The notes beneath the pieces are model-generated. The model was not told where the DNA came from. It saw only the letters and a list, made by a program, of their open reading frames with translations, and made no database searches. Positions 1-64,000 of a stretch of 64,000 nucleotides of DNA are shown piece by piece. Made by a program: the position numbers and the translations under genes. The DNA is from Selenomonas ruminantium subsp. lactilytica TAM6421 (GTDB lineage Bacteria; Bacillota; Negativicutes; Selenomonadales; Selenomonadaceae). The stretch's first letter is position 1; each line of letters begins with the position of its first letter. The stretch spans positions 2,914,001-2,978,000 of the forward strand of contig NC_017068.1 in NCBI RefSeq assembly GCF_000284095.1, read 5' to 3'.

Positions 1-285
1 GTCCATCAGTCGCTTGCCTGGAAAATCGTAACGCACCAGCCCCCAGGCCAGCAACAGCCCAAACACGGCATTGATCAGCGCCGCTGCCAGAGCACAGCCA
101 AAACTGAGCAGATAGCCATGCACCATGCGGTAATCCGTCACCTGCCGGATGAAATCCTGCCCGCTCATATCGCTGGCATAGAGCACGAAAGCACTCAGCG
201 GCAGCAGTACCAGCAAAGACAGATAGAAAAACACGATTCCCATGGTCAGATGGCCCCCTGGTATAACCTGCCCAGTCCTGCCCAT
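1..285 (-). CDS. cysT: Sulfate/thiosulfate ABC transporter permease CysT, N-terminal part
   Basis: This is the start of an inner-membrane permease of the sulfate ABC transporter; 95 codons lie in the window and the rest is beyond the left edge. A hydrophobic first helix is followed by a second membrane segment and the sequence AWGLVRYDFPGKRLMD, which is characteristic of CysT/CysU. The ATG has a GAGGAA ribosome site directly upstream and lies 25 bp after the sulfate-binding protein gene, so the two are co-transcribed. The partner permease and ATPase are expected just outside the window. Family assignment rests on this N-terminal part only. Confidence 0.85.
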   Translation of the reverse strand, partial: MGRTGQVIPGGHLTMGIVFFYLSLLVLLPLSAFVLYASDMSGQDFIRQVTDYRMVHGYLLSFGCALAAALINAVFGLLLAWGLVRYDFPGKRLMD

Positions 286-309
286 AATCATTCCTCCTCA
301 AAAAACTGC

Positions 310-1347
310 TTATTTCTTGTAAATCTGATCGAAGGTGCCGCCATCGGCAAAATGTTCCTTCTGAGCCTTCGTCCAGCCGCCGAACTTGTCATCGATGGTG
401 AAGAGCTTCAGTTCCGGGAACTGTTTCTTATACTTCTCGAAGACAGCCTTGTTGCGGGGACGATAGAAGTTCTTGGCGGCAATCTCCTGCCCTTCCGGCG
501 AATAGAGATAATTGATATAGGCTTCTGCCACCTTGCGGGTACCCTTCTTGTCCACTACCTTGTCCACGATAGCCACAGACGGCTCGGCCAGAATGGAGAT
601 GGACGGTGCCACGATCTCGTAATCCGGGGAATCCTTCAGGGTAATCAGGGCTTCATTTTCCCAGGCAATCAGCACATCCCCCTGACCACGCTGCACAAAG
701 CTCGTCGTTGCGCCACGGGCGCCGGAATCAAGGGCTACCACATTCTGGAAGAGCTTCTTGACGAAGTCCTTTACCTGACCTTCATCGCCGTTGTACTTCT
801 CTTTGGCATATTCCCAGGCCGCCAGATAATTCCAACGGGCACCGCCGGAAGTCTTGGGGTTCGGAGTAACGATCTTCACATCATCACGGACGAGGTCATC
901 CCAGTCATGGATATTCTTGGGATTGCCCTTGCGCACCAGGAATACGATGGTTGAGGTATAGGGCGCAGAATTGTCCGGGAACTTCTTGAGCCAGTCCTTT
1001 TCAATAAGACCAGCCTGAGCGATTTCATCTACATCATAGGCCAAAGCCAGCGTTACCACATCGGCTTCCAGCCCCTCGATGACGGAGCGGGCCTGCTTGC
1101 CGGAACCGCCGTTGGACTGACGGAACTCGATATCCTGACCGCTGGCCTTCTTCCATTCTCCCGTGAATACCTGATTGAACTCCGCATAGAGTTCCCGGGT
1201 GGGATCATAGGACACATTCAGGAACTCACTGGCCGCCTTGCCGTCTTCCCCACCGGCTGCCGACTCATCCCCGCAGCCCGTAAACAGGCCTGCGGCCGCC
1301 ACCAAGCCCAAAGCTAAACTCGCTGCTTTCCACCACTTCTTCATCAT
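310..1347 (-). CDS. sbp: Sulfate-binding lipoprotein of the sulfate ABC transporter
   Basis: Substrate-binding component (345 aa) that captures sulfate, possibly also thiosulfate, outside the inner membrane and delivers it to CysT and its partners. A signal peptide ends in lipobox LFTGC (Cys25), so it is a lipoprotein. Family signatures include [11 protein letters not shown] near residue 45, [11 protein letters not shown] near residue 98 and [16 protein letters not shown] in the middle. Length is normal for Sbp/CysP. GAGGGGG precedes the ATG. The gene is first in an operon with cysT and is preceded by a sulfur-type promoter (1512-1545) and an attenuator leader (1391-1450), which points to control by sulfur supply. 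Confidence 0.92.
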
Positions 1348-1390
1348 AAATTCCCCCTCAAAAATAGATATGATTGCTTATTTATAAAAT

Positions 1391-1450
1391 AAGAGGTTCC
1401 ACAAACGGCCCTGCTGGGCAATCTGTGGAACCTCCAATTTTTTTGGTCAG
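1391..1450 (-). ncRNA. Attenuator leader of sbp-cysT (CTGA-hairpin-AGG family)
   Basis: Read on the minus strand the leader has CTGA (1447-1450), a 4-bp hairpin CCAA/TTGG with an A5 loop, then AGG beginning a long hairpin (AGGTTCCACA paired with TGTGGAACCT) followed by a weak T tract. The same order occurs in seven other leaders in this window with different but complementary hairpin bases. Termination here would shut off sulfate uptake. No ligand or leader peptide is evident. The 3' T tract is poor (TTATTTTAT), so this copy is the weakest terminator of the set. Confidence 0.6.
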
Positions 1451-1511
1451 TTCACTGAACCATGTGCATATGTAACACTTCTTCGCTGTGCTTGCGTTGA
1501 TGATGACATTT

Positions 1512-1545
1512 ATGTTACACTATTACACCTAGCTTGTCAATAGGT
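1512..1545 (-). promoter_or_regulatory. Sulfur-type promoter and operator of sbp
   Basis: A minus-strand promoter with -35 TTGACA (1535-1540), 17-bp spacer and -10 TAACAT (1512-1517). The -35 is embedded in the inverted repeat ACCTA-N9-TAGGT (1527-1545). The spacer carries GGTGTAATAGTG, shared with three other promoters here. An Rrf2-type (CymR/IscR-like) repressor is inferred from the repeat shape and the genes controlled; the regulator gene is not in the window. Confidence 0.7.
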
Positions 1546-2163
1546 TTATATAAAATACTCGATGGTTTTCTCTGGCGTAAGTTTGGTGCGGGTATCAAAG
1601 AGCAGCACCGCCTCCCGTTCATCCAGTGGGCCTAGGGCATAGGGGCCGGCGTCCTCGCGGTTGAAGCAGTCAAAGGGCACGATGCGGTTATAGGACAGGG
1701 GATGTTCCAGCGTGCATTCAATGCCCGCAAAGGGACTTTCCGTCATATAGTAAGGGTCAAAAAGACGTATTTTATCCCCAGCCCTCTGTGTCAGCAGCAC
1801 ATAGTGCTCGCCGTCCATATTCAGGCGGACTACGGCCGCACCGCCCCGGCAAAGGGCATCCACCACCAGGCTGTTCTCCCCCATATACACCGACCTGCCG
1901 GATAGATAGCGGCACTCGATGGGCAGCAGTCCCGCTTCCCCTGCACCGCTGAGCCAGCGGGACAAAAACATCATGGCCATGCGGGAAGTGCCGCTCTTGC
2001 CGGCACCGCCGCCTTTGCCATAGCAATCCAGGGAATAAAGCATGATATTGCGCAGGATTTCCGGCTGTATCTCCTCCCGCTGGAAGAGATAGGACAGTCC
2101 ATTCAGCAGCGAAGTGGGGCCGCAATCATATTCAGATATTTGATAATGCAGAGGATTTTTCAT
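1546..2163 (-). CDS. C39-like papain-fold peptidase or transferase
   Basis: A 205-aa soluble protein with the core of a C39-type cysteine peptidase: YDCGPTS with candidate nucleophile Cys14, DGEHYVLL with His120, and LFDPY with Asp136, in catalytic order. No signal peptide or transporter domain is attached, unlike the peptidase domains of bacteriocin exporters. It is the third gene of a unit with an ATP-grasp ligase (29 bp upstream) and an esterase. GGGAGG precedes the ATG by 9 bp. It may trim or transpeptidate a product made by the ATP-grasp enzyme; the substrate is unknown. The operator of the sbp promoter ends next to its stop codon. Confidence 0.7.
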   Translation of the reverse strand: MKNPLHYQISEYDCGPTSLLNGLSYLFQREEIQPEILRNIMLYSLDCYGKGGGAGKSGTSRMAMMFLSRWLSGAGEAGLLPIECRYLSGRSVYMGENSLVVDALCRGGAAVVRLNMDGEHYVLLTQRAGDKIRLFDPYYMTESPFAGIECTLEHPLSYNRIVPFDCFNREDAGPYALGPLDEREAVLLFDTRTKLTPEKTIEYFI

Positions 2164-2192
2164 GGACTGCAGCCTCCCTTTTTAACCTTTCA

Positions 2193-3431
2193 TCAATACG
2201 CAAAGCAGAAATCAGTTTCCACCGGATAGGCGTCCGCTTCCGGCGCCTGATCCAGCACGTAATGGATGAATTCATCCACAGCCTTCTGGCTGGCCACTTT
2301 GGCCGTATACATCTGATTGCCCATCTGGGGCACCATCATTTCCGGCATGCGCTCACACATGACCATATCCCTGCCATAGCGGTCCATGATTTCCCCATGG
2401 GTATGCACATAATTATGGCAGTCCCGGCGGCTGGCATAGACACAGTAGCAGTGCTGACCGCTGTCGGGGATTTTCCGTATATTGTCCGTAATCATATCCG
2501 CCCAGACCTGATAGACATCCGTGGAATGGGCAAAATTGATCATATCGGGGGTGTAGCCGCCGGCCGGACGCATATTGACCTCCAGCCCCACGAAATCACC
2601 CACTTCGCCGAGGCCTGCCTTGGCCTTGGTCAGGCGGAAGAATTCCAGATGGACAAAACGACTTCTGACGTCAAAGGCCTTGACTGTAGCCCTGCCCACG
2701 CCCTTCAATTCCACCGGGGCATGAGCCGTCGTGTAATAGGACAGATCCAGCTGCTTCAGCACGATGTCCATAACCGAAGGCGGCCAGACCGTCATGGACT
2801 CCAACAAGGGCTTGGAATCCGCATCAATGATGGCATCGTAGGAGCAGATATCACCGGTAATGAACTCCTCCATCACATAGGGCACTGGCAGGTTCTTGGC
2901 AAAGAAATCCTGCAGATCACCGTCATTTTCCAGCTTGAAGGTATCGCAGGCGCCTACCCCCACATCAGGCTTGACGATAACAGGATAATCCACCAGATCG
3001 ATGAACTTCCTCGCCGCTGCGATATCCGTGATCTTATGCAGGCGGGCCGTGGGCACGCCGGCCTTGGCATAGAATTCCTTCATGGCGGACTTGTTCTTGA
3101 TATGGCCCACCTCGTCAAACTGATAGCCCGTGGTCACATGGAAGTCCGTGCGCAGGCGGGCGTCCTGCTCCAGCCAGAACTCATTGTTGGACTCAATCCA
3201 GTCAATCTTCCCGTACTTGAAGGCAAAAAAGGCCACCGCCCGGTACATCTCATTGTAATTGGACAGATCCTGCACAAAATAATATTCCGTCAGGGAAGCC
3301 TTGAGTTCCGCCCGCAGTTCATCATAAGGGCAGTCCCCAATGCCCAGCACATTCACGCCGTTCTTGTGCAGACGGTCACAGAAGTTCCAATAATGCTTGG
3401 GGAAATGCGGAGAAATAAATACAAAGTTCAT
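2193..3431 (-). CDS. ATP-grasp ligase of unknown substrate
   Basis: A 412-aa ATP-grasp protein, a fold that activates a carboxylate with ATP and joins it to an amine or thiol. The preATP-grasp region runs to about residue 110; YPVIVKPDVGVGACDTF (about 148-164) supplies nucleotide-binding lysine and glycine loop; YVMEEFITGDICSYDAI (about 184-200) is the second lobe; GLEVNMRPAGGYTPDM near 280 is the metal-binding end with E/N ligands. Its start overlaps the esterase stop by one base (TGATG), indicating translational coupling, with GGAGG 10 bp upstream. The product is not identifiable; the neighbours suggest a peptide-like or amide product. Confidence 0.8.
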   Translation of the reverse strand: MNFVFISPHFPKHYWNFCDRLHKNGVNVLGIGDCPYDELRAELKASLTEYYFVQDLSNYNEMYRAVAFFAFKYGKIDWIESNNEFWLEQDARLRTDFHVTTGYQFDEVGHIKNKSAMKEFYAKAGVPTARLHKITDIAAARKFIDLVDYPVIVKPDVGVGACDTFKLENDGDLQDFFAKNLPVPYVMEEFITGDICSYDAIIDADSKPLLESMTVWPPSVMDIVLKQLDLSYYTTAHAPVELKGVGRATVKAFDVRSRFVHLEFFRLTKAKAGLGEVGDFVGLEVNMRPAGGYTPDMINFAHSTDVYQVWADMITDNIRKIPDSGQHCYCVYASRRDCHNYVHTHGEIMDRYGRDMVMCERMPEMMVPQMGNQMYTAKVASQKAVDEFIHYVLDQAPEADAYPVETDFCFAY

Positions 3432-4180
3432 CAGCAGTTCGCCTCCAAATCTTTTTCACGCAGCATATAGGGCAAGAAGTAGCGAATCTGTTCCTTCCAC
3501 CAGTACCAGTCATGGTTCACATCATAGCCCCAGAAGTCCACCCAGCCATGGATGCCCTTGGCCCGGAAGATGTCCCCCATTATAGCAGTGGTCCGCCGGC
3601 CTTCATCCTCCCAGGCTCCCTGCCCCACGCAGAGGATAATGGGCTTTTCGTTATACTTCTGGATATAGGGGTGGTCATTAGGCATCTGCGCCAGAAAGTC
3701 CACCGGAGAATTCTGGTAAAGAGTACCATCCAGCCAACCGTCAAAGAAGAAGCGGGCATCATAGACACCGGACAAGGACAAGATGCCGCTAAAGAGTTCC
3801 GGACGACGCAGGAACAGGATAGCTGCATGGAAGCCTCCCAGGCTGCAGCCCGTCACCATGGGCAGAGCGCCACTGCCGTTCTTATCCGCAATAAAGGGCA
3901 GCACCTCTTCCACAATATAATTGTAATAAGCTTCCTGCCGGCCAGACCGCCAGCCCTTGTCTCCCCAGACATTGGACCAGGTTTCCGTATCCACGGTGTC
4001 CACGCAGAAGAGCTGGATTTTGCCGCTGTCGATATAATCGGCCAAGGTGTCAATCATGCCAAAGTTCTCGAAGTTATCGCTCATGGCATCCTGGGTGGGA
4101 AACACCAGCACCGGCGTGCCCCTGTCCCCGTAAAGGCGTATGCTCATATCCCGCTGCAGGCGGTCGCTGTACCAATTCAC
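3431..4180 (-). CDS. Alpha/beta-hydrolase, esterase D type
   Basis: A 249-aa cytoplasmic alpha/beta hydrolase. The nucleophile elbow GCSLGG places the serine at residue 113 and VNHDWYWW places the likely catalytic histidine at 223. YGDRGTPVLVFPT near the N-terminus and the overall length fit the putative-esterase family that includes S-formylglutathione hydrolase and antigen-85-like proteins. It starts a three-gene operon with the ATP-grasp and C39-like genes. The GTG start at 4180 has no good ribosome site, but the N-terminal strand matches the family, so translation may be weak. The true substrate is unknown. Confidence 0.75.
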   Translation of the reverse strand: MNWYSDRLQRDMSIRLYGDRGTPVLVFPTQDAMSDNFENFGMIDTLADYIDSGKIQLFCVDTVDTETWSNVWGDKGWRSGRQEAYYNYIVEEVLPFIADKNGSGALPMVTGCSLGGFHAAILFLRRPELFSGILSLSGVYDARFFFDGWLDGTLYQNSPVDFLAQMPNDHPYIQKYNEKPIILCVGQGAWEDEGRRTTAIMGDIFRAKGIHGWVDFWGYDVNHDWYWWKEQIRYFLPYMLREKDLEANC

Positions 4181-4227
4181 AAACTATTTTACCATATAAT
4201 CATCCCCTTATCAATGGTCAGATAGTC

Positions 4228-4267
4228 AGATATTATCCCCTATGTAATACCTATCTAGTCAATATGT
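4228..4267 (-). promoter_or_regulatory. Promoter region of the esterase/ATP-grasp/C39 unit
   Basis: On the minus strand TTGACT lies inside ACCTA-N9-TATGT (4249-4267), a one-mismatch copy of the inverted repeat seen at the sulfur promoters, with the same 9-bp gap. A -10 of GATAAT is possible at a 19-bp spacing. The conserved GTGTAATAGTG spacer is absent, so this is a weaker member of the set. Confidence 0.45.
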
Positions 4268-4303
4268 TTTATATATTACTGTAAATCTGTAAACTTGTCA
4301 AAG

Positions 4304-4351
4304 AAAAAATCCACCGGATTACGCCATTTGTACGTAATCCAGTGGATTTTT
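4304..4351. terminator. Bidirectional terminator after the cysteine desulfurase gene
   Basis: A near-perfect hairpin (AATCCACTGGATTACG pairing with CGTAATCCGGTGGATT, loop about 9 nt) flanked by runs of A and T on both sides. It closes the mnmA-desulfurase unit and separates it from the esterase promoter. Confidence 0.85.
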
Positions 4352-5469
4352 CAAGCCTTCCCCGCAACCAAGCCTGTCAATATTTTCAGAAACGCCCCAA
4401 TCTCTTCCTCCGTGGTCAGGTGGCTCAGGCTGATGCGCCAGGAGGACAGGGCATTCCGCCTGTCCCCGCTTACTGCGTATACAGCCTTTGAAGGCTGGCC
4501 ATCGGTGGAGCAGGCAGATTTTACCGAAACGCAGACACCCTGCTCAGCCAGCATCTGCTGCATGCGCGTGCCCTTGATGCCCTGCACGCTGACATTCAGG
4601 ATATGGGGCACGGCATCGGCAGGACTGTTTATAACGACAGCAGGATTTTTACCGAGTTCTTGACGCAGTTCTTCGTTTAGTTTCATAACCTGCGCATACC
4701 GCTCCTGCAGGGAGGCCGTTGCTTTCCCCAGCGCCTTTGCCAGGGCCGCCGCCAGCCCCAAGGTGGGCGTGCCGCTACGGTACAGGCTTGCGCCTGCACC
4801 GCCATGGATCAGGGGCGTCAGTTCCAGCGGCCGGCGCTTGAACAACAGGCCGCTGCCATTCAGCCCAAAGAACTTATGGGCTGAGAGACTTACCGTATCG
4901 ATACCGGCAAAGGAAAAGGGAATTTTCCCCATAGCCTGGGTGGCATCCACATGGAGACGGCAGTTTTCGTAATGACTGATAAGTTCTGCAATTTCCTGTA
5001 CCGGCTGGATGGTGCCCAGCTCGCTGTCCACTGCCGTAACAGCTGCCAGGATCGTATCCTCCCGCAGCAGTTCCCGCAGATGTTCCAGCTTGATTTTTCC
5101 ATCCTGACCGATATCCACCAAATCTACCTCATAGCCCTGTTCCTGCAGCCAGGCCAGCGGCCCGCTGACGGAGGCATGCTCCAAGGGTGTGGAGATAATA
5201 TGCTTTCCATGTTTTTGCTGGATATCTGCTATCCCCTTGATGGCCAGATTATTGGCCTCGCTGGCCCCGGAGGTATAGATGATTTCCGCAGGAAATACCG
5301 CCAGCGTCCGGGCAATATCCGCTGTGACCTCAGCCAGCTTCTCCCGGGCCTGCATCCCCAAAGGATGGGCGGAATTGGGATTGCCTGTATAATTCCTTTC
5401 AGTATTGATGAAGGTCTCCAATACCTCAGCATCGGCCGGGCTATTGGCGGCATAGTCCAGATAGATCAT
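4351..5469 (-). CDS. Cysteine desulfurase (NifS/IscS family)
   Basis: PLP enzyme (372 aa) that removes sulfur from L-cysteine as an enzyme-bound persulfide. TSGASEANN (67-75) binds the cofactor, His98 (LEHAS) stacks on it, Lys199 in SAHKF is the Schiff-base lysine and Cys320 in KSACSTDG is the persulfide cysteine. It overlaps mnmA by 4 bp, so the likely role is to hand sulfur to MnmA for tRNA thiolation, as seen for dedicated NifS-like partners of MnmA in Firmicutes. The loop around the catalytic cysteine is short, like group II enzymes. A separate role in Fe-S assembly cannot be excluded; no scaffold gene is adjacent. Confidence 0.9.
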   Translation of the reverse strand: MIYLDYAANSPADAEVLETFINTERNYTGNPNSAHPLGMQAREKLAEVTADIARTLAVFPAEIIYTSGASEANNLAIKGIADIQQKHGKHIISTPLEHASVSGPLAWLQEQGYEVDLVDIGQDGKIKLEHLRELLREDTILAAVTAVDSELGTIQPVQEIAELISHYENCRLHVDATQAMGKIPFSFAGIDTVSLSAHKFFGLNGSGLLFKRRPLELTPLIHGGAGASLYRSGTPTLGLAAALAKALGKATASLQERYAQVMKLNEELRQELGKNPAVVINSPADAVPHILNVSVQGIKGTRMQQMLAEQGVCVSVKSACSTDGQPSKAVYAVSGDRRNALSSWRISLSHLTTEEEIGAFLKILTGLVAGKA

Positions 5470-6575
5470 CCTTCCTGCCTCCCCGCCTCTATAATCGTGC
5501 CGCCGCCCACCACGATATCATCATCGTAGAGCACCACCGACTGGCCAACGGTAATGGCCCGCTGGGGTTCATCAAAAATAAGCTTTATCTTATCTTTACC
5601 TTGCGGGTAAGCCGTAGCCCACTGTTCCTTATGTCTGTACCTGGTCTTGGCCTTTACCCGGATAGCTTCTGCAGGCGGCTCCATGGCAATCCAGTTCATC
5701 TCATCGGCATAGAGGGTATCGGAATATAATGCTTCATTCGGCCCCACAAACACCGTATTGCTTTCCATATCCTTGCCGGTTACATAGAGGGGCCTATCCG
5801 CTGCAATGCCCAGACCTTTGCGCTGGCCGGTGGTATAATGGACGGCACCATGATGCCTGCCCAGCACATTGCCCGCTTCATCTACAATGGGGCCATCCTC
5901 ATATTTCCTGCCGGTATACTGTTCCATAAAGCCCACATAGTCCCCGTCGGGAACGAAGCAGATATCCTGACTGTCATGCTTAGCTGCATTGCAGAAGGCC
6001 AGCCCCTCCGCAATCTTTCTTGTTTCCTCCTTGGGGATATCCCCCAGGGGGAATTGCAGATGAGCCAGCTGTTCCTGAGTCAGCATATACAGGACATAAC
6101 TCTGGTCTTTACTCAGATCAGCAGCCTTTTTCAGCAGGTATCTCTGCCGCCCTTCATCATAGGTAATCCGGGCATAGTGCCCCGTCACCACATAGTAAAG
6201 CCCCTTCTGCTCCGCAAAAGCAAAGAGCCGGTCAAACTTCATGTAGCGGTTGCAGTCAACGCATGGATTGGGAACGCCGCCAGCTTCATAGGTGCGAATA
6301 AACTTTTCGATAATACGTTCCTTGAATTCCATGGTAAAATCCAGCACCTCATAGGGAATGTCCAGCTGAAAGGCCACATCACTGGCATCATCGATATCCC
6401 GCTGAGAACAGCAGGTATGATAATTTCCCAGGCCGATATCACTGTTCCGGTACAGCCGCATGGTGGTGCCCAGACAGCGGTAGCCCTGCTTTGTCATCAG
6501 ATATGCCGCCACCGAACTATCCACCCCGCCGCTCATGGCAATCAGGGCACTGTTCTTATCCTTTATCATTTCCAT
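5466..6575 (-). CDS. mnmA: tRNA-specific 2-thiouridylase MnmA
   Basis: A 369-aa enzyme that places sulfur at C2 of the wobble uridine of Lys, Glu and Gln tRNAs. The PP-loop SGGVDSS (15-21) binds ATP; Cys108 in NPCVDCN and Cys206 in DSQDICFVP are the catalytic pair; DQSYVLYML and the C-terminal barrel are normal for the family. GGAGAG lies 6-7 bp before the ATG. It is the first gene of a two-gene unit with the desulfurase that feeds it. Upstream, an exact ACCTA-N9-TAGGT repeat (6598-6616) suggests control with the sulfur genes. Confidence 0.95.
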   Translation of the reverse strand: MEMIKDKNSALIAMSGGVDSSVAAYLMTKQGYRCLGTTMRLYRNSDIGLGNYHTCCSQRDIDDASDVAFQLDIPYEVLDFTMEFKERIIEKFIRTYEAGGVPNPCVDCNRYMKFDRLFAFAEQKGLYYVVTGHYARITYDEGRQRYLLKKAADLSKDQSYVLYMLTQEQLAHLQFPLGDIPKEETRKIAEGLAFCNAAKHDSQDICFVPDGDYVGFMEQYTGRKYEDGPIVDEAGNVLGRHHGAVHYTTGQRKGLGIAADRPLYVTGKDMESNTVFVGPNEALYSDTLYADEMNWIAMEPPAEAIRVKAKTRYRHKEQWATAYPQGKDKIKLIFDEPQRAITVGQSVVLYDDDIVVGGGTIIEAGRQEG

Positions 6576-6597
6576 TTTATCTCTCCAATATTTATTA

Positions 6598-6616
6598 ACC
6601 TAGCTATTGAGTAGGT
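6598..6616 (-). promoter_or_regulatory. ACCTA-N9-TAGGT operator upstream of mnmA
   Basis: A perfect 5+9+5 inverted repeat, identical in arms and gap to the one at sbp, located about 25 bp before the mnmA start. No TTGACA is embedded here and the -10 is unclear, so the repeat itself, not the promoter, is the shared element. Confidence 0.6.
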
Positions 6617-6670
6617 TTTGTTATTTTATCACCTTTCACAGGTGATTTCAAGCTTAGCCAATACGAAACC

Positions 6671-6724
6671 TTCACAATATCTTCACATTCTCTGCAAGGG
6701 TTCTGCATATTTGGCCGCTATACT
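6671..6724 (+). promoter_or_regulatory. Promoter with tandem TTCACA box (OmpR-family type)
   Basis: Two TTCACA copies start exactly 11 bp apart (6671 and 6682), the spacing of OmpR/PhoB-family direct repeats. They lie just upstream of a promoter with -10 TATACT (6719-6724) and no recognisable -35, as expected for an activated promoter. The response regulator encoded downstream is the obvious candidate. Confidence 0.5.
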
Positions 6725-6766
6725 GTAAGCAGATCAGAAAAACAACCCTTGAGGAGGAATTTGTGT

Positions 6767-7300
6767 ATGACAAACTATATGGAACTTTTGATGACGAATC
6801 AGCCCTGGAATCTCATCGCCTTCATGGTGCTGCCGGTGGCCATGGCCGAACTCATCACCATGGCGGAATTTTTTATTCTGTCCGATGCCCAGGAACATAA
6901 GAGATGGAAGAAACTGAGCCACTATCTGGGCATGGTTTTAGGCGTTTATTTTACCGGGGTGTTCCTGTACCTGGCCACAGCCGTGGTACCGCGGATTGAA
7001 TTCCGTGGCTGGATTGACCTGCTGGCTGTAGGCTTTTATATGCTGGGCGTCATCCCCTTAGGCGCCATTGCCCTGCAGGAAATGGGCATCATCAGCGGAA
7101 CCTTGGATGAAAAAAGAAAGATGCACCGCCATATCGTGCTGTTGGTCACGTTCCTGATTGTCAGCCATGTGGCTATGGTCTTCGGCATGGCAGACCCCGC
7201 ATTAGGTGGTTGGCAGTCCGCCCCCCAGTATGATATGATGAATAGCAATATGAGCGGCATGCATCATATGGATGGCACCGCCCATGGAATGAAGCACTGA
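6767..7300 (+). CDS. Small four-helix membrane protein with Met/His-rich tail
   Basis: Not recognised as a named family. The 177-aa protein has four predicted membrane segments (about 12-38, 52-74, 84-105 and 124-144). Its last 20 residues are rich in Met and His, ending SGMHHMDGTAHGMKH, a composition seen in copper- or other metal-binding tails. The ATG is chosen because GAGGAGG lies 9 bp upstream. It is followed by a response regulator and sensor kinase in the same direction, so it may be the output or accessory sensor of that system. Metal sensing is inference from composition only. Confidence 0.6.
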   Translation: MTNYMELLMTNQPWNLIAFMVLPVAMAELITMAEFFILSDAQEHKRWKKLSHYLGMVLGVYFTGVFLYLATAVVPRIEFRGWIDLLAVGFYMLGVIPLGAIALQEMGIISGTLDEKRKMHRHIVLLVTFLIVSHVAMVFGMADPALGGWQSAPQYDMMNSNMSGMHHMDGTAHGMKH

Positions 7301-7366
7301 TATGGCAACGAAGATGGACTCTTACGGAAATTGAGTCCGTCTTTTGCATATACGGGGGAAAGCAGA

Positions 7367-8068
7367 ATGCAGAAAAAAATATTGCTGGTGGATGATGATT
7401 TGAAGCTATTGGATGTTCTGGAGCCATTTCTCCGCAACGAAGGTTTTGCCACCATGCGGGCCCAGGATGGGCTGGAAGCCCTGACGCTGCTGATGAAGCA
7501 GCCAGACCTCATCGTCCTGGACATCATGATGCCGCATCTGGATGGCAAGGAAGTCTGCCGCCGCATCCGGCAGATCAGCCAGGTTCCCATCATCATGCTG
7601 ACCGCACTGGACGAGGAAGCCGACAAATTGGAAAGCCTGGATTTAGGCGCCGACGATTACATAGCCAAGCCCTTCAGCATGCGGGAACTGGCGGCCAGGA
7701 TACGGGCCGTCCTGCGGCGGGCCTCAGGCCCCCTTGCCGATACGCCGCCTCAGACGCAAAAACTTGCCGCAGGCGGCCTTGTGCTGGACAGCCTGCGGCA
7801 CACGGTGCAGCTGGATGGGAAAATGCTGGAGCTCACCCCTATTGAATTTACCCTGTTGGAGGTATTGATGCGTCATCCGGGGCAGGTGCTGAACCGCCTG
7901 CAGCTGATGGAGCAGAGCCATGGTTTTGCTTTTGATGGCTATGAACGTACCATTGATGCCCATATCCGCAACCTGCGCCGCAAGATTGAGCAGGATACCC
8001 GCAAGCCCACCTATATTTTGACCGTGTATGGCGTGGGCTACCGCTTTGGAGGTGACGCTGATGAATAA
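7367..8068 (+). CDS. OmpR/PhoB-family response regulator
   Basis: A 233-aa two-component regulator. The receiver domain (1-120) has acidic residues Asp9/Asp10, phospho-acceptor Asp52 in VLDIMMP and Lys101 in YIAKPFS. The winged-helix DNA-binding domain (about 140-230) ends with the usual TYILTVYGVGYRFG. The ATG at 7367 has GGGGGA upstream. The stop overlaps the kinase start by 8 bp. Tandem TTCACA boxes upstream of 6767 suggest it controls the preceding membrane-protein gene and thereby its own operon. Confidence 0.92.
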   Translation: MQKKILLVDDDLKLLDVLEPFLRNEGFATMRAQDGLEALTLLMKQPDLIVLDIMMPHLDGKEVCRRIRQISQVPIIMLTALDEEADKLESLDLGADDYIAKPFSMRELAARIRAVLRRASGPLADTPPQTQKLAAGGLVLDSLRHTVQLDGKMLELTPIEFTLLEVLMRHPGQVLNRLQLMEQSHGFAFDGYERTIDAHIRNLRRKIEQDTRKPTYILTVYGVGYRFGGDADE

Positions 8069-9149
8069 ATGGCAAAGCATCCGCCTGAAACTGGCCGGAG
8101 GAACCTTTCTCCTGCTGGCCATCACCGTATGCAGCCTGATTGTGCTGATGAACGGACAGATGGAACGCGCTTTCCACGATTTCCTGCAGCTGCATTTTCC
8201 CGCCGCGGCAGCACAGGATACGGCAGAAGTGATGTTCCTGCAGTCTGTCCATCAATCCCTTTGGTGGGTGGGGCTGTTTTTCATCGTTCTGGGGCTGGCG
8301 GCCAGCTATCTACTGGCCACCAGCATTACCAAGCCCTTGCGCCGCCTCACCGAAGCTGCCAAGGAAATCGGCCGGGGAAATTTCAACCAGCAGCTGCCGG
8401 CTTCGGCCCATGATGAAGTGGGGCAGCTGACCCAGGTCTTCAATCAGATGGCGGAAGACCTGTCACGCAATGAAAAATCAAGGCGTGAGTTCTTCGCCGG
8501 CATCGCCCACGAGCTGCGCACGCCTCTGGCCATCCTGCAGGGAAATCTGGAAAACATCAGCAGCGGCGTCACGCCCCCGGAACCGGAAATCATCTTCTCC
8601 ATGCAGGAGGAAGTCATGCGCCTGAGCCGCTTGGTAACGGACCTACGTGACCTGTCCCTGGCGGAAATCCGGGAACTGAAACTGCACCGGGAGCCCACCG
8701 ATTTAGGCCAGTTAGCCCTGCAGCTTGGCCAGTTCATGCAGCCGTTATTTGACGAAGCCGGCCAAAAACTGCTGCTGGAAATTGCAGACAATCTGCCCTC
8801 CGTATCCGTAGACCAGGACCGCATGCGCCAGGTCATTGGCAACTTATTGGCCAACGCCAGCCGTTACAGCGGCCCCGGCAGCACAGTGCAGCTCAAAATC
8901 CATCAAGAAGGCCCTTCCCTGCGCATTGCGATACAGGATAACGGGCCTGGGATACCGGAGGAAGACATGCCCCATATCTTTGAGCAATTCTATCGCGGAG
9001 AAAAATCCCGCAGCCGGAAAAATGGCGGCTCGGGAATTGGTCTGGCCTTAGCCCGCCGCTATGTGGAAATCCATGGCGGTACCATAAAGGCCGAAAACCT
9101 GCCGGGCGGCGGGGTACGCTTCGTGATCCTTATCGCAGGCTTTGGCTAA
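8061..9149 (+). CDS. Sensor histidine kinase
   Basis: A 362-aa membrane kinase paired with the overlapping response regulator. TM1 (about 11-31), a short external loop of about 40 residues, TM2 (about 68-90) and a HAMP linker lead to the HisKA motif IAHELRTPLA with phospho-acceptor His150. The ATPase domain shows NLLANAS (N box), DNGPGIP (G1), FEQFYRGEK (F box) and GSGIGLALAR (G2). GGAGGTGA precedes the ATG. The loop contains no cysteine or obvious ligand motif, so the signal may be sensed in the membrane or through the upstream Met/His-rich protein. The stop is 6 bp from the convergent lyase gene. Confidence 0.92.
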   Translation: MNKWQSIRLKLAGGTFLLLAITVCSLIVLMNGQMERAFHDFLQLHFPAAAAQDTAEVMFLQSVHQSLWWVGLFFIVLGLAASYLLATSITKPLRRLTEAAKEIGRGNFNQQLPASAHDEVGQLTQVFNQMAEDLSRNEKSRREFFAGIAHELRTPLAILQGNLENISSGVTPPEPEIIFSMQEEVMRLSRLVTDLRDLSLAEIRELKLHREPTDLGQLALQLGQFMQPLFDEAGQKLLLEIADNLPSVSVDQDRMRQVIGNLLANASRYSGPGSTVQLKIHQEGPSLRIAIQDNGPGIPEEDMPHIFEQFYRGEKSRSRKNGGSGIGLALARRYVEIHGGTIKAENLPGGGVRFVILIAGFG

Positions 9150-9155
9150 GCCCTG

Positions 9156-10349
9156 TCAGATCTCAGCCAAGGCCGCATCCAGTTCGGCGATGATATCCTC
9201 CGCCTGCTCCAGGCCCACGGACAGGCGCAACTGCCCCCAGGTAATGCCTACTGCGGCAAGTTCAGCAGAACTGTAAAACCTGTGGGAAGTCTTGGCGGCA
9301 TAGGACACGGTAGTGGCTGTCCCCGCCAGACTGGGCACGAATTTAATGGTGACAAGCTCCTTTATGAGCTTGGATGCCTCCGCCTCGCCGCCCCGCAGAT
9401 TGAAGCTCAGCATGCCGCCGTAAAGGCCCGGGGCAAACTGCGCCGTGGCCCTTTTATAGCTTGGAGAAGTTTCCAGTCCCGGATAGAACACCCTGTCAAC
9501 CTTGGGATGCTTGGCCAGGGATTCTGCCACCTGCAGAGCATTGCGGGAATGGGCCGCCACCCGCAGGTTCAGTGTACGCAGACTGCGAGCCAGCAGCCAG
9601 CTGTCCGCAGGGCTCAGCAGGGCACCGTAAAGAGTCAGGGTATGGCGGATTTTCTCAATGATTTCCCTGCGGCCTGCCGCCGCCCCGGCTACAATATCGC
9701 TATGACCGCCCAAGTATTTGGTGGCACTGTAGAGCACCACATCGGCGCCTAAAGCTGCGGGCTTAGCCACCACCGGCGTGGCAAAGGTGTTGTCGATGAA
9801 GAAGAGCAGATCATGCTTATGAGCCAGCTCCGCCACCGCCTGGATATCCGGCACTTCCATCAGGGGATTGGAAATCGTCTCCGTATAGATGAGCTTCGTT
9901 TCCGGACGGATATAAGCGGCAATATCCTCCCGGGCAAAATCCACAAAGCTGACGCTGACGCCGAAGCGGGCCAGCTCATTTTTCAAAAAGTCATGGACAC
10001 CGCCGTAAAGCACCGGCGAGGAAATGATATGGTCCCCCTGCTGCACCACGGACAGGATGCTCAGGGTGATGGCAGACATGCCCGAGGAAAACACCAAAGC
10101 ATCTTCCGTTTCATCCGCAGCGGCCAGAATCTCTGCCACCGCATCTGTGTTGGGATGTTTGATGCGGGTGTAGATATAGCCTTCCGCCTCCCCCTCATAG
10201 ATGTTATCCACCGAGGGCACATCATCAAAGGCAAAGACCGAGGTACGGTAGATGGGCAAAGTCTCCGGCACCGAAGCTCCCTGCCCGATTGTCTTGTAAA
10301 ACTGTCCGTCCCCTGTATGAATCAATTTCGTGCTCAGATGCTTTCCCAT
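9156..10349 (-). CDS. Trans-sulfuration PLP enzyme (cystathionine/methionine lyase type)
   Basis: A 397-aa member of the Cys/Met-metabolism PLP family. FSSGMSAITLSI (about 88-99) and DNTFATP (196-202) frame the cofactor; Lys211 in YSATKYLGGHSD is the Schiff-base residue. The tyrosine and arginine of YIYTRIKHPN are present. The residue after YG at position 126-127 is Gly, not the Cys often found in dedicated methionine gamma-lyases, so cystathionine beta-lyase or another C-S lyase is as likely. It is last in the M20-metQ-metN-metI operon and may cleave the imported sulfur amino acid. Start at 10349 is set by GGAGG 6 bp upstream. Confidence 0.85.
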   Translation of the reverse strand: MGKHLSTKLIHTGDGQFYKTIGQGASVPETLPIYRTSVFAFDDVPSVDNIYEGEAEGYIYTRIKHPNTDAVAEILAAADETEDALVFSSGMSAITLSILSVVQQGDHIISSPVLYGGVHDFLKNELARFGVSVSFVDFAREDIAAYIRPETKLIYTETISNPLMEVPDIQAVAELAHKHDLLFFIDNTFATPVVAKPAALGADVVLYSATKYLGGHSDIVAGAAAGRREIIEKIRHTLTLYGALLSPADSWLLARSLRTLNLRVAAHSRNALQVAESLAKHPKVDRVFYPGLETSPSYKRATAQFAPGLYGGMLSFNLRGGEAEASKLIKELVTIKFVPSLAGTATTVSYAAKTSHRFYSSAELAAVGITWGQLRLSVGLEQAEDIIAELDAALAEI

Positions 10350-10369
10350 AATATTCCTCCCCCTCTGAA

Positions 10370-11047
10370 TCAATGCGTATTTTTCTCTGCCAGCTTGTTG
10401 CCCAGGAACTGAATCAGGCAGACGATGGCCACCAGCACGATAACCGTGCCCACGGTCACATCCTCCTGAAAGCGGTTATGGCCATACTTGATGGCAAAAT
10501 CCCCCAAGCCGCCGGCACCGACAGCCCCGGCCATGGCCGTCAGGCCAATCAGGCTGATGGTGGTAAGGGTAGTGGCCCGCACCAGGGGCGCAATGCTTTC
10601 CCGCAGGTACACCTTGAAGATGACCTCCCAGGGGCTAAGGCCCATAGCAGTAGCCGCCTCGATAACCCCGTCGCCGATTTCCGTCAGCGCAGACTCCACC
10701 TGCCGGGAAAAGAAGGGCACAATGCCGAAGACCAAGGGGATAATGGCGCCCTTCACGCCAATGCCCGTGCCCACCACCATGCGGGTAAGAGGCAAAAGCA
10801 AAGTCAGCAGAATGATAAAGGGAATGGAACGGAAGGTGTTGATGGCCTTGTCCACCACCTGATACACCGCATGACGCTCCAGAATGCCGCCGGGCTTCGT
10901 GGTAATCAGCACCACGCCGAAAATCAGCCCCAGCAAAAAGGATATGCCCCCGGCAATCAGTACCATAACAAAGGTATCAATAATTGCCTGATAGAATTCA
11001 GGCAGTTTCAGCATGAGATTGGGAAACACGGTATTCAGCAGCTCCAT
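10370..11047 (-). CDS. metI: Methionine-type ABC transporter permease
   Basis: A 225-aa inner-membrane permease with five or more helices and the conserved cytoplasmic loop EAATAMGLSPWEVIFKV typical of MetI. It forms the channel for MetN and receives substrate from MetQ. Its start lies 50 bp inside metN; GAGGTGA 6 bp before the ATG supports this long overlap and points to translational coupling. Substrate could be methionine or a related sulfur amino acid. Confidence 0.92.
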   Translation of the reverse strand: MELLNTVFPNLMLKLPEFYQAIIDTFVMVLIAGGISFLLGLIFGVVLITTKPGGILERHAVYQVVDKAINTFRSIPFIILLTLLLPLTRMVVGTGIGVKGAIIPLVFGIVPFFSRQVESALTEIGDGVIEAATAMGLSPWEVIFKVYLRESIAPLVRATTLTTISLIGLTAMAGAVGAGGLGDFAIKYGHNRFQEDVTVGTVIVLVAIVCLIQFLGNKLAEKNTH

Positions 11048-12074
11048 CTTTAATCACCTCTACATTCACGTTCTTCGCTCTTACATAGTCCAGGGCCTTT
11101 TTGATTTGCGGCCGTGCACCTTTGATGATGGCCACGGTGCCCCCCAGTGGCAGCCCCTCCACCAGTTCCACATCGCTGAAGAGGATGTTCACCGACACCT
11201 CGAACTTCCGGGAAATCTGAGAAATCAGCGGCTCCGAAACATTGGCCTGCTGATAGCGCATCTTCACCAGCTTTTCATCGTGGGACAGTTCGGCAATCTC
11301 CGCCTTGTCCTCGATGAGCTGATAGATTTCCGACAGATTGGATGTGGTGTCGATGAAATTCTTCGTAATCTCCTGCTGTGGCTGGGCAAAGAGGTCATAC
11401 ACGGTATTTTCCTCCACCACCCGGCCATGCTCCATCACCGCCACCCGATGGCAGAGCTTCTTGATGACGTCCATCTCATGGGTGATGACCACCACGGTAA
11501 TACCCAGCTCCGTGTTCAGGCGGGCCAGCAGCTTCAGGATGGACCTGGTGGTCTGGGGGTCCAGGGCACTAGTAGCCTCATCGCAGAGCAGGATTTCCGG
11601 GTCCGTGGCCAAAGCACGGGCAATGGCCACCCGCTGTTTCTGCCCGCCAGAGAGCTGAGAAGGATAGGCATGGGCCCTGTCCTCCAGTTCCACAAAGGCC
11701 AGCAGTTTCTTTACTTTGCTTTCAATCTCACTTTTGGACAGGCCGGAATTTTCAATGGGCAGGGCCACATTCTGGGCCACGGTCCGGGAGGGCATCAGAT
11801 TGAACTGCTGGAAAATCATGCCGATTTTCTTGCGCTGTTCCCGCAGGTCCTTGGGCTGCAGGGCGAGCATATCCACGCCGTTGACGATAACCTTCCCCGC
11901 CGTGGGACGCTCCAGCAGATTGATGCAGCGCACCAGTGTGGACTTGCCCGCCCCGGAGAAGCCGATGATGCCGTAGATTTCCTTATCCTGAATGGTAAGG
12001 TTTACGTCCTTTACTGCGGTTACCTGCTTATCCTTGATTGTAAATGTCTTATTGATACCTTCCAGGACAATCAT
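10998..12074 (-). CDS. metN: Methionine-type ABC transporter ATPase
   Basis: A 358-aa ATPase. Walker A GFSGAGKST, Q-loop FQQFNLMPSRT, signature LSGGQKQR and Walker B LLCDEATSALDP are all present, followed by a C-terminal NIL domain (about 265-345), the regulatory domain that binds methionine in MetN. The ATG at 12074 follows a GAGGTGA ribosome site. It belongs to the operon M20-metQ-metN-metI-PLP lyase. Confidence 0.93.
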   Translation of the reverse strand: MIVLEGINKTFTIKDKQVTAVKDVNLTIQDKEIYGIIGFSGAGKSTLVRCINLLERPTAGKVIVNGVDMLALQPKDLREQRKKIGMIFQQFNLMPSRTVAQNVALPIENSGLSKSEIESKVKKLLAFVELEDRAHAYPSQLSGGQKQRVAIARALATDPEILLCDEATSALDPQTTRSILKLLARLNTELGITVVVITHEMDVIKKLCHRVAVMEHGRVVEENTVYDLFAQPQQEITKNFIDTTSNLSEIYQLIEDKAEIAELSHDEKLVKMRYQQANVSEPLISQISRKFEVSVNILFSDVELVEGLPLGGTVAIIKGARPQIKKALDYVRAKNVNVEVIKDGAAEYRVSQSHAETA

Positions 12075-12095
12075 GCCTGTCACCTCTTTCTTACC

Positions 12096-12923
12096 TTATT
12101 CTTTCCACGCCGCAATATACTGGCCGTGGAAATCATTCTTGTAGATTTCCTTCGTCTTTTCTGACTGATATGCCTTGACGATTTCCTGGTAGAGTTCCTT
12201 ATCCTTATCCTCGGTTCTCACAGCGATTACATTGAAGAAATCATCGCCTTTATAATACTGTATGGCATCCTTGAAGACGGCGTCCTTATCCGGATCAAGA
12301 CCGGCATCCACGGCATAATTGCCATTGACGATGGCAGCTGCCACATCCGGCAGCAGGGAAGCGGTCTGTGACGCATCCACCTGGACGATTTCAATCTTGG
12401 CCGTATTTTCTTCAATATCCTCCAGCTCCGGCGTGATGCCCGCGCCGCTCTTGAGGCGGATAAGGCCAGCGGCCTGCAGGACATTCAGGGCACGGCCGAA
12501 GTTTACCGTGTCATTGGGCACAGCAATCTTGTCGCCAGCCTTGATTTCCTTGAGGTCATGAATATTCTTGGAGTAGAGGTTCAGAGCTGACAGCATGGTA
12601 TCGCCAATGGCGGTGATTTCATAGCCATGCTTTTTTACTTCGTTGTTCAAGAACCGATGATGCTGGAAGGCGTTGAGTTCGATTTCCTTATTGGCGAGAG
12701 CGGCGTTGGGCTGGGTGTAATCGGAGAACACCACCAGCTCAATGTCCACATTCTTTTCCTTGAACTTGTCGATGATGGGACGCCAGATGACTTCATCGGA
12801 GGTGCCTGCTACGCCTACCCGCACCTTCTGCACATCAGCAGCCTTGTTGTCCCCGCAGCCGCCTGCCACAACGCCAACCACCAGAATCACAGCTAAAAAT
12901 AATAATTTCACGAATTTCTGCAT
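12096..12923 (-). CDS. metQ: Methionine-type substrate-binding lipoprotein
   Basis: A 275-aa NlpA-family lipoprotein (signal peptide with cysteine in VAGGC near residue 23). RVGVAGTSDEVIWRPI and VVFSDYTQPNAAL are family signatures, as is AFQHHRFLNNE. It delivers substrate to MetI/MetN. The operon also encodes an M20 amidohydrolase and a C-S lyase, so the natural ligand might be an acylated or modified sulfur amino acid. Confidence 0.93.
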   Translation of the reverse strand: MQKFVKLLFLAVILVVGVVAGGCGDNKAADVQKVRVGVAGTSDEVIWRPIIDKFKEKNVDIELVVFSDYTQPNAALANKEIELNAFQHHRFLNNEVKKHGYEITAIGDTMLSALNLYSKNIHDLKEIKAGDKIAVPNDTVNFGRALNVLQAAGLIRLKSGAGITPELEDIEENTAKIEIVQVDASQTASLLPDVAAAIVNGNYAVDAGLDPDKDAVFKDAIQYYKGDDFFNVIAVRTEDKDKELYQEIVKAYQSEKTKEIYKNDFHGQYIAAWKE

Positions 12924-12943
12924 ATTAAGCCTTCTTTCTCTTA

Positions 12944-14113
12944 TTAGTCCGCCTGTCCCAAATAGGCCAGAGCATAATTCAAATGCAAATCCGCCGCGAT
13001 GACCACGGCTTCCTCTGCGGGTTCCAGCTTGTCACTGTGAAGCCCCGCCTGGGAAGCAGGATTGTCATCCGCCACCCCCAGATGAACGTAGGCACCTTTG
13101 CTTTCTTTAAGGTATTCCGCAAAGTCATCCCCCGCAAAGCCAAAGGCCGGTTTTTCGCTGATTTGTACCTTATCCTGCCCCAGCAGCTCTGCGGCCACCC
13201 CGGCGATTTCATCCCTGGCCTCCTCATCGTTTATCAGAGGGCTGGCAAAGCAGTCAAATTCGCAGAGCACCTGCACGCCGTAGGCTTCTTCAGCCACACC
13301 GGCCAGCTTCACGAATTCTTCCTTCAGCCGCTCACGGGTTTCGTTGTTGTAAGCCCGGAAGCTGCCCTCGATGACGGCCTCATCCGCCACCACATTGTAG
13401 GAAGATCCCGCCTTGAACACGCCGATGCCCACGATGACCTTTTCCTCCGGCGGCAGTACGCGGCTCCGCAGGCGGGAGATTTCTCCCACCAGCAAGGTGC
13501 CGGCCTGCAGGGCATCCCGCCCCAGCTGCGGTTTCGAGGTATGGGCCTTGCGCCCCTTGATGGTCAGGCGGAAGAAGTCACAGGATGCAGCGTCTTCCTT
13601 CCGGGACAGCAGTACACTGCCCACAGGAACATCCGGAGCGATATGTACGCCGAAGGCCCGGTCATAACCTTTGGTCAGCCCCTGCTGAATGAAATACTGG
13701 GAGCCATGACCAAATTCTTCCGCCTGCTGGAAGGCCAACAGCACGGTGCCGGAAAAGCTATCCTTTAACTCCGCCAGCCGCTGGGCCGCTGCCAATAATG
13801 CCGCCCCATGAATATCATGGCCGCAGGCGTGCATCACACCGGGATTGACGGATTTATAAGACAGATTTGTCTTTTCTGCTACCGGCAGAGCATCGATATC
13901 CGCCCGCAGGAGCACCTTGCGGCCATTATCCTTCGTGCCCTTTATCCAGGCATAGGTGCCAGTCTCCCCCACCTTTTGGTATTCTATCCCCCAGTCCTGC
14001 AAATGCTGCTGTATGAATTGGGCCGTTTCATATTCCTGCCCGCTCAGTTCCGGATGCTTATGGAAATGCTCACGGAATCTTATCGCTTCATCTCTATCTA
14101 TATGCTGCAACAT
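12944..14113 (-). CDS. M20-family amidohydrolase
   Basis: A metal-dependent amidohydrolase of about 389 aa. HACGHDIHG and QQAEEFGHG carry metal ligands, a dimerisation lid follows, and the C-terminal HSDKLEP region completes the site. It resembles N-acyl-amino-acid hydrolases such as B. subtilis YxeP, which act on acylated cysteine derivatives. The start at 14113 is chosen because GGGAGG sits 8 bp upstream; a longer reading into the upstream hairpin repeat is unlikely. As first gene of the metQNI-lyase operon behind a sulfur-type promoter, it probably deacylates an imported sulfur compound. Confidence 0.8.
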   Translation of the reverse strand: MLQHIDRDEAIRFREHFHKHPELSGQEYETAQFIQQHLQDWGIEYQKVGETGTYAWIKGTKDNGRKVLLRADIDALPVAEKTNLSYKSVNPGVMHACGHDIHGAALLAAAQRLAELKDSFSGTVLLAFQQAEEFGHGSQYFIQQGLTKGYDRAFGVHIAPDVPVGSVLLSRKEDAASCDFFRLTIKGRKAHTSKPQLGRDALQAGTLLVGEISRLRSRVLPPEEKVIVGIGVFKAGSSYNVVADEAVIEGSFRAYNNETRERLKEEFVKLAGVAEEAYGVQVLCEFDCFASPLINDEEARDEIAGVAAELLGQDKVQISEKPAFGFAGDDFAEYLKESKGAYVHLGVADDNPASQAGLHSDKLEPAEEAVVIAADLHLNYALAYLGQAD

Positions 14114-14151
14114 TTTCTGCACCTCCCATTTTTCTAACCTAAGTAAAGCAA

Positions 14152-14177
14152 GATGAAAAATCTCTCGATTTTTCATC
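14152..14177. repeat. Perfect hairpin next to the 14.2-kb repeat
   Basis: GATGAAAAATC, a 4-nt loop, and the exact complement GATTTTTCATC. A different perfect hairpin sits at the same edge of the second copy of the neighbouring repeat (28283-28303), suggesting a composite element. Confidence 0.6.
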
Positions 14178-14178
14178 A

Positions 14179-14247
14179 GCCCTTACACGAAATCTAAGTC
14201 ATTCTGCGCCTATCGGCTTGACTGACTAAGATTTCATAGTAAAAAGA
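14179..14247. repeat. Intergenic inverted-repeat element, copy 1
   Basis: A 69-bp element bounded by GCCCTTACACGAAATCTAAG and CTTAGATTTCATAGTAAAAAG-type ends (complementary over GAAATCTaAGTC). The second copy at 28307-28410 is almost identical at both ends but about 35 bp longer inside. Both copies directly follow the T run of an attenuator terminator. It has no ORF and is likely a short palindromic mobile or REP-like sequence. Confidence 0.6.
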
Positions 14248-14296
14248 GGCTTTGCACAGGAAAAAACCTGTACAAAACCTCTGGTCATCCAGTCAG
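14241..14296 (-). ncRNA. Attenuator leader of the M20-metQNI operon
   Basis: Minus-strand order: CTGA (14293-14296), hairpin CTGG-ATGA-CCAG, AGG, then a terminator hairpin AGAGG...CCTCT with T5. Just upstream GGTCATC (about 14314-14320) can pair with GATGACC of the small hairpin, giving a competing structure. The core from CTGACTGG to AGAGGTTTTG is identical to that of the mar-operon leader at 38.4 kb. Confidence 0.7.
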
Positions 14297-14323
14297 TTTC
14301 TGCGTTCTCTTGACGATGACCTT

Positions 14324-14357
14324 ATGTTACACTATTACACCCAGCATGTCAATAGGC
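14324..14357 (-). promoter_or_regulatory. Sulfur-type promoter of the M20-metQNI operon
   Basis: TTGACA (14347-14352), 17-bp spacer containing GGTGTAATAGTG, and TAACAT (14324-14329). The repeat reads GCCTA-N9-TGGGT on the minus strand, one mismatch per arm from the consensus. It lies within 25 bp of the racemase stop codon. Confidence 0.7.
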
Positions 14358-14376
14358 AAAGAAGGAAATATGAAAA

Positions 14377-15072
14377 TTACGCGGCCATGGCCAGCCTGAT
14401 CAGTTCCTCAATATGGATCTCCACACTGTCCAAACAGGGCACGGGACAGTTATCCGGATTCAACAACAGGGGCAGCTCAGTACAGCCCAGGATGATGGCT
14501 TCAATGCCGTGTTCTGCCTGCATCTTCCGGATGATCTGCTGGAATTCCTGCAAGGTGGACTCCTTGACGATGCCCTCCTCCAGTTCCTGATAGATCCGCC
14601 CGGCGATAAGTTCGCGATCTGCCTGCTGGGGCACAAAGACCTCAATCCCGGCCTCCCACAGGTCTTTTTTCATATAATCCTGTTCCATGGTAAAGATGGT
14701 GCCCAACAGGCCGACTTTTTTGTATCCTTTGGAAACAGCCTGCCTGCAGACAGTCTGGGGAATACTGACAAAAGAGGTTTTTGTTTTCGCGACCAGCTCT
14801 GCAAACACAATATGGGTAGTAACCGCTGTCAGGGAAACAATTTCTGCTCCGTAGCTACGCAGATTATTTACCTTTTCCGCCAGATAATCCACCAATTCCC
14901 CATATTGGCCGTTGGTCAGATACCCCCAAACCCGGCGGAAATCAACGCTCTCAATTACCAGTTCCGGCATATGTTCCGCGCCTGTGAGCTTGTCAATCCG
15001 GCTGTTGAGCTCTTTGTAATACAGCAGGGTGGATTCCGGCCCCGTCCCGCCAAGCAAGCCAATCTTTTTCAT
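14377..15072 (-). CDS. Aspartate/glutamate racemase family protein
   Basis: A 231-aa cofactor-independent racemase. Cys residues of the usual pair are expected near NNT/VT and GCTEL; here the second motif ILGCTELPLLL is clear (Cys about 198), while the first position reads SLTAVTTH and lacks a cysteine, so it may not be a conventional two-cysteine racemase. LLGGTGPESTLLYYKELN at the N-terminus is typical of this family. GGAGG precedes the ATG. It lies 40 bp after a DAACS transporter gene, suggesting that the pair imports and converts an acidic amino acid or analogue. Confidence 0.75.
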   Translation of the reverse strand: MKKIGLLGGTGPESTLLYYKELNSRIDKLTGAEHMPELVIESVDFRRVWGYLTNGQYGELVDYLAEKVNNLRSYGAEIVSLTAVTTHIVFAELVAKTKTSFVSIPQTVCRQAVSKGYKKVGLLGTIFTMEQDYMKKDLWEAGIEVFVPQQADRELIAGRIYQELEEGIVKESTLQEFQQIIRKMQAEHGIEAIILGCTELPLLLNPDNCPVPCLDSVEIHIEELIRLAMAA

Positions 15073-15112
15073 CTCATTTCCCTCCTATGTTTTTTCTCAT
15101 AATCGCATCCGC

Positions 15113-16366
15113 TTATACGCGCTGTTCCTCCCCATAGGGCTCTTCCAGCTGTGTATCCGTCCCGTCTTCATACATATCCTCCAACCGTGCTACAGCCAGC
15201 GTCGAAACCACATCGCCGGTTACATTCAGAGCCGTATGCACCATGTCGATGGGACGGAAGATGCCCACGATCATGCCCATGATGGCGGCAGGCAGGCCCA
15301 TGGTGCCCAGCAGCATCACCGTCAGCACGATACCGCTGTTGGGAATGCCTGGCGTGCCGATGGAAATCAGCGTGGTCATGAAGATAAAGGCCGCCTGCTG
15401 ATACAGTGTCAAATCCACGCCGTAAATCTGGGACACGAAGAGCACCGTAACGGCATAGTAGGCGGCGATGCCGTTCATATTTATCGTGGCCCCCAGGGGC
15501 AGCGTAAAGGATGCCAGCTCATGGCGCACATGGAATTTCTGTTCCACCACCTTAAGTGTCACCGGCAGTGTGCCGGAGCTGGAAGTGGTGCTGAAGGCCA
15601 CCCACCAGATTTCGGAAACCTTGCGGAAGAAGTCGGCCAGAGGAATCCTGGCAATGCCCCGGATGATGAACAGATACAGGAAAATGACAATGGACAGGGC
15701 CGCCACGTAATGGGTCAGGATAAACTTGCCCATAATGCCGAAAACCGCCAGGCCGTACTCCCCGATGCTGCAGGCAGCCAGTGCGCAGACACCGTAGGGA
15801 GTCGTCTTCATCACGATGTCGGTGATCTTGAACATGACCTGGGAGCCTTCATCAATGACCTTCTTGAAGTTGGACGCCTTATCCCCTAAGATGGTCAGAG
15901 CCACCCCCACAAACACCGCAAAGACGATGGTCTGCATCAAATCCCCCTTGGCCAGAGCCTCCAGCGGATTTGACGGCACCATCCCCAGGATGGCCGCCCC
16001 CACGGAAAGGGGTTCTGCTGCCTTGACATTTTCAGCACTCTCCACAATGCTGCCAACACCAAAGCCCCGCCCCGGCTGCAATAAATGGGAAACCGCCAGG
16101 CCGATAATGGTGGAAAGAATCGTGGTCACCACATAGAAGCCCATGACCTTGGTGCCAATGCGCTTAAGCTTGGCCACATCCCCGATGCTGGCAATGCCGC
16201 TGATGATGGAGCAGAAAATCAAAGGCATCACAATCATCTGAATCAATTTCAAAAAGAGGTCTCCCACGGGCTGCAGGAAAAGAATCTTGTCCTGAAAGAT
16301 AAGTCCTAAAACAACACCTACGCCGAACCCTAGAAAAACCTTGGCACTCATGGATAATTTTGCCAT
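15113..16366 (-). CDS. DAACS-family Na+/H+-dicarboxylate or amino-acid symporter
   Basis: A 417-aa transporter with about eight helices and two re-entrant loops. FSTTSSSGTLPVTL (about 270-283) is the HP1 serine-rich motif and GATINMNG (about 300) plus the C-terminal FRPIDMVHTALNVTGDV are family landmarks. Glutamate/aspartate, C4-dicarboxylates or cystine are all transported by relatives; the sequence does not decide. It is expressed from a strong promoter and attenuator leader of the sulfur/methyl set, which hints at a sulfur-linked substrate. AAAGGTG precedes the ATG. Confidence 0.85.
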   Translation of the reverse strand: MAKLSMSAKVFLGFGVGVVLGLIFQDKILFLQPVGDLFLKLIQMIVMPLIFCSIISGIASIGDVAKLKRIGTKVMGFYVVTTILSTIIGLAVSHLLQPGRGFGVGSIVESAENVKAAEPLSVGAAILGMVPSNPLEALAKGDLMQTIVFAVFVGVALTILGDKASNFKKVIDEGSQVMFKITDIVMKTTPYGVCALAACSIGEYGLAVFGIMGKFILTHYVAALSIVIFLYLFIIRGIARIPLADFFRKVSEIWWVAFSTTSSSGTLPVTLKVVEQKFHVRHELASFTLPLGATINMNGIAAYYAVTVLFVSQIYGVDLTLYQQAAFIFMTTLISIGTPGIPNSGIVLTVMLLGTMGLPAAIMGMIVGIFRPIDMVHTALNVTGDVVSTLAVARLEDMYEDGTDTQLEEPYGEEQRV

Positions 16367-16384
16367 AATATCACACCTTTCATA

Positions 16385-16446
16385 AAAAACGGAGGCCTCG
16401 GACAGCAGGCATCTGCCTTTCCGAAGCCTCCGTTGGTTACGGTCAG
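16385..16446 (-). ncRNA. Attenuator leader of the DAACS-racemase unit
   Basis: CTGA (16443-16446), hairpin CCGT-AACCA-ACGG, AGG, then a strong terminator in which ACGGAGGC...TCGGA pairs with TCCGAGGCCTCCGT, followed by T6. The 3' strand of the small hairpin is also the base of the terminator stem, so the two structures exclude each other. Nearly identical to the leader at 19.05-19.11 kb. Confidence 0.7.
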
Positions 16447-16466
16447 CTTATTTACATTTCGAGGTA

Positions 16467-16495
16467 ATTATACAGGCAAAATCATAATTTGTCAA
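16467..16495 (-). promoter_or_regulatory. Consensus sigma-70 promoter of the DAACS unit
   Basis: TTGACA (16490-16495), 17-bp spacer, TATAAT (16467-16472): a perfect consensus. The spacer differs from that of the 19.1-kb promoter at only two positions and the flanks are also shared. Confidence 0.85.
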
Positions 16496-16509
16496 TCTAT
16501 TTGCAATTT

Positions 16510-17532
16510 TTAATAATGATTTTTCACTGTACCGGTCATGGCCGCGATATTCTCCACCGGAGTAGTGGTGGACAGGCCACAGGCAGGGGCGATGATATCG
16601 ATGCCCTTGCTTACGATATTCTCCGTTACCCGTTGCACTACATCCGGTGTCTGCAGCTGCAGGGCAAAGGTGCTCACATTGCCCATCACCGTGACGCCGC
16701 ATTCCGCCTTGAGCGCCTGCAGATTCACCATGGCGTCTGTACTCACCGCATCCCCGTGCAAAGCGGGGATGTGTTTTTTTACGGCATCCAATTTGCCGCA
16801 GATATGCACGATAACACGAGCATCCCGCTCATGGATGGCATCCACCAGTCGGTTCAGATAGGGTACGGCATAATCCCCGAACATCTTCGGGCCCAGGATT
16901 TCCCCGGTGGCCGTAGGATCGGCAATGGTGATAACGGGAAAACCGCTTTCAATCAGCACCTCCGCATAGCCAATGAGGAAATCCGTCACATAATCCAGCA
17001 CCCGATGGGCATTGGCCTTGTCCTTGCGCAATTCCTTCAGAAACGTCATGGGATCGACGATGGAGGCCGCTGTGGATACCGGCCCGGTCAGGCTGCCGAT
17101 AACCGGCACATCCGGATTCTTCTCCGCCATGTTCTGGCCGGCTCTGGCAATGGCCTCGATACGCCCCTCCTGCAGGAGCTCCTTGATATCACGCACCACT
17201 ACATCGGCTGTGGAAGCATAGCGTTCCTTCGCAATCTTTGGTTCGCAGGTGGCGTTGCCGAAGTCGATCTCACTGCCCAACACCTCTGCCTCCACCGTCA
17301 TGCAATAAGGAATGCCAAAGTTCTCAAAACCTGTCTTTTCCTCCACTGCCGCCGACAATTTGGTCATGGCTGCCGCATCCGGATGTACTTCCGGAAAAGT
17401 GAAACCGCAGCCTTCAATCACATCCACGGTGGCACTGTTCATCATGCCTCCGGGACAAATAACCGGGGCCCGGTCAACCGTCTTCCCGTCCAATACGCGC
17501 AGCAGCCGCTCTCTGGGTGAAATATCATTCAT
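16510..17532 (-). CDS. MtaA/UroD-family cobamide:acceptor methyltransferase (first of three)
   Basis: A 340-aa protein of the uroporphyrinogen-decarboxylase superfamily, methyltransferase branch (MtaA/MtbA/CmuA type), which moves methyl groups between a corrinoid protein and a thiol or other acceptor. Zinc ligands are visible as HICGKLD (near 242) and a later cysteine in IAPACGLS (near 317). The N-terminal ERLLRVLDGKTVDRAPV is typical. GGAGG precedes the ATG. It is the last gene of a unit with a corrinoid protein (12 bp upstream) and a double-4Fe-4S protein. The acceptor is unknown; coenzyme M is not expected in this organism. Confidence 0.82.
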   Translation of the reverse strand: MNDISPRERLLRVLDGKTVDRAPVICPGGMMNSATVDVIEGCGFTFPEVHPDAAAMTKLSAAVEEKTGFENFGIPYCMTVEAEVLGSEIDFGNATCEPKIAKERYASTADVVVRDIKELLQEGRIEAIARAGQNMAEKNPDVPVIGSLTGPVSTAASIVDPMTFLKELRKDKANAHRVLDYVTDFLIGYAEVLIESGFPVITIADPTATGEILGPKMFGDYAVPYLNRLVDAIHERDARVIVHICGKLDAVKKHIPALHGDAVSTDAMVNLQALKAECGVTVMGNVSTFALQLQTPDVVQRVTENIVSKGIDIIAPACGLSTTTPVENIAAMTGTVKNHY

Positions 17533-17544
17533 CGGGGCACCTCC

Positions 17545-18189
17545 TCACGACACCAGTTCCCGGGCCAGCCGGGCTGCCTCAGCTGCATTGACCGCGTAAA
17601 CGTCCGCACCGATTTTCTTGGCAAAGGCGGACGATATGGGGCCGCCGCCAATGATGACCTTGTAAGCCTCACGCCTGCCTTCCTTTTCCAGTTCTTCCAC
17701 CACCTCGCGCATGGCTGGCATAGCCGTGGTCATCAGGGTGGCCAGGGCGATGATGTCTGCCTTACTTTCCTCCGCTTGACGCAGGAATTCCCGGGCAGGA
17801 ATGTCCCTTCCCAGGTCGATGACCTCGAAGCCGGCACTCTCCAGCATGATCTTCACCAGATTCTTGCCAATGTCATGGGTATCCCCTTCCACCACGCCGA
17901 TGACCACGGTATGATGCTCACTATCCTGCCGCCTCTTGATATGCGGCTTCAATATCTCGATGCCCGCGTACATGGCATCCGAACACAGCAGCAGTTCCGG
18001 GATAAAGTATTCCTCTTCCTCATAGAGGCGCCCCACTTCCTCCATGCCCTGGGACAGGCCCTTTTCAATGGCCGCATAGGCGTCAAAGCCCTCATCCACC
18101 ACGGCTTGTGCCATTACAGCCGCCTGCTCCTCATCCATATCCACCACAGCTTCGGAAAGCACCTTATGCAATTCTTCTTCTCTTGTCAT
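17545..18189 (-). CDS. Corrinoid (cobalamin-binding) methyl-carrier protein, second copy
   Basis: A 214-aa two-domain carrier. The N-terminal helical cap (about 1-90) precedes a B12-binding Rossmann domain with GDTHDIGKN, placing the cobalt-ligating histidine at about 105 (DxHxxG) and a GGGP nucleotide-tail loop near 183. It shares length and layout with the corrinoid protein at 24.6-25.2 kb. The ATG at 18189 has AAGGAG 9 bp upstream. It lies between a UroD-type methyltransferase and an Fe-S protein, implying a second methyl-transfer or cobalt-reduction module. Confidence 0.88.
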   Translation of the reverse strand: MTREEELHKVLSEAVVDMDEEQAAVMAQAVVDEGFDAYAAIEKGLSQGMEEVGRLYEEEEYFIPELLLCSDAMYAGIEILKPHIKRRQDSEHHTVVIGVVEGDTHDIGKNLVKIMLESAGFEVIDLGRDIPAREFLRQAEESKADIIALATLMTTAMPAMREVVEELEKEGRREAYKVIIGGGPISSAFAKKIGADVYAVNAAEAARLARELVS

Positions 18190-18207
18190 AGCCAACCGCT
18201 CCTTCCA

Positions 18208-19002
18208 TTACAAATTCGCCACCGCATTTTTCGAGCCAAAATCCTGGCAATGTTCAATGCCCGCTGCACTTACAGCCTTGCTGCCCCAACGCTTCTTATC
18301 TGCCCCCACGGGACAGGCAGCGGTACACAGGCCGCAGGGATAGCGGTATTCATTTTTGATTTTCTGATGGTAACCGGCACATTTGAACTTGTCCATCCGG
18401 GCGATAATCTGCCCTTTCACTGGCGTAAAGGCCTGCATGGGACAACGCCGCATACAGGCACCACAGCCCAGGCAAAGCTCTTTCTTAACCATCCGGTCAG
18501 CGGGAATTTCCGCATCGGTGATGACCGACACCAGCCGCACCCGCGGGCCATACTCCTTGGTCAGCAGGGTATGGTTCATGCCAATGGTGCCCAGCCCCGC
18601 ATAGAGACCAGCCAGCACCTGGGAAAAAGCCGCTTCCGGTTTTTTCACCAGCACGGAGATATCACCGTAGCAGTCCCGGGGGAAAAAATGAGCCCGGTAA
18701 CCTTCCTCATTCAGAAAATTGGCCAGCCGGTAAGCAGCCTCATCCAGAAAACGATTGGTTGTATTATAAAGCTCCGAGTAAACCACCGAAGGGGTCGTTT
18801 CCAACATGGAGGGATAGATCTGCACCCCCAGCACGATCACCCGCCGGGCCCAGGGCCAGATGTTCTGGGGCCAGTAGGCCGGCGGCGTATGGGGCTGCTC
18901 TTCCCAGCGTTCCACGCTGGCCACGCCGAAAAGGTTCATGCCCAATGTCTTTGCCCGCCGCTTCAGTTTAGCTTTCAGAGCTGCTTTTTGCTTTGTTTCC
19001 AT
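18208..19002 (-). CDS. Double [4Fe-4S] protein related to epoxyqueuosine reductase
   Basis: A protein of about 264 aa with a QueG/reductive-dehalogenase-like N-terminal region (LYAGLGTIGMNH, about residue 155) and two 4Fe-4S motifs: CLGCGACMRRCP and, further on, CAGYH...CGLCTAACP. It lacks the full length and HEAT-repeat tail of true QueG. Related short proteins occur beside corrinoid methyltransferases and are thought to supply electrons to cobalamin. Start is uncertain between 19002 and 19017. Its neighbours (corrinoid protein, methyltransferase) favour a corrinoid reductase role over queuosine synthesis. Confidence 0.7.
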   Translation of the reverse strand: METKQKAALKAKLKRRAKTLGMNLFGVASVERWEEQPHTPPAYWPQNIWPWARRVIVLGVQIYPSMLETTPSVVYSELYNTTNRFLDEAAYRLANFLNEEGYRAHFFPRDCYGDISVLVKKPEAAFSQVLAGLYAGLGTIGMNHTLLTKEYGPRVRLVSVITDAEIPADRMVKKELCLGCGACMRRCPMQAFTPVKGQIIARMDKFKCAGYHQKIKNEYRYPCGLCTAACPVGADKKRWGSKAVSAAGIEHCQDFGSKNAVANL

Positions 19003-19049
19003 ATCATCACCATACATTCCATCAGTATTTTTTCTTATGGGCTGAAATA

Positions 19050-19112
19050 ACAAACGGAGGCTTCGGACAGAATGCACCTGCATCTTCCGAAGCCTCCGTT
19101 TGTTACGGTCAG
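19050..19112 (-). ncRNA. Attenuator leader of the Fe-S/corrinoid/UroD unit
   Basis: CTGA (19109-19112), hairpin CCGT-AACAA-ACGG (19096-19108), AGG, then the terminator (arms from about 19053 to 19099) with TTTGTT. The small hairpin and terminator share ACGG and are mutually exclusive. The 5' end GGCTTC can also pair with the GGAGGC of the terminator arm. Confidence 0.7.
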
Positions 19113-19131
19113 CCTATCTATATTTGAAGCC

Positions 19132-19160
19132 ATTATACAGGCGAAACCATAATTTGTCAA
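19132..19160 (-). promoter_or_regulatory. Consensus sigma-70 promoter of the Fe-S/corrinoid unit
   Basis: TTGACA (19155-19160), 17-bp spacer, TATAAT (19132-19137). With its flanks it is nearly the same sequence as the 16.4-kb promoter, so the promoter-leader block was duplicated or is under strong constraint. Confidence 0.85.
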
Positions 19161-19176
19161 TCTATTGGCAATCTAT

Positions 19177-20076
19177 TTATTTCAAGTTCAATTTGTATAG
19201 GCAGCCTCCGGCAGGGCAATAGGTACGCTGTATGCAGCCATGACCTATGCAGCGGACATCCGGCGCCTGAATTGCCTGCAGCAGAGCTTCGCCATAGCTC
19301 ACCCCCGCCTTGGGCACAATGCGCTCCATGGTACAAAATCCTGCTTTCTGGAAGGCTACAGAAGTCTTGTTGCAGAGATGGATCACCACCTTTTCCGTGG
19401 CATTTTCGATGGCTTGCAGGACCTCATAGGAAATTTCGCCGCAAAGCTCCGTATAGAGCTGGGGGGAAATCAGTTCCGCCGCCACCGTGGGATCTGCATA
19501 GGAAAGGATGCTCACGCCATGGGCTTCTGCCTCCCGGGCATAACGCACCAGCTGGGAAGTGATCCAGCGGCTCAGGCTGCGCAGCTTTTCCTGCTGCCGG
19601 TAAATCCCCTTGTAAATCTGCTTGGAAGGCACCAGCTGCCCCAAAATGGTGAAGGGGCCTTCCATATTCAGTATGACTGTCTCCCCCGCCTCACTCAGCA
19701 TCGAGGCAGCCCGCAGCACTTCATGCACCCGTCCTTGGGAAAAATCCATGGCCGGCAGTGTGGGAATATCCTCCACCCGCTCATAACGGAAATGGGACAC
19801 AGCGGGCACCCCGTACAGGGAATTGAGGGAAACATCTGCCCCAAAGGCCTCGGCCTCAATGGTCACACAAAAGGGCAGTTTGCAAAACACATCCTGATTC
19901 CGTCTTTTCACCTCCAATGCGGCCTTTACCATATCCTCCGCCCTGCTGAAAACCGCCGCATAACGGGCCCCGGCATTGGCACACATTTCCTCGGTAATGG
20001 GGCGTTCCGGCTCTCCCAGGCAGTCAAAGGACAGCTCCTTGGCAATCGCTTCATTCCATGTTTCTGATTCGGCCAT
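19177..20076 (-). CDS. MtaA/UroD-family methyltransferase homologue (second, short)
   Basis: A 299-aa UroD-superfamily protein, about 40 residues shorter than its two paralogues because the usual N-terminal segment is missing. VVIHLCNKTS keeps the H-x-C zinc motif and GHGCIQRTYCPAGG provides a later cysteine. Other family positions (LNMEGPFTILGQL; SYADPTVAAELISP) are retained. GAGGTGG precedes the ATG. It ends the MtmB-RamA operon, 20 bp after the activase gene. The truncated front could alter acceptor specificity; the function is not assignable beyond methyl transfer. Confidence 0.75.
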   Translation of the reverse strand: MAESETWNEAIAKELSFDCLGEPERPITEEMCANAGARYAAVFSRAEDMVKAALEVKRRNQDVFCKLPFCVTIEAEAFGADVSLNSLYGVPAVSHFRYERVEDIPTLPAMDFSQGRVHEVLRAASMLSEAGETVILNMEGPFTILGQLVPSKQIYKGIYRQQEKLRSLSRWITSQLVRYAREAEAHGVSILSYADPTVAAELISPQLYTELCGEISYEVLQAIENATEKVVIHLCNKTSVAFQKAGFCTMERIVPKAGVSYGEALLQAIQAPDVRCIGHGCIQRTYCPAGGCLYKLNLK

Positions 20077-20096
20077 ACGCCCACCTCTCTTTCTAT

Positions 20097-21998
20097 CTAT
20101 TGCAAATGAGGGAATTGGGCCCGGGCATGGGGAATGGCAATGGCCTCCATGAATTTCTGCTGGAAGTCCGGCTCAATGGCCGTTTCCACGAATTCCACCT
20201 GCCGGGCAACCCTGGCCGCCTCCCGCCGCTTATCGGCATTCAGCAGGGCAATGCGGGCGCCGTCCCCGGCGGCATTGCCTACTGCCTGTACATGCTCAAG
20301 CTCGCAGTCCGGGAACATGCCGATGGCCAGCGCGCTTTTCTTGTTGATATAACTGCCAAAGGCCCCAGCCAGTATCACTTCATCCACATGGCTGACACCA
20401 TATTTTTCCAGCAGATACTCTGCACCTACATACAGGGCCGCCTTGGCCAGCTGCACAGCCCGCACATCCCCCTGGGTGATGACAATGTCCCTGCCAATGG
20501 CAGTTTCTTGTGCCCAGGCCAGCACATACTCCAACTTGCCGCTTTCCCCTTTGCGCACTCTGGGGGTATCCAGTTTTCCATTGATGCGCCCTGCCTTGGA
20601 GATGATTTCGGCACCTGCCATAGCGGCAATCACATCAATAATGCCGGAGCCGCAGATTCCCTGGGGTTTTGCCCCCTGAGCCTGCCCGATGACCTTGTAT
20701 GCCGGCTCATAGGTGTCCTTGTCAATTTCCACGGCCTCAATGGCCCCTGGGGCCGCCCGCATGCCAAAGGCAATCTGCGCCCCCTCCAAAGCCGGGCCTG
20801 TGGCACAGGAAGTGGAAAGCATGCGCTCCTTGTTGCCCAAATCAATCTCCCCATTGGTACCAATATCGATGATAAGTTTTATCTCCTCCCCCTTGTAAGG
20901 TTCCTCTGCCAGCAGCACCGCCATATTGTCTGCTCCCACAAAGCCGGCCTCCACCGGCAGGGAGTGGACGTTGCCTGCCGGATTGATATGCAACCCCAAA
21001 TCACGGGCTTTCACATCCAGTGGCGCCCTGACCGCCGGAGCAAAGGGTGCCCGCCCCACATAACGGGGATCGAGTCCCAAAGCCAGATGGTGCATGGCGG
21101 TATTGTAGACCAGCACCATCTCATCCACATCAGCTGGTACAAAGCCTGCCTGCGCCGTCATTTCTGCTGCCAAGGCGTCCAACGCTTCGATAATGGCCCG
21201 TTGGAGTTTTGTCCGCCCCTCGTCCTCCGATACGGCATAGGAAATCCGTGCCAGCACATCCTCCCCATAGCCTATCTGCGGATTCATGCGGGAGGACTTC
21301 GCCAATACCGCACCGGTATTCAGGTCACAGAGAAAGGCCGCCAGTGTAGTGGTGCCAATATCCACGGCAATGCCCAGACTGGTCTGTCTCTGCCCCGGTG
21401 TCACCCGGATAACCTCCCGGTTCTGCCAGATGGCAACCGTTACCTGCCAGTCCTCCGTCCGAAGAATTTTGGGCAGTTCCTTCAAAACAGGATAATCCAC
21501 CGTAAGATTTTGCAGGCCGGTCTTTTCTGCCAGTACCGCCAGCAGGCGTTCCCGGTCATCCCGGAAATCCTCCAGGGTGGCGGCGGGCAATGTCACAGTA
21601 TAGTTCTTTACCGCTGGTTTCAGTTCAATCCTGCGTTCCTGTCCTTTTTCCAAAATCACCTGCTTGGTGCTGCGGCTTTCCTCCGGCACAGTCACCACCA
21701 AGTCCCCTGTCAGAAAGGCATTACAGGCCAGCCGATAACCACGGGACAATTCCTCCTCTGTCAGGAAGCGTCGTTCCGTTTCCCCCACAGGGGAAACATG
21801 GCTGGCAGCGGAAATCAGATTGAGTTTTTCAAAATGTCCTCCTTCCACAATAACCCGGCATTTGCCGCAAACCTTCCCCCCGCCACAGGCAGCTTCGATG
21901 CCCACACCCAGGGAGCGAGCGGCTTCCAGCAGGCTCTTGCCGGCCTCGACTTCGCCACGCTTGCCGGATGGCTGGAACACGACCTGCACAGTTGACAT
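20097..21998 (-). CDS. RamA-like ATP-dependent corrinoid reductive activase
   Basis: A 633-aa protein that restores inactive Co(II) corrinoid to Co(I) using ATP. An N-terminal 2Fe-2S ferredoxin domain has Cys38, Cys44, Cys47 and Cys92; a linker follows; the C-terminal ASKHA-like region starts at GIAVDIGTTTLAAF (about 212) and includes LIIDIGTNGEI and ILAGAFGSYINKKSALAIG. This is the RACo/DUF4445 architecture with a plant-type ferredoxin front, unlike archaeal RamA, which carries C-terminal 4Fe-4S motifs. AGGAGG lies 8 bp before the ATG. It serves the corrinoid proteins of this cluster. Confidence 0.85.
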   Translation of the reverse strand: MSTVQVVFQPSGKRGEVEAGKSLLEAARSLGVGIEAACGGGKVCGKCRVIVEGGHFEKLNLISAASHVSPVGETERRFLTEEELSRGYRLACNAFLTGDLVVTVPEESRSTKQVILEKGQERRIELKPAVKNYTVTLPAATLEDFRDDRERLLAVLAEKTGLQNLTVDYPVLKELPKILRTEDWQVTVAIWQNREVIRVTPGQRQTSLGIAVDIGTTTLAAFLCDLNTGAVLAKSSRMNPQIGYGEDVLARISYAVSEDEGRTKLQRAIIEALDALAAEMTAQAGFVPADVDEMVLVYNTAMHHLALGLDPRYVGRAPFAPAVRAPLDVKARDLGLHINPAGNVHSLPVEAGFVGADNMAVLLAEEPYKGEEIKLIIDIGTNGEIDLGNKERMLSTSCATGPALEGAQIAFGMRAAPGAIEAVEIDKDTYEPAYKVIGQAQGAKPQGICGSGIIDVIAAMAGAEIISKAGRINGKLDTPRVRKGESGKLEYVLAWAQETAIGRDIVITQGDVRAVQLAKAALYVGAEYLLEKYGVSHVDEVILAGAFGSYINKKSALAIGMFPDCELEHVQAVGNAAGDGARIALLNADKRREAARVARQVEFVETAIEPDFQQKFMEAIAIPHARAQFPHLQ

Positions 21999-22013
21999 AA
22001 GCTTCACCTCCTT

Positions 22014-23033
22014 TTATTCCGCCCTGTTGCCCGCTACCTCAGCCATGGCAATGAGATTTGCCAAAGGCGTATTGGGGGCCACCGAACAGTCGGGCGAGAT
22101 AAGCGCGACGCCATCGGCCGCCGACTTCGCCACTGCCGCCGCCACATCCTCCCGACTGCCTTCCAGCAGTACCTTTATGGGATGCACGGCACCGATTATA
22201 GGGGTCTTAATGCCCGCTTCGGCAAAATTCTGCCGGGCCTTTTGGATATCCACGGCAGATTCCACGCTGATGGCATCTGCACCGGTATCTGCAATATCGG
22301 TCATCACCTGATCCAATTTGCCGCAGATATGGACAATCACGGGTATTTTCCCGGCCACCGACGCAATCAGCTGCTTCTCAAAGGGCGCCGCCAGCGCCCG
22401 GTAGGTTTTCGGGCTTATCATGTCCAGGGACGCCATCATATCCTCGATGACCAGGGCATCGGCCCCGGCTTCGATAACTGCCGCAGCATACTGCTTAGCC
22501 GTCTCGGTGGCGGCCTCAATATAGGGCAGAATGGTGTCCGGCTTTCTGAGGCTGGCCTTCAGCAGGGCTGAAATGCCTACCAGATTGGCCGCCACGCTGA
22601 AAGGCCCCACAATGCTGCCCATAACCAGTGCCTTATCCCCCACCTGCCGCTTCAGAATGCGGATTGCTTCCAGAATGGCAGGAATGCGTCCCCGCCCCGT
22701 AAAGTTTTCGGGGATTACCGGCACATCACCAATTTTATAGGCAGGTTCGGCAATGCTGGGGATATGAGTCCTGCCGCCATCCTTAATCCTGGAGCCGAAA
22801 ATCTCCGCCTCCACGGTCTGGCAGTAGGGCACCCGCACAGCCCCCAGTCCGATGATATCCGCACCACCGGCCGCCAATTTTGCCATAGGCTCGGCCTCGT
22901 AATGGGCTTCCGGCCAGTAAGCCCCTGTCTTTTCCATCAGTTCATAGGTGGCATACTGACAGACGCTGATGGCCGGCGGTGTTCCTCCTTCCCCTCGCAG
23001 AGCCGCCAGCACTCTGTCCCTAAGTTTGCTCAT
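22014..23033 (-). CDS. MtaA/UroD-family methyltransferase (third)
   Basis: A 339-aa protein of the same methyltransferase branch as the 16.5-kb gene. Zinc ligands: VIVHICGKLDQV (near 240) and LISPDCSVAPNTP (near 315). VMGSIVGPFSVAANLVG and DALVIEDMMAS are family positions. It lies 35 bp after the MtmB-like gene and directly before the RamA-like activase, so it most likely accepts the methyl group from the MtmB-loaded corrinoid protein. The final acceptor could be a thiol such as homocysteine, given the sulfur-linked regulation, but this is inferred. Confidence 0.82.
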   Translation of the reverse strand: MSKLRDRVLAALRGEGGTPPAISVCQYATYELMEKTGAYWPEAHYEAEPMAKLAAGGADIIGLGAVRVPYCQTVEAEIFGSRIKDGGRTHIPSIAEPAYKIGDVPVIPENFTGRGRIPAILEAIRILKRQVGDKALVMGSIVGPFSVAANLVGISALLKASLRKPDTILPYIEAATETAKQYAAAVIEAGADALVIEDMMASLDMISPKTYRALAAPFEKQLIASVAGKIPVIVHICGKLDQVMTDIADTGADAISVESAVDIQKARQNFAEAGIKTPIIGAVHPIKVLLEGSREDVAAAVAKSAADGVALISPDCSVAPNTPLANLIAMAEVAGNRAE

Positions 23034-23068
23034 CCTCATCTTCCTTTCTCATTTATTTCAGGCCGCTA

Positions 23069-24484
23069 TCATTTGATGGGCAGCCCTATTTCCCGCAGTT
23101 CGGCTTTGACTTTATTGTAAATGGCCAGATACTCAGGTTTCGGCTGTATGGTGGTCAGGTCATAGACTTCACGGAAGTCACCGCCCTTGGTATGCAGGGT
23201 ACGATTGTCGATCAACGGCTGGTACTTGGGCAGAATCCTGTTGACCAGATCATTGGCCTGCTGACGCGTCAGCCTTGCCTTGCCGACAGCCCGGCCTACT
23301 TCCGCAGCAAATCTTGCCCCTAAGCCGCAGGCATGGTCAAGGCCCGCACTCTGATGGCCGGTGCCGCCAGCCACCAGGAAGCCCAGGGTGGCGCTGCCGA
23401 TGGCACCTGCCGCCGTCTCCCAGAAATATTCCTCGCTGCCGATGCCTGCCGTCATCTGCCAGGCCGCGCCCACCAGAGCGGGGAAGTGGGTGTGCTTCTG
23501 GAAAGCCGCACCGCCGTAGTTCGCCACATAAAGGGCATACTTGCTGGAATTGCTAAAATAGAGGGCATCCGTGGGCCAGGTGCCCAGAATGGTGGGCTCG
23601 TAGAGCATGACATAGGCCAGCAGGTCGGCTACGCCGTTCACGGCCGAAGTAGCAGGGCCGCCTGCCGCGCCGCCGATATAGGACTGGAGAATGCCCCAGA
23701 TATTGGCGCCGTACTGATGCCAGAAATAGGCACGGCACATCTGGTCATAGTCCGTCTTGAGCTGCGGCATGATGTAGACATGACGTACATCCCCCTTGCC
23801 CACCCCCCAGAGCGGATTGGCTGCCGCCATTTCCGCCCGAAGATTTACCGGAGTGGAGCCGCCATCGGGATAGCCGGGACGTCCCACCCGGCGCAGTACG
23901 TCCTTGACGGTGGAAACATGCTGTATTTCCGCCATCATCTCAAAGGGCGAGCCCGGCTTGATGGGAATGCCGTTAATCTTTTCCTTAACCCCCTGAAAAT
24001 GCGTATACGTAACCAAAGGCTCCTGGGCATAGGACAGGGCAATCTTCTCATAGAGGTCGTCGGAGATGGGACCTAAGATTCTGCCCATAACCCCCACGGG
24101 AGTCGGGCCGCTGTCATAGTCCTCAAAGCCCCTGTGGGGAATGGTGATGGCATCCTTACCCTCGCCCAGAGTTACCTCTGTGGGCAGATTTTCCAGTGCT
24201 TCGTCCACCTCATCTTCCGTAAAGGTGATGCGGCGTTCTGTGTTCACGTTCAGTATGCCCACATCCAACAGGAGTTCCTTGCCTGCCTGCCAGATGGCAT
24301 CCAGTTCATCATCATCCGTGGGTACCACCTTGCCCGGTTCATACTCGATATTGTATTTCTTGGTCAGCTCTTTCAGGCGTGGCCAGTAGATTTTCGTGTC
24401 AAATTCCTTCTGAAAGGCAATGGGGCCTGTCTCACCGCGCCCCCAATATTCGATAAACTTTCCCTTGGTTCCATGTACGCTCAT
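23069..24484 (-). CDS. MtmB-family methylamine:corrinoid methyltransferase homologue without pyrrolysine
   Basis: A 471-aa protein aligning by eye along its whole length with archaeal monomethylamine methyltransferase MtmB: PTDDDELDAIWQAGKELLLD, then TFTEDEVDEAL, LGEGKDAI, GPISDDLYEKIALSYAQEP, RVGRPG, QLKTDYDQM, GGAAGGPA and a C-terminal YDLTTIQPKPEYLAIY. Archaeal MtmB has an in-frame amber codon for pyrrolysine near residue 202; here all 471 codons are sense and the stop is TGA. The catalytic residue is therefore different and the substrate need not be methylamine. It follows its corrinoid protein and precedes a UroD-type methyltransferase. Confidence 0.75.
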   Translation of the reverse strand: MSVHGTKGKFIEYWGRGETGPIAFQKEFDTKIYWPRLKELTKKYNIEYEPGKVVPTDDDELDAIWQAGKELLLDVGILNVNTERRITFTEDEVDEALENLPTEVTLGEGKDAITIPHRGFEDYDSGPTPVGVMGRILGPISDDLYEKIALSYAQEPLVTYTHFQGVKEKINGIPIKPGSPFEMMAEIQHVSTVKDVLRRVGRPGYPDGGSTPVNLRAEMAAANPLWGVGKGDVRHVYIMPQLKTDYDQMCRAYFWHQYGANIWGILQSYIGGAAGGPATSAVNGVADLLAYVMLYEPTILGTWPTDALYFSNSSKYALYVANYGGAAFQKHTHFPALVGAAWQMTAGIGSEEYFWETAAGAIGSATLGFLVAGGTGHQSAGLDHACGLGARFAAEVGRAVGKARLTRQQANDLVNRILPKYQPLIDNRTLHTKGGDFREVYDLTTIQPKPEYLAIYNKVKAELREIGLPIK

Positions 24485-24557
24485 ATCTGATTCCTCCAGT
24501 TATCCATACAGGCTTTTGCCCAATCTTTTATATATCTTATCAGTCAACGGACTTGAG

Positions 24558-25208
24558 CTATGCCACCCGGAGCAGCTTCTTGGCCAGCTCCACCGTGGCA
24601 ATGGCATCCTGGCCATAACCGTCCGCCTTGATTTCATCGGCCCAATCCTGGGTGACGACACCGCCGCCCACAAAGACCAGGTAATTATTCCGAACGCCCT
24701 TAGCCTCCAGGAAGTCAATCAAGTCCTTCTGCACCGGGCGGGTTGTGGACATCAGGGAAGCGGCGGCAATGATCTTGGCCCCCACCTTTTTGGCTTCTTC
24801 CAGGAAACGGGACGGGGCCACATCCACACCCAGGTCATATACATCAAAGCCAGCCGTGGTCAGGAAAGTGGCCACCATGTCCTTGCCTACCTGATGTACA
24901 TCCCCCTGTACCGTGCCGATAACGACCGGGATGGCTTTCTCGCCCTCCGTGTGTCTCTTCTTCAGTTCCGGTTCCAGAACCTCCAAGGCAGCCTTGAAGG
25001 CATCCGAGGCCAGCATGATTTCCGGCAGGAACACCTCCATCTTCTCAAAGGCTTCGCCCAACTCATTGAGCCCCTCTGCCAAAGAGCCGATAGCTTCTAC
25101 AGGATCCAGGCCTTCCGCTACTGCCTCCTTGGCCGCTTCCAGGGCCACATCTTCGTCAAAATCCAGAATTGACTGTTTCAATTTCGCTAAAATATCTGCC
25201 ATACTCAT
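24558..25208 (-). CDS. Corrinoid methyl-carrier protein, MtmC/MttC type
   Basis: A 216-aa carrier with helical cap (about 1-90) and B12-binding domain containing GDVHQVGKD; Asp103, His105 and Gly108 form the DxHxxG cobalt-ligand motif, and FVGGGVV (near 185) forms the tail pocket. It is the first gene of the methyltransferase operon, 73 bp before the MtmB-like gene. AAAGGA precedes two closely spaced ATGs; start at 25208 or 25202. Expression is set by a promoter with a LysR-type palindrome and an attenuator leader. Confidence 0.9.
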   Translation of the reverse strand: MSMADILAKLKQSILDFDEDVALEAAKEAVAEGLDPVEAIGSLAEGLNELGEAFEKMEVFLPEIMLASDAFKAALEVLEPELKKRHTEGEKAIPVVIGTVQGDVHQVGKDMVATFLTTAGFDVYDLGVDVAPSRFLEEAKKVGAKIIAAASLMSTTRPVQKDLIDFLEAKGVRNNYLVFVGGGVVTQDWADEIKADGYGQDAIATVELAKKLLRVA

Positions 25209-25289
25209 TCATTCCTTTCTTAGTAAAAAAATGAAAATACATTCCATCAGGCCTGCACGGACAAGCTCCTGCCTCCTTTTTGCCATGCC

Positions 25290-25349
25290 AAAAGGCCAGA
25301 CGGATAGAAGTTCTTTCTTTTCCGTCTGGCCTTCAGTTTTTCTGATCAG
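25290..25349 (-). ncRNA. Attenuator leader of the MtmB/corrinoid operon
   Basis: CTGA (25346-25349), hairpin TCAG-AAAAA-CTGA, AGG, then a 12-bp terminator stem AAGGCCAGACGGA/TCCGTCTGGCCTT with T4. About 80 nt of further leader separate it from the start codon. The segment TGATCAGA...CTGAAGGC is shared with the leader of the transporter operon at 28.4 kb. Confidence 0.7.
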
Positions 25350-25376
25350 CCTTAATATTTCTTGTTTATGTTGAGC

Positions 25377-25432
25377 ATTATAACACCTTTTACCAGTCAG
25401 GAAAAATCCTTAAAATCTATGGCGAGCCATAG
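25377..25432 (-). promoter_or_regulatory. LysR-type palindrome and promoter of the MtmB/corrinoid operon
   Basis: The 16-bp palindrome CTATGGCTCGCCATAG (25417-25432) lies exactly 34 bp upstream of TATAAT (25377-25382). The -35 position reads TTTTCC, far from consensus, as expected for activator dependence. The same arrangement precedes the ABC transporter operon. Confidence 0.7.
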
Positions 25433-25450
25433 TCTTTCCCTATGGGAGAA

Positions 25451-26272
25451 TCATATCACCGCCAGATCTGATATTTCCTCCTCATAGGCAGCAGGCTGCT
25501 CGCGATGAATCAATTTTCCTATGTAGTTTGTGATCTCACGCAGCTCAGGCAGATCCCGCAAGGTGGCAATACTGCGAGGCCAGGGCACCGTCACATCCAC
25601 GACTTCGCGGAATGTACCCGGATTGGCCTTCATGACGACAACACGGTCTGCCAGCGCCGCAGCCTCGAAAACATCGTGAGTGACAAAGATGATGGTTTTA
25701 TTGGTCGTGCTGGTAATATGCAGAAGTTCATCCTGCAGCGTTGCCCTGGTCTCAGGATCCAGAGCGGCAAAAGGCTCATCCATCAGCAAAAACGGCGGAT
25801 CAGAGGCAAGTGCCCTGGCAATCGCCACGCGCTGGCGCATGCCGCCTGAAAGCTCATCGGGATAACGGTCCTCATAGCCTTCCATGAAAACCTTGCGCAG
25901 TTCCCTTTGACTGATCTGCCTGCGCTCCTCCTTGGGTACATTCCTGAGCGACAGGGGGAACTCCACATTTTCCCTGACCGTCAGCCAAGGGAACAGCGCG
26001 TAGCCCTGCTGCACCATGCCGCAACGTACGGCCGTTTCGCTGGTAGGCTGCCCATCCACAAGAATTTCCCCTGACGAAGGCTGCGACAACCCCGCCAGCA
26101 GGTCCAGCAAAGTGGACTTGCCGCAGCCCGAAGGCCCCACAATGGAGATAAATTCCCCTTCCTCGACCTTCAGATTCAGGTTATTCAGCACATTCACAGG
26201 TTCCTCATTCCCGTTGCCGGTATAATCACGGCTCACCTTTGAAAGTACCAGTTTCCATTTCTTTTCCTGCAT
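25451..26272 (-). CDS. ABC transporter ATPase, TauB/SsuB type
   Basis: A 273-aa ATPase with Walker A GPSGCGKST, Q-loop VQQGYALFPWLT, signature LSGGMRQR and Walker B LLMDEPFAALDP. It belongs to the nitrate/sulfonate/taurine importer branch. AGGAGG precedes the ATG. Together with the permease and binding protein just upstream it forms one importer; the next operon downstream is the corrinoid methyltransferase cluster with the same regulatory palindrome, so the importer probably supplies its substrate. Confidence 0.88.
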   Translation of the reverse strand: MQEKKWKLVLSKVSRDYTGNGNEEPVNVLNNLNLKVEEGEFISIVGPSGCGKSTLLDLLAGLSQPSSGEILVDGQPTSETAVRCGMVQQGYALFPWLTVRENVEFPLSLRNVPKEERRQISQRELRKVFMEGYEDRYPDELSGGMRQRVAIARALASDPPFLLMDEPFAALDPETRATLQDELLHITSTTNKTIIFVTHDVFEAAALADRVVVMKANPGTFREVVDVTVPWPRSIATLRDLPELREITNYIGKLIHREQPAAYEEEISDLAVI

Positions 26273-26284
26273 AACTGATTCCTC

Positions 26285-27118
26285 CTATGCCGAAAGCCGG
26301 TAGTGGCAGACGTATTTTTCTGCTTTGAGCAGCAGATAGTTCACGATGACGCCCAGAGCCGCAATGAGCAGAATGGCGGCGTACATGTTCGCATTCTGGA
26401 AGACATGCTGCGAATAAGATACCAGATAGCCCAGGCCAGCCTTGGCCCCGAGCATTTCTGCCGCGCAGAGCATCAGGATCGCATAGGATGCACTGATCTT
26501 GATTCCCGGGAAAATTTCCGGCAATGAGGCCGGGAACACGACGCGCCGGATTATCTGCCAGTTTGTCGCCCCCATGGTCCGCACTGCTTTTACCAGCAGC
26601 GGATCAGTATGTCCGACACCGGAAATGGTATTCAAAAGGATTGGCCAGACACAGCCCCAAAAGATAATGCCCACCTTGGACACCTCGCCCACCCCAAAGA
26701 CCACGATGAAGAACGGAAACAGAGCAATGGGCGAAGTCTGGGCAATAATGGTCAGGAGCGGGTTCAGCGTATCCTTAATGCGCACATTCCAGCCGATCAG
26801 GATGCCCAGCGTAATGCCCACCAGCAGCGAGAGCACAAAACCCAAACCGGCTCGCCCAAGACTTGCCGCAATATGATTGAAGATGACACCGGATTTTACC
26901 ATTGTCACAATGGCCTGCAGATCAGCTGACAGCGGCGGAATGATAATCGGATCAACCAGGCCAATGCGTGGTGCAGTTTCCCAAAAGAGAAAGAAGGCGA
27001 GGACAGGGACAGCACTGCTTGCCGCCTTTATCACCTTCTGGTGCCTGCCTGCAGAATTCTTGATTTCCCTGACTACATTTCGTTCATCCAAAGGTCGTTC
27101 ATGCGTGATTGCTTCCAT
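26285..27118 (-). CDS. ABC transporter permease, TauC/SsuC type
   Basis: A 277-aa inner-membrane permease with about six helices and the EAA-like loop AVRTMGATNWQIIRRVVFPASLP region (split here as VRTMGATNWQ and VFPASLPEIF). The start at 27118 is taken because GGGAGG lies 9 bp upstream and the upstream gene stops 2 bp earlier. The branch imports sulfonates, taurine, nitrate, aromatic or vitamin precursors; the actual cargo is unknown. Confidence 0.88.
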   Translation of the reverse strand: MEAITHERPLDERNVVREIKNSAGRHQKVIKAASSAVPVLAFFLFWETAPRIGLVDPIIIPPLSADLQAIVTMVKSGVIFNHIAASLGRAGLGFVLSLLVGITLGILIGWNVRIKDTLNPLLTIIAQTSPIALFPFFIVVFGVGEVSKVGIIFWGCVWPILLNTISGVGHTDPLLVKAVRTMGATNWQIIRRVVFPASLPEIFPGIKISASYAILMLCAAEMLGAKAGLGYLVSYSQHVFQNANMYAAILLIAALGVIVNYLLLKAEKYVCHYRLSA

Positions 27119-27120
27119 AT

Positions 27121-28137
27121 TCATCTACCTCCCTTGTTATACGGATTATATTGATTCGTGTAAAGTTCATCAAGGGACACGGGGCGTGCCAGCAGGCCAT
27201 ATTTGCCCGAGATCCGCACCCACAGGTCAGCATCTGACTTGTCGATAAGCGCATGCTCCGGGAACACCGGATTATAAAGCGCCCCCTGGGACGGATCGAC
27301 ATTGAGGGCCTTGGCTATGACAAGACCTGCCTCGTCGGGATTCGCCCGGGCCCAGTCGTTGGCATCGGCGATTGCGGCCACATAGCGTTTCACAATTTCA
27401 GGATTCTTCTCCAGGAAAGCTGTATTGACAAACTGCTGCGGCCAGCCTTTTTCCTCACCGACAATGTCCACCAGCGTGCCAATCTGCTTCACACTCTCAT
27501 TCGTCAGCAAGCGGTCAGAAAAGGGATTGATGAGCATCACCGCATCCACCTGATGGCTCAAAAGAGCACCATCCATCTTCTCGTAGGAAATCACTGTCTC
27601 ATCCACATCGCCGTCCTTGAAGTTCAGCTTATCTTTCGCCTCCAGCCATTCCAGCTCTGTTGGTGTCGGAATGGCAATCTTATGGCCGCGAAGATCGTCA
27701 AGATTGTTTATGCCGGAATCCTTCAGCGTCAGGAAACGAAGCATCGGTTTCTCCGCCGAAGTCCCCCAGCCGGCAGCGATTGCCTTGATGGGATAGCCAT
27801 TGGAAATGCCGACAGCCAGAGTTGAGGCATGCTGGCAGGCAAAGGGGAAATTCCCGGAGGCCACATTCGTCACGATATCATTGATGTTGGCAAGATACCC
27901 GGTAAAATTCACCTTCAGGCCATGCTTGGCAAAAAAGCCTTTTTCTGCCGCTATATAAACAGGATCTGACCAGGGAACATTGGGAAAATTGAATTCATAA
28001 ACTTCATTTTCATCCACCTTCTCGGCTGACTTCTTGGTATCACTGCCGCAGCCTGCCAGCACGATCACCAATACCAGCGCCAAAGCTGCCAGTACACTAT
28101 ATATAGCATTTCTTCTTTCCGTCTCACTCATATTCAT
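27121..28137 (-). CDS. ABC transporter substrate-binding lipoprotein, SsuA/TauA/NMT1 type
   Basis: A 338-aa lipoprotein (signal peptide with cysteine in VLAGC near residue 30). PVYIAAEKGFFAKHGLKV and VASGNFPFACQHAST are typical of this family; DDLRGHKIAIPTP marks the second lobe hinge. It is not of the OpuAC type that binds betaines. GAGAGG precedes two ATGs at 28137 and 28131. It is preceded by a 22-codon cysteine-ending reading frame and a long regulated leader. The ligand may be a methylated compound used by the MtmB/corrinoid system. Confidence 0.85.
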   Translation of the reverse strand: MNMSETERRNAIYSVLAALALVLVIVLAGCGSDTKKSAEKVDENEVYEFNFPNVPWSDPVYIAAEKGFFAKHGLKVNFTGYLANINDIVTNVASGNFPFACQHASTLAVGISNGYPIKAIAAGWGTSAEKPMLRFLTLKDSGINNLDDLRGHKIAIPTPTELEWLEAKDKLNFKDGDVDETVISYEKMDGALLSHQVDAVMLINPFSDRLLTNESVKQIGTLVDIVGEEKGWPQQFVNTAFLEKNPEIVKRYVAAIADANDWARANPDEAGLVIAKALNVDPSQGALYNPVFPEHALIDKSDADLWVRISGKYGLLARPVSLDELYTNQYNPYNKGGR

Positions 28138-28185
28138 TCATCCTCTCTATTATCTTTTCTATTTCATCTTTACCCACAAGCCGTA

Positions 28186-28254
28186 TCAACAACAACGGTC
28201 CTGCGGCAGCCTGCATTCCTCCAGCAGGCTGATACACAAAGTCATGGTCATCAT
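28186..28254 (-). CDS. Possible cysteine-ended leader peptide (22 codons)
   Basis: A short frame starting ATGATG with AAGGAGG 6 bp upstream, a better ribosome site than many genes here. It encodes 22 residues with Cys at positions 7 and 14 and ends Arg-Cys-Cys-stop. It lies 48 bp before the binding-protein gene. Cysteine codons just before the stop are the pattern of translational attenuators that sense cysteinyl-tRNA. Whether it is translated is unproven. Confidence 0.5.
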   Translation of the reverse strand: MMTMTLCISLLEECRLPQDRCC

Positions 28255-28282
28255 AGCCAGCCTCCTTCCTTAAACAAGCTTC

Positions 28283-28303
28283 GTGCGAAACGGTGTTTCG
28301 CAC
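28283..28303. repeat. Perfect hairpin next to the 28.3-kb repeat
   Basis: GTGCGAAAC, 3-nt loop, GTTTCGCAC. It sits at the edge of repeat copy 2 in the position equivalent to the 14152-14177 hairpin beside copy 1. Confidence 0.6.
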
Positions 28304-28306
28304 TAC

Positions 28307-28410
28307 GCCCTTACACGAAATCTAAGCCATCCTGCGCCTATCCCTAAAGGGACTAGCTCTGCTTCGCAGAGCCTCGCGGCTTGACTGACTAAGATTTCAT
28401 AGTAAAAAGG
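28307..28410. repeat. Intergenic inverted-repeat element, copy 2
   Basis: About 104 bp with the same ends as copy 1 (14179-14247) and extra internal hairpins (CTCTGCGAAGCAGAG; GTCCCTTTAGGGA). It begins in the T run of the transporter leader terminator. The 335-bp gap between 28255 and 28589 is filled by this element, the attenuator and the promoter. Confidence 0.6.
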
Positions 28411-28468
28411 CGGACGAAATACCTCGCACTTGCGCGTTATTTCATCCAGCCTTCAGATGTCTGATCAA
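28404..28468 (-). ncRNA. Attenuator leader of the ABC transporter operon
   Basis: TTGA (28465-28468, in place of CTGA), hairpin TCAG-ACAT-CTGA, AGG, then a terminator AAGGC-GGATGAAATA pairing with TATTTCGTCC-GCCTT and T5. Upstream, CAACAT and ATGTTG with an inner CCGC/GCGG form a 5' stem ending right at the motif. Confidence 0.65.
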
Positions 28469-28507
28469 CATGGCCGCCTCGTTTCCTCAGCGGTTATGTT
28501 GTTATGA

Positions 28508-28563
28508 ATTATAGCATGGCCTGAGTCCCCTGAAAAATGCCAAAAAACTATGTTCAGCCATAG
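28508..28563 (-). promoter_or_regulatory. LysR-type palindrome and promoter of the ABC transporter operon
   Basis: CTATGGCTGAACATAG (28548-28563) is 34 bp upstream of TATAAT (28508-28513). The -35 position reads TTTTCA. Arms, length and spacing match the site before the MtmB/corrinoid operon. The adjacent LysR gene ends 27 bp away. Confidence 0.7.
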
Positions 28564-28589
28564 GCTCTGCATATACCCAAAAACAGGAT

Positions 28590-29507
28590 TCATTTCGTTT
28601 TTGTGATGACCTGCTTAGCAGCCTTTTCCAACAGCTTGAGATAGGCATGCCCCAGTTCCGACATACGGCAGTCCATATGACGTATCACACCAACAGTAAT
28701 CTTTTCTTCCACAGCCAGCGGGCGCGCGATGATATCCTGGCCATGCAGATGGGAAGGCAGTATCCCTGTGGTAATGATATAGGCGTCCAATCCCAGCAAG
28801 AGATCCGACACCGCTGCCCGATCCGTTACCTGGATATGTTTTGCCAACGAACGCTCACAGAACATTTCCTCCGAATAGTAAAAAGAATTTTCCTCCCCCT
28901 GATCAAATGTAATGCAGGGAAAGGGCTCCAGGTCTTCCAACGTCAGGGTATCCTTCTTCGCCAATGGATGGTCGCGAAAGATAAAGACATGGGGCTTTAC
29001 CATAAAGAGCGGCGAGAAATACAGTTTGCTTTCCTTGAAAATCTTGCGCAGCACGGCCTCATTGAAGCGGCTTAAATACAAAATGCCAATCTCACTCTTC
29101 AAAGTCCTGACATTCTCTATGATCTTCTCCGTACGCTCCTCCAGCAGCGAAAATTCATATCCCCAGCCTTCGTACTGCCGGACCAGCTCGACGAAGGCGC
29201 TGGCCGTGAAGGTGTAATGCTGCGTGGAGACCGCAAAATACTGTTTGCTCTCCGCATGCAGATAACGCTCCTCCAGCATTTCCATCTGGCGCAGAATCTG
29301 CTTGGCATGACCGAGGAATTTCAGCCCCTCATCGGTCAGCTGCACGCCGCGCGAATTGCGGATGAAAAGATCCCTGCCAATCTCCTTTTCCAAATCCTGC
29401 AGCGCTGTCGTCATGCTGGGCTGTGTCACAAACAGCTGCCTGGCCGCCAGGCTGATAGAGCCATATTTCGCGATAGCAGTTACATATCTTAGCTGCGTAA
29501 ATGTCAT
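28590..29507 (-). CDS. LysR-family regulator of the transporter/methyltransferase genes
   Basis: A 305-aa LysR protein: helix-turn-helix in residues 1-60 (SISLAARQLFVTQPSMTTAL) and an effector-binding domain after about residue 90. The start at 29507 has GGAGG 9 bp upstream. It lies directly upstream of the ABC transporter operon on the same strand. The shared palindrome CTATGGCT...CATAG before that operon and the MtmB operon is its likely target. Its own message probably starts at the sulfur-type promoter of the yezD-like gene and passes an attenuator, so sulfur status would control its level. Compare the CysB/Cbl cascade for alternative sulfur sources. Confidence 0.85.
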   Translation of the reverse strand: MTFTQLRYVTAIAKYGSISLAARQLFVTQPSMTTALQDLEKEIGRDLFIRNSRGVQLTDEGLKFLGHAKQILRQMEMLEERYLHAESKQYFAVSTQHYTFTASAFVELVRQYEGWGYEFSLLEERTEKIIENVRTLKSEIGILYLSRFNEAVLRKIFKESKLYFSPLFMVKPHVFIFRDHPLAKKDTLTLEDLEPFPCITFDQGEENSFYYSEEMFCERSLAKHIQVTDRAAVSDLLLGLDAYIITTGILPSHLHGQDIIARPLAVEEKITVGVIRHMDCRMSELGHAYLKLLEKAAKQVITKTK

Positions 29508-29529
29508 GGCCGTCTCCCTCCTTAATACA

Positions 29530-29571
29530 AAAAGCCGTGCGTAAATACGCACAGCCCTCAGTTCTGATCAG
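29530..29571 (-). ncRNA. Attenuator leader before the LysR gene
   Basis: CTGA (29568-29571), TCAG-AA-CTGA, GGG, and a terminator GGGCTGTGCGT/ACGCACGGC with T5. It is the most compact copy: the 2-nt loop means only about three pairs can form. It separates the yezD-like gene from the LysR gene. Confidence 0.6.
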
Positions 29572-29594
29572 CTATTTTTTCCATATACCAGGCA

Positions 29595-29924
29595 TCAGAT
29601 GCCATCCCCATCCATAAACCGCTGTTTTTCCAGACGGTCAAAATGGGTGATTTCGCCCTGCTTCACGATGATGGTAATACGCCCGTAATAGAGGCTTTTC
29701 AGCTCCCGCTCGATAAGCTTGCGGATATTTTCCTCCATCACCGGCGACCATACCTGGGGTTTGGGCACGCCCTGCCAGGGATGCACCCGCATCTTTTCGG
29801 TGCGCTCCACCTGGATCAGCACGCCATTCTGGGCCACTAAGACCACTTCGCCAAAATAAACGCCCCGCAGGACTTCCAAAATATAATGCAATACTTCCGC
29901 CGGTATATCTTTCATCTTCCTCAC
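29595..29924 (-). CDS. Tandem YezD-like (DUF2292) small protein
   Basis: About 109 aa made of two copies of the DUF2292/YezD domain: ILEVLRGVYFGEVVLVAQNG and, from about residue 68, ERELKSLYYGRITIIVKQGE, each followed by a polar xxRLEK/ERTEKMR end. YezD proteins are normally single-domain (about 55-70 aa) and are often found with sulfur-assimilation genes; their biochemical role is unknown. The start is uncertain: GTG at 29924 fits AGGGGAG spacing, while ATG at 29915 follows GAGGAAG too closely. It has its own sulfur-type promoter. Confidence 0.75.
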   Translation of the reverse strand: MRKMKDIPAEVLHYILEVLRGVYFGEVVLVAQNGVLIQVERTEKMRVHPWQGVPKPQVWSPVMEENIRKLIERELKSLYYGRITIIVKQGEITHFDRLEKQRFMDGDGI

Positions 29925-29949
29925 GCTCTCCCCTAAATAACATGCCCCC

Positions 29950-29983
29950 ATGTTACACTATTACACCCATTGCGTCAATAGGT
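29950..29983 (-). promoter_or_regulatory. Sulfur-type promoter of the yezD-like gene
   Basis: TTGACG (29973-29978), 17-bp spacer with GGTGTAATAGTG, TAACAT (29950-29955). The repeat is ACCTA-N9-TGGGT. Unlike the other copies it has only a short leader before the gene. Confidence 0.7.
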
Positions 29984-29997
29984 TTTGTTCATTTCGA

Positions 29998-30058
29998 CAA
30001 AAAAAGTTCCCTAAAGAGGAAAACATGCTTTACATTTGCCTGTTTTCCTCTTCGGGAA
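29998..30058 (-). terminator. Terminator of the mar operon
   Basis: Minus-strand stem TTCCCgAAGAGGAAAACA paired with TGTTTTCCTCTTtaGGGAA, 16-nt loop, followed by T7. It closes the methyltransferase-to-marK operon. Confidence 0.85.
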
Positions 30059-30096
30059 TATGTGTGTATATGTATATTTTAGGAGAGGCGAGTTAA

Positions 30097-31464
30097 TTAA
30101 GCCGATTTGCTGATGGCTGTGGTGAATATCTTTTCCAGCAAGGTCAGGGCACCACGATAGCCGATGTAGGTCTTGTTCAGGACAACATCGTAGGATACGG
30201 GGTAGCTGACTTCCACAATGTGGCCGTTCAGCTCCTTCACCACATCCCGTTCCCAGGTAGTGCCCAGGATGATGGGGGGCTTATGCCCATAATCCTGTTC
30301 TTTCAACAATTTATTGACGACATAGCCGTCTTCCACGAATTCCACCTCGGCAGCCACATCATCAGCCAGATGCTGATAATATTCCTGAATACCCTGACGG
30401 TATTTTTCCGGGGTTTGATCGGTAATGATCTGTTTGGCGGGGATCAGCCCCAGCTGGTTCACGAGGAACTTGTTCAGGGCCAGATTGTAGGCTGCATCGC
30501 TGACCACCGCATAGGAGGCGGGCAGGCCCCACCAATACTCGGCGTAGAAGTCCGTAAAGTATTCCATGTAGTAGTAATACTCCTTTTCCTCCGCCTTGAT
30601 GAATTTTTCCGTTTGTACCTCGTTTTCCTGAGCAAAGTCCACAATAGCCCGCAGGAATTCAGCCACCTGTTTGGCACCGATGGGCAGTACCGGCAGATGG
30701 AGATAGGGCTGGTTGTATTTCTTCTCCAGCAGCTTGGCGGTCTTGAGTCCCAGCCAGGGGCCAATCACGAGGTTGAACTCCGCATTGGGAATGGTCAGCC
30801 ATTCCTTGACACCGCCGGAACCGTAACCGAAGAGGATATTGACCTCCCAGCCGGCACCTTCGAGAATGCGCTTGAGCTCTGCCAGATCTCCCCGCCAGAA
30901 GGTATTCTGGAAGGGCAGTTCCGACCAGACGTTGATCAGGCCCTTTTTCTTGGTGGTCTTGTCCGGGGCGAATTTGTCCACGTACTGCTCGATGATGGCT
31001 TCCGTGACAATCTCGTGACCGGTGAAGTTGTTGCCCTTGAAGCCACCGGTTTCTGCCGAGACGATGGGCACTCCCTTCTTCTGGTAACGGGCCACCACGG
31101 CGCCGATATCGTCACCGACGATTTCCGGGATACAGCCGTTGAGCACCACGAACAAGTCCGCTTCCATGATTTTCAGAGAAGCCGCAATGAGCTGGTCCAG
31201 ATGCTTGGCCCCGCCAAAGACCACGTCCTTTTCCTGCAGGTTGGAGCTTGGCGTTACAGCGCCGCCGGCATAGCCACCGCCCTGATAGCCGTTGTAGAAG
31301 GCCAGACTCATGTACTGCTTGTCCACGCAACCCGGGCCGCAGTGGGTAATGGGCATGGCACCGGGAATGGCGGTGACGGAATGGAGCGCCCCCAGGGCAC
31401 AGCCATAGCGCACCTGATTGATGGAATTTGTCTGTCCGTTGTTATCGCGTTTTATTTTAGGCAT
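30097..31464 (-). CDS. marK: Nitrogenase-like reductase beta subunit (MarK-type)
   Basis: A 455-aa NifK-related subunit. Cys22 (RYGCALGA), Cys46 (HCGPGC) and Cys111 (LNGCIPEIVGDD) match the three P-cluster cysteines of NifK; Cys42 is extra. It is about 60 residues shorter than typical NifK and lacks its long N-terminal arm. The start at 31464 has GGAGG 9 bp upstream and overlaps marD by 8 bp. With MarD it should form the catalytic heterotetramer. The order B-H-D-K and sulfur-metabolism context match methylthio-alkane reductase, which releases methanethiol from small methyl thioethers; substrate remains inferred. Confidence 0.75.
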   Translation of the reverse strand: MPKIKRDNNGQTNSINQVRYGCALGALHSVTAIPGAMPITHCGPGCVDKQYMSLAFYNGYQGGGYAGGAVTPSSNLQEKDVVFGGAKHLDQLIAASLKIMEADLFVVLNGCIPEIVGDDIGAVVARYQKKGVPIVSAETGGFKGNNFTGHEIVTEAIIEQYVDKFAPDKTTKKKGLINVWSELPFQNTFWRGDLAELKRILEGAGWEVNILFGYGSGGVKEWLTIPNAEFNLVIGPWLGLKTAKLLEKKYNQPYLHLPVLPIGAKQVAEFLRAIVDFAQENEVQTEKFIKAEEKEYYYYMEYFTDFYAEYWWGLPASYAVVSDAAYNLALNKFLVNQLGLIPAKQIITDQTPEKYRQGIQEYYQHLADDVAAEVEFVEDGYVVNKLLKEQDYGHKPPIILGTTWERDVVKELNGHIVEVSYPVSYDVVLNKTYIGYRGALTLLEKIFTTAISKSA

Positions 31465-33040
31465 GGGCACCACCCTCCGCTGCTTTTACATAATCGTTGT
31501 CGTCTTCGTCAATGAGTTCCGGATGCTTGGCCAGGATATAGGCATCCTTCTGTTCCAGCCACCACTGCTTATAGGGCAGCTGGACATGCTTCCGGATATC
31601 ATCATGGAATTTCTTATGGGCCAGGATTTCCAGGATGGTTTCCCCGAGGTTGATCATGCCGTCATAGCCCACGGCGATATGCTCATCGCCTAAAGGTGCT
31701 GCCGGAATGCCCAGACGGGAAGCCAGAGGCGCCAGGCCGTTGTGACGGATCAGCAGGAAATCGGGCTTCACCTGCTGCAGGAATGCATACAGCTGATACT
31801 GCTGACGGTTGGACACATGGAAGTTATTGACCTTGCCGTAGTGCTTGTTCAGATAGCCCAGAGAATCCTCCTTGGGATCGCCGCTGTCATACACGGGATC
31901 ATGATGGAAGGTCAGGGAGCCATCCACCTCAATGCCCAGTTCCCGCATGACCTGAATCAGACCATGAGCATAGGCTGAGCCGGTGGCCACAAAGCCCTTG
32001 ACGCCCTTGAGCTTTTTCTTGAGCTCTTCCACTTTTGGTTTGACCCGGGCATGCTCCTTGGCGATAAAGTCCTCCACCAGATGTTCCCGATGGGTAACCC
32101 GGGCCAGTTCCCGCAGCCAGGCATCCGTACCCTCAAAACCATAGGGCATGGGGGCCTTGACCTCCGGCACGCCGAAGTGCTGCTCCAGAGCCGTGGCCAG
32201 ATAAGAGGACAGGGTGTAGCAGAAGCCCACTGTGGCCGCCGCCTCAGACATCTGAGCCAGTTCTTCCACGGAAGCCAGATCCACCACATAGTTTACCCGC
32301 AGGTTCAGGTTCTTGAGCAGCGGGGTGAATACATCAGACCCCCAGAGGTTGATGACATTGACCAGATCCTCCTGCTTCTTCTGGGGATTGCGGCGCACAA
32401 TCTGCCGCAATATCCCGTGCTGGGTGGCGTCAAAGCCCGTGCTCCAATGCTTGGAGCGGAAGCCTTCGCAGGCCAGCGGTACTACGGGAATGTCCAATTC
32501 TGCTTCCTTCTCGTCCGCAATGCTTTCGATATCCTCACCGATAATGCCTGTGGCGCAGGAGGAAGCGACGAAGATGGCCTCGGGCTTGTATCGTTCCCAG
32601 GCATCGTCAATGGTCTGACGCAGTTTGTCAGCAGCACCGAACACCATGTCACTTTCCTTCAGATTGGTATTGATGATGCGGATGTTTTCGACTTTGTACC
32701 CGCGCATGGCCAGACCGTTGCGATAGATGGCATTGTACTCCACCTGTCCGCCGCCGCAGCCTATGGGGGCATGCTGGATCAGCACCGCATCACGGACGTT
32801 GCCCGCCTGGCATTCCACCATCTGCTCACTGCAGACAGAGCCCTGGGTAAAGGGGCCGGAAAGTTCGCAGAGACGGCAGTTGCCGCCGCAGCCCTTCTTG
32901 CCCTTCTCCTTTTGCCCCCGCAGTTCGTATGCAGACTGCTCGTGCAGTTCCTCCGTGCTGCCATCCCAGGCAATTATCGTCCCCAGACGCTGTTCACGGG
33001 GTTCCACGGAGGCCATATCCAGATTTATTTTCTTTGGCAT
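31457..33040 (-). CDS. marD: Nitrogenase-like reductase alpha subunit (MarD-type)
   Basis: A 527-aa NifD-related catalytic subunit. P-cluster ligands Cys70, Cys95 (HAPIGCGG) and Cys162 (SSCATGIIGEDI) are present, as are the active-site cofactor ligands Cys274 (GFCYTLSSYL) and His454 (GDEHIAVGYDG). The NifD motif CEGFRGVSQSLGHH reads CEGFRSKHWSTGFD, so the Gln191 and His195 needed for N2 reduction are Trp199 and Phe203. An extra Cys51-x3-Cys55-x2-Cys58 lies near the N-terminus. The ATG at 33040 follows AGGAGG by 8 bp. These features favour a nitrogenase-like C-S bond-cleaving reductase over nitrogenase. Confidence 0.78.
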   Translation of the reverse strand: MPKKINLDMASVEPREQRLGTIIAWDGSTEELHEQSAYELRGQKEKGKKGCGGNCRLCELSGPFTQGSVCSEQMVECQAGNVRDAVLIQHAPIGCGGGQVEYNAIYRNGLAMRGYKVENIRIINTNLKESDMVFGAADKLRQTIDDAWERYKPEAIFVASSCATGIIGEDIESIADEKEAELDIPVVPLACEGFRSKHWSTGFDATQHGILRQIVRRNPQKKQEDLVNVINLWGSDVFTPLLKNLNLRVNYVVDLASVEELAQMSEAAATVGFCYTLSSYLATALEQHFGVPEVKAPMPYGFEGTDAWLRELARVTHREHLVEDFIAKEHARVKPKVEELKKKLKGVKGFVATGSAYAHGLIQVMRELGIEVDGSLTFHHDPVYDSGDPKEDSLGYLNKHYGKVNNFHVSNRQQYQLYAFLQQVKPDFLLIRHNGLAPLASRLGIPAAPLGDEHIAVGYDGMINLGETILEILAHKKFHDDIRKHVQLPYKQWWLEQKDAYILAKHPELIDEDDNDYVKAAEGGAHA

Positions 33041-33055
33041 AAGCATAACCTCCTG

Positions 33056-33940
<885 letters not shown>

Positions 33941-33961
33941 CTATAAAAATTATTTATCGTT

Positions 33962-34825
33962 TTAGCCATGGGAAAAGGTTTCCTTGGCCTGCAACAGTCC
34001 CTTATAGACCTGCTGGCTGAAGTTGTTCTTTCCCGGCACGCCTACGGCATCTGCCCGGCAGTGCTGACAATGGCGGAATACATCAATATATTTGCCGGCC
34101 TCTTTGCGGGCCACAGCTAAGTCCACACAGCTGGGCTCCTCGCAGTCCTTCAGGTCGTGCTGGGGAATCAGGGGTATGATGTTATAGATTGTGGCCCCTG
34201 CTTCCTTGACGGTTTTGGCAATTTCCCCGATATGGAAACGGTTGATTTCATTGACCAGCACCGTGTTGACCTTGACCACCACACCGGCGGCAGCCACCTT
34301 GCGGATACCCTCCAACTGATTCTTGATGATAATGCGGCCAGCTTCCACGCCTTCATACCGCTTGCCATGATAGATAAGTCCATTGATCATCTGGGCTTCA
34401 ATGGCGGGGTCGACGGCATTGACCGTCACCGTCAGGGTGTCAATGCCCACATCGATGACCTCCTGTGCCTTTTCCGCCAAAAGCAGCCCATTGGTGCTCA
34501 TGCACTTCAACAGCTGGGGGAATTTCTGCCCCAGCAGGCGGAAGGTCCTGAGGGCCCTGTCGGAGGCCAGCGTGTCCCCGGGGCCGGCAATGCCCACCAC
34601 GCTGAGTTCCGGGCAGAATTCCAGCGCCCGTTCCACATACTGAGCTGCCTCTTCCGGCTGGATGACCTTCCCCGTAACCCCGGGGCGGTTTTCCACATCG
34701 TTGATCTTGCGGTCGCAGAAGCGGCATTCCAGATTACAGCCGGGACATACCGGCAAATGGATACGCCCCCGATTCTGCTTAGCTCCAAAGCACGGATGGA
34801 GCTCCCTTACCCGTTTTTCATCCAT
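33962..34825 (-). CDS. marB: NifB-like radical SAM cofactor synthase
   Basis: A 287-aa radical SAM protein. HPCFGAKQNRGRIHLP is the NifB N-terminal signature, and Cys30-x3-Cys34-x2-Cys37 binds the SAM cluster. Further cysteines (SCVDLA; CQHCRAD) may hold accessory clusters. The C-terminal NifX domain found in some NifB proteins is absent and instead encoded as the separate gene upstream. NifB builds the 8Fe-9S-C core; no nifE, nifN or nifV is present, so the reductase probably uses a NifB-co-like cluster without molybdenum-homocitrate. AAAGGGG precedes the chosen ATG. Confidence 0.8.
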   Translation of the reverse strand: MDEKRVRELHPCFGAKQNRGRIHLPVCPGCNLECRFCDRKINDVENRPGVTGKVIQPEEAAQYVERALEFCPELSVVGIAGPGDTLASDRALRTFRLLGQKFPQLLKCMSTNGLLLAEKAQEVIDVGIDTLTVTVNAVDPAIEAQMINGLIYHGKRYEGVEAGRIIIKNQLEGIRKVAAAGVVVKVNTVLVNEINRFHIGEIAKTVKEAGATIYNIIPLIPQHDLKDCEEPSCVDLAVARKEAGKYIDVFRHCQHCRADAVGVPGKNNFSQQVYKGLLQAKETFSHG

Positions 34826-34848
34826 CGCGATACGTCCCCTTTCTGACA

Positions 34849-35211
34849 TCAAGCCCGGACACTGGCCCGCTGCTTGTTTACCTCATAGGCATGAATCTTG
34901 GGAACGGCAGATGCCACCGTTTCCCCATCTATTTCCAAAGGCAGGATGTCCTGCCGTTCCAATGCTTTCTGGGCACCGGGGCCAATGGCCTCGGCCACCA
35001 CATAGCGGCAATCCGCCAGCGCCGATACCGCCGCTGCCATAGCGCCTTCATCATGAAAGCCATGCTGGCAGGGAGACTTGGCCGCCCGCCGCTCGATCTC
35101 GGCAAAACTGCCATCCTCCTGCACCTCCACAATGACGAAACCGTCACTGTGGCCAAAATGCCGGTCAATATGCACGCCATCAGCAGAAGCCGCCGCTATC
35201 CGATAGGCCAT
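34849..35211 (-). CDS. NifX/NafY-domain cofactor carrier protein
   Basis: A 120-aa protein consisting of one dinitrogenase iron-molybdenum cofactor-binding domain (RIAAASADGVHIDRHFGHSD; CRYVVAEAIGPGAQKALE). It likely carries the cluster made by the NifB-like enzyme to MarDK. GGAGGA lies 9 bp before the ATG; the cystathionine synthase-like gene stops 5 bp earlier. A cysteine (SPCQHGFHD) and several histidines could bind the cluster. Confidence 0.8.
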   Translation of the reverse strand: MAYRIAAASADGVHIDRHFGHSDGFVIVEVQEDGSFAEIERRAAKSPCQHGFHDEGAMAAAVSALADCRYVVAEAIGPGAQKALERQDILPLEIDGETVASAVPKIHAYEVNKQRASVRA

Positions 35212-35216
35212 ATACT

Positions 35217-36131
35217 TCACTCCTCCAATATATGCTTGCTGAAATAGCGCTCGGCCCGGTCCACTGCCACCAGGACAATATTGCCCTGAATCCCCGAATG
35301 GGCCAGCTTCAATGCAGCCGAGAGGGCCGCCCCGGTGGAACTGCCGGCAAAGATCCCCTCCTTTGCCGCCAGTTCCCGCACGCCTTTCAGTGCTTCCTCA
35401 TCTTTAATCTTAAAGACCTGATCGATATACGATACGTCCATCGTGTCCGCAATAAAATCGTTGCCAATGCCTTCAATTTCATAATCCCCATGCTCACCAC
35501 CGCCGATAATGGAACCGTACGGGTCAGCCAATACTCCCTGAATGTTTTTGTCCTGCTCCTTCAAATAACGCATGATGCCGGTAAAGGTTCCGCCGCTGCC
35601 GGCCCCGGACACCAGATAATCAATCCGGCCGTCCAGATCCTCGTAGAGTTCCGGCCCCGTGGTCTCATAATGAGCCTGGGGGTTGGCAGGATTTTCAAAC
35701 TGCTTCAGGGTGATAGCTCCCGGAATCGAAGCCCTGAGCTCCTCTGCCTTGGCGGCAGCCCCCAGCATGCCATCGGCCCGGGGGGTATGCACAAGTTCCG
35801 CCCCCAAAGCCTTCATCAAAGTCTGCTTTTCCACCGAGAATTTCTCCGGCACCACGAAGATTACCCGATAGCCCTTATTGAGAGCCGCAAAGGCAATCCC
35901 CAGCCCCGTGTTCCCCGCCGTGGCTTCGATAATGGTGCCGCCGGGTTTAAGCTCGCCATTTTTTTCCGCCGCCGCAATCATCTGACGGCCCACTCTGTCC
36001 TTGGCGCTGCCCCCTGGGTTCCAAAGTTCCAATTTAGCAAATAGCCGGACGCCCTCCGGCAGATCGAAATGTGTCAGCTCAACGAGCGGCGTATGCCCGA
36101 TGAGCTCCTGCATAGATTTATAATAGTGCAT
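35217..36131 (-). CDS. Cysteine synthase/cystathionine beta-synthase family enzyme (MccA-like)
   Basis: A 304-aa PLP enzyme of the OAS sulfhydrylase fold. Lys44 in NPGGSAKDRVG binds PLP, TAGNTGLG (near 69-76) holds the substrate carboxylate and GAGSGGTFTG (near 176) the phosphate. No CBS regulatory domain is present. Beside a cystathionine lyase-like gene and an SAM-dependent methyltransferase it resembles the B. subtilis yrrT-mtn-mccA-mccB arrangement, where MccA makes cystathionine from homocysteine and O-acetylserine. A plain cysteine synthase role cannot be excluded. GGGGAGG precedes the ATG. Confidence 0.8.
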   Translation of the reverse strand: MHYYKSMQELIGHTPLVELTHFDLPEGVRLFAKLELWNPGGSAKDRVGRQMIAAAEKNGELKPGGTIIEATAGNTGLGIAFAALNKGYRVIFVVPEKFSVEKQTLMKALGAELVHTPRADGMLGAAAKAEELRASIPGAITLKQFENPANPQAHYETTGPELYEDLDGRIDYLVSGAGSGGTFTGIMRYLKEQDKNIQGVLADPYGSIIGGGEHGDYEIEGIGNDFIADTMDVSYIDQVFKIKDEEALKGVRELAAKEGIFAGSSTGAALSAALKLAHSGIQGNIVLVAVDRAERYFSKHILEE

Positions 36132-36151
36132 GATCTTCCGTCCTCCCCTTC

Positions 36152-37312
36152 TTAAATCCGGCTGGCCTCAATGGCCTGTTTCAGATCTGTCAGCAGATCA
36201 TCCTTATCCTCAATGCCCACGGACAGGCGGATAAGATTTTCCGTGATGCCGATCTTGTCCCGGGTTTCCTTGGGGATAGCCGCATGGGTCATGCTGGCCG
36301 GATGGCAGACAAGGCTCTCCACGCCGCCCAAGCTTTCCGCCAAGGCGATAAGCCCCAAAGACTTGAAGAATTTACGGATATCATGGCCTTCTGTCAGTTC
36401 AAAGGAAATCATGGCACCACCGTTCTTCGCCTGCTGCTGATTGATTTCGTAGCCGATATGACTGGTCAGGCCGGGATAGTAGACTTTTGCCACCTCCAGA
36501 TTGCCTGCCAGCCATTCGGCCAGATAAGTGGCATTGGCCACATGGCGGTCCAACCGCACGCCCAGTGTCTTGATGCCCCGGATCAGCAGGAAGGCGTCCT
36601 GGGGGCCCAATACCCCGCCGGTGGAATTCTGCACAAAGGCCAGCTTTTCCGCCAGCTCCTTGGTCTTGACCACCGCCAGACCAGCCACCAGATCACTGTG
36701 GCCGCCCAGATACTTGGTGGCACTGTGTACCACCACATCGGCCCCCAGCGCCAAAGGCTGCTGGAGATAGGGCGTCATAAAGGTGTTGTCCACAATCACC
36801 AGCACGCCATGACGGTGGGCGATTTCCGATACCTTGCGGATATCCGTAATAGTCAGCAACGGATTGGCGGGGCTTTCAATGATGATAGCCTTGACCTCCG
36901 GAGTGAACTCCCGCTCCAAAGCTGCCAAATCCGTGGTATCCTGCAAAGCATAGGTGAGGTTGAAGCGGCTGAACACCTTGTCCAGCACCCGAAAGGTACC
37001 ACCATAGACATTGCTGGACAGCAGGATCTTCACACCGCTTTGGAACAGGCTGAGCACTGCTGTGATGGCCGCCATGCCTGAAGCGAAGGCAAAACCTGCC
37101 TCGCCTCCTTCCAGCTCGGAAATCAGGGCTTCCAGCGCCGCCCGGGTGGGATTTCCCGTGCGGGAATACTCCCATTTGCCCTCCCGCAATTCTCCCAGCC
37201 CGTCCTGTTCAAAGGTGGAAGTTTGATAGATGGGCACATTTACCGAACCTGTCCTGCTGTCCCCGTAAATGCCGCCGTGTATCAGGGCGGTATCAAATTT
37301 ATGTTTGCTCAT
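36152..37312 (-). CDS. Cystathionine gamma-lyase/homocysteine lyase family enzyme (MccB-like)
   Basis: A 386-aa PLP enzyme of the trans-sulfuration family with YSRTGNPTR (49-57), FASGMAAI (86-93), DNTFMTPYL (185-193) and Schiff-base Lys200 in HSATKYLGGHSD. The C-terminal SLGGVESLVCHPASMTHA is characteristic of cystathionine gamma-lyase and synthase. With the MccA-like gene 20 bp downstream it would convert homocysteine to cysteine by reverse trans-sulfuration; fixation of methanethiol from the Mar reductase onto an acylhomoserine is an alternative. An earlier TTG start at 37351 has a ribosome site, so the N-terminus could be 13 residues longer. Confidence 0.8.
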   Translation of the reverse strand: MSKHKFDTALIHGGIYGDSRTGSVNVPIYQTSTFEQDGLGELREGKWEYSRTGNPTRAALEALISELEGGEAGFAFASGMAAITAVLSLFQSGVKILLSSNVYGGTFRVLDKVFSRFNLTYALQDTTDLAALEREFTPEVKAIIIESPANPLLTITDIRKVSEIAHRHGVLVIVDNTFMTPYLQQPLALGADVVVHSATKYLGGHSDLVAGLAVVKTKELAEKLAFVQNSTGGVLGPQDAFLLIRGIKTLGVRLDRHVANATYLAEWLAGNLEVAKVYYPGLTSHIGYEINQQQAKNGGAMISFELTEGHDIRKFFKSLGLIALAESLGGVESLVCHPASMTHAAIPKETRDKIGITENLIRLSVGIEDKDDLLTDLKQAIEASRI

Positions 37313-37361
37313 AAAACCTGTCATTCCCTTCACGCAAATCTTAGTTTTCAATCATTTTCCT

Positions 37362-38270
37362 TTAATGCTGGCGTTTTTCCGCCAGGATAAAGTGGATATT
37401 TTCCATGGCCCGCTGCTGATCCGTGCGGTCAGCAAAGAAATGGCGCTGGATATCTTCCGGAGATTCGTGGGTACGGATAACGAATCCCTCTTCTGCCAGA
37501 ATGCCCCGCATCTCGTCCAGAGAGAAGCCATGGCGCATGGGCTCGCCCAGCCGTCTGGTGATTTCCGCCAGGCGGTGCACCCGTGAGCCGGTCTCCGCCT
37601 TGAAGGTGGAATCATCCGGGAAGTCCAGCACGAACTGGCTGCCCGGCGAGGACAGCAGGCTGATGCTGCGCACAAACTCCCGGAAGGCCTCCGGCGTAAG
37701 GTAGTAGGAAACTCCCAGCAGGGAGAAGAAGGAACTCTCATAGGGTCGGAAGCCGCTGTGCAGCAGCGTCTTGCCCAAATCGTCCTGTTCAAAATCAATA
37801 GCCGCATAATGGGTGTTCCGGGGAACATCCCAATGGAGTTTATGAATCCGCCGCAGTTTATATGCCTGAGTGTCGGGATGATCCAGCTCAAATACCTCAA
37901 TGGCCTCGTCCGTATTGCGGAAGGCGAAGGTATCCATGCCTGCTCCGCAGATCACATACTGGCATTCCGACCGCCTCCGGGCAAAGCGCCGCAGCGCCCG
38001 CTCCGCAAAGGCAATCCGTGAAAGAGCAATGGGCGAGAAATAATGATCCATCTCGTCAAAGACCTGCAGGCTCTCAAACCCATAACGGGGCAGCTTTCCT
38101 TCGGATTCCACCTGTCCCTTCAGCAAACCACCGATTTCATCGTACTCATCCTTGCCGATAATGTCATAAGCCAGATAATCATCAAAGATCTTGTTCTTGC
38201 CTAACATGGAATGATAGGCACGGGCAAAGGAGCACAATTTGGCAGTCATACTTTCCTGCGCGGCAATCAT
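37362..38270 (-). CDS. Class I SAM-dependent methyltransferase, LCMT/PPM family
   Basis: A 302-aa methyltransferase. CQYVICGAGMDTFAFR (near 104-119) is the SAM-binding loop with the family GxGxDT/F pattern; ELDHPDTQAYK follows as the acidic ribose-binding strand, and LLGVSYYLTPEAF lies further on. This family methylates carboxyl or small-molecule substrates in bacteria. GGAGG lies 8 bp before the ATG. As first gene of the mar operon it occupies the place of yrrT in the Bacillus methionine-to-cysteine operon, so a link to the SAM cycle is plausible; the substrate is unknown. Confidence 0.8.
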   Translation of the reverse strand: MIAAQESMTAKLCSFARAYHSMLGKNKIFDDYLAYDIIGKDEYDEIGGLLKGQVESEGKLPRYGFESLQVFDEMDHYFSPIALSRIAFAERALRRFARRRSECQYVICGAGMDTFAFRNTDEAIEVFELDHPDTQAYKLRRIHKLHWDVPRNTHYAAIDFEQDDLGKTLLHSGFRPYESSFFSLLGVSYYLTPEAFREFVRSISLLSSPGSQFVLDFPDDSTFKAETGSRVHRLAEITRRLGEPMRHGFSLDEMRGILAEEGFVIRTHESPEDIQRHFFADRTDQQRAMENIHFILAEKRQH

Positions 38271-38387
38271 AAGAAATCCCTCCTGTTTTAAGTTCGCATT
38301 CGTTCCTGTCCCAACAAAATTCTTTCACTGCCATATCTACAATCGCATTTCATAGAGATCACCATACCCTTTCAATTCCTACAATAC

Positions 38388-38444
38388 AAAAAGAGGTTTT
38401 GCGCAGAAATAACCTCTGCACAAAACCTCTGGTCATCCAGTCAG
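38388..38444 (-). ncRNA. Attenuator leader of the mar/trans-sulfuration operon
   Basis: CTGA (38441-38444), hairpin CTGG-ATGA-CCAG, AGG, terminator AGAGGTTTTGTGCAG/CTGCGCAAAACCTCT with T5. A competing pairing of GATCATC near 38463-38470 with GATGACC is possible, as in the metQNI leader. About 115 nt of leader follow before the first gene. Confidence 0.7.
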
Positions 38445-38472
38445 TTTCGCTTCGCCGTTTGACGATGATCTA

Positions 38473-38506
38473 ATGTTACAACATTACACCTATCATGTCA
38501 ATAGGC
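38473..38506 (-). promoter_or_regulatory. Sulfur-type promoter of the mar/trans-sulfuration operon
   Basis: TTGACA (38496-38501), 17-bp spacer GGTGTAATGTTG-type, TAACAT (38473-38478). The repeat reads GCCTA-N9-TAGGT. This places the nitrogenase-like genes under the same control as sulfate uptake. Confidence 0.72.
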
Positions 38507-38582
38507 ATATTGCTGTTTTTTTCTAAAAAAACCTAAAAAAACGTATATAGGAAAATCTTATATCTATATCAAAAACCCGAAT

Positions 38583-38611
38583 TTTACAGCCCCTGACTTC
38601 TATGGCATAAT
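38583..38611 (+). promoter_or_regulatory. Divergent sigma-70 promoter
   Basis: TTTACA (38583-38588), 17-bp spacer, CATAAT (38606-38611). It points away from the mar operon toward a terminator 80 bp on and then the SLH porin. Confidence 0.6.
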
Positions 38612-38618
38612 ATCAGCA

Positions 38619-38724
38619 TATCGAAGAGATGAGATTGTATAAACCAATTGTATATTCTCTCTTCCTTTCCATAACACAACATCACATCAGAAAAACCAGC
38701 CCGCTCCCCTTGGGCTGGTTTTTT
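38619..38724 (+). ncRNA. Candidate small RNA or porin leader
   Basis: Between the promoter at 38583-38611 and a strong terminator (38694-38724) lies about 105 nt with no convincing reading frame. It could be a free small RNA or a leader whose read-through feeds the porin gene 190 bp further on. The 643-bp gap 38271-38913 holds this, the mar leader and promoter, and an AT-rich stretch with nothing else recognised. Confidence 0.4.
38694..38724 (+). terminator. Intrinsic terminator upstream of the SLH porin
   Basis: AACCAGCCC, 9-nt loop, GGGCTGGTT followed by TTTT. A classic strong terminator in plus orientation. Confidence 0.8.
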
Positions 38725-38913
38725 ACTATGCAAAAAGGGACATATGACCTTGTTCTATTTTTATTTTTTATATATGATTTTATCGTGTTAATTGAGGTTT
38801 TATTATTATTGTTCGAAAAGACCAAATGATAATAATCTTGTAAAATAGCATTTTGACGATGCCTTTACCGCCTCCAAACGCACAAAATCTAAAATTCGGG
38901 GAGAGATTTGAGA

Positions 38914-40221
38914 ATGAGAAAAACCATGGTATCCACACTTACAACAGCTTTAGTGATGGGCGCAGCAAGCACCGCCTTTGCAGCCAGCAATCCGTTTGCT
39001 GATGTTCCTGCTGATCACTGGGCTTATGATGCAGTAGCACAGTTAGCAGACAAAGGCGTTATTGAAGGGTATGGCGACAACACCTTCAAAGGAAACCGTA
39101 ATATCACCCGTTATGAGATGGCACAAATGGTAGCAAAAGCTATGACCAAGGATACCAGCGGTGTGGACAAGGCTCTGATTGACAAATTATCTGCCGAATT
39201 CAGCGAAGAACTCAATAATCTGGGCGTGCGTGTCAGCAAGCTGGAACGCAATGCCGACAAGGTGCAATGGCACGGCATGATGCGTTATGATTATGGCAGT
39301 GTCCGCTACGATCATCATCCGCTGCGCAACGAAAAGACAAAAGATAATGAGAACACCATTACCCTGCGCCTCGAACCCACCGCCGAAGTCAATGACCACT
39401 GGAAAGTAAAGGGACGTCTGGACAGCTATGTCGAAATGAGCAAAGATGCCCCCACCTATGGCTGCAATGGCAATGTGGTACTGAAACGTCTCTGGGCTGA
39501 AGGCCTCTATGGCAACACTATGATGCGCTTTGGTAAAATGCCAGTAACCATCGATATGGATATCATGTTCGATACCCAGTTCACAGGTGCACAGGTGCAG
39601 TTCGGCAACAAACTCAAAACCACCATCAATGCCGGCCGCTTCAATCTGAACAGCGGCAACCAGTATTATAAATACGGCATAACCCAGGCGGGGCTTGCCA
39701 ACGATGCGGATGACACCGCCAGCTATCAGGCCATCGGCTTTACCGGCTGGCTGGGCAAACTGAATGCCGGGCTGGGTTACCATCACCTGAGCAGCAATGA
39801 CTTCCACTACATGTTGGGCTATGATAAGATGGGTAAGGAAGATGAAATGAATACCCTGACAGCCAAGGGAACCTATCACTTCGACAAAAACATTGCCCTG
39901 CAGGGCAACTACGGCCAGAATTTCAGCGCAGATGACTACAACAAATCCGCCAGCATCGTTCTGGGCTACAAGGAATTCGAAAACTTCGATACCACCAACG
40001 CCGGTCAATGGGGTATAGCCCTGGCTTACCGCCATATCGGCCAGAATGTCGGCCCGACGCCGACCTACACCCTCGATGCCGGGACTAAAGGCTGGGAGCT
40101 CAGCTATCTGGGCAACATCATGCCCCATACTTACATCTGGCTGAAAGGCGTGACAGGCAAGACCCTGATTGGCGATAAGGATTACAAAGAACTCTTCGGC
40201 CGTATCGAATGGCAGTTCTAA
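38914..40221 (+). CDS. SLH-domain outer-membrane porin (OmpM type), first
   Basis: A 435-aa exported protein. A signal peptide ending STAFA is followed by one SLH domain (about 24-80: NPFADVPADHWAYDAVAQL ... ITRYEMAQMV), a short coiled coil (LSAEFSEELNNLGVRVSKLE) and a beta-barrel ending in the outer-membrane signature Phe (EWQF). In Negativicutes such proteins tether the outer membrane to amine-modified peptidoglycan and form pores. GGGAGAG precedes the ATG. It is followed 30 bp on by a periplasmic nucleotidase, suggesting co-expression. A paralogue lies at 46.4 kb. Confidence 0.92.
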   Translation: MRKTMVSTLTTALVMGAASTAFAASNPFADVPADHWAYDAVAQLADKGVIEGYGDNTFKGNRNITRYEMAQMVAKAMTKDTSGVDKALIDKLSAEFSEELNNLGVRVSKLERNADKVQWHGMMRYDYGSVRYDHHPLRNEKTKDNENTITLRLEPTAEVNDHWKVKGRLDSYVEMSKDAPTYGCNGNVVLKRLWAEGLYGNTMMRFGKMPVTIDMDIMFDTQFTGAQVQFGNKLKTTINAGRFNLNSGNQYYKYGITQAGLANDADDTASYQAIGFTGWLGKLNAGLGYHHLSSNDFHYMLGYDKMGKEDEMNTLTAKGTYHFDKNIALQGNYGQNFSADDYNKSASIVLGYKEFENFDTTNAGQWGIALAYRHIGQNVGPTPTYTLDAGTKGWELSYLGNIMPHTYIWLKGVTGKTLIGDKDYKELFGRIEWQF

Positions 40222-40251
40222 GCGGATTCAATAAGGAAAAGAGGCAATACT

Positions 40252-41913
40252 ATGTTTGGGAAACGTTCACTAAAAACCATGGCACTGGCCGCACTGTCGG
40301 CAGCTATCACTTCAGGTACAGCTTTTGCTGGCGACCTGACGGTTTTTTCCACCTCCGATATCCATGGCAGTGTCATCGGCTGGAATTACTTTACCGCCCA
40401 GCCGGCTAATCTGGGACTGGCCAAGGTCAGCACCATCATCAAGCAGGCACGCAGTCAGAAGGGCCCCAATGATGACATTCTCGTCGTGGATGGCGGGGAT
40501 ATCCTGCAGGGCACGCCGCTGGATACCTATATGGTCCAGCACCCCAACGAATGGAAAACCCATCCCATGTTTGATGCCTTCAATACCATCGGCTATGATG
40601 CCATCGAGCTGGGCAACCACGAATTCAACTTCGGCCTGGATTACCTGAAAAAAGCCATTGGCAGCAATAAGAATGTGCTGGGCGCTAATGTCATTGAAGA
40701 CAAGACCGGCAAAACATGGAGCGGCGTGCGTCCCTATCTCATGAAGACTGTAACCATCGATGGCGAAAAGGTCAATGTGGGAATCATAGGCACGGATACT
40801 CCTGCTATCCCCATGTTTGAAGATCCCTCCCATTTTGCCGGCGTGCATTTCGCCGATCAGGTACCTGTCTTCCAGCAGTGTGTCAAAGAACTGAAAGCTC
40901 AGGGGGCGGATATCATCATCGGCATTACTCATTCCGGTGTCCCCCGCAATGACCGCAGCGGTGCGGAAAATCAGGTGGTGGACATCGCCAAGGCCTGCCC
41001 GGAATTGTCCCTGCTGGTCTGTGCCCATAACCATGTAGTTATCGACAACAAATCCGGCATCACGGGCCCCGATGGCACCCAGTATGCAGATTCCGTCATC
41101 AATGGCGTGCCCGTTGTGGAAAGCGGCAAAGATGGCAAATTCGTGGGCAAGAGCGTACTGACCATCAACAAGGTCAACGGCAAATGGCAGGTGGAAAAAG
41201 TCGCCACCCAGGCCCTTTCCACCAAGGGTGTAGAAGATGACCCGCAAATCATCAAACAAGTAAAACCATGGCATGAAAAGACGCTGAAGCATCTGCAGAC
41301 TGTAATCGGCAAGGCCTCTGCGGAATACAGCGGTACCGAATCCAATCATCAGGACTCCGCCATCGTGGATTTAGTCAATGAAGTCCAGCGCCACTATGCG
41401 GGGACCCAGTTGTCCGCTTCGGCTTCCTTCAACACCAGCCAGAATATCAGCAAGGACGACATTACCCTGCAGGAAATGTCCGGCCTCTACATCTATGAAA
41501 ATTACCTCTACGGCATTGAAATCAACGGGGCCGAGCTGCGCAAATACATGGAACATGCCGCCAGCTTCTATGGCACTTCGCCGGACTACAACTACGATAT
41601 GCTGCAGGGCGTGGATTACACCATTGACATGACCAAGCCCGTAGGGCAACGCATTACCAAACTGCAGTATCAGGGCAAGGATGTCAAAGATAGCGACAAG
41701 TTCACGCTGGCCATCAACGATTACCGCATGAACGGCGGCAGCGGCTACATGGATGCCATGGGCTATACCAACGGCAAAAAGCCCAAGATTGTCTTTGACT
41801 CCATGCGCAAATATGGTGATGACGGCCAGATGCGCAATCTCATGATCCGCTATGTGCAGGAAAAAGGCACAATTACCCCCAGTTGCGACCATAATTGGAA
41901 CGTAATCAAGTAA
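40252..41913 (+). CDS. Exported 5'-nucleotidase/2',3'-cyclic phosphodiesterase
   Basis: A 553-aa periplasmic enzyme that releases nucleosides and phosphate from nucleotides. Signal peptide ends GTAFA. The metallophosphatase domain has STSDIHG, VVDGGDILQGT, LGNHEFNFG, GITHSG and CAHNH metal-ligand motifs; the C-terminal nucleotidase domain (about 330-530) has GTQLSASASFN and YDMLQGVDYTID. GAGGC precedes the ATG. It probably works downstream of the porin for nucleotide scavenging. A terminator follows. Confidence 0.9.
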   Translation: MFGKRSLKTMALAALSAAITSGTAFAGDLTVFSTSDIHGSVIGWNYFTAQPANLGLAKVSTIIKQARSQKGPNDDILVVDGGDILQGTPLDTYMVQHPNEWKTHPMFDAFNTIGYDAIELGNHEFNFGLDYLKKAIGSNKNVLGANVIEDKTGKTWSGVRPYLMKTVTIDGEKVNVGIIGTDTPAIPMFEDPSHFAGVHFADQVPVFQQCVKELKAQGADIIIGITHSGVPRNDRSGAENQVVDIAKACPELSLLVCAHNHVVIDNKSGITGPDGTQYADSVINGVPVVESGKDGKFVGKSVLTINKVNGKWQVEKVATQALSTKGVEDDPQIIKQVKPWHEKTLKHLQTVIGKASAEYSGTESNHQDSAIVDLVNEVQRHYAGTQLSASASFNTSQNISKDDITLQEMSGLYIYENYLYGIEINGAELRKYMEHAASFYGTSPDYNYDMLQGVDYTIDMTKPVGQRITKLQYQGKDVKDSDKFTLAINDYRMNGGSGYMDAMGYTNGKKPKIVFDSMRKYGDDGQMRNLMIRYVQEKGTITPSCDHNWNVIK

Positions 41914-41931
41914 AAATATATTACCTCCGTC

Positions 41932-41966
41932 AAAAAAGCCAGACCTCCCATGGGGCTGGCTTTTTC
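41932..41966 (+). terminator. Terminator after the 5'-nucleotidase gene
   Basis: AAAGCCAG, 12-13-nt loop, CTGGCTTT with T5, 20 bp past the stop codon. Confidence 0.8.
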
Positions 41967-42020
41967 CCTTATCTAAAATGCAGTATAATGAAGGCAGCTA
42001 AAAAACAAGGAGGCATTGCC

Positions 42021-43172
42021 ATGAAATTTTTCCACCTTTCGGACCTGCATATCGGCTTAAAATTACTTAACCATGATCTGCGGGAAGACCAGCAGTATAT
42101 ATTACAGGAAATCGTTGCCCATGCGGCCCAGCGTCAGCCTGATGCTGTCGTGATTGCAGGCGATATCTATGACAAGGCCGTCCCCTCCGCCGAAGCCGTC
42201 TCCCTCTTCGACGAATTCATTACCAATTTATGTGAAGCCCTGCCCCAGGCAGAAATCATGCTGATTTCCGGCAACCATGACAGTGCTCCCCGTGTCAATG
42301 TCTTCCGTTCCCTGCTCGCCCGCCATCATCTCCATATGATTGGCCTGCCCCCCATGGAGGAAGACGAGACCATTGCCAAGGTTACCCTGCAGGATGACCA
42401 CGGCCCCGTAAACTTCTACCTGTTGCCCTTTGTCAAACCATCCATGGTCAAGGCCATTACCGGCACGGACGAGAATGGCAATAATCTCACCTACGATGCC
42501 GCCCTCCATGCCCTTGTTGCACGTGAAACAATCGATAAAGCACAGCGCAATGTGCTCGTAAGCCATCAATTCTACCTGTCCACGGGCGGCACGGCCGCAG
42601 ATATTCTCCGCAGCGATTCCGAAATCATCACGGTGGGCAATATCGATGCCATCAATGGCGATATACTGGAGCAATTCGACTACGCAGCTCTGGGGCATAT
42701 CCATAAGCCCCAGCAACTGAACGGGCAGGAATGCTATCGCTACTGTGGGACCCCCCTGGCCTGCTCCATCAGTGAAGCAGGGCAAAACAAGGGCATCATC
42801 GAGGTAGAACTGGGGGCCAAAGGTACGGTGACCACCACCCTCCTGCCCCTCACGCCGCTGCATCCCGTACGCAAATTGAAGGATACGCTCAAAAATATCC
42901 TGGCCATGCCCTCTGAGGATTATGTCAGCATCACCCTGACAGACAAGGAAGACCTCGATGTTTTCGATATGCAGGACAGATTAAGGGAAGCCTTCCCCAA
43001 TCTTCTGGAAATCCGGCGGGCGGGACAGCGGCAGGTTGATTATGGGCAGAAGGTCACCGCCCAGGACATCCTCTCCCCCTTTGACCTGTGCAAGAATTTC
43101 TTAGGCGATCTTGGCCTGGACGAAGAGCAGCTGCTTACAGAAATCATCAACGAAGTACAGCAGGCACGCTGA
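42021..43172 (+). CDS. sbcD: Exonuclease subunit SbcD
   Basis: A 383-aa Mre11-type nuclease that with SbcC opens DNA hairpins and protein-blocked ends. Phosphodiesterase motifs are intact: SDLHIG, AGDIYDKA, GNHDS, VSHQF and ALGHIHKPQ. The ATG at 42021 has AAGGAGG upstream. The stop is 14 bp before sbcC. A parS-like 16-mer lies inside the coding sequence (42515-42530). Confidence 0.95.
   Translation: MKFFHLSDLHIGLKLLNHDLREDQQYILQEIVAHAAQRQPDAVVIAGDIYDKAVPSAEAVSLFDEFITNLCEALPQAEIMLISGNHDSAPRVNVFRSLLARHHLHMIGLPPMEEDETIAKVTLQDDHGPVNFYLLPFVKPSMVKAITGTDENGNNLTYDAALHALVARETIDKAQRNVLVSHQFYLSTGGTAADILRSDSEIITVGNIDAINGDILEQFDYAALGHIHKPQQLNGQECYRYCGTPLACSISEAGQNKGIIEVELGAKGTVTTTLLPLTPLHPVRKLKDTLKNILAMPSEDYVSITLTDKEDLDVFDMQDRLREAFPNLLEIRRAGQRQVDYGQKVTAQDILSPFDLCKNFLGDLGLDEEQLLTEIINEVQQAR
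42515..42530. other. parS-like site 1 (inside sbcD)
   Basis: TGTTGCACGTGAAACA, one base from the ParB-binding consensus TGTTTCACGTGAAACA, within the sbcD reading frame. Confidence 0.75.
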
Positions 43173-43186
43173 TTGGAGGATCTGAC

Positions 43187-46100
43187 ATGAAACCGATAAA
43201 ACTTACCTTGCAGGCATTTGGCTCCTACGGCGAGCGAACCATCATCGATTTTACCCGTCCCAGCCAAAGTCTCTTCCTTATCACAGGCGATACCGGTGCC
43301 GGCAAGACCACGATCTTCGATGCACTTGTCTATGCCCTCTACGGGGAAAACAGCTCCAACACCAACAAGAAAACAGGCAATGACCTGCAAAGCCAATTTG
43401 TCGGCCGGGAGATTGAACCCTTCGTCGAGCTGACCTTCAGTGAGATCAAAGGCGGCTGCGAGGAAATCTATACCGTCCACCGGATGCCTGCCCATCTGCG
43501 CAAGCGCCAGCGGGGCCAGGGTGGCGATATCCCTGTCAATGAAGCGATCTTCCTTACCCTGCCGGATGGCCGAGATTTCAGCGGTAAAAATAACGAAATC
43601 AACCACAAACTGCAGGAAATCATCGGTCTGACCAAAGAGCAATTCATGCAGGTAGGCATGATTGCTCAAGGGGAATTTATGGAACTTCTGCGCACAGACT
43701 CAGGCACAAAAAAGGAGATTTTTCGCAGGCTGTTCAATACCGCGATTTTCCAGCAGATTACGGATAACTTAAAGGAGCGAAACAAAGCAGCCCAGAGCGA
43801 AATGGACAAGCTTCTGCTGCGCTGCAAACTGAAAGCCGAAGATATACAGTTACCGGAAAGTATAGCCTCTGACCACCCACTAGCCGAACTAAAAGCAGCC
43901 ATCATTAAGTCCGAAAAGCCGAATATCGTCACCATCGAAAAACTGCTGGAAGAATTACCCTCTCTCTGTGAAAGCCTTGCTCAACAGGAAAAGGAACTCA
44001 AGCAGGACTTTACGACGCTATCGGCGCAAAGAGAACAGAGCATATCCCAGTATACTGCGGGAAAACTTCTCGCAGGCGCTTATGCTGAATTGGATAAGAT
44101 TACGGAACAGGAAAAGGAACTCGCAGATCAGCAGAGCGAGCAGGAAAAAAATGCCCAACTCGCTCAGGCAATCATGGATGCCTATCAGATAAAGTCCGCC
44201 CATGACCTTTACGCCAGTCAGGCAAAACTTCTGCAGGATACCATGGCCCAAAAGGAACGCAAAACAGCCCGCCTTCCCGAACTCAAAACAGCTGAAGAAA
44301 CAGCCACGAGCCAAAGTCAGGCAGCCAAGAAGGCATACACACAGGAATTATCCGCCTTCTCCGCACTGCAGACAAAAGTTACGGCCGCCAAAGAAAATTT
44401 TGCCGCCATAGCCGATGCCGAAAAAGCCTGTGCCGCTGCCAAAGCGCAAGCTGCTGCTGCCCAGACGGAAAAAGAGAAGGCACAAAAAAACTTAACTGCT
44501 TTTAACGAGGACATCAAGCAATGGAACAAGCGCTTTCAGGAATTGTCCTCAGCCGAAGGTGAAAAACAGAAATGGGCAGAAAAACAGGGGAAAGTAGAAG
44601 TCTGGCAAAAACAACAGCTGGAACTGGCAGACCTGGATCAAAAGCGCGCAGCCGCTCAGGACGCAGCAACACAGGCACAAAATTCCTTCAAACAGGCAGA
44701 AGATAACTACCAACAGAAACGTGATGCCTATGAACACGCCCATCGGATTTTCCTGAATGCCCAAGCTGGACTTTTAGCGGCCGCCTTAGAGCCCAATACG
44801 CCCTGCCCGGTCTGCGGGTCCACCACACATCCCCAGCCCTATGTCCTGTCTGCCAAAGAACAACCGTTAGAACGGCACGCATTGGAAGACTTACAGAAGC
44901 AGGTCAATCAGCTCAACATTCAGCAGAGCAAGGCCGCCCAAAAGGCCAGTGAAGCTCTGACTAACTGCAAAAATCTCACGGAGCAATACCACTCTGCCAA
45001 GGAAAAATTCACGGACAGCCTGCAGGAAGCCAAAATTCCCTCCGACACCAGCCTGTCTGCTATCGCCCAGGAATTGCATAAATGGGCCGCCGTCATCCAG
45101 CGAAACCTGCAAAAATATTCACAGGAAGTACAGGAAGCCAATGCACTCAAAGAGAAACTGACTACCAGCAGCAATAAGCTTGAAGAACTGGAACAAATTG
45201 CCCAAACGGCCGACGCAAGGCACCGGGAACTCGAAACCAAGTGGCAGAAGCTTTCCAGCCAGCTATCCACCTTAAAAGGGCAGCAGACCTATGCCTCCCC
45301 TGCAGTTGCCGAAGCAGCATTAGCGGCCGGTCAAAAACAACTCCAACAGGCACAGGAAAAAGCTCAAAAAGCCGAAGGCGAACTATCAGTAGCCCAAAAA
45401 GCTCGGCAGGAAGCTGAAACCATCATCAAGGACTGCAGTAAAAAAATTCCCCAGCAAAATATGGCCAAGGAAACGGCTTATGACGCATATCAAAAACAAT
45501 GCACAGCCAAAAATATGACTGAAGTGCAATGGCAGGCTCTGACCGCCGAATACACCGCTCAAGATGGCGAGGATAAACGAACTCGTTATCAGCAGTATAA
45601 AAATACGGCCCTAAAAGTCCAGGGGCAGAAAGAAACCCAGCTTAAAAATATCAACGGACAGGAGCGTCCCGACTTGGAAACTATGGCTACCGCCCATAAT
45701 ATGCTCAATACCCAATGGCAGGAACTGGATGAAAAGCTAAAACACCTGCAACAGCTGCGACAGCGCAATGAAGAAGCAACCGCCTCCTTACACGAACTTA
45801 TGTACAATCGCAACAATAAAATTGCTGCGGCGGCGCGCATCGAAAATCTCTACAGTCGCCTCTCCGGTAAAATGACGGGCAGCCGCATGGATATTGAAAC
45901 CTTCGTCCAGCGCCATTATCTTCAGCAAATCCTTCTGGCCGCCAATTACCGCTTTGCTGAGATGTCCGCCGGACAATTTGAATTGCGCCTGATGCCTGTG
46001 GAAGATGCGGGGCAAGGCAAGAATCGCGGTCTCGACCTCCGGGTTTACTCCACCGTCACCGGTCAGGAGCGGGATATCAAAACCCTCTCAGGCGGTGAAT

Positions 46101-46378
46101 CCTTTATGGCAGCTCTGTCGTTAGCCCTGGGTCTTGCCGACCAGATTCAGGCCAACACCGCCGCCATCAACCTCGATATTATGTTCATCGATGAAGGCTT
46201 CGGCTCCCTTGATGACCACTCCCGGGGGCAGGCCATCCGCGTGCTCAAGCGCCTGTCCGGCGGCGATAAGCTCATCGGCATCATCTCCCATGTGACGGAA
46301 CTCAAACAGGAAATCGACAATCAACTGCTTGTCAGGAAAGACGATAAGGGCAGCCATGTAACATGGCAAATCAGCTGA
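43187..46378 (+). CDS. sbcC: Exonuclease subunit SbcC (Rad50-like ATPase)
   Basis: A 1063-aa SMC-like ATPase partner of SbcD. N-terminal Walker A TGDTGAGKTT, long coiled coils (about 180-500 and 580-870), a zinc hook CPVCGS near 540, and C-terminal LSGGESFMAAL signature with Walker B LDIMFIDEGFGSLD. GGAGGATCTGAC precedes the ATG. Base and codon use are AT-richer in the coils than the neighbours, as usual for Gln/Lys/Glu-rich repeats. Confidence 0.95.
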   Translation: MKPIKLTLQAFGSYGERTIIDFTRPSQSLFLITGDTGAGKTTIFDALVYALYGENSSNTNKKTGNDLQSQFVGREIEPFVELTFSEIKGGCEEIYTVHRMPAHLRKRQRGQGGDIPVNEAIFLTLPDGRDFSGKNNEINHKLQEIIGLTKEQFMQVGMIAQGEFMELLRTDSGTKKEIFRRLFNTAIFQQITDNLKERNKAAQSEMDKLLLRCKLKAEDIQLPESIASDHPLAELKAAIIKSEKPNIVTIEKLLEELPSLCESLAQQEKELKQDFTTLSAQREQSISQYTAGKLLAGAYAELDKITEQEKELADQQSEQEKNAQLAQAIMDAYQIKSAHDLYASQAKLLQDTMAQKERKTARLPELKTAEETATSQSQAAKKAYTQELSAFSALQTKVTAAKENFAAIADAEKACAAAKAQAAAAQTEKEKAQKNLTAFNEDIKQWNKRFQELSSAEGEKQKWAEKQGKVEVWQKQQLELADLDQKRAAAQDAATQAQNSFKQAEDNYQQKRDAYEHAHRIFLNAQAGLLAAALEPNTPCPVCGSTTHPQPYVLSAKEQPLERHALEDLQKQVNQLNIQQSKAAQKASEALTNCKNLTEQYHSAKEKFTDSLQEAKIPSDTSLSAIAQELHKWAAVIQRNLQKYSQEVQEANALKEKLTTSSNKLEELEQIAQTADARHRELETKWQKLSSQLSTLKGQQTYASPAVAEAALAAGQKQLQQAQEKAQKAEGELSVAQKARQEAETIIKDCSKKIPQQNMAKETAYDAYQKQCTAKNMTEVQWQALTAEYTAQDGEDKRTRYQQYKNTALKVQGQKETQLKNINGQERPDLETMATAHNMLNTQWQELDEKLKHLQQLRQRNEEATASLHELMYNRNNKIAAAARIENLYSRLSGKMTGSRMDIETFVQRHYLQQILLAANYRFAEMSAGQFELRLMPVEDAGQGKNRGLDLRVYSTVTGQERDIKTLSGGESFMAALSLALGLADQIQANTAAINLDIMFIDEGFGSLDDHSRGQAIRVLKRLSGGDKLIGIISHVTELKQEIDNQLLVRKDDKGSHVTWQIS

Positions 46379-46419
46379 AACAAGGCCCTGCTAGCCAATC
46401 GCTTGCAGGGCCTTGTTTC
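46377..46419. terminator. Bidirectional terminator between sbcC and the second porin
   Basis: GAAACAAGGCCCTGC and its exact complement around a 13-nt loop. Its right arm runs into the parS-like site at 46414. Confidence 0.8.
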
Positions 46420-46429
46420 ACGTGCAACA
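46414..46429. other. parS-like site 2
   Basis: TGTTTCACGTGCAACA, one mismatch from consensus, in the convergent gap between sbcC and the second porin gene. Confidence 0.85.
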
Positions 46430-46448
46430 TAAAGATAAAACGATATAA

Positions 46449-47729
46449 TCAGAACCAATATTCCACTCGGCCGAACAGTTTTTCTGCTTTGCGGTCATTT
46501 TCCAACTGCTTGCCGTTAAAATAGATTGCCTTTGCCTGAACATTAGGCAAAATGGTATACTGGGCGCCCACTTCTATACCCTTGGTATTATAGAAAGCAC
46601 CATCGCAGGACGGATACATGGAGGTATTGCCGCCTTGATGACGATACGAGAGATAAGCCCCCCATGAACCCTGATGCAATTTATTGGCGCCCTTATAGGC
46701 AAGATGCACGAGTCCTGAACGCTTATAGTAATCTGCGGCGGTATTCTGCATATAAGCACCCGTTAAGGATACATTCTTGTCGAAGCGGTAAGTTGCTGCA
46801 CCTTCCCAGATATGCGCATTTTCTTCATTAGCACCTTTGCTGTAAAACGTATCCTTAAACATCCCACTCTTAAAATGATAATATGCTCCCGTCAAAGACA
46901 GCTTTCCCGGACTAACCGTTACCGCTAAGCTTTGGATGCTGGCCACATCCTCGCTAATCTTGCGTTTCGTTGCCCGTTTCAATGCTTCATCATAGCGCAG
47001 ATTATCCTTATTTATACGGCCTGCACGAGCCTGTACCTTGACCTTCTGGCCATAGTTTACCTCAACACCGGATAATTGTGTGAAAAACATCAAATTCTTG
47101 TCATAATTTGTCGTATCTGGAATGCGCCCTATCTTCACATTGAAGTTCTTATAATTTCCCTGCGCCCAGAGCCGTTTTAAGGCCACATTATCTGTGCTGT
47201 CTTCCCGCACATCAACGGTTGAATCCAAGCGTGCATGTACGTTCCAATTCTTATTGACCTGTGCCTTAGGCTCAAGACGCAATAAAAACGCTTCTGAAGT
47301 GGAATCACTCATCTTGCCCTTGTTGTCCTCTGTTCGCTGGCTGGTGTAGGTATAACGCGCTTCCCCTGACCACTTTACCAGATCCGCATTTCGCTCTAAA
47401 TTGGTCACACGTACACCAAAATTATTTAATTCCTCAGCAAACTCAGCTGCCAGCTTATCCACAAGACCTTTGTCAGCTGCACTGCCCTTATCTTTGGCCA
47501 TGGCCTTAGCCACCATCTGCGCCATTTCGTAGCGAGTGATGTTGCGCGCTCCCTGATAGCTGCCATCACCATAACCTTCGATAACCCCATCCGCAGCCAG
47601 TGTCGCTATGGCATCGTATGCCCAGTGGTCTGCTGGTACATCCGAAAAAGGATTGGCAGCGGCGCTGACACCGGTAGCTGCGCCCATTACCAGACCAGCG
47701 GACAGCATGGATAAAACTGTTTTTTTCAT
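46449..47729 (-). CDS. SLH-domain outer-membrane porin (OmpM type), second
   Basis: A 426-aa paralogue of the 38.9-kb porin: signal peptide ending GVSA, SLH domain (about 26-80), coiled coil AAEFAEELNNFGVRVTNLE, and beta-barrel ending EYWF. The barrel diverges strongly from its paralogue, while SLH and linker are nearly the same, suggesting different pore properties. GAGGAG precedes the ATG. Confidence 0.92.
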   Translation of the reverse strand: MKKTVLSMLSAGLVMGAATGVSAAANPFSDVPADHWAYDAIATLAADGVIEGYGDGSYQGARNITRYEMAQMVAKAMAKDKGSAADKGLVDKLAAEFAEELNNFGVRVTNLERNADLVKWSGEARYTYTSQRTEDNKGKMSDSTSEAFLLRLEPKAQVNKNWNVHARLDSTVDVREDSTDNVALKRLWAQGNYKNFNVKIGRIPDTTNYDKNLMFFTQLSGVEVNYGQKVKVQARAGRINKDNLRYDEALKRATKRKISEDVASIQSLAVTVSPGKLSLTGAYYHFKSGMFKDTFYSKGANEENAHIWEGAATYRFDKNVSLTGAYMQNTAADYYKRSGLVHLAYKGANKLHQGSWGAYLSYRHQGGNTSMYPSCDGAFYNTKGIEVGAQYTILPNVQAKAIYFNGKQLENDRKAEKLFGRVEYWF

Positions 47730-47761
47730 AACCTGCACTCCTCTTTAATCGAAAATATGAA

Positions 47762-49117
47762 TCACACCAGAACTGACATAACAAAGGACGTAACCAAAGC
47801 CACGAGCATAGGAATGGCCGTCCGTTTTACGACATCCACAGGCGACACATCTGCTACACCAGCCACAGCAACTACTGCTGCCGTAATCGGCGAAGCGCTG
47901 CGGGCAATGCTGGAAGCCATCTGCATCGGCGTTATCATCGCGGCCGGTAAAATTGCCAGCTTCGCGGCAATATCCGGCACCAAAGCACCAAAGGAATAAA
48001 AGGGTGCATTACCTGAACCCATAATGACCGCCGATACCGTTACAATCATCACCATAACCAGAGTAATCCCAGCCGCTCCGAAGCCAGAGCTCTGTGCACC
48101 GCTGATAATCATGTCCACTGCCCCGATTTTCGTCAAGCCAAAAGCAAAGGTCTCACCGGCTACAATCAACGTAATGACCGTAGCAAAAATCTTGCCCATG
48201 CCATCAAAGAAGACCTTTATGCTGTCAAACACCGTCTTTACATCACGCGTCCGAAGCAACTCAAACAGCATCGCCAAAGCAATGCTGATAATCATCGCAG
48301 TTACCACGGGCATTTTTATTGTCGTGATACACAGCTTGCTGAATACGAGCACCAACCCAATGGGTACCAACGGCAAAATCGCATAAATCGCTGGCGGCAG
48401 GGAATCATCCTTTTCCACAGCGACAAATTCCATGGACTTAGCCTCGATACCATCCCGTCGGTCAAACCAACGCTGAACCACAAAATGCGTTACCGCAATA
48501 GCCAAAATCGTCACCACGGCGATAGGAATCTGCTCACCAACGAAATAATCTGCGACATCCAAACCTGCAGTTTTCGCAGCAAACACAGCGGTACCAGAAG
48601 CCGGCCCCAAATCCAAACAAGGTGCGGTGGCAATAACGGCCGCTGCCGATAAGCGGCTGACGCCCAAGCTAATGAGGACCGGATACAAAGTAGCCATCAG
48701 CAACACACATAACCCTGCGGCACTCGGAATAACGATATTTAACAGCTGTCCCACCACATAGCTTACGGCCAGCAACAAATAGGGAGATTTCAGCATGCTA
48801 AGCGGCTTGGCGGACAGATGAACCAAAACCCGGCTGGCGCCGATATGCTCCATATATTTGGCAAAGCCACCGACAGCCATAATGAGCAAACCTATACCGG
48901 CTGCACGGGAACTAAACGTATCCTCGATAAACTTAAAGATATCAAACCAGACCATCCCCGTTGTTTTCTTTGCATCCAATAATGGATATCCCAGCAGAAT
49001 GGTCATCGCCATCAAGAAAATGCCCCCGGCAAAGAGCACCGTTTGTGCATTTTTCTTTTTTAGGATCATGTAGGCCACAACCACAGTCGTTACGAAAGCC
49101 AAGGCCAACGCTAACAT
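47762..49117 (-). CDS. dcuC: C4-dicarboxylate transporter, DcuC family
   Basis: A 451-aa inner-membrane protein with about 12 helices, alignable with E. coli DcuC throughout (SPYLLLAVSYVVGQL; GVLLMATLYPV-type region; GSGNAPFYSFG; VVKRTAIPMLV). DcuC exports succinate or exchanges C4-dicarboxylates in anaerobes. GAGGAGG precedes the ATG. It follows an M20 peptidase gene by 16 bp, so it might instead carry an amino-acid or dipeptide-derived acid. Confidence 0.85.
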   Translation of the reverse strand: MLALALAFVTTVVVAYMILKKKNAQTVLFAGGIFLMAMTILLGYPLLDAKKTTGMVWFDIFKFIEDTFSSRAAGIGLLIMAVGGFAKYMEHIGASRVLVHLSAKPLSMLKSPYLLLAVSYVVGQLLNIVIPSAAGLCVLLMATLYPVLISLGVSRLSAAAVIATAPCLDLGPASGTAVFAAKTAGLDVADYFVGEQIPIAVVTILAIAVTHFVVQRWFDRRDGIEAKSMEFVAVEKDDSLPPAIYAILPLVPIGLVLVFSKLCITTIKMPVVTAMIISIALAMLFELLRTRDVKTVFDSIKVFFDGMGKIFATVITLIVAGETFAFGLTKIGAVDMIISGAQSSGFGAAGITLVMVMIVTVSAVIMGSGNAPFYSFGALVPDIAAKLAILPAAMITPMQMASSIARSASPITAAVVAVAGVADVSPVDVVKRTAIPMLVALVTSFVMSVLV

Positions 49118-49133
49118 AAGCTCTCCTCCTCTT

Positions 49134-50267
49134 TTACCGCGAACCGATAATATGCTGTATAATCCGGCATAATAGCTCATAGCGGGGAATAATGCTATCG
49201 ATTTCCAGATATTCACCCTCACTATGGGCACCGCCGCCCACTGGCCCTAAGCCATCAATGGTCGGCGTTCCACCAGCTGCAGCAAAGCTGCCATCAGAAC
49301 CGCCACCGCTGGCAGTCCAGCCAAAATCGACACCGATTTCCTGCCCAATTTCATCAATGCGCCGGCAAAGCTCCATGGTTTTTTCCGTAGGAAGCATCGG
49401 CGGTCTTGTTATGCCACCTTCCACGGCAGCTGCCGTTCCCTCTACATGCGGCTGATTATGTAATGCTTTCATAACCCCAGACACACGCTCTATTTCGGCC
49501 TTGTCATAATAGCGTACATCAACCTCGGCACCGGCTTCTCCTGGTACGGCGCTTATGCCAGTACCGCCCCAGACCTTGCCTACATTTACCGTAGTCTCCT
49601 TAGTAAAATCCGTGGCGGACTGCAGGGCGATAATCCAATGGGCCAATTCCTCAACGGCATTTCTACCGGCCTGATAATCCACCCCTGCATGTGCCGCTAC
49701 CCCTTTGATATTGATATGGTATCTGGCAATCCCTTTGCGTTTATGAACCAAATTTCCATTGGCACGGCCAGCTTCCAGGACAAGAACGTAGCGGCTTTTT
49801 CTGGCCAGTTCCGTAGAATACACTGCCGAATACCTTGAACTTATGCCCTCGTGGTCACTGTTGAGAAACACACATATAGAGGCTTCTTGCAAAACGCCCC
49901 GTGCCTGTAAATTGGCCAATGCGTAAAAACCGCTCAGCATCCCCGCCTTACAATCGATTACCCCAGGACCATAGGCGCGATTTCCATCGATTGTAAAAGG
50001 ACGTTTAGCTGCTGTTCCCAAAGGAAATACGGTATCCATATGCGCAAGTACCAATACATCATAATGGTCAGCCTCTCGATTGACAATGCGCAGACAAGGT
50101 GCAATGGTCGGTGACAACCTGACTTCTTCGGCCAGCCAGCCGAGCGATTCATACTTTTCCTTCATAAAAGCAGCAATCTTACCGGCACCTTCTGGCTCAG
50201 AGGAAACGCTGTCGATATTAACGAGCTTGGCTAGTTCGTCCAGATAGCGCTGTTTTTCCAGCTCCAT
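49134..50267 (-). CDS. M20-family metallopeptidase (carboxypeptidase G2-like)
   Basis: A 377-aa zinc peptidase: VLAHMDTVFP, GPGVIDCKAG and LNSDHEGISS carry metal ligands, a lid domain follows, and GGGAHSEGEYLE supplies the last histidine. It most resembles glutamate carboxypeptidase and aminoacyl-histidine-type hydrolases. AGGAGG lies 9 bp before the ATG. It is first in a unit with dcuC, divergent from a LysR gene that probably controls it. Substrate unknown. Confidence 0.82.
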   Translation of the reverse strand: MELEKQRYLDELAKLVNIDSVSSEPEGAGKIAAFMKEKYESLGWLAEEVRLSPTIAPCLRIVNREADHYDVLVLAHMDTVFPLGTAAKRPFTIDGNRAYGPGVIDCKAGMLSGFYALANLQARGVLQEASICVFLNSDHEGISSRYSAVYSTELARKSRYVLVLEAGRANGNLVHKRKGIARYHINIKGVAAHAGVDYQAGRNAVEELAHWIIALQSATDFTKETTVNVGKVWGGTGISAVPGEAGAEVDVRYYDKAEIERVSGVMKALHNQPHVEGTAAAVEGGITRPPMLPTEKTMELCRRIDEIGQEIGVDFGWTASGGGSDGSFAAAGGTPTIDGLGPVGGGAHSEGEYLEIDSIIPRYELLCRIIQHIIGSR

Positions 50268-50380
50268 ACCCAACTACCTCCTGTAAAATATTCTTTGGTA
50301 AAACAAAATGTCATGGCCACATCATTATCATAATATTTGCTAGACTAAATGTAAAATTCGCAATACTTCTAAATTTATTA

Positions 50381-50422
50381 GCCAATCTAATTGGACAAAA
50401 CATGAAAAAACAGTATATAATG
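50381..50422. promoter_or_regulatory. Divergent promoter region with CCAAT palindrome
   Basis: CCAATCTAATTGG (about 50382-50394) overlaps a -35 TTGGAC and is followed by TATATAAT (about 50415-50422) toward the LysR gene. It is a plausible autoregulatory LysR site between the two divergent units. Confidence 0.45.
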
Positions 50423-50459
50423 ATGGCGAAATCGAAAAAACGCAGAAAGGTGATGCGTC

Positions 50460-51362
50460 ATGCTCTTGCGGCAAATACAGTATTTTATGGCGGTAGCAGA
50501 ATCACACCACTTTACCAAAGCAGCGAAACAACTCTTTGTCTCCCAGTCTGCTCTATCGCAGCAAATAAACAAACTTGAAGAGGATTTAGGGGTTAAACTT
50601 CTTGACCGTATTTCCCATCCCATTACATTAACCCCGGCTGGTGAAGAGTTTTACCGCTGCGCCCAAAAGATAATAGCCGATATCAATCATCTTGAGCTGC
50701 AAATGCAGCACTATGCCCGTGACAATCAAGGCACTTTGCACATCGGCGTGATTACAGGTCTGGGAAAACTGCCCCTTACCGATATATTTTCAAAATTCAA
50801 TACCGAAATCTCCCCGCAGATGCAATTTTCTCTGACCAATTGTCTGAGCAAAAAGCTCTGCCACATGCTGGGCAATCACGAAGTAGACATTGCCATTATG
50901 GCTGTCCCCGACGAATTGTCCACAGCGGAATTTGAACTCCTCTCCTTGCAGCATGAACCATTTATGGTGATTCTCCCCCCAGCCCATCCGCTGGCAAATC
51001 ATGCACAAATCAACCTAAAAGACTTGCAGGCTGAAAATTTTATCTTCCCTACGGCCGAAAATGTTTCCTATGACGTCTTTATGGCAGCCTGTCAGAAAGC
51101 AGGCTTCACCCCGAATATCGTTACCTACTGCAATACACCCGGCCAGCGGATTGACCTCGTCCACTCTGGATTAGGTGTCAGTCTGATTTCGGAAAGCGGG
51201 CTTACCTATTTCAACCACCATGCTGCTGTTGTATCCCGCACTTTAACTGAGCCCTTTTACAAGCATATTGCTATGGTAAGACGGCGGGAAGAAAAACATC
51301 CACCGTTGGTCGATAAATTCTGGGAATATATCCGTACAAACTACGGTCAGGATGAAGCATAA
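50460..51362 (+). CDS. LysR-family transcriptional regulator
   Basis: A 300-aa LysR protein with HTH in 1-60 (HHFTKAAKQLFVSQSALSQQ) and effector domain from about 90 (GTLHIGVITGLGKLPL). Divergent from the M20-dcuC unit across 190 bp, so it is likely its regulator. AGAAAGG precedes the ATG. Confidence 0.88.
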   Translation: MLLRQIQYFMAVAESHHFTKAAKQLFVSQSALSQQINKLEEDLGVKLLDRISHPITLTPAGEEFYRCAQKIIADINHLELQMQHYARDNQGTLHIGVITGLGKLPLTDIFSKFNTEISPQMQFSLTNCLSKKLCHMLGNHEVDIAIMAVPDELSTAEFELLSLQHEPFMVILPPAHPLANHAQINLKDLQAENFIFPTAENVSYDVFMAACQKAGFTPNIVTYCNTPGQRIDLVHSGLGVSLISESGLTYFNHHAAVVSRTLTEPFYKHIAMVRRREEKHPPLVDKFWEYIRTNYGQDEA

Positions 51363-51421
51363 ATAGCAGATTCTTACCGTTAGAATATTATTTATATCAC
51401 CCTTGAAAGGAGTGCTTTTTA

Positions 51422-52330
51422 ATGAAGGGTCGTTCTCTACTTATGGGGTTGCTGCTGTTATTAACGTGCATCCTTTTGCCATCTCACGATGTTCATGCAC
51501 AAAAACAGCCACTCCCCACCGGTCTAAGTGATTTTTCCATGGCTGAAACGGCTGGCGCCACTACCGATTCACTAAAGGTATATACCTACAAGCCAGCCGC
51601 CTGGCAAGACGGCCGCCCCATTGTCGTCGTCTTTCACGGACTGAAGCGCAATGCGGAAGAATACTGTCAAGGCTGGAAGGAATATGCGGAAAAGCATAAT
51701 TTCCTCATCGCCTGTCCAGAATTCACCGAAAGTAAATTTCCCGGCGTGCGTTATTACAACTTCGGTAACGTTATCGACAACGACAATACAGGTGGAAACA
51801 TACAGCCAACAAAACAGTGGATTTTCCCAGTAATCGATAACATCATCAAAGAAACCAAAAAACAGGCTAACGCTAAGAAAAGCCGTGTCATCATCTATGG
51901 TCACTCTGCTGGTGCTCAACTCGTTCACCGTTATGTGCTCTTAAACAAAGGTACCTCTGCTGACCTCATCATTGCGGCCAATTCAGGCTGGTACACCATG
52001 CCCGATGAAAGCATTCCTTACTCCTATGGCATAAAAGGACTGAATCTGACGAAGGAAAATTTCCGTAATGCCTTTACTAAACCAGTTGTCATTCTCTTAG
52101 GTGAAAATGATACACTTCGTTCAGGAGCTCTGCGCAAAACCCCCGAAGCAGATGCACAAGGTCAAAATCGTTTGGAACGCGGACATAACTTCTATAAAAA
52201 TGCACAAGAAAAAGCCACCAGTTTGGACTTAAAGTTTAACTGGCAGCTGATTACAGTACCTGGCGTCGGCCATGACGGTACGGGTATGGCAAAAGGTGCA
52301 ATCCCCCTTATTGAAAAACTTGCCCGCTAA
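51422..52330 (+). CDS. Exported alpha/beta-hydrolase
   Basis: A 302-aa secreted or periplasmic hydrolase: signal peptide to about residue 26 (DVHA), VVVFHGLKRNAEEY oxyanion region, nucleophile elbow YGHSAGAQ (Ser about 161) and a C-terminal VPGVGHDG histidine (about 284). It resembles polyhydroxyalkanoate depolymerase/feruloyl-esterase-like proteins. GAAAGGAG precedes the ATG. Natural substrate unknown. Confidence 0.78.
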   Translation: MKGRSLLMGLLLLLTCILLPSHDVHAQKQPLPTGLSDFSMAETAGATTDSLKVYTYKPAAWQDGRPIVVVFHGLKRNAEEYCQGWKEYAEKHNFLIACPEFTESKFPGVRYYNFGNVIDNDNTGGNIQPTKQWIFPVIDNIIKETKKQANAKKSRVIIYGHSAGAQLVHRYVLLNKGTSADLIIAANSGWYTMPDESIPYSYGIKGLNLTKENFRNAFTKPVVILLGENDTLRSGALRKTPEADAQGQNRLERGHNFYKNAQEKATSLDLKFNWQLITVPGVGHDGTGMAKGAIPLIEKLAR

Positions 52331-52355
52331 TCCCCCTTACAACATTTTACACACG

Positions 52356-52394
52356 AACAATCCCCTGCAAGGACTCTGCTTGCAGGGGATTGTT
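52356..52394. terminator. Bidirectional terminator after the exported hydrolase
   Basis: AACAATCCCCTGCAAG, 7-nt loop and exact complement. It sits between convergent genes and its right arm merges into a parS-like site. Confidence 0.85.
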
Positions 52395-52406
52395 TCACGT
52401 GCTACA
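52391..52406. other. parS-like site 3
   Basis: TGTTTCACGTGCTACA, two mismatches from consensus; the weakest of the five. Confidence 0.6.
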
Positions 52407-52417
52407 TATAGACGACA

Positions 52418-53128
52418 TTATGCAATCATGGTTCCATCCGTAGCTTCCATCTTGGCAAATTTAACAGCCGCCTTGGCCAGCTCATCAGTGGAGTCAATAA
52501 ATGTGCCCTCCAGCCCATACATATCTACAGCCACAGGCACTTCCGTACAGCCAAGAATAAAGGCCTCAGCGCCCTGCACCTGCATTTCCTTCAGCAGCTC
52601 CCTAACCGCTGTCGTATCGTAAGCCTTATTTGTGGACTTGACACCATCATAGATCAAATCATCGATCAGATGCTGCTTTTCTGCAGACGGCGCAATGCAT
52701 TGGATGCCTTTGGCCTCCAAGCCATCCTGATAAAGCCCCGTGCTGATAGTTCCGCTGGTTGCCAGCAGGCCGACACTGCGATAGCCTTTTTCCCAGGCGC
52801 TGGCAATCGTCACATCGATGATGGATAACACCGGAATCGTGATCTGCGGCAGGATTTCCGGCAGGAAATAATGGGCTGTATTGCAGGCGATGATGATGAA
52901 ATCCGCACCGGCCATCATCAAACGCTTGGCCGTCTTCACCATCTCCGGTGCCGGGGATGCGCCCAAGCCCTTAATGGCTCGGGTGCGGTCGGGAATCGTA
53001 CAGTTATTATCCACGAGCATGGGGATATGTTCCTGATCACATCTGGCTGGTGTCGCCATGATGATTTTTCGCATCAGATCCACCGTTGCCATTGGCCCCA
53101 TGCCACCCATAATGCCGATTGTCTTCAT
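52418..53128 (-). CDS. Aspartate/glutamate racemase
   Basis: A 236-aa racemase with both catalytic cysteines: IIACNTAHY (Cys about 81) and ILGCTEVPV (Cys about 192); IGIMGGMGPMATVDLM is the N-terminal signature. It interconverts L- and D-aspartate or glutamate, for example for peptidoglycan or D-amino-acid use. GAGGAG lies about 9 bp before the ATG at 53128. A LysR gene is divergent 140 bp away. Confidence 0.88.
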   Translation of the reverse strand: MKTIGIMGGMGPMATVDLMRKIIMATPARCDQEHIPMLVDNNCTIPDRTRAIKGLGASPAPEMVKTAKRLMMAGADFIIIACNTAHYFLPEILPQITIPVLSIIDVTIASAWEKGYRSVGLLATSGTISTGLYQDGLEAKGIQCIAPSAEKQHLIDDLIYDGVKSTNKAYDTTAVRELLKEMQVQGAEAFILGCTEVPVAVDMYGLEGTFIDSTDELAKAAVKFAKMEATDGTMIA

Positions 53129-53268
53129 ATTGCTCACTCCTCGTATTGATTCAAGAAGATTTGCGTACGTTCATCTTGCTTAAAGCATACCATCAGCGTA
53201 AAATATAAGCAAATACATATAACTATATACATTATATAAAAATATTTTATATAGAAGAGGTGTTTGCA

Positions 53269-54198
53269 ATGACCGGCAGGGAATATGTCTATACGGTATA
53301 TGAGGAAAAGAGTTTTTCCGCCGCAGCCAAAAAACTTTTTATGACACAACCAGCCCTATCTGCGGCAGTAAAGAAAGTCGAGCAGGAATTAGGCCTGCCC
53401 ATCTTCGACCGCTCTCACTCTCCCTTGCGGCTCACCGACGCCGGGCGGGCTTACATCGAAGCAACTGAAAAAATCTTCCAGATAGAGAAAAACCTCCAGC
53501 GCTTTGTCAACGATCTGGCAGAACTGGAAAGCGGCAATCTGGTGATTGGCGGCACGAACTTCGTAACAGCCTGCTTCCTGCCCCGGCTGATCAAAAACTT
53601 CAACGAACAGCATCCCAACATCCATATTTCCGTAATCGAGTCCAGCAGCGCGGAATTATTTGCGGGACTGAAACAGGGTACCATCGATCTCGTCATTGAC
53701 AGCGGCGAATGCAATACCAAGGAGTTCGAATCCCTGACCTTCTTTACCGATAGGATTATGCTCGCCGTGCCCAAGGCTTTGGCCCCCGAAAATGAATCCG
53801 CATTTTCCCAACAGGACATCAGCGCCGGCAAGCATCTGCAAGTGAGTGCGCCCATAGCCAGGCTGCAGGATTTCCAGGACATTCCCTTCCTGCTGCTGGG
53901 CAAGGGCAACGATATGTACCGCCGGACCATGGAACTCTTCCGGGAAGCAGAGATCACGCCTCATGTGCGCCTCTACCTCAACCAGCTGATGACGGCCTAT
54001 CATATGACAGCGGCAGGCCTGGGGGCAACCTTCCTGACCGACACCCTGATCCGCATGGCTGCCCCTAATGACCTGCTGAACTACTATCTGCTGGATCATC
54101 CCCTGCTGGAACGTGAAATATTCATTGCCGTCCCGCGCAGCAGTTACCATCCCCGAGCCATCCAGGCCTTTTGGGCCAGTGTTGCCCAAAGCAGGTGA
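53269..54198 (+). CDS. LysR-family transcriptional regulator
   Basis: A 309-aa LysR protein with N-terminal HTH (KSFSAAAKKLFMTQPALSAAV) and effector domain from about 88 (GNLVIGGTNFVTACFLPRL). GAGGTG precedes the ATG. It is divergent from the racemase gene and is likely its regulator. The intervening 140 bp is AT-rich with no clear palindrome seen. Confidence 0.88.
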   Translation: MTGREYVYTVYEEKSFSAAAKKLFMTQPALSAAVKKVEQELGLPIFDRSHSPLRLTDAGRAYIEATEKIFQIEKNLQRFVNDLAELESGNLVIGGTNFVTACFLPRLIKNFNEQHPNIHISVIESSSAELFAGLKQGTIDLVIDSGECNTKEFESLTFFTDRIMLAVPKALAPENESAFSQQDISAGKHLQVSAPIARLQDFQDIPFLLLGKGNDMYRRTMELFREAEITPHVRLYLNQLMTAYHMTAAGLGATFLTDTLIRMAAPNDLLNYYLLDHPLLEREIFIAVPRSSYHPRAIQAFWASVAQSR

Positions 54199-54214
54199 TG
54201 TTTCACGTGCAACA
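54199..54214. other. parS-like site 4
   Basis: TGTTTCACGTGCAACA, one mismatch from consensus, directly after the LysR stop codon. Confidence 0.85.
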
Positions 54215-54320
54215 AAAGAATACAAAAATTTTTTCCCTCTCTGCAAGGATTTTTGCATCTGTATCACGAATACCACAAACGTGTAGTGTTCACAGAATTT
54301 TTATGGGGAGGTATTTTTTT

Positions 54321-55403
54321 ATGCGTAGCAAGAAACTCTGCGCTGCCGTATTGGCAGCAACACTCGGTTTTGGTTTTATGGCCAGTGCACCAAGCACTGA
54401 AGCTGCTACCCGCGCCGAGCTGGCTCAGATTTCTGTAAACCAAAAAGGCACGAACTTCAAGTATTGGAACAAAGATGCCAAGTCCTATCAGGCACTCACC
54501 AATTATGTCAAAGACGTAACCAACCCCAAGAGCAAGAACTTCATTCCTGTGGAAGACCGCATCGCCGTTTTCGATCTGGACGGCACCCTGATCTGCGAGA
54601 CCACCCCCTCCTATTTCGAGTGGATGATGTATCTGGAACGGGCACTCAACGATCCGACCTTTACCCCGAAAAAAGAAGACCGTGAATATGCAAAAGTCGT
54701 AAAAGCAGCCATCGACAAAGGGTCCCTGCCCGAAGATATGGAACGCAAAGAGGCAAAATCCCAAGCCTCCGTATTTGCCGGCATGACCTTGCCGGAATAC
54801 GAAGCCTACGTGAAGAAATTCATGCAGACACCGGCAGAGGGCCTGAACAACCTCAAACGCGGCGATTCCTTCTATCTGCCCATGGTAGAAGTCGTTTCCT
54901 ATCTGAACGCCAACAAGTTCAAGATCTTCGTGGTTTCTGGCTCCGACCGTCAGGCGCTGCGCATCCTGACCGATGGCATCATGCCCATTGAAAAGGACAA
55001 TATCATCGGCACAGACGTCTGGAACCTGGCCTCCCATCAGGGGGATACCGACGGCCTCGACTACCTCTATCGCAAGGATGATGAAGTCATCCGCGGCGAA
55101 TTCACTCTCAAAGATGTCAAGATGAACAAGGTTTCCAACATCGCCCGGGAAATCGGCAAGCAGCCTGTACTGGCCTTCGGCAACAGCTCCGGTGACGGCA
55201 GTATGTTCAACTACACCATCACCAACAATAAATACAAAGCCCTCGCCTTCTCCCTGCTCTGCGATGACACGGAACGCGAACTGGGCAACCAGAAAAAAGC
55301 CGACAAGATGCGGGCTTCCTGCGAAAAATACGGCTGGATTCCGGTTTCCATGCGTGATGATTTCAAGACCATCTATGGTGACAATGTAACCAGAACCAAA
55401 TAA
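54321..55403 (+). CDS. Exported HAD-family acid phosphatase-like protein
   Basis: A 360-aa periplasmic HAD hydrolase. Signal peptide of about 28 residues (ends STEA). Motif I VFDLDGTLI, motif II VVSGSD, and motif IV FGNSSGDGSM are present, so it should be an active phosphatase. A helical cap lies between motifs I and II (about 110-200). GGGGAGG precedes the ATG by 9 bp. Possible phosphate or nucleotide scavenging; substrate unknown. Confidence 0.82.
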   Translation: MRSKKLCAAVLAATLGFGFMASAPSTEAATRAELAQISVNQKGTNFKYWNKDAKSYQALTNYVKDVTNPKSKNFIPVEDRIAVFDLDGTLICETTPSYFEWMMYLERALNDPTFTPKKEDREYAKVVKAAIDKGSLPEDMERKEAKSQASVFAGMTLPEYEAYVKKFMQTPAEGLNNLKRGDSFYLPMVEVVSYLNANKFKIFVVSGSDRQALRILTDGIMPIEKDNIIGTDVWNLASHQGDTDGLDYLYRKDDEVIRGEFTLKDVKMNKVSNIAREIGKQPVLAFGNSSGDGSMFNYTITNNKYKALAFSLLCDDTERELGNQKKADKMRASCEKYGWIPVSMRDDFKTIYGDNVTRTK

Positions 55404-55411
55404 AGCACTAT

Positions 55412-55427
55412 TGTTGCACGTGAAACA
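55412..55427. other. parS-like site 5
   Basis: TGTTGCACGTGAAACA, one mismatch from consensus, 9 bp after the phosphatase stop codon. Confidence 0.85.
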
Positions 55428-55440
55428 AAACATATAACAG

Positions 55441-55481
55441 GTACCCCTTGAGCATATCATTATTGCTCAAGGGGTATTTTA
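55441..55481 (+). terminator. Terminator after the HAD phosphatase gene
   Basis: GTACCCCTTGAGCA and its complement TGCTCAAGGGGTAT around a 9-nt loop, followed by TTTT. Confidence 0.85.
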
Positions 55482-55492
55482 TTGCACTGGAA

Positions 55493-55534
55493 GTGATGTT
55501 TATCACATGAAAAAACATGTGATTCGGATAAAAT
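55493..55534 (+). promoter_or_regulatory. FNR-type site and promoter of narGHJI
   Basis: GTGAT-N4-ATCAC (55493-55506) matches the TTGAT-N4-ATCAA shape of FNR sites, with centre about 41.5 bp before a start site implied by -10 TAAAAT (55529-55534). A second palindrome, CACATG-N6-CATGTG (55504-55521), overlaps it. This is the standard position for FNR activation of class II promoters. Confidence 0.6.
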
Positions 55535-55574
55535 AAGCATAATTCAGATGTATGTGTTTTAGGAGGAGCTTAGG

Positions 55575-58500
55575 GTGAGCAATGTGTTTCAAAAGTTCAA
55601 CTACCTTATTCCCAAGAAAAAATCAGCCAACGGGCATCAGCAGTTAAACGAAGGCGGCCGTGAGTGGGAGAATACCTACCGCGACCGCTGGTCTTTTGAC
55701 AAGTGCGTGCACTCCACCCATGGGGTGAACTGCACGGGTTCCTGCAGCTGGAATATCTATGTCAAGAATGGTCTGGTGGCTTGGGAGAACCAGATCCACG
55801 ATTATCCGGAAACAGCACCGGATATGCCGGATTTCGAACCCCGGGGCTGTCCTCGCGGAGCATCCTTTTCCTGGTATCTCTACAGCCCCCATCGCATCAA
55901 ATATCCATATCTGCGCAGTGAACTGGCGCAGCTTTGGCGGGAGGCGAAAAAAAATCACCATACCGTGCTGGAAGCATGGCAGAGTATCGCCAACGAGCCG
56001 GCCAAAATGAAGCAATATAAGGAAGCCCGCGGCTTGGGCGGCTTTGTTCGCTCCACCTGGGAGGAAGCCTCCGAAATCGTGGCGGCTTCCATGATCCATG
56101 CTGCCATAAAATATGGCCCGGACCGGAATTTCGGCTTTTCCGTAATCCCGGCAAAATCCATGCTTTCCTATGCCGGCGGCCTGCGCTTTATGCAGCTGAT
56201 GGGCGGTGCCGGCCTTTCCTTCTACGACTGGTATGCGGATCTGCCACCCGCCAGCCCGCAGGTCTGGGGCGATCAGACCGATGTGCCCGAGTCTTCCGAC
56301 TGGTACAATGCGGGCTACATCATCACCTGGGGTTCCAACGTGCCCCTGACGCGCACGCCGGATGCCCATTTCTTAGTGGAAGCCCGCTACAAGGGTACGA
56401 AGGTCGTTTCCATCGCCCCGGACTACGCCGAATCCACGACGGTAGCCGATACCTGGATTCCCCTGAAGGTGGGCAGTGATGCCGCCATGGCCATGGCCAT
56501 GGGCCATGTGATCCTCAATGAATACTATTGGGGCGAACCGGCAGAATTCTTTGTGGAATACACCCGCAAGTATACGGACTTCCCCTTCCTCGTTCGTCTG
56601 GAAGAGCGAAATGGAAAATATCAGGCCACCCGCTTCCTGAATGGTCAGGATATGGGGCGCAAGGACAAGCATGCCGATTTCAAGCACTATGTGATGGATG
56701 AGAAGACCGGCAGCCTGGTCGTGCCCAATGGCACCATGGGTGACCGCTGGGACCGCAAGGAAAAATGGAACCTCAAAGAGGAAAACAGCGATAATGGCGA
56801 TGCCATCACACCGCAGCTATCCGTCCTGGGCTCCATGGATAAAATTGTGGAAATCCAGCTGCCCTACTTCGGCAATGAGCGGGAAAACCGGCTGCTGACC
56901 AGAGCAGTCCCCGCCAAGCGCATCAAGACGGCAGATGGTGAGATTCTGGTGACCACGGTATACGACCTGACGCTGGCCAACTATGCCATTGACCGCGGCC
57001 TTGGCGGTGAAGTGGCATCCTCCTATGAAGATGATGTGCCCTATACGCCGAAATGGCAGGAAAAATACACGGGCGTACCTATGGAAACGGTTATCCATAC
57101 GGCCAGGGAATTTGCCGACAACAGCCTCAAGACCAAAGGGCGCACCATGGTCATTATGGGCGGCGGCATCAATCACTGGTTCCACGCCGATGTGGTCTAC
57201 CGCACGATCCTCAACCTGCTGCTGTTCGTCGGCGCCGAAGGCCGCAACGGCGGCGGCTGGGCTCATTATGTGGGACAGGAGAAACTGCGTCCGGCAGAGG
57301 GCTGGCAGCGTATCATGACAGGCCTTGACTGGAAGAAGCCGCCCCGCCTGCAGAACAGCACCTCCTTCTATTACTTTGCCACAGACCAGTGGCGCAGCGA
57401 CGAAATTGACCTGTCCGATCTGACTGCAGAAGGCGTAAGCCCCCGCTACCGCCATGCCGGTGACTATAATGTCATGGCGGCACGTCTGGGCTGGCTGCCC
57501 TCCTACCCCACCTTCAACAAGGGCGGCCAGCAGCTCCATGATGAGGCCAAAGCCGCCGGCATGGATGTGAAGAAGTATATCGTCAACAGCCTCAAGGACA
57601 AGAGCCTGCAATTTTCCGTGGAAGATCCGGATAATCCGGCCAACTTCCCACGCAATCTCTTTATCTGGCGCAACAACCTCATTGGTTCCTCAGCCAAGGG
57701 CCACGAATTCTTCCTGAAGTATCTCTTAGGCACAAAAAACGGCCTGTTCTCCGAGGAAGAAGCCCCTAACCGCCCCGAGGAAATCAAATGGCGGGATGAA
57801 GCAGAACTGAGCCAGCTTAATGGTGCGGCCAATGGCAAGTTGGACTTGCTGATTGACCTCGACTTCCGCATGGCCAGCTCCGCCCTCTATGCCGATGTGG
57901 TACTGCCCACGGCCACCTGGTACGAAAAGGATGATTTGTCCTCCACGGACATGCATCCCTTCGTCCACCCCTTCCAGGCCGCAGTCGATCCCCTTTGGGA
58001 GGCCAAAACCGACTGGGAAATCTTCAAGACTTTGGCCAAAAAGGTTTCCGAAGTGGCCAAAGAAGCCAATGTCCAGCCCTATAAGGATGTGGTTGCCATG
58101 CCCATCCAGCATGACAGCGAAGGGGAAACAGCCCAGCCCGCAGGCCGCATCCGCGATTGGAGCAAGGGCGAGTGCGAACCCATTCCCGGCAAGACCATGC
58201 CAAACCTTATGGAAACGGAACTGGATTTCACCAAGGTCTATGAAAAATGGATTGCCCTTGGCCCTGGGGTGTCGGAAAAAATGGGCAGCCTCTCCATGAG
58301 CTGGGATTCTGCCCCCGAATATGCAGAAATCGGCAAGCGCAACGGCACCATCCAGAATAAGGATTATATCTCCTATGGGATGCCTTCTATTGCCGATGCC
58401 AAACAAGCTGCGGATGCGGTATTAGGCCTTTCCACCACCACCAATGGCAAAGTGGCTGTCAAGGCCTGGAAATCCCTGGAAAAGGAAACCGGCCTCAATG

Positions 58501-59252
58501 AACTCACAAAGCTGGCCAAAGACCGGGAAGATGAACGCTTCACCTTTGAGCAGGTAGCCGTGCAGCCAAGGGAAACCATCACCTCCCCCACCTTCACGGG
58601 CAGCAATCAGAACCGGCGCTATACGCCCTTCACCACCAGTATCGAGGAACTCGTCCCCTTCCGTACCATTACGGGACGGCAGTCCTTCTTCCTGGACCAT
58701 GAGATGATGCACGAGATGGGTGAGTCCATGGCTACTTACAAGCCCATTCTGGACTATATGCCCATCAAAAACAAGTTAGGCGGCACAAGAGAAATCACCC
58801 TGAAATATCTGACGCCCCATAACAAATGGAGCACCCATTCCATGTACTTTGACAGCCAGCAGCTGCTGACCCTGTTCCGTGGCGGCCAGACCGTCTGGTT
58901 CAATGAAAAGGATGCCGCTGAAATCGGCGTCAGGGACAATGACTGGGTGGAACTCTACAACCATAATGGCGTAGTGGTTTCAAGGGCCGTGGTATCCCCG
59001 CGCCTGCCCCGGGGTGTGGTCTATATGCATCATGCCCAGGATCGCCATATCAACGTGCCGGGCAGCAAAATTTCCGGCACCCGCGGCGGCACCCACAATA
59101 CGCCGACACGCATCCATATGAAGCCCACCCATATGATCGGGGGCTATGGACAATTAAGCTATGGATTCAATTATTATGGCCCCACAGGCAACCAGCGGGA
59201 TATGTATGTGGTGGCCCGCAAGCTGGAGGAGGTAGATTGGCTTGAAGATTAA
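55575..59252 (+). CDS. narG: Respiratory nitrate reductase alpha subunit NarG
   Basis: A 1225-aa Mo-bisMGD catalytic subunit reducing nitrate to nitrite with quinol electrons. His49, Cys53, Cys57 and Cys92 bind the FS0 4Fe-4S cluster at the same positions as in E. coli NarG; WGSNVPLTRTPDAHF is the cofactor region. No twin-arginine signal is present, as for cytoplasm-facing NarG. A GTG start follows GGAGG by 8 bp. It heads narGHJI and overlaps narH by 11 bp. Confidence 0.97.
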   Translation: MSNVFQKFNYLIPKKKSANGHQQLNEGGREWENTYRDRWSFDKCVHSTHGVNCTGSCSWNIYVKNGLVAWENQIHDYPETAPDMPDFEPRGCPRGASFSWYLYSPHRIKYPYLRSELAQLWREAKKNHHTVLEAWQSIANEPAKMKQYKEARGLGGFVRSTWEEASEIVAASMIHAAIKYGPDRNFGFSVIPAKSMLSYAGGLRFMQLMGGAGLSFYDWYADLPPASPQVWGDQTDVPESSDWYNAGYIITWGSNVPLTRTPDAHFLVEARYKGTKVVSIAPDYAESTTVADTWIPLKVGSDAAMAMAMGHVILNEYYWGEPAEFFVEYTRKYTDFPFLVRLEERNGKYQATRFLNGQDMGRKDKHADFKHYVMDEKTGSLVVPNGTMGDRWDRKEKWNLKEENSDNGDAITPQLSVLGSMDKIVEIQLPYFGNERENRLLTRAVPAKRIKTADGEILVTTVYDLTLANYAIDRGLGGEVASSYEDDVPYTPKWQEKYTGVPMETVIHTAREFADNSLKTKGRTMVIMGGGINHWFHADVVYRTILNLLLFVGAEGRNGGGWAHYVGQEKLRPAEGWQRIMTGLDWKKPPRLQNSTSFYYFATDQWRSDEIDLSDLTAEGVSPRYRHAGDYNVMAARLGWLPSYPTFNKGGQQLHDEAKAAGMDVKKYIVNSLKDKSLQFSVEDPDNPANFPRNLFIWRNNLIGSSAKGHEFFLKYLLGTKNGLFSEEEAPNRPEEIKWRDEAELSQLNGAANGKLDLLIDLDFRMASSALYADVVLPTATWYEKDDLSSTDMHPFVHPFQAAVDPLWEAKTDWEIFKTLAKKVSEVAKEANVQPYKDVVAMPIQHDSEGETAQPAGRIRDWSKGECEPIPGKTMPNLMETELDFTKVYEKWIALGPGVSEKMGSLSMSWDSAPEYAEIGKRNGTIQNKDYISYGMPSIADAKQAADAVLGLSTTTNGKVAVKAWKSLEKETGLNELTKLAKDREDERFTFEQVAVQPRETITSPTFTGSNQNRRYTPFTTSIEELVPFRTITGRQSFFLDHEMMHEMGESMATYKPILDYMPIKNKLGGTREITLKYLTPHNKWSTHSMYFDSQQLLTLFRGGQTVWFNEKDAAEIGVRDNDWVELYNHNGVVVSRAVVSPRLPRGVVYMHHAQDRHINVPGSKISGTRGGTHNTPTRIHMKPTHMIGGYGQLSYGFNYYGPTGNQRDMYVVARKLEEVDWLED

Positions 59253-60660
59253 AGCACAGATTTCCATGGTCATGAATCTGGACAAGTGCATTGGCTGTCA
59301 TACATGCTCCATCACTTGCAAGAATGTCTGGACCAACCGCCCGGGTGCGGAATACATGTACTTCAACAACGTGGAGACAAAACCCGGTATCGGCTATCCC
59401 AAACAGTGGGAAAACCAGGAGAAATGGAAGGGTGGCTGGGAGCTCAAAGGCGGCAAGCTGCAATTGCGTTCCGGCAATAAGCTGGAACGCTTAGCCAAGC
59501 TCTTCTACCATCCCGACCAGCCGGAAATGGATGATTACTACGAGCCCTGGACCTACGATTATGAAACCCTGATCACGTCCAAGCGCAAAAAACATCAGCC
59601 CATCGCCCGCCCCCGTTCCCTGATCACCCAGAAACCCATGGAAATCAAATGGGGGCCGAACTGGGAAGACGATCTGGCCGCCGGGGAATCCGCCCGGCAG
59701 GATCACAACTTCAAGAATATCGCTGAAGATATCACCCTGGAATTCCATGACCTCTTCATGAAATACCTGCCCCGCACCTGCAACCACTGTCTGAACCCCG
59801 CCTGTGTAGCGGCCTGCCCTTCTGGTGCCATCTACAAGCGGGAGGAGGACGGCGTGGTGCTGGTGTCCCAGGACGGCTGCCGGGGCTGGCGTCACTGCAT
59901 CCCTGCCTGTCCCTACAAGAAGGTCTATTTCAACTGGAAGACCAATAAAGCAGAAAAGTGTATTTTCTGCTTCCCCCGCCTGGAAAACGGCCTGCCTACA
60001 ATCTGTGCCGATACCTGCGTAGGGCGTCTGCGCTATATGGGCGTGCTGCTCTACGATATGGATAAGGTCAAGGATGCGGCTTCGACACCGGACAAAGGTG
60101 AGATCTATCACAGCATGCTGGATATCCTTCAGGATCCTCATGATCCAGAGGTCATCAAGGCAGCCAAAGATGCAGGCATTCCTGACAACTGGCTCAAGGC
60201 AGCGCAGGCTTCCCCGGTCTATAAAATGGTCAAGGAATGGCAGGTGGCCCTGCCCCTGCATGCAGAATACCGCACCCTGCCCATGGTCTGGTATGTACCG
60301 CCCCTGTCCCCCATCACCCGGCGGGCGGAAGCGGATGTGTACCTGCCAGACGTAAAGGATATGCGCATCCCCCTTTCCTATATTGCCGAGCTCTTTGCCG
60401 CTGGCAATGTGGCAGTGGTGGAAAACGTATTGCAGCGTCTGCTGGATATGCGCATGGTCATGCGTGCCAAGGAGACCGGTGAGGAACTTCCCCGCCGGCT
60501 GGAATACGATCTGGAAACCTATGAAGCCATGTACCGGCTGATGGGCATTGCCAAGTATAAGGACCGTTTCAACATTCCTGCTGGTTTGCAGGAACAAGCG
60601 GAAGATAAATTACGAGAACTGCAGGGTTCCTGTGGCTATAACTGTCCGGGAGGGTGCTGA
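59242..60660 (+). CDS. narH: Nitrate reductase beta subunit NarH
   Basis: A 472-aa Fe-S subunit carrying electrons from NarI to NarG. Cysteine groups: CIGCHTCSITC near the start, then CNHCLNPACVAACP, CRGWRHCIPACP and CIFCFPRLENG...CADTC, enough for one 3Fe-4S and three 4Fe-4S clusters (the Trp in CRGWRHC replaces a Cys as in E. coli). A TTG start is preceded by GGAGG 9 bp upstream. Confidence 0.96.
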   Translation: MKIKAQISMVMNLDKCIGCHTCSITCKNVWTNRPGAEYMYFNNVETKPGIGYPKQWENQEKWKGGWELKGGKLQLRSGNKLERLAKLFYHPDQPEMDDYYEPWTYDYETLITSKRKKHQPIARPRSLITQKPMEIKWGPNWEDDLAAGESARQDHNFKNIAEDITLEFHDLFMKYLPRTCNHCLNPACVAACPSGAIYKREEDGVVLVSQDGCRGWRHCIPACPYKKVYFNWKTNKAEKCIFCFPRLENGLPTICADTCVGRLRYMGVLLYDMDKVKDAASTPDKGEIYHSMLDILQDPHDPEVIKAAKDAGIPDNWLKAAQASPVYKMVKEWQVALPLHAEYRTLPMVWYVPPLSPITRRAEADVYLPDVKDMRIPLSYIAELFAAGNVAVVENVLQRLLDMRMVMRAKETGEELPRRLEYDLETYEAMYRLMGIAKYKDRFNIPAGLQEQAEDKLRELQGSCGYNCPGGC

Positions 60661-61196
60661 TGATGACCGAAACAACAGAATATCAGAAAACGCTGTCTTT
60701 GGCTGCCTATCTCTTCGCCTATCCCCATGCGGAATGGTGGACAAAACTCCCCGCCTGCCGCCAGGAAGCAGCCAGCCTTGAGAACCCGCAGAACAAGCAG
60801 ATCATCCTGGACACCTTGGATTATATCGAGATCATGGGACATAAAGAATATGAAGAACTCTATGTCCGCACCTTCGAGTTTTCTGCGAATACCAATCTCT
60901 ACCTGACCATGCACGACCGCACGGACTTCGGCAAGCAGGCCCGGGAAATGCTGGAATTCAAGAATCTCTTCTTGGACAACGGCTATGACCTGAACAAGGA
61001 ACTGCCGGATTTCCTGCCTGCCCTGCTGGAATTGGCGGCCCACCTCTCTGCCGAACAGGCAGGCAAGGTGCTGTCCAGAATACAGCCTAAGATTGAACTG
61101 CTGCGCCAGCGCTTTGTGGCGGCAAAACTTGCCCATACATTCCTGCTGGATGTGATTTTGACCGAAACGGATGAACTGGAGGGAGCAACCGCATGA
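60660..61196 (+). CDS. narJ: Nitrate reductase assembly chaperone NarJ
   Basis: A 178-aa helical chaperone that holds NarGH for cofactor insertion. AAYLFAYPHAEWW and LYVRTFEFSANTNLYLT are family positions. It overlaps the narH stop by one base (TGATG) with GGGAGG upstream; the ATG 3 bp later is also possible. Confidence 0.92.
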   Translation: MMTETTEYQKTLSLAAYLFAYPHAEWWTKLPACRQEAASLENPQNKQIILDTLDYIEIMGHKEYEELYVRTFEFSANTNLYLTMHDRTDFGKQAREMLEFKNLFLDNGYDLNKELPDFLPALLELAAHLSAEQAGKVLSRIQPKIELLRQRFVAAKLAHTFLLDVILTETDELEGATA

Positions 61197-61858
61197 ATGA
61201 ATTCCTCTATGGGGTGCTACCCTATATCGCCCTGACAATCTTCGCAGGGGGCACCATTATGCGCTATACCATCTATGAACGCAACTGGACCACGAAGTCC
61301 AGCGAGTTCCTGTCTAAGCGCGACCTGAAATGGGCCAATCCCCTTTTCCATATCGGCCTGCTGATGGCCTTCGGCGGTCACTGCGTCGGCATCCTTGTGC
61401 CAAAATTCATGACCGAGGCTGCGGGCACCGATGAGCATATGTATCATCTTATGAGCCTCGCAGGCGGCCTGCCGGCGGCGGTGCTCTTCCTCGGCGGTTT
61501 TCTGTGGCTCTGCCAGCGGCGGTTTGCCGGCAATGACCGCATGCAGGTAAATACCAGCGGCATGGACAAACTGCTCTATCTCGTGCTGCTGCTGACCATC
61601 GTATCCGGCACCATCGGCACGGTCAGCAATATCCCCGGCGGCTTCGACTACCGTGAAACCATCTCCCCCTGGTTCCGCTCGGTACTCATGCTGCAGCCTG
61701 AGGTTGGATTGATGGAAAACGTCCCCCTTGTTTTCCAGATCCATATGCTGAGCTGGATGATGACCGCCATGCTGTTCCCCTTCACGCGGCTGGTGCATTG
61801 TCTGAGTTTCCCCTTTGAATACCTGTTCCGCAGCAATATCATCTACCGAAAAAAATAA
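61193..61858 (+). CDS. narI: Nitrate reductase gamma subunit NarI (cytochrome b)
   Basis: A 221-aa membrane subunit with five helices that oxidises quinol and anchors NarGH through two b hemes. Histidine ligands lie in FHIGLLMAFGGHCVG and in QIHMLSWMM ... RLVHCLSFPFEY. It overlaps narJ by 4 bp. The quinol is probably menaquinol in this group. Confidence 0.95.
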   Translation: MNEFLYGVLPYIALTIFAGGTIMRYTIYERNWTTKSSEFLSKRDLKWANPLFHIGLLMAFGGHCVGILVPKFMTEAAGTDEHMYHLMSLAGGLPAAVLFLGGFLWLCQRRFAGNDRMQVNTSGMDKLLYLVLLLTIVSGTIGTVSNIPGGFDYRETISPWFRSVLMLQPEVGLMENVPLVFQIHMLSWMMTAMLFPFTRLVHCLSFPFEYLFRSNIIYRKK

Positions 61859-61868
61859 GTTCTTACAC

Positions 61869-61899
61869 AAAAATCGCTGGTCTCTGCCAGCGATTTTTT
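61869..61899. terminator. Bidirectional terminator between narI and fnr
   Basis: AAAATCGCTGG, 6-nt loop, CCAGCGATTTT with T6 on the plus strand and A4 before it, between convergent genes. Confidence 0.85.
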
Positions 61900-61906
61900 C
61901 ATAGCC

Positions 61907-62581
61907 TTATTCGATATTGCAGACTTCCCGGCCGCAGTTCTCACATTGGATCGCGTCCTTGAGGTAATCCATGTCCTTGATGAAGATCAGATGTCCCCGG
62001 TATTCGATGATATCCGCCTTCTTGAGTTCTCCCAGCATGCGGTTCAGGCTCTCCCGGGCGGTCGCAGAATAATTGGCCAATTCCTGATTGGTCAGGGGCA
62101 CGGAGATAAGGATTCCCCCATCCACCTCTTTGCCATAACTGTTGGCCAGCCGTATCAGGGTGGAATACAGCGCCCCCTTCTTGCCATAAAGCAGCAGATC
62201 CCGGAATTTCGTATGCTGCTTGCGCATATGGGCGCTGATGATGCGCAGGATATTCACTGCCAGAGGAGGACGCTTTTCCAGATAGCTCTGCAATACGGGG
62301 AATTCAATGGCGTAGACCTCAGCGGCACTTTGGGCGATGGCATTGAAGATGTAAGTAGGATTATCCTCAAACAACGGCAATTCCCCAATAATGCTGCTGC
62401 GGGTAGCTAACCGCAAGGACAGCACCCGCCCGCTGGTGGCATATTTCGTGATGAATATCTGCCCTGTACGCACGATATAGAAATATTTCGCCGGATCACC
62501 TTCGTGAAACAGATATTCCCCATCATGCAGCATAATAACCTTGCCGGGAACTTCATACAATTGACGAACCAAAGACTCCAT
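61907..62581 (-). CDS. fnr: FNR-type regulator with C-terminal Fe-S cysteines
   Basis: A 224-aa Crp/Fnr protein: cyclic-nucleotide-like sensor fold (about 15-125), dimer helix and HTH (LTNQELANYSATARESLNRML, about 165-185). The N-terminal cysteines of E. coli FNR are absent. Instead the end carries Cys213-x2-Cys216-x4-Cys221, the spacing of the oxygen-sensing 4Fe-4S site of B. subtilis Fnr. It lies between narGHJI and narK and is the likely anaerobic activator of both. The ATG at 62581 follows GAGGGG. Confidence 0.9.
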   Translation of the reverse strand: MESLVRQLYEVPGKVIMLHDGEYLFHEGDPAKYFYIVRTGQIFITKYATSGRVLSLRLATRSSIIGELPLFEDNPTYIFNAIAQSAAEVYAIEFPVLQSYLEKRPPLAVNILRIISAHMRKQHTKFRDLLLYGKKGALYSTLIRLANSYGKEVDGGILISVPLTNQELANYSATARESLNRMLGELKKADIIEYRGHLIFIKDMDYLKDAIQCENCGREVCNIE

Positions 62582-62646
62582 GACCTTACCCCTCTCAAAA
62601 CTCAACTTGCTTCCCTTAAGCATACTAAAAATTTCCCATTCTAACT

Positions 62647-62702
62647 GTGAGATTTGTTACGTTTTCCGTGAGGTTTGTTACTTACATATTGATATATTTC
62701 AA
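62647..62702. promoter_or_regulatory. Crp/Fnr-type repeats between fnr and narK
   Basis: GTGAGATTTGTTAC (62647-62660) and GTGAGGTTTGTTAC (62668-62681) repeat with a 21-bp offset; each is an imperfect GTGA-N6-TTAC half-palindrome. TTGAT-N4-TTCAA (62689-62702) is one base off an FNR site. Together they probably serve divergent control of fnr and narK. Confidence 0.5.
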
Positions 62703-62756
62703 TTATACTTAATACAAATCAATAACAATGTGATAATAAGGATGGATGATGAACAA

Positions 62757-64000
62757 ATGTCAACAAGCAAAGACTTCGCTGTCCTCGGCGAAAATCCCTC
62801 CCGCCGGGAAATCTTGCAGCATTGGGAGCCGGAAAACAAGATATTTTGGGAGACATACGGCAAAAAGATTGCCAACCAGAATCTGGCTGTCTCCACCTGG
62901 GCTTTAGTTTTATCCTTTGTGGTCTGGACCTTATGGGCCACCATTGCCGCCCAGCTCAACACCGTGGGCTTCCACTTCACAGATGAGCAGATCTTCACGC
63001 TGGCCGCCCTGCCGGGGCTTGTTGGTGCCACGGGGCGCCTGTTCTACACCTATCTGCCTGGCCTGCTCGGAGGCAAGACCTCAACATTGCTGACCACGGC
63101 CCTGTTATTGCTGCCAATCATGGGCCTGGGCAATGCCCTGCAGGATACAAGCACCTCCTATGAGACCTTTGTGCTCCTCGTATCCTTTATCGGCATAGCC
63201 GGCGCCAATTTCTCCGCCTCCATGGCCAATATCGGCTTTTTCTACCCCAAGGCAAATAAAGGGTTGGCCCTGGGCATCAACGCAGGCGTGGGCAATCTGG
63301 GCGTATCCCTGATCTACCTGACAGCCCCCCTACTGCTGGGCTGGAACTTGTCCGGCCTTTTCGGTGCCGGTCTGCCCACCGCCGCGGGTTCGACTCTCTA
63401 CCTGCAGAATGTCTGCTATTTCTGGGCTATCCCCACATTGATCACACTTGTACTTATCTGTATGTTTATGGATAATCTGCCCCTGCCCAAACAAAGCCCT
63501 AAGAGCGTATTATCCATCTTCGGCAACAAACACACCTGGCTGATGTGCTGGATCTACACCTGCGGCTTCGGTTCCTTTATCGGCTTTTCTGCCGCTTTAG
63601 GCTTGCTGGTATCCAAGGAATTCCCCGAGGTTTCCTTCTCCATGGCGGCCTTCCTTGGTCCCTTTATCGGCGCCAGCGTACGGCCGCTGGGAGGCTGGCT
63701 GGCCGATAAACTCGACAGCGGTTCCCGCGTCACGCTTCTCTCCCTATTCGTGATGCTGGCAGCCAGCCTTGTAACCATGCTGGGCATCCAAGCGCATAAC
63801 TTCGCAATGTTCTTTGGTTCCTTCCTGCTGCTGTTCCTGACCACCGGTTTTGTCAACGGTGCTTCCTTCCGCATGATTCCCTATATCTTCAATAATCCCT
63901 TCCACTCCTCTTTGGTTACAGGCTTTACCGCTGCCATTGCCGCCTATGGCGCCTTCCTGATTCCCAAGATCTTCGGCTGGGCCTACAGCAATTATCAGGA
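62757..64000 (+). CDS. narK: Nitrate/nitrite transporter NarK, 3' end outside window
   Basis: A major-facilitator protein; 414 codons are in the window, continuing past the right edge. GINAGVGNLGVSLIYL carries the nitrate-signature G-x-G-N-x-G pattern and LVGATGRLFYTY the nearby conserved arginine. It imports nitrate or exchanges it for nitrite. The ATG at 62757 is preferred; an in-frame ATG at 62742 would add 5 residues. Its position next to fnr and narGHJI fits nitrate respiration. Confidence 0.92.
   Translation, partial: MSTSKDFAVLGENPSRREILQHWEPENKIFWETYGKKIANQNLAVSTWALVLSFVVWTLWATIAAQLNTVGFHFTDEQIFTLAALPGLVGATGRLFYTYLPGLLGGKTSTLLTTALLLLPIMGLGNALQDTSTSYETFVLLVSFIGIAGANFSASMANIGFFYPKANKGLALGINAGVGNLGVSLIYLTAPLLLGWNLSGLFGAGLPTAAGSTLYLQNVCYFWAIPTLITLVLICMFMDNLPLPKQSPKSVLSIFGNKHTWLMCWIYTCGFGSFIGFSAALGLLVSKEFPEVSFSMAAFLGPFIGASVRPLGGWLADKLDSGSRVTLLSLFVMLAASLVTMLGIQAHNFAMFFGSFLLLFLTTGFVNGASFRMIPYIFNNPFHSSLVTGFTAAIAAYGAFLIPKIFGWAYSNYQ

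Follow-up and report, generated by a model that had tools for sequence, protein, structure and literature searches.

What does an MtmB-family methyltransferase do when it is encoded without pyrrolysine (Pyl)? The question is raised by a gene at 23069..24484 on the minus strand of the window, the stretch of 64,000 nucleotides from Selenomonas ruminantium subsp. lactilytica TAM6421 that was analyzed here. Judged from sequence and gene content, it is rather probable that the protein works without Pyl to feed methyl groups into a corrinoid system, which passes them to a thiol for the acquisition of sulfur or methionine.

The minus-strand frame runs uninterrupted for 471 amino acids to a TGA stop, with no TAG in frame and with GGAGG ahead of the ATG. 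It is the frame that the original prediction had described with no strand given; frame 1 of the plus strand is broken over the same stretch. The full-length likeness to MtmB, previously seen by eye, was borne out by a PF05369 match of 240.9 bits (cut-off 25), which aligns residues 12-468 with positions 5-450 of the 450 in the profile, and by a match to PDB entry 1l2q, M. barkeri MtmB1, over residues 12-468 (E 2.8e-42). The protein was the sole PF05369 match in its genome, and the MttB family (PF06253) had no match there. As PF05369 was the sole family matched by the protein, its place in the MtmB branch, as opposed to a different family, stands. An Rfam scan at the gathering threshold and a tRNA scan of the window found nothing, and nor did a plasmid search with the protein query P0001.

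Aligning the family places Gly208 of the window protein in the column of Pyl202, which settles the identity of the residue at the pyrrolysine position (four short open reading frames, from L028, L035 and, twice, L052, were dropped from this alignment). With neither an in-frame amber codon nor Pyl202, the protein is not a pyrrolysine MtmB proper. The reported lack of pyl genes in the window was confirmed: PylS, PylB, PylC and PylD queries from a Pyl cluster of the same genus gave no match at E<=1e-3 in the 64 kb. A pyl system elsewhere in the genome was looked for by PylD, and nothing was found over the cut-off. Two weak matches lay below it; nine Pyl-lacking control genomes, E. coli among them, gave such weak matches too. 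PylD exceeded the cut-off in three of three genomes of the same family with an in-frame TAG in mtmB versus none of seven Selenomonadaceae genomes carrying the Pyl-free gene; in six of these seven, TAM6421 included, the PylD matches were weak and control-like. The two Nitrospirota carrier genomes had no PylD match.

Glu229, Glu259, Gln333 and Tyr335, which from the MtmB structure papers we take to be the Pyl-pocket residues of MtmB, were invariant in all 10 Pyl rows of the alignment. In the clade of the window protein E229 is replaced by H235, E259 by I265 and Y335 by Q343; all 15 clade sequences compared share these three changes and that of Pyl202 to G208. Q333 is replaced by A, S or G, with A341 in the window protein. 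The residue alignments comprised 20 clade rows, some of them one gene from two collections, and a second set of 15 rows from different loci. The replacement of several Pyl-MtmB-invariant residues makes it likely that the substrate is something other than methylamine.

A contig scan with P0001 found 19 loci. Fifteen have labels of the Selenomonadaceae or Selenomonadales type, Selenomonas and Schwartzia included, and are 88-96% identical; the remaining four are an Acidaminococcaceae-labelled locus (88%), two Nitrospirota MAGs (66-67%) and a Lachnospiraceae-labelled fragment. Carriers include S. ruminantium HD4 and Schwartzia succinivorans DSM 10502, and the rumen is named in several, not all, of the record titles. 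The clade gene in the Lachnospiraceae-labelled fragment (L028, 96%) and the Acidaminococcaceae-labelled locus (L025) may reflect misbinning or transfer.

In a tree of 46 MtmB rows the window clade, Nitrospirota rows included, and the Pyl clade were separate, each with support of 100/100. The other non-Pyl proteins fell into further groups, some long-branched, with the order between groups not settled and no MtqB row; 10 rows (L001, L005-L009, L013, L051, L055 and L056) that duplicated others fully or nearly were omitted and a long-branch warning applies. By sequence, the window MtmB is thus placed outside the Pyl clade, in a Selenomonadaceae and Nitrospirota clade of its own. The possibility that the amber codon was lost only recently was rejected, both because of this placement and because many positions invariant in Pyl-MtmB differ in the clade.

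Among 380 genomes of the class, 38 had a match, 17 from the window clade and 21 with a TAG. Leaving aside short fragments in G892 and G898, both of the window clade, no genome had both kinds, and this mutual absence is no strong exclusion because chance overlap would be about one genome. Of 398 genomes sampled from the phylum, 27 had PF05369 matches, and 41 of the 51 matches listed, some of which are fragments, had no TAG. The original prediction had held that Pyl-free relatives are characterized mainly from the MttB family (MtgB, MtpB, MtcB) and had treated a Pyl-free MtmB as unusual. Such rarity is not supported, given the 41 matches and the assay of MtqB. The accompanying proposal of an MtmB-branch enzyme with a new substrate fared better: the branch, the lack of Pyl and the replaced invariant residues stand, with a non-methylamine substrate likely, and only the supposed rarity of Pyl-free MtmB falls.

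MtqB of Methanococcoides methylutens Q3c, assayed in 2026, is described in PMC13044021 as the first MtmB lacking Pyl to have its function demonstrated. It acted on tetramethylammonium, choline and MMA at 37, 42 and 11 nmol/min/mg, respectively, with no activity on TMA or glycine betaine. MtqB resembles the window protein in being a non-Pyl MtmB homologue, and it has a cognate corrinoid protein and an MtbA-type partner. It differs in coming from an archaeal methanogen and in feeding CoM, with no sulfur genes mentioned in the same excerpt, and the two are likened by description only. When 'Ca. Formimonas warabiya' DCMF grew on dichloromethane (DCM), no protein was induced more strongly than another bacterial non-Pyl member of the MtmB superfamily, Ga0180325_111810 (PMC9768040); this induction sets it apart from the window protein so far, and the comparison is by description only. 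A link to a chloromethane enzyme within the MtmB family was rejected, since CdmB is a UroD-superfamily member (PMC13222342). The idea of a non-Pyl MtmB with another substrate is already known from the accessible sections of these reports (PMC13044021; PMC9768040), and what is new is the gene neighbourhood. In the literature searched, with most subscription journals and bioRxiv outside it, we recognized no report that places an MtmB-family protein in a sulfur or mlp/MarHDK setting or describes an exchange of Pyl and non-Pyl heads.

The gene order in the window is binding protein, permease and ATPase of an ABC importer, CoP1, MtmB, UroD1, RACo, UroDs, a 4Fe-4S protein, CoP2 and UroD3, all on the minus strand like the further genes given below. 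CoP1 (24558..25208; B12-binding and B12-binding_2 domains) is a corrinoid protein and the putative methyl carrier for MtmB, which it adjoins in all clade loci mapped, Nitrospirota included. UroD1 (22014..23039), a candidate thiol methylase (MTII) of the MtaA/CmuA family, matched URO-D with 216.6 bits. It exceeded the cut-offs of PRK06252 (314.6 bits) and mtaA_cmuA (257.9 bits) and stayed below that of MtaA_Meth (301.9 bits, cut-off 400). A RACo/AcsV-like corrinoid reductive activase follows (20097..22007; RACo_C_ter 325 bits, Fer2; AcsV 508 bits, below the cut-off of 800), then UroDs, a short UROD-family protein of 299 amino acids with a Cys-rich C terminus (19177..20076; URO-D 81.8 bits), and a 4Fe-4S protein that is distantly QueG/RDH-like (18208..19083; matches below NCBIfam cut-offs). 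The last two genes encode the second corrinoid protein, CoP2 (17545..18195; profile match), and UroD3 (16510..17532), an MtaA/CmuA-family methyltransferase with the motif His243-Cys245...Cys318 (URO-D 250.8 bits; PRK06252 378 bits, over cut-off). Promoter-like sites, which are consensus matches only, were found ahead of the binding protein gene, ahead of the 4Fe-4S gene and 3' of UroD3.

This gene set was found to go with the clade. UroD3 at a level of at least 73% occurred in exactly the same six of 60 relatives as the Pyl-free MtmB (p = 2e-8, ignoring kinship). UroD1, UroD3 and UroDs had no match at E<=1e-20 in any of 12 loci that encode other non-Pyl MtmB proteins, and RACo was found in one. 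Weak UroD matches of 22-28% were seen at four of the 12, and those of three were placed elsewhere in the UroD tree. With UroD1, UroD3 (His-Cys-Cys), CoP1, CoP2 and RACo together, the window cluster would classify as a type I mlp cluster. Such clusters, from C. ljungdahlii, H. thermocellum and M. voltae, are described in the available part of PMC10418091 as having several MtaA-like proteins, a corrinoid protein, Ram/RACE and nearby sulfur genes with MarHDK. An MtmB-family donor is not described in that part of version 4 (version 3 has mtmB once), whereas the window cluster has one built in.

The ABC importer (25451..28137) consists of an ATPase (25451-26272), a permease (26285-27124) and an NMT1/SsuA-like binding protein (27121-28137; SsuA_fam 84.8 bits, below the cut-off of 163.5), and substrate uptake for MtmB is a possible role. 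A LysR-type regulator, matched by LysR family models below their cut-offs, is encoded at 28590..29552. In L016 the LysR, binding protein, permease and ATPase cassette of the window (75-84%) lies near MtmB in another order, with importer homologues at 79-84%, which suggests that importer and MtmB are functionally linked.

The best PDB match of UroD1 was M. mazei MtaA (4ay7, 213.7 bits), and its motif is His237-Cys239...Cys318. A His-Cys-Cys motif is tied to S- or Se-methyl transfer in the portion of PMC10418091 available. Exactly two PF00809 matches were found in each of seven carrier genomes, in open reading frames of the lengths expected for FolP and MetH (the assignment is by length), and neither a separate MtrH protein nor a third pterin-binding protein was seen in the seven. 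MtrH matches were absent in four carriers and weak in three (one just over the cut-off), all inside the MetH-length frame. Because UroD1 is MtaA-like with a His-Cys-Cys motif, and because the PF00809 proteins are of FolP and MetH length with no separate MtrH, a thiol appears the likelier methyl acceptor, most likely homocysteine or sulfide. CoP1 might alternatively pair with MetH in place of UroD1. Because the carriers showed neither a third pterin-binding protein nor a separate MtrH, we consider energy methylotrophy into folate unlikely.

In the scheme that we propose, the MtmB-family protein would serve as MTI, taking a methyl group from its donor independently of Pyl, with CoP1 as the carrier. 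A thiol would then be methylated from CH3-Co(III)-CoP1 by UroD1, an MtaA-like Zn methyltransferase, and Co(II) would be reduced again by the RACo protein. The role in Selenomonadaceae would be sulfur and/or methionine acquisition and not energy metabolism. We infer the direction of transfer, the thiol acceptor and the methyl donor in this scheme.

The surroundings of the cluster bear on the donor. MarK, MarD and MarH, which are methylthio-alkane reductase-like, are encoded at 30097..33934. MarD matched 9fmg_A with 834 bits versus 130 bits for the next nitrogenase chain, MarK matched 9d9u_C/9fmg with 671 bits, and MarH belongs to the NifH family. 9FMG is a MarDK2H2 complex with genes cloned from R. 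rubrum in the available text of PMC12552129. By these matches MarD, MarK and the NifH-type reductase would constitute a methylthio-alkane reductase (MarHDK). A MarD query of the TAM6421 genome gave two matches, MarD and MarK only, and thus no other nitrogenase-type pair was seen. Next to these genes are NifB-like and dinitrogenase-cofactor-domain proteins (33962..35220; profile matches) and CysK-like and cystathionine gamma-lyase/synthase-like (CGL) enzymes (35217..37351; profile matches), while an MGL-like enzyme and a MetNIQ-type transporter (9156..12923) lie just over 10 kb from MtmB. MGL and MetNIQ homologues are close to MtmB in two S. ruminantium loci (L021 and L023). Among the 60 relatives, MarD at a level of at least 70% was found in five of six with Pyl-free MtmB versus 13 of 54 without (p 0.008); inside the genus the association was not clear (four of four versus eight of 18, p 0.10). 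The carrier G027 had no MarD match.

We compared the 10 kb around MtmB at E<=1e-30 for AmtB and nine sulfur genes between 17 clade loci (the window and L010-L025) and 15 of the 21 TAG genomes (G934, G935, G937, G938, G939 and G941 were left out). AmtB was found at 12 of 15 Pyl loci (L086, L087, L113, L114, L116-L120, L122, L124 and L130) versus none of 17 clade loci (Fisher 2e-6), and at least one sulfur gene at none of 15 Pyl loci versus 14 of 17 clade loci (Fisher 1.5e-6). The Fisher values overstate the case because the loci are close kin, the sulfur list was picked after seeing the loci, and the sulfur queries all come from clade genomes (the AmtB query came from a Pyl cluster). The clade loci with no sulfur gene are L012, which is 6.9 kb, and L019 and L020, which are both above 10 kb, as are 15 of the clade loci in all; nor was any sulfur gene found at the Nitrospirota loci L026, L027 and L084. 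Three distinct sulfur arrangements were seen: MarHDK as in the window, MetNIQ with MGL in S. ruminantium, and LarE, at times accompanied by IscS, in loci of the Schwartzia type; this IscS may be a chance housekeeping neighbour. MarHDK is also present on the same 20 kb in L080 and L081, roughly 11-15 kb from MtmB. The MetNIQ/MGL and CysK/CGL genes of the window are excluded from these counts, being slightly more than 10 kb away.

The Pyl clusters resemble that of the window in other respects. M. barkeri MtmB1 (1L2Q) shares PF05369 with the window protein over the full length at 26.6% identity and has corrinoid and MtaA-type proteins as neighbours; the window protein differs from it in the Gly at Pyl202, in the four replaced pocket residues, in having no genomic PylD over the cut-off and in its separate clade. 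Four of the 15 Pyl loci (L086, L087, L113 and L114) were found to have a related full set beside Pyl-MtmB, in the order AmtB, two corrinoid proteins, UroD3, RACo, corrinoid protein, UroD1, UroDs, MtmB(TAG), RACo and pyl genes; L087 ends past pylS. Relative to the window, L086 and L087 contain UroD1 at 57-60%, UroD3 at 55%, RACo at 45-49% and UroDs at 33%, with corrinoid proteins in the cluster, but their mtmB has an in-frame TAG, pyl genes lie next to it, and AmtB takes the place of the sulfur genes. In the other 11 Pyl loci RACo and UroDs occurred together in seven, and none of the four genes was present in L116 and L118; UroD1 and UroD3 cross-match at the threshold used. In a quick tree UroD1 of the clade and that of the Pyl clusters L086, L087 and L113 were sisters (SH-aLRT 95), with Nitrospirota next (97). 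As AmtB lies within 10 kb of Pyl-MtmB in 12 of 15 loci, methylamine suggests itself as a nitrogen source for these bacteria. The UroD1/RACo set is itself no proof of a sulfur donor, because a kindred set serves Pyl-MtmB beside AmtB.

The strongest clue to the role of MtmB, of which the original prediction had made no use, is the sulfur neighbourhood together with the kinship of the gene set to the Pyl-MtmB clusters. As the donor, a methyl-sulfur compound (a sulfonium such as DMSP or S-methylmethionine, or a thioether) is quite possible and is favoured by the sulfur context and the absence of AmtB. A quaternary amine (choline, tetramethylammonium or betaine), favoured by the activity of MtqB on tetramethylammonium and choline, is possible as well, and some other donor is less likely.

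A demethylase of such a sulfonium or thioether that frees the sulfur for assimilation is a tentative reading. MarHDK, MetNIQ, MGL, CysK, CGL and LarE around the clade MtmB in three arrangements, and AmtB missing from 17 of 17 clade loci, are in agreement with it, as is the link of mlp clusters near MarHDK to methyl-sulfur use in the sections available of PMC10418091. However, a sulfur-acting MtmB-family enzyme was not recognized in the literature searched, and the UROD paralogues of the cluster could themselves perform S-demethylation.

It is more doubtful that the protein is a quaternary-amine (MtqB-like) or betaine demethylase, with the sulfur context reflecting only the use of the methyl group to convert homocysteine to methionine. 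MtqB, the first non-Pyl MtmB with a shown function, acts on two quaternary amines in the available part of PMC13044021, and UroD1 is kin to the UroD1 of methylamine-type clusters. Clade-specific aromatic residues, W226, Y237, Y253, F254, W255, W263, W303, W342 and W355 among them, are located at positions that are invariant and different in Pyl-MtmB, and they could form a cation-binding box. A structure prediction from 15 clade sequences was set aside at a pLDDT of 39, however, and the aromatics are thus not placed in a structure. Moreover, none of 28 window genes (9156-38270) was named by its best family match as serving choline or betaine uptake or breakdown.

Continued use of monomethylamine or another simple methylamine in the absence of Pyl is improbable. 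MtqB has low MMA activity in the accessible text (11 versus 37-42 nmol/min/mg; PMC13044021), and the family and the corrinoid partner are conserved; against this, Pyl, E229, E259, Q333 and Y335 are all replaced and AmtB was found at none of the 17 clade loci. Compared with the gene of HD4 (L021), 240 of 468 codons were identical, 181 differed synonymously and 47 non-synonymously, with 49, 28 and 201 differences at codon positions 1, 2 and 3. The excess of synonymous over non-synonymous changes means that the gene is under strong purifying selection. A vestigial or non-catalytic relic, to which the lost active-site residues and the second-copy fragments adjoining the gene in L018 and L129 could point, is very improbable given this selection, the 88-96% identity across the family and the retention of the CoP1-MtmB pair, also in Nitrospirota.

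The preferred reading, a Pyl-independent donor enzyme in a thiol-methylating corrinoid system, can be extended. More speculatively, a single set (UroD1, UroD3, RACo and corrinoid proteins) may be served by interchangeable MtmB heads, with Pyl, AmtB and pyl genes for methylamine nitrogen and a Pyl-free head with sulfur genes for a methylated-sulfur source. If so, the window protein would be the first MtmB-family S-demethylase, and pyrrolysine an adaptation for the primary-amine substrate alone. Because the clade connects one MtmB branch with a sulfur context and a conserved set of genes in HD4 and DSM 10502, both named strains, the substrate is directly testable. The contrast with Pyl-MtmB/AmtB clusters within one bacterial family bears on why methylamine enzymes need pyrrolysine.

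Second copies and rearranged loci were also observed. Second-copy MtmB fragments of 64-74 amino acids (58-73% identity) adjoin the intact gene in L018 and L129 and are probably a decaying duplicate. L026 belongs to genome G449, which, with two matches, was the only one to match PF05369 in a sample of 245 genomes from its phylum. The second MtmB of this genome (L084, 7750-9210; 55% identical) is accompanied by a corrinoid protein and adjoins iron-sulfur and molybdopterin-oxidoreductase-like genes, as judged by eye. L026 has an AAA protein after UroD1, and L027 additionally has a VWA-like protein (by eye) and a DUF1638 gene before CoP1. In another member of the phylum the MtmB homologue (G116:C1:1186395-1187742) is present in two overlapping frames, which may represent a frameshift or a true split.
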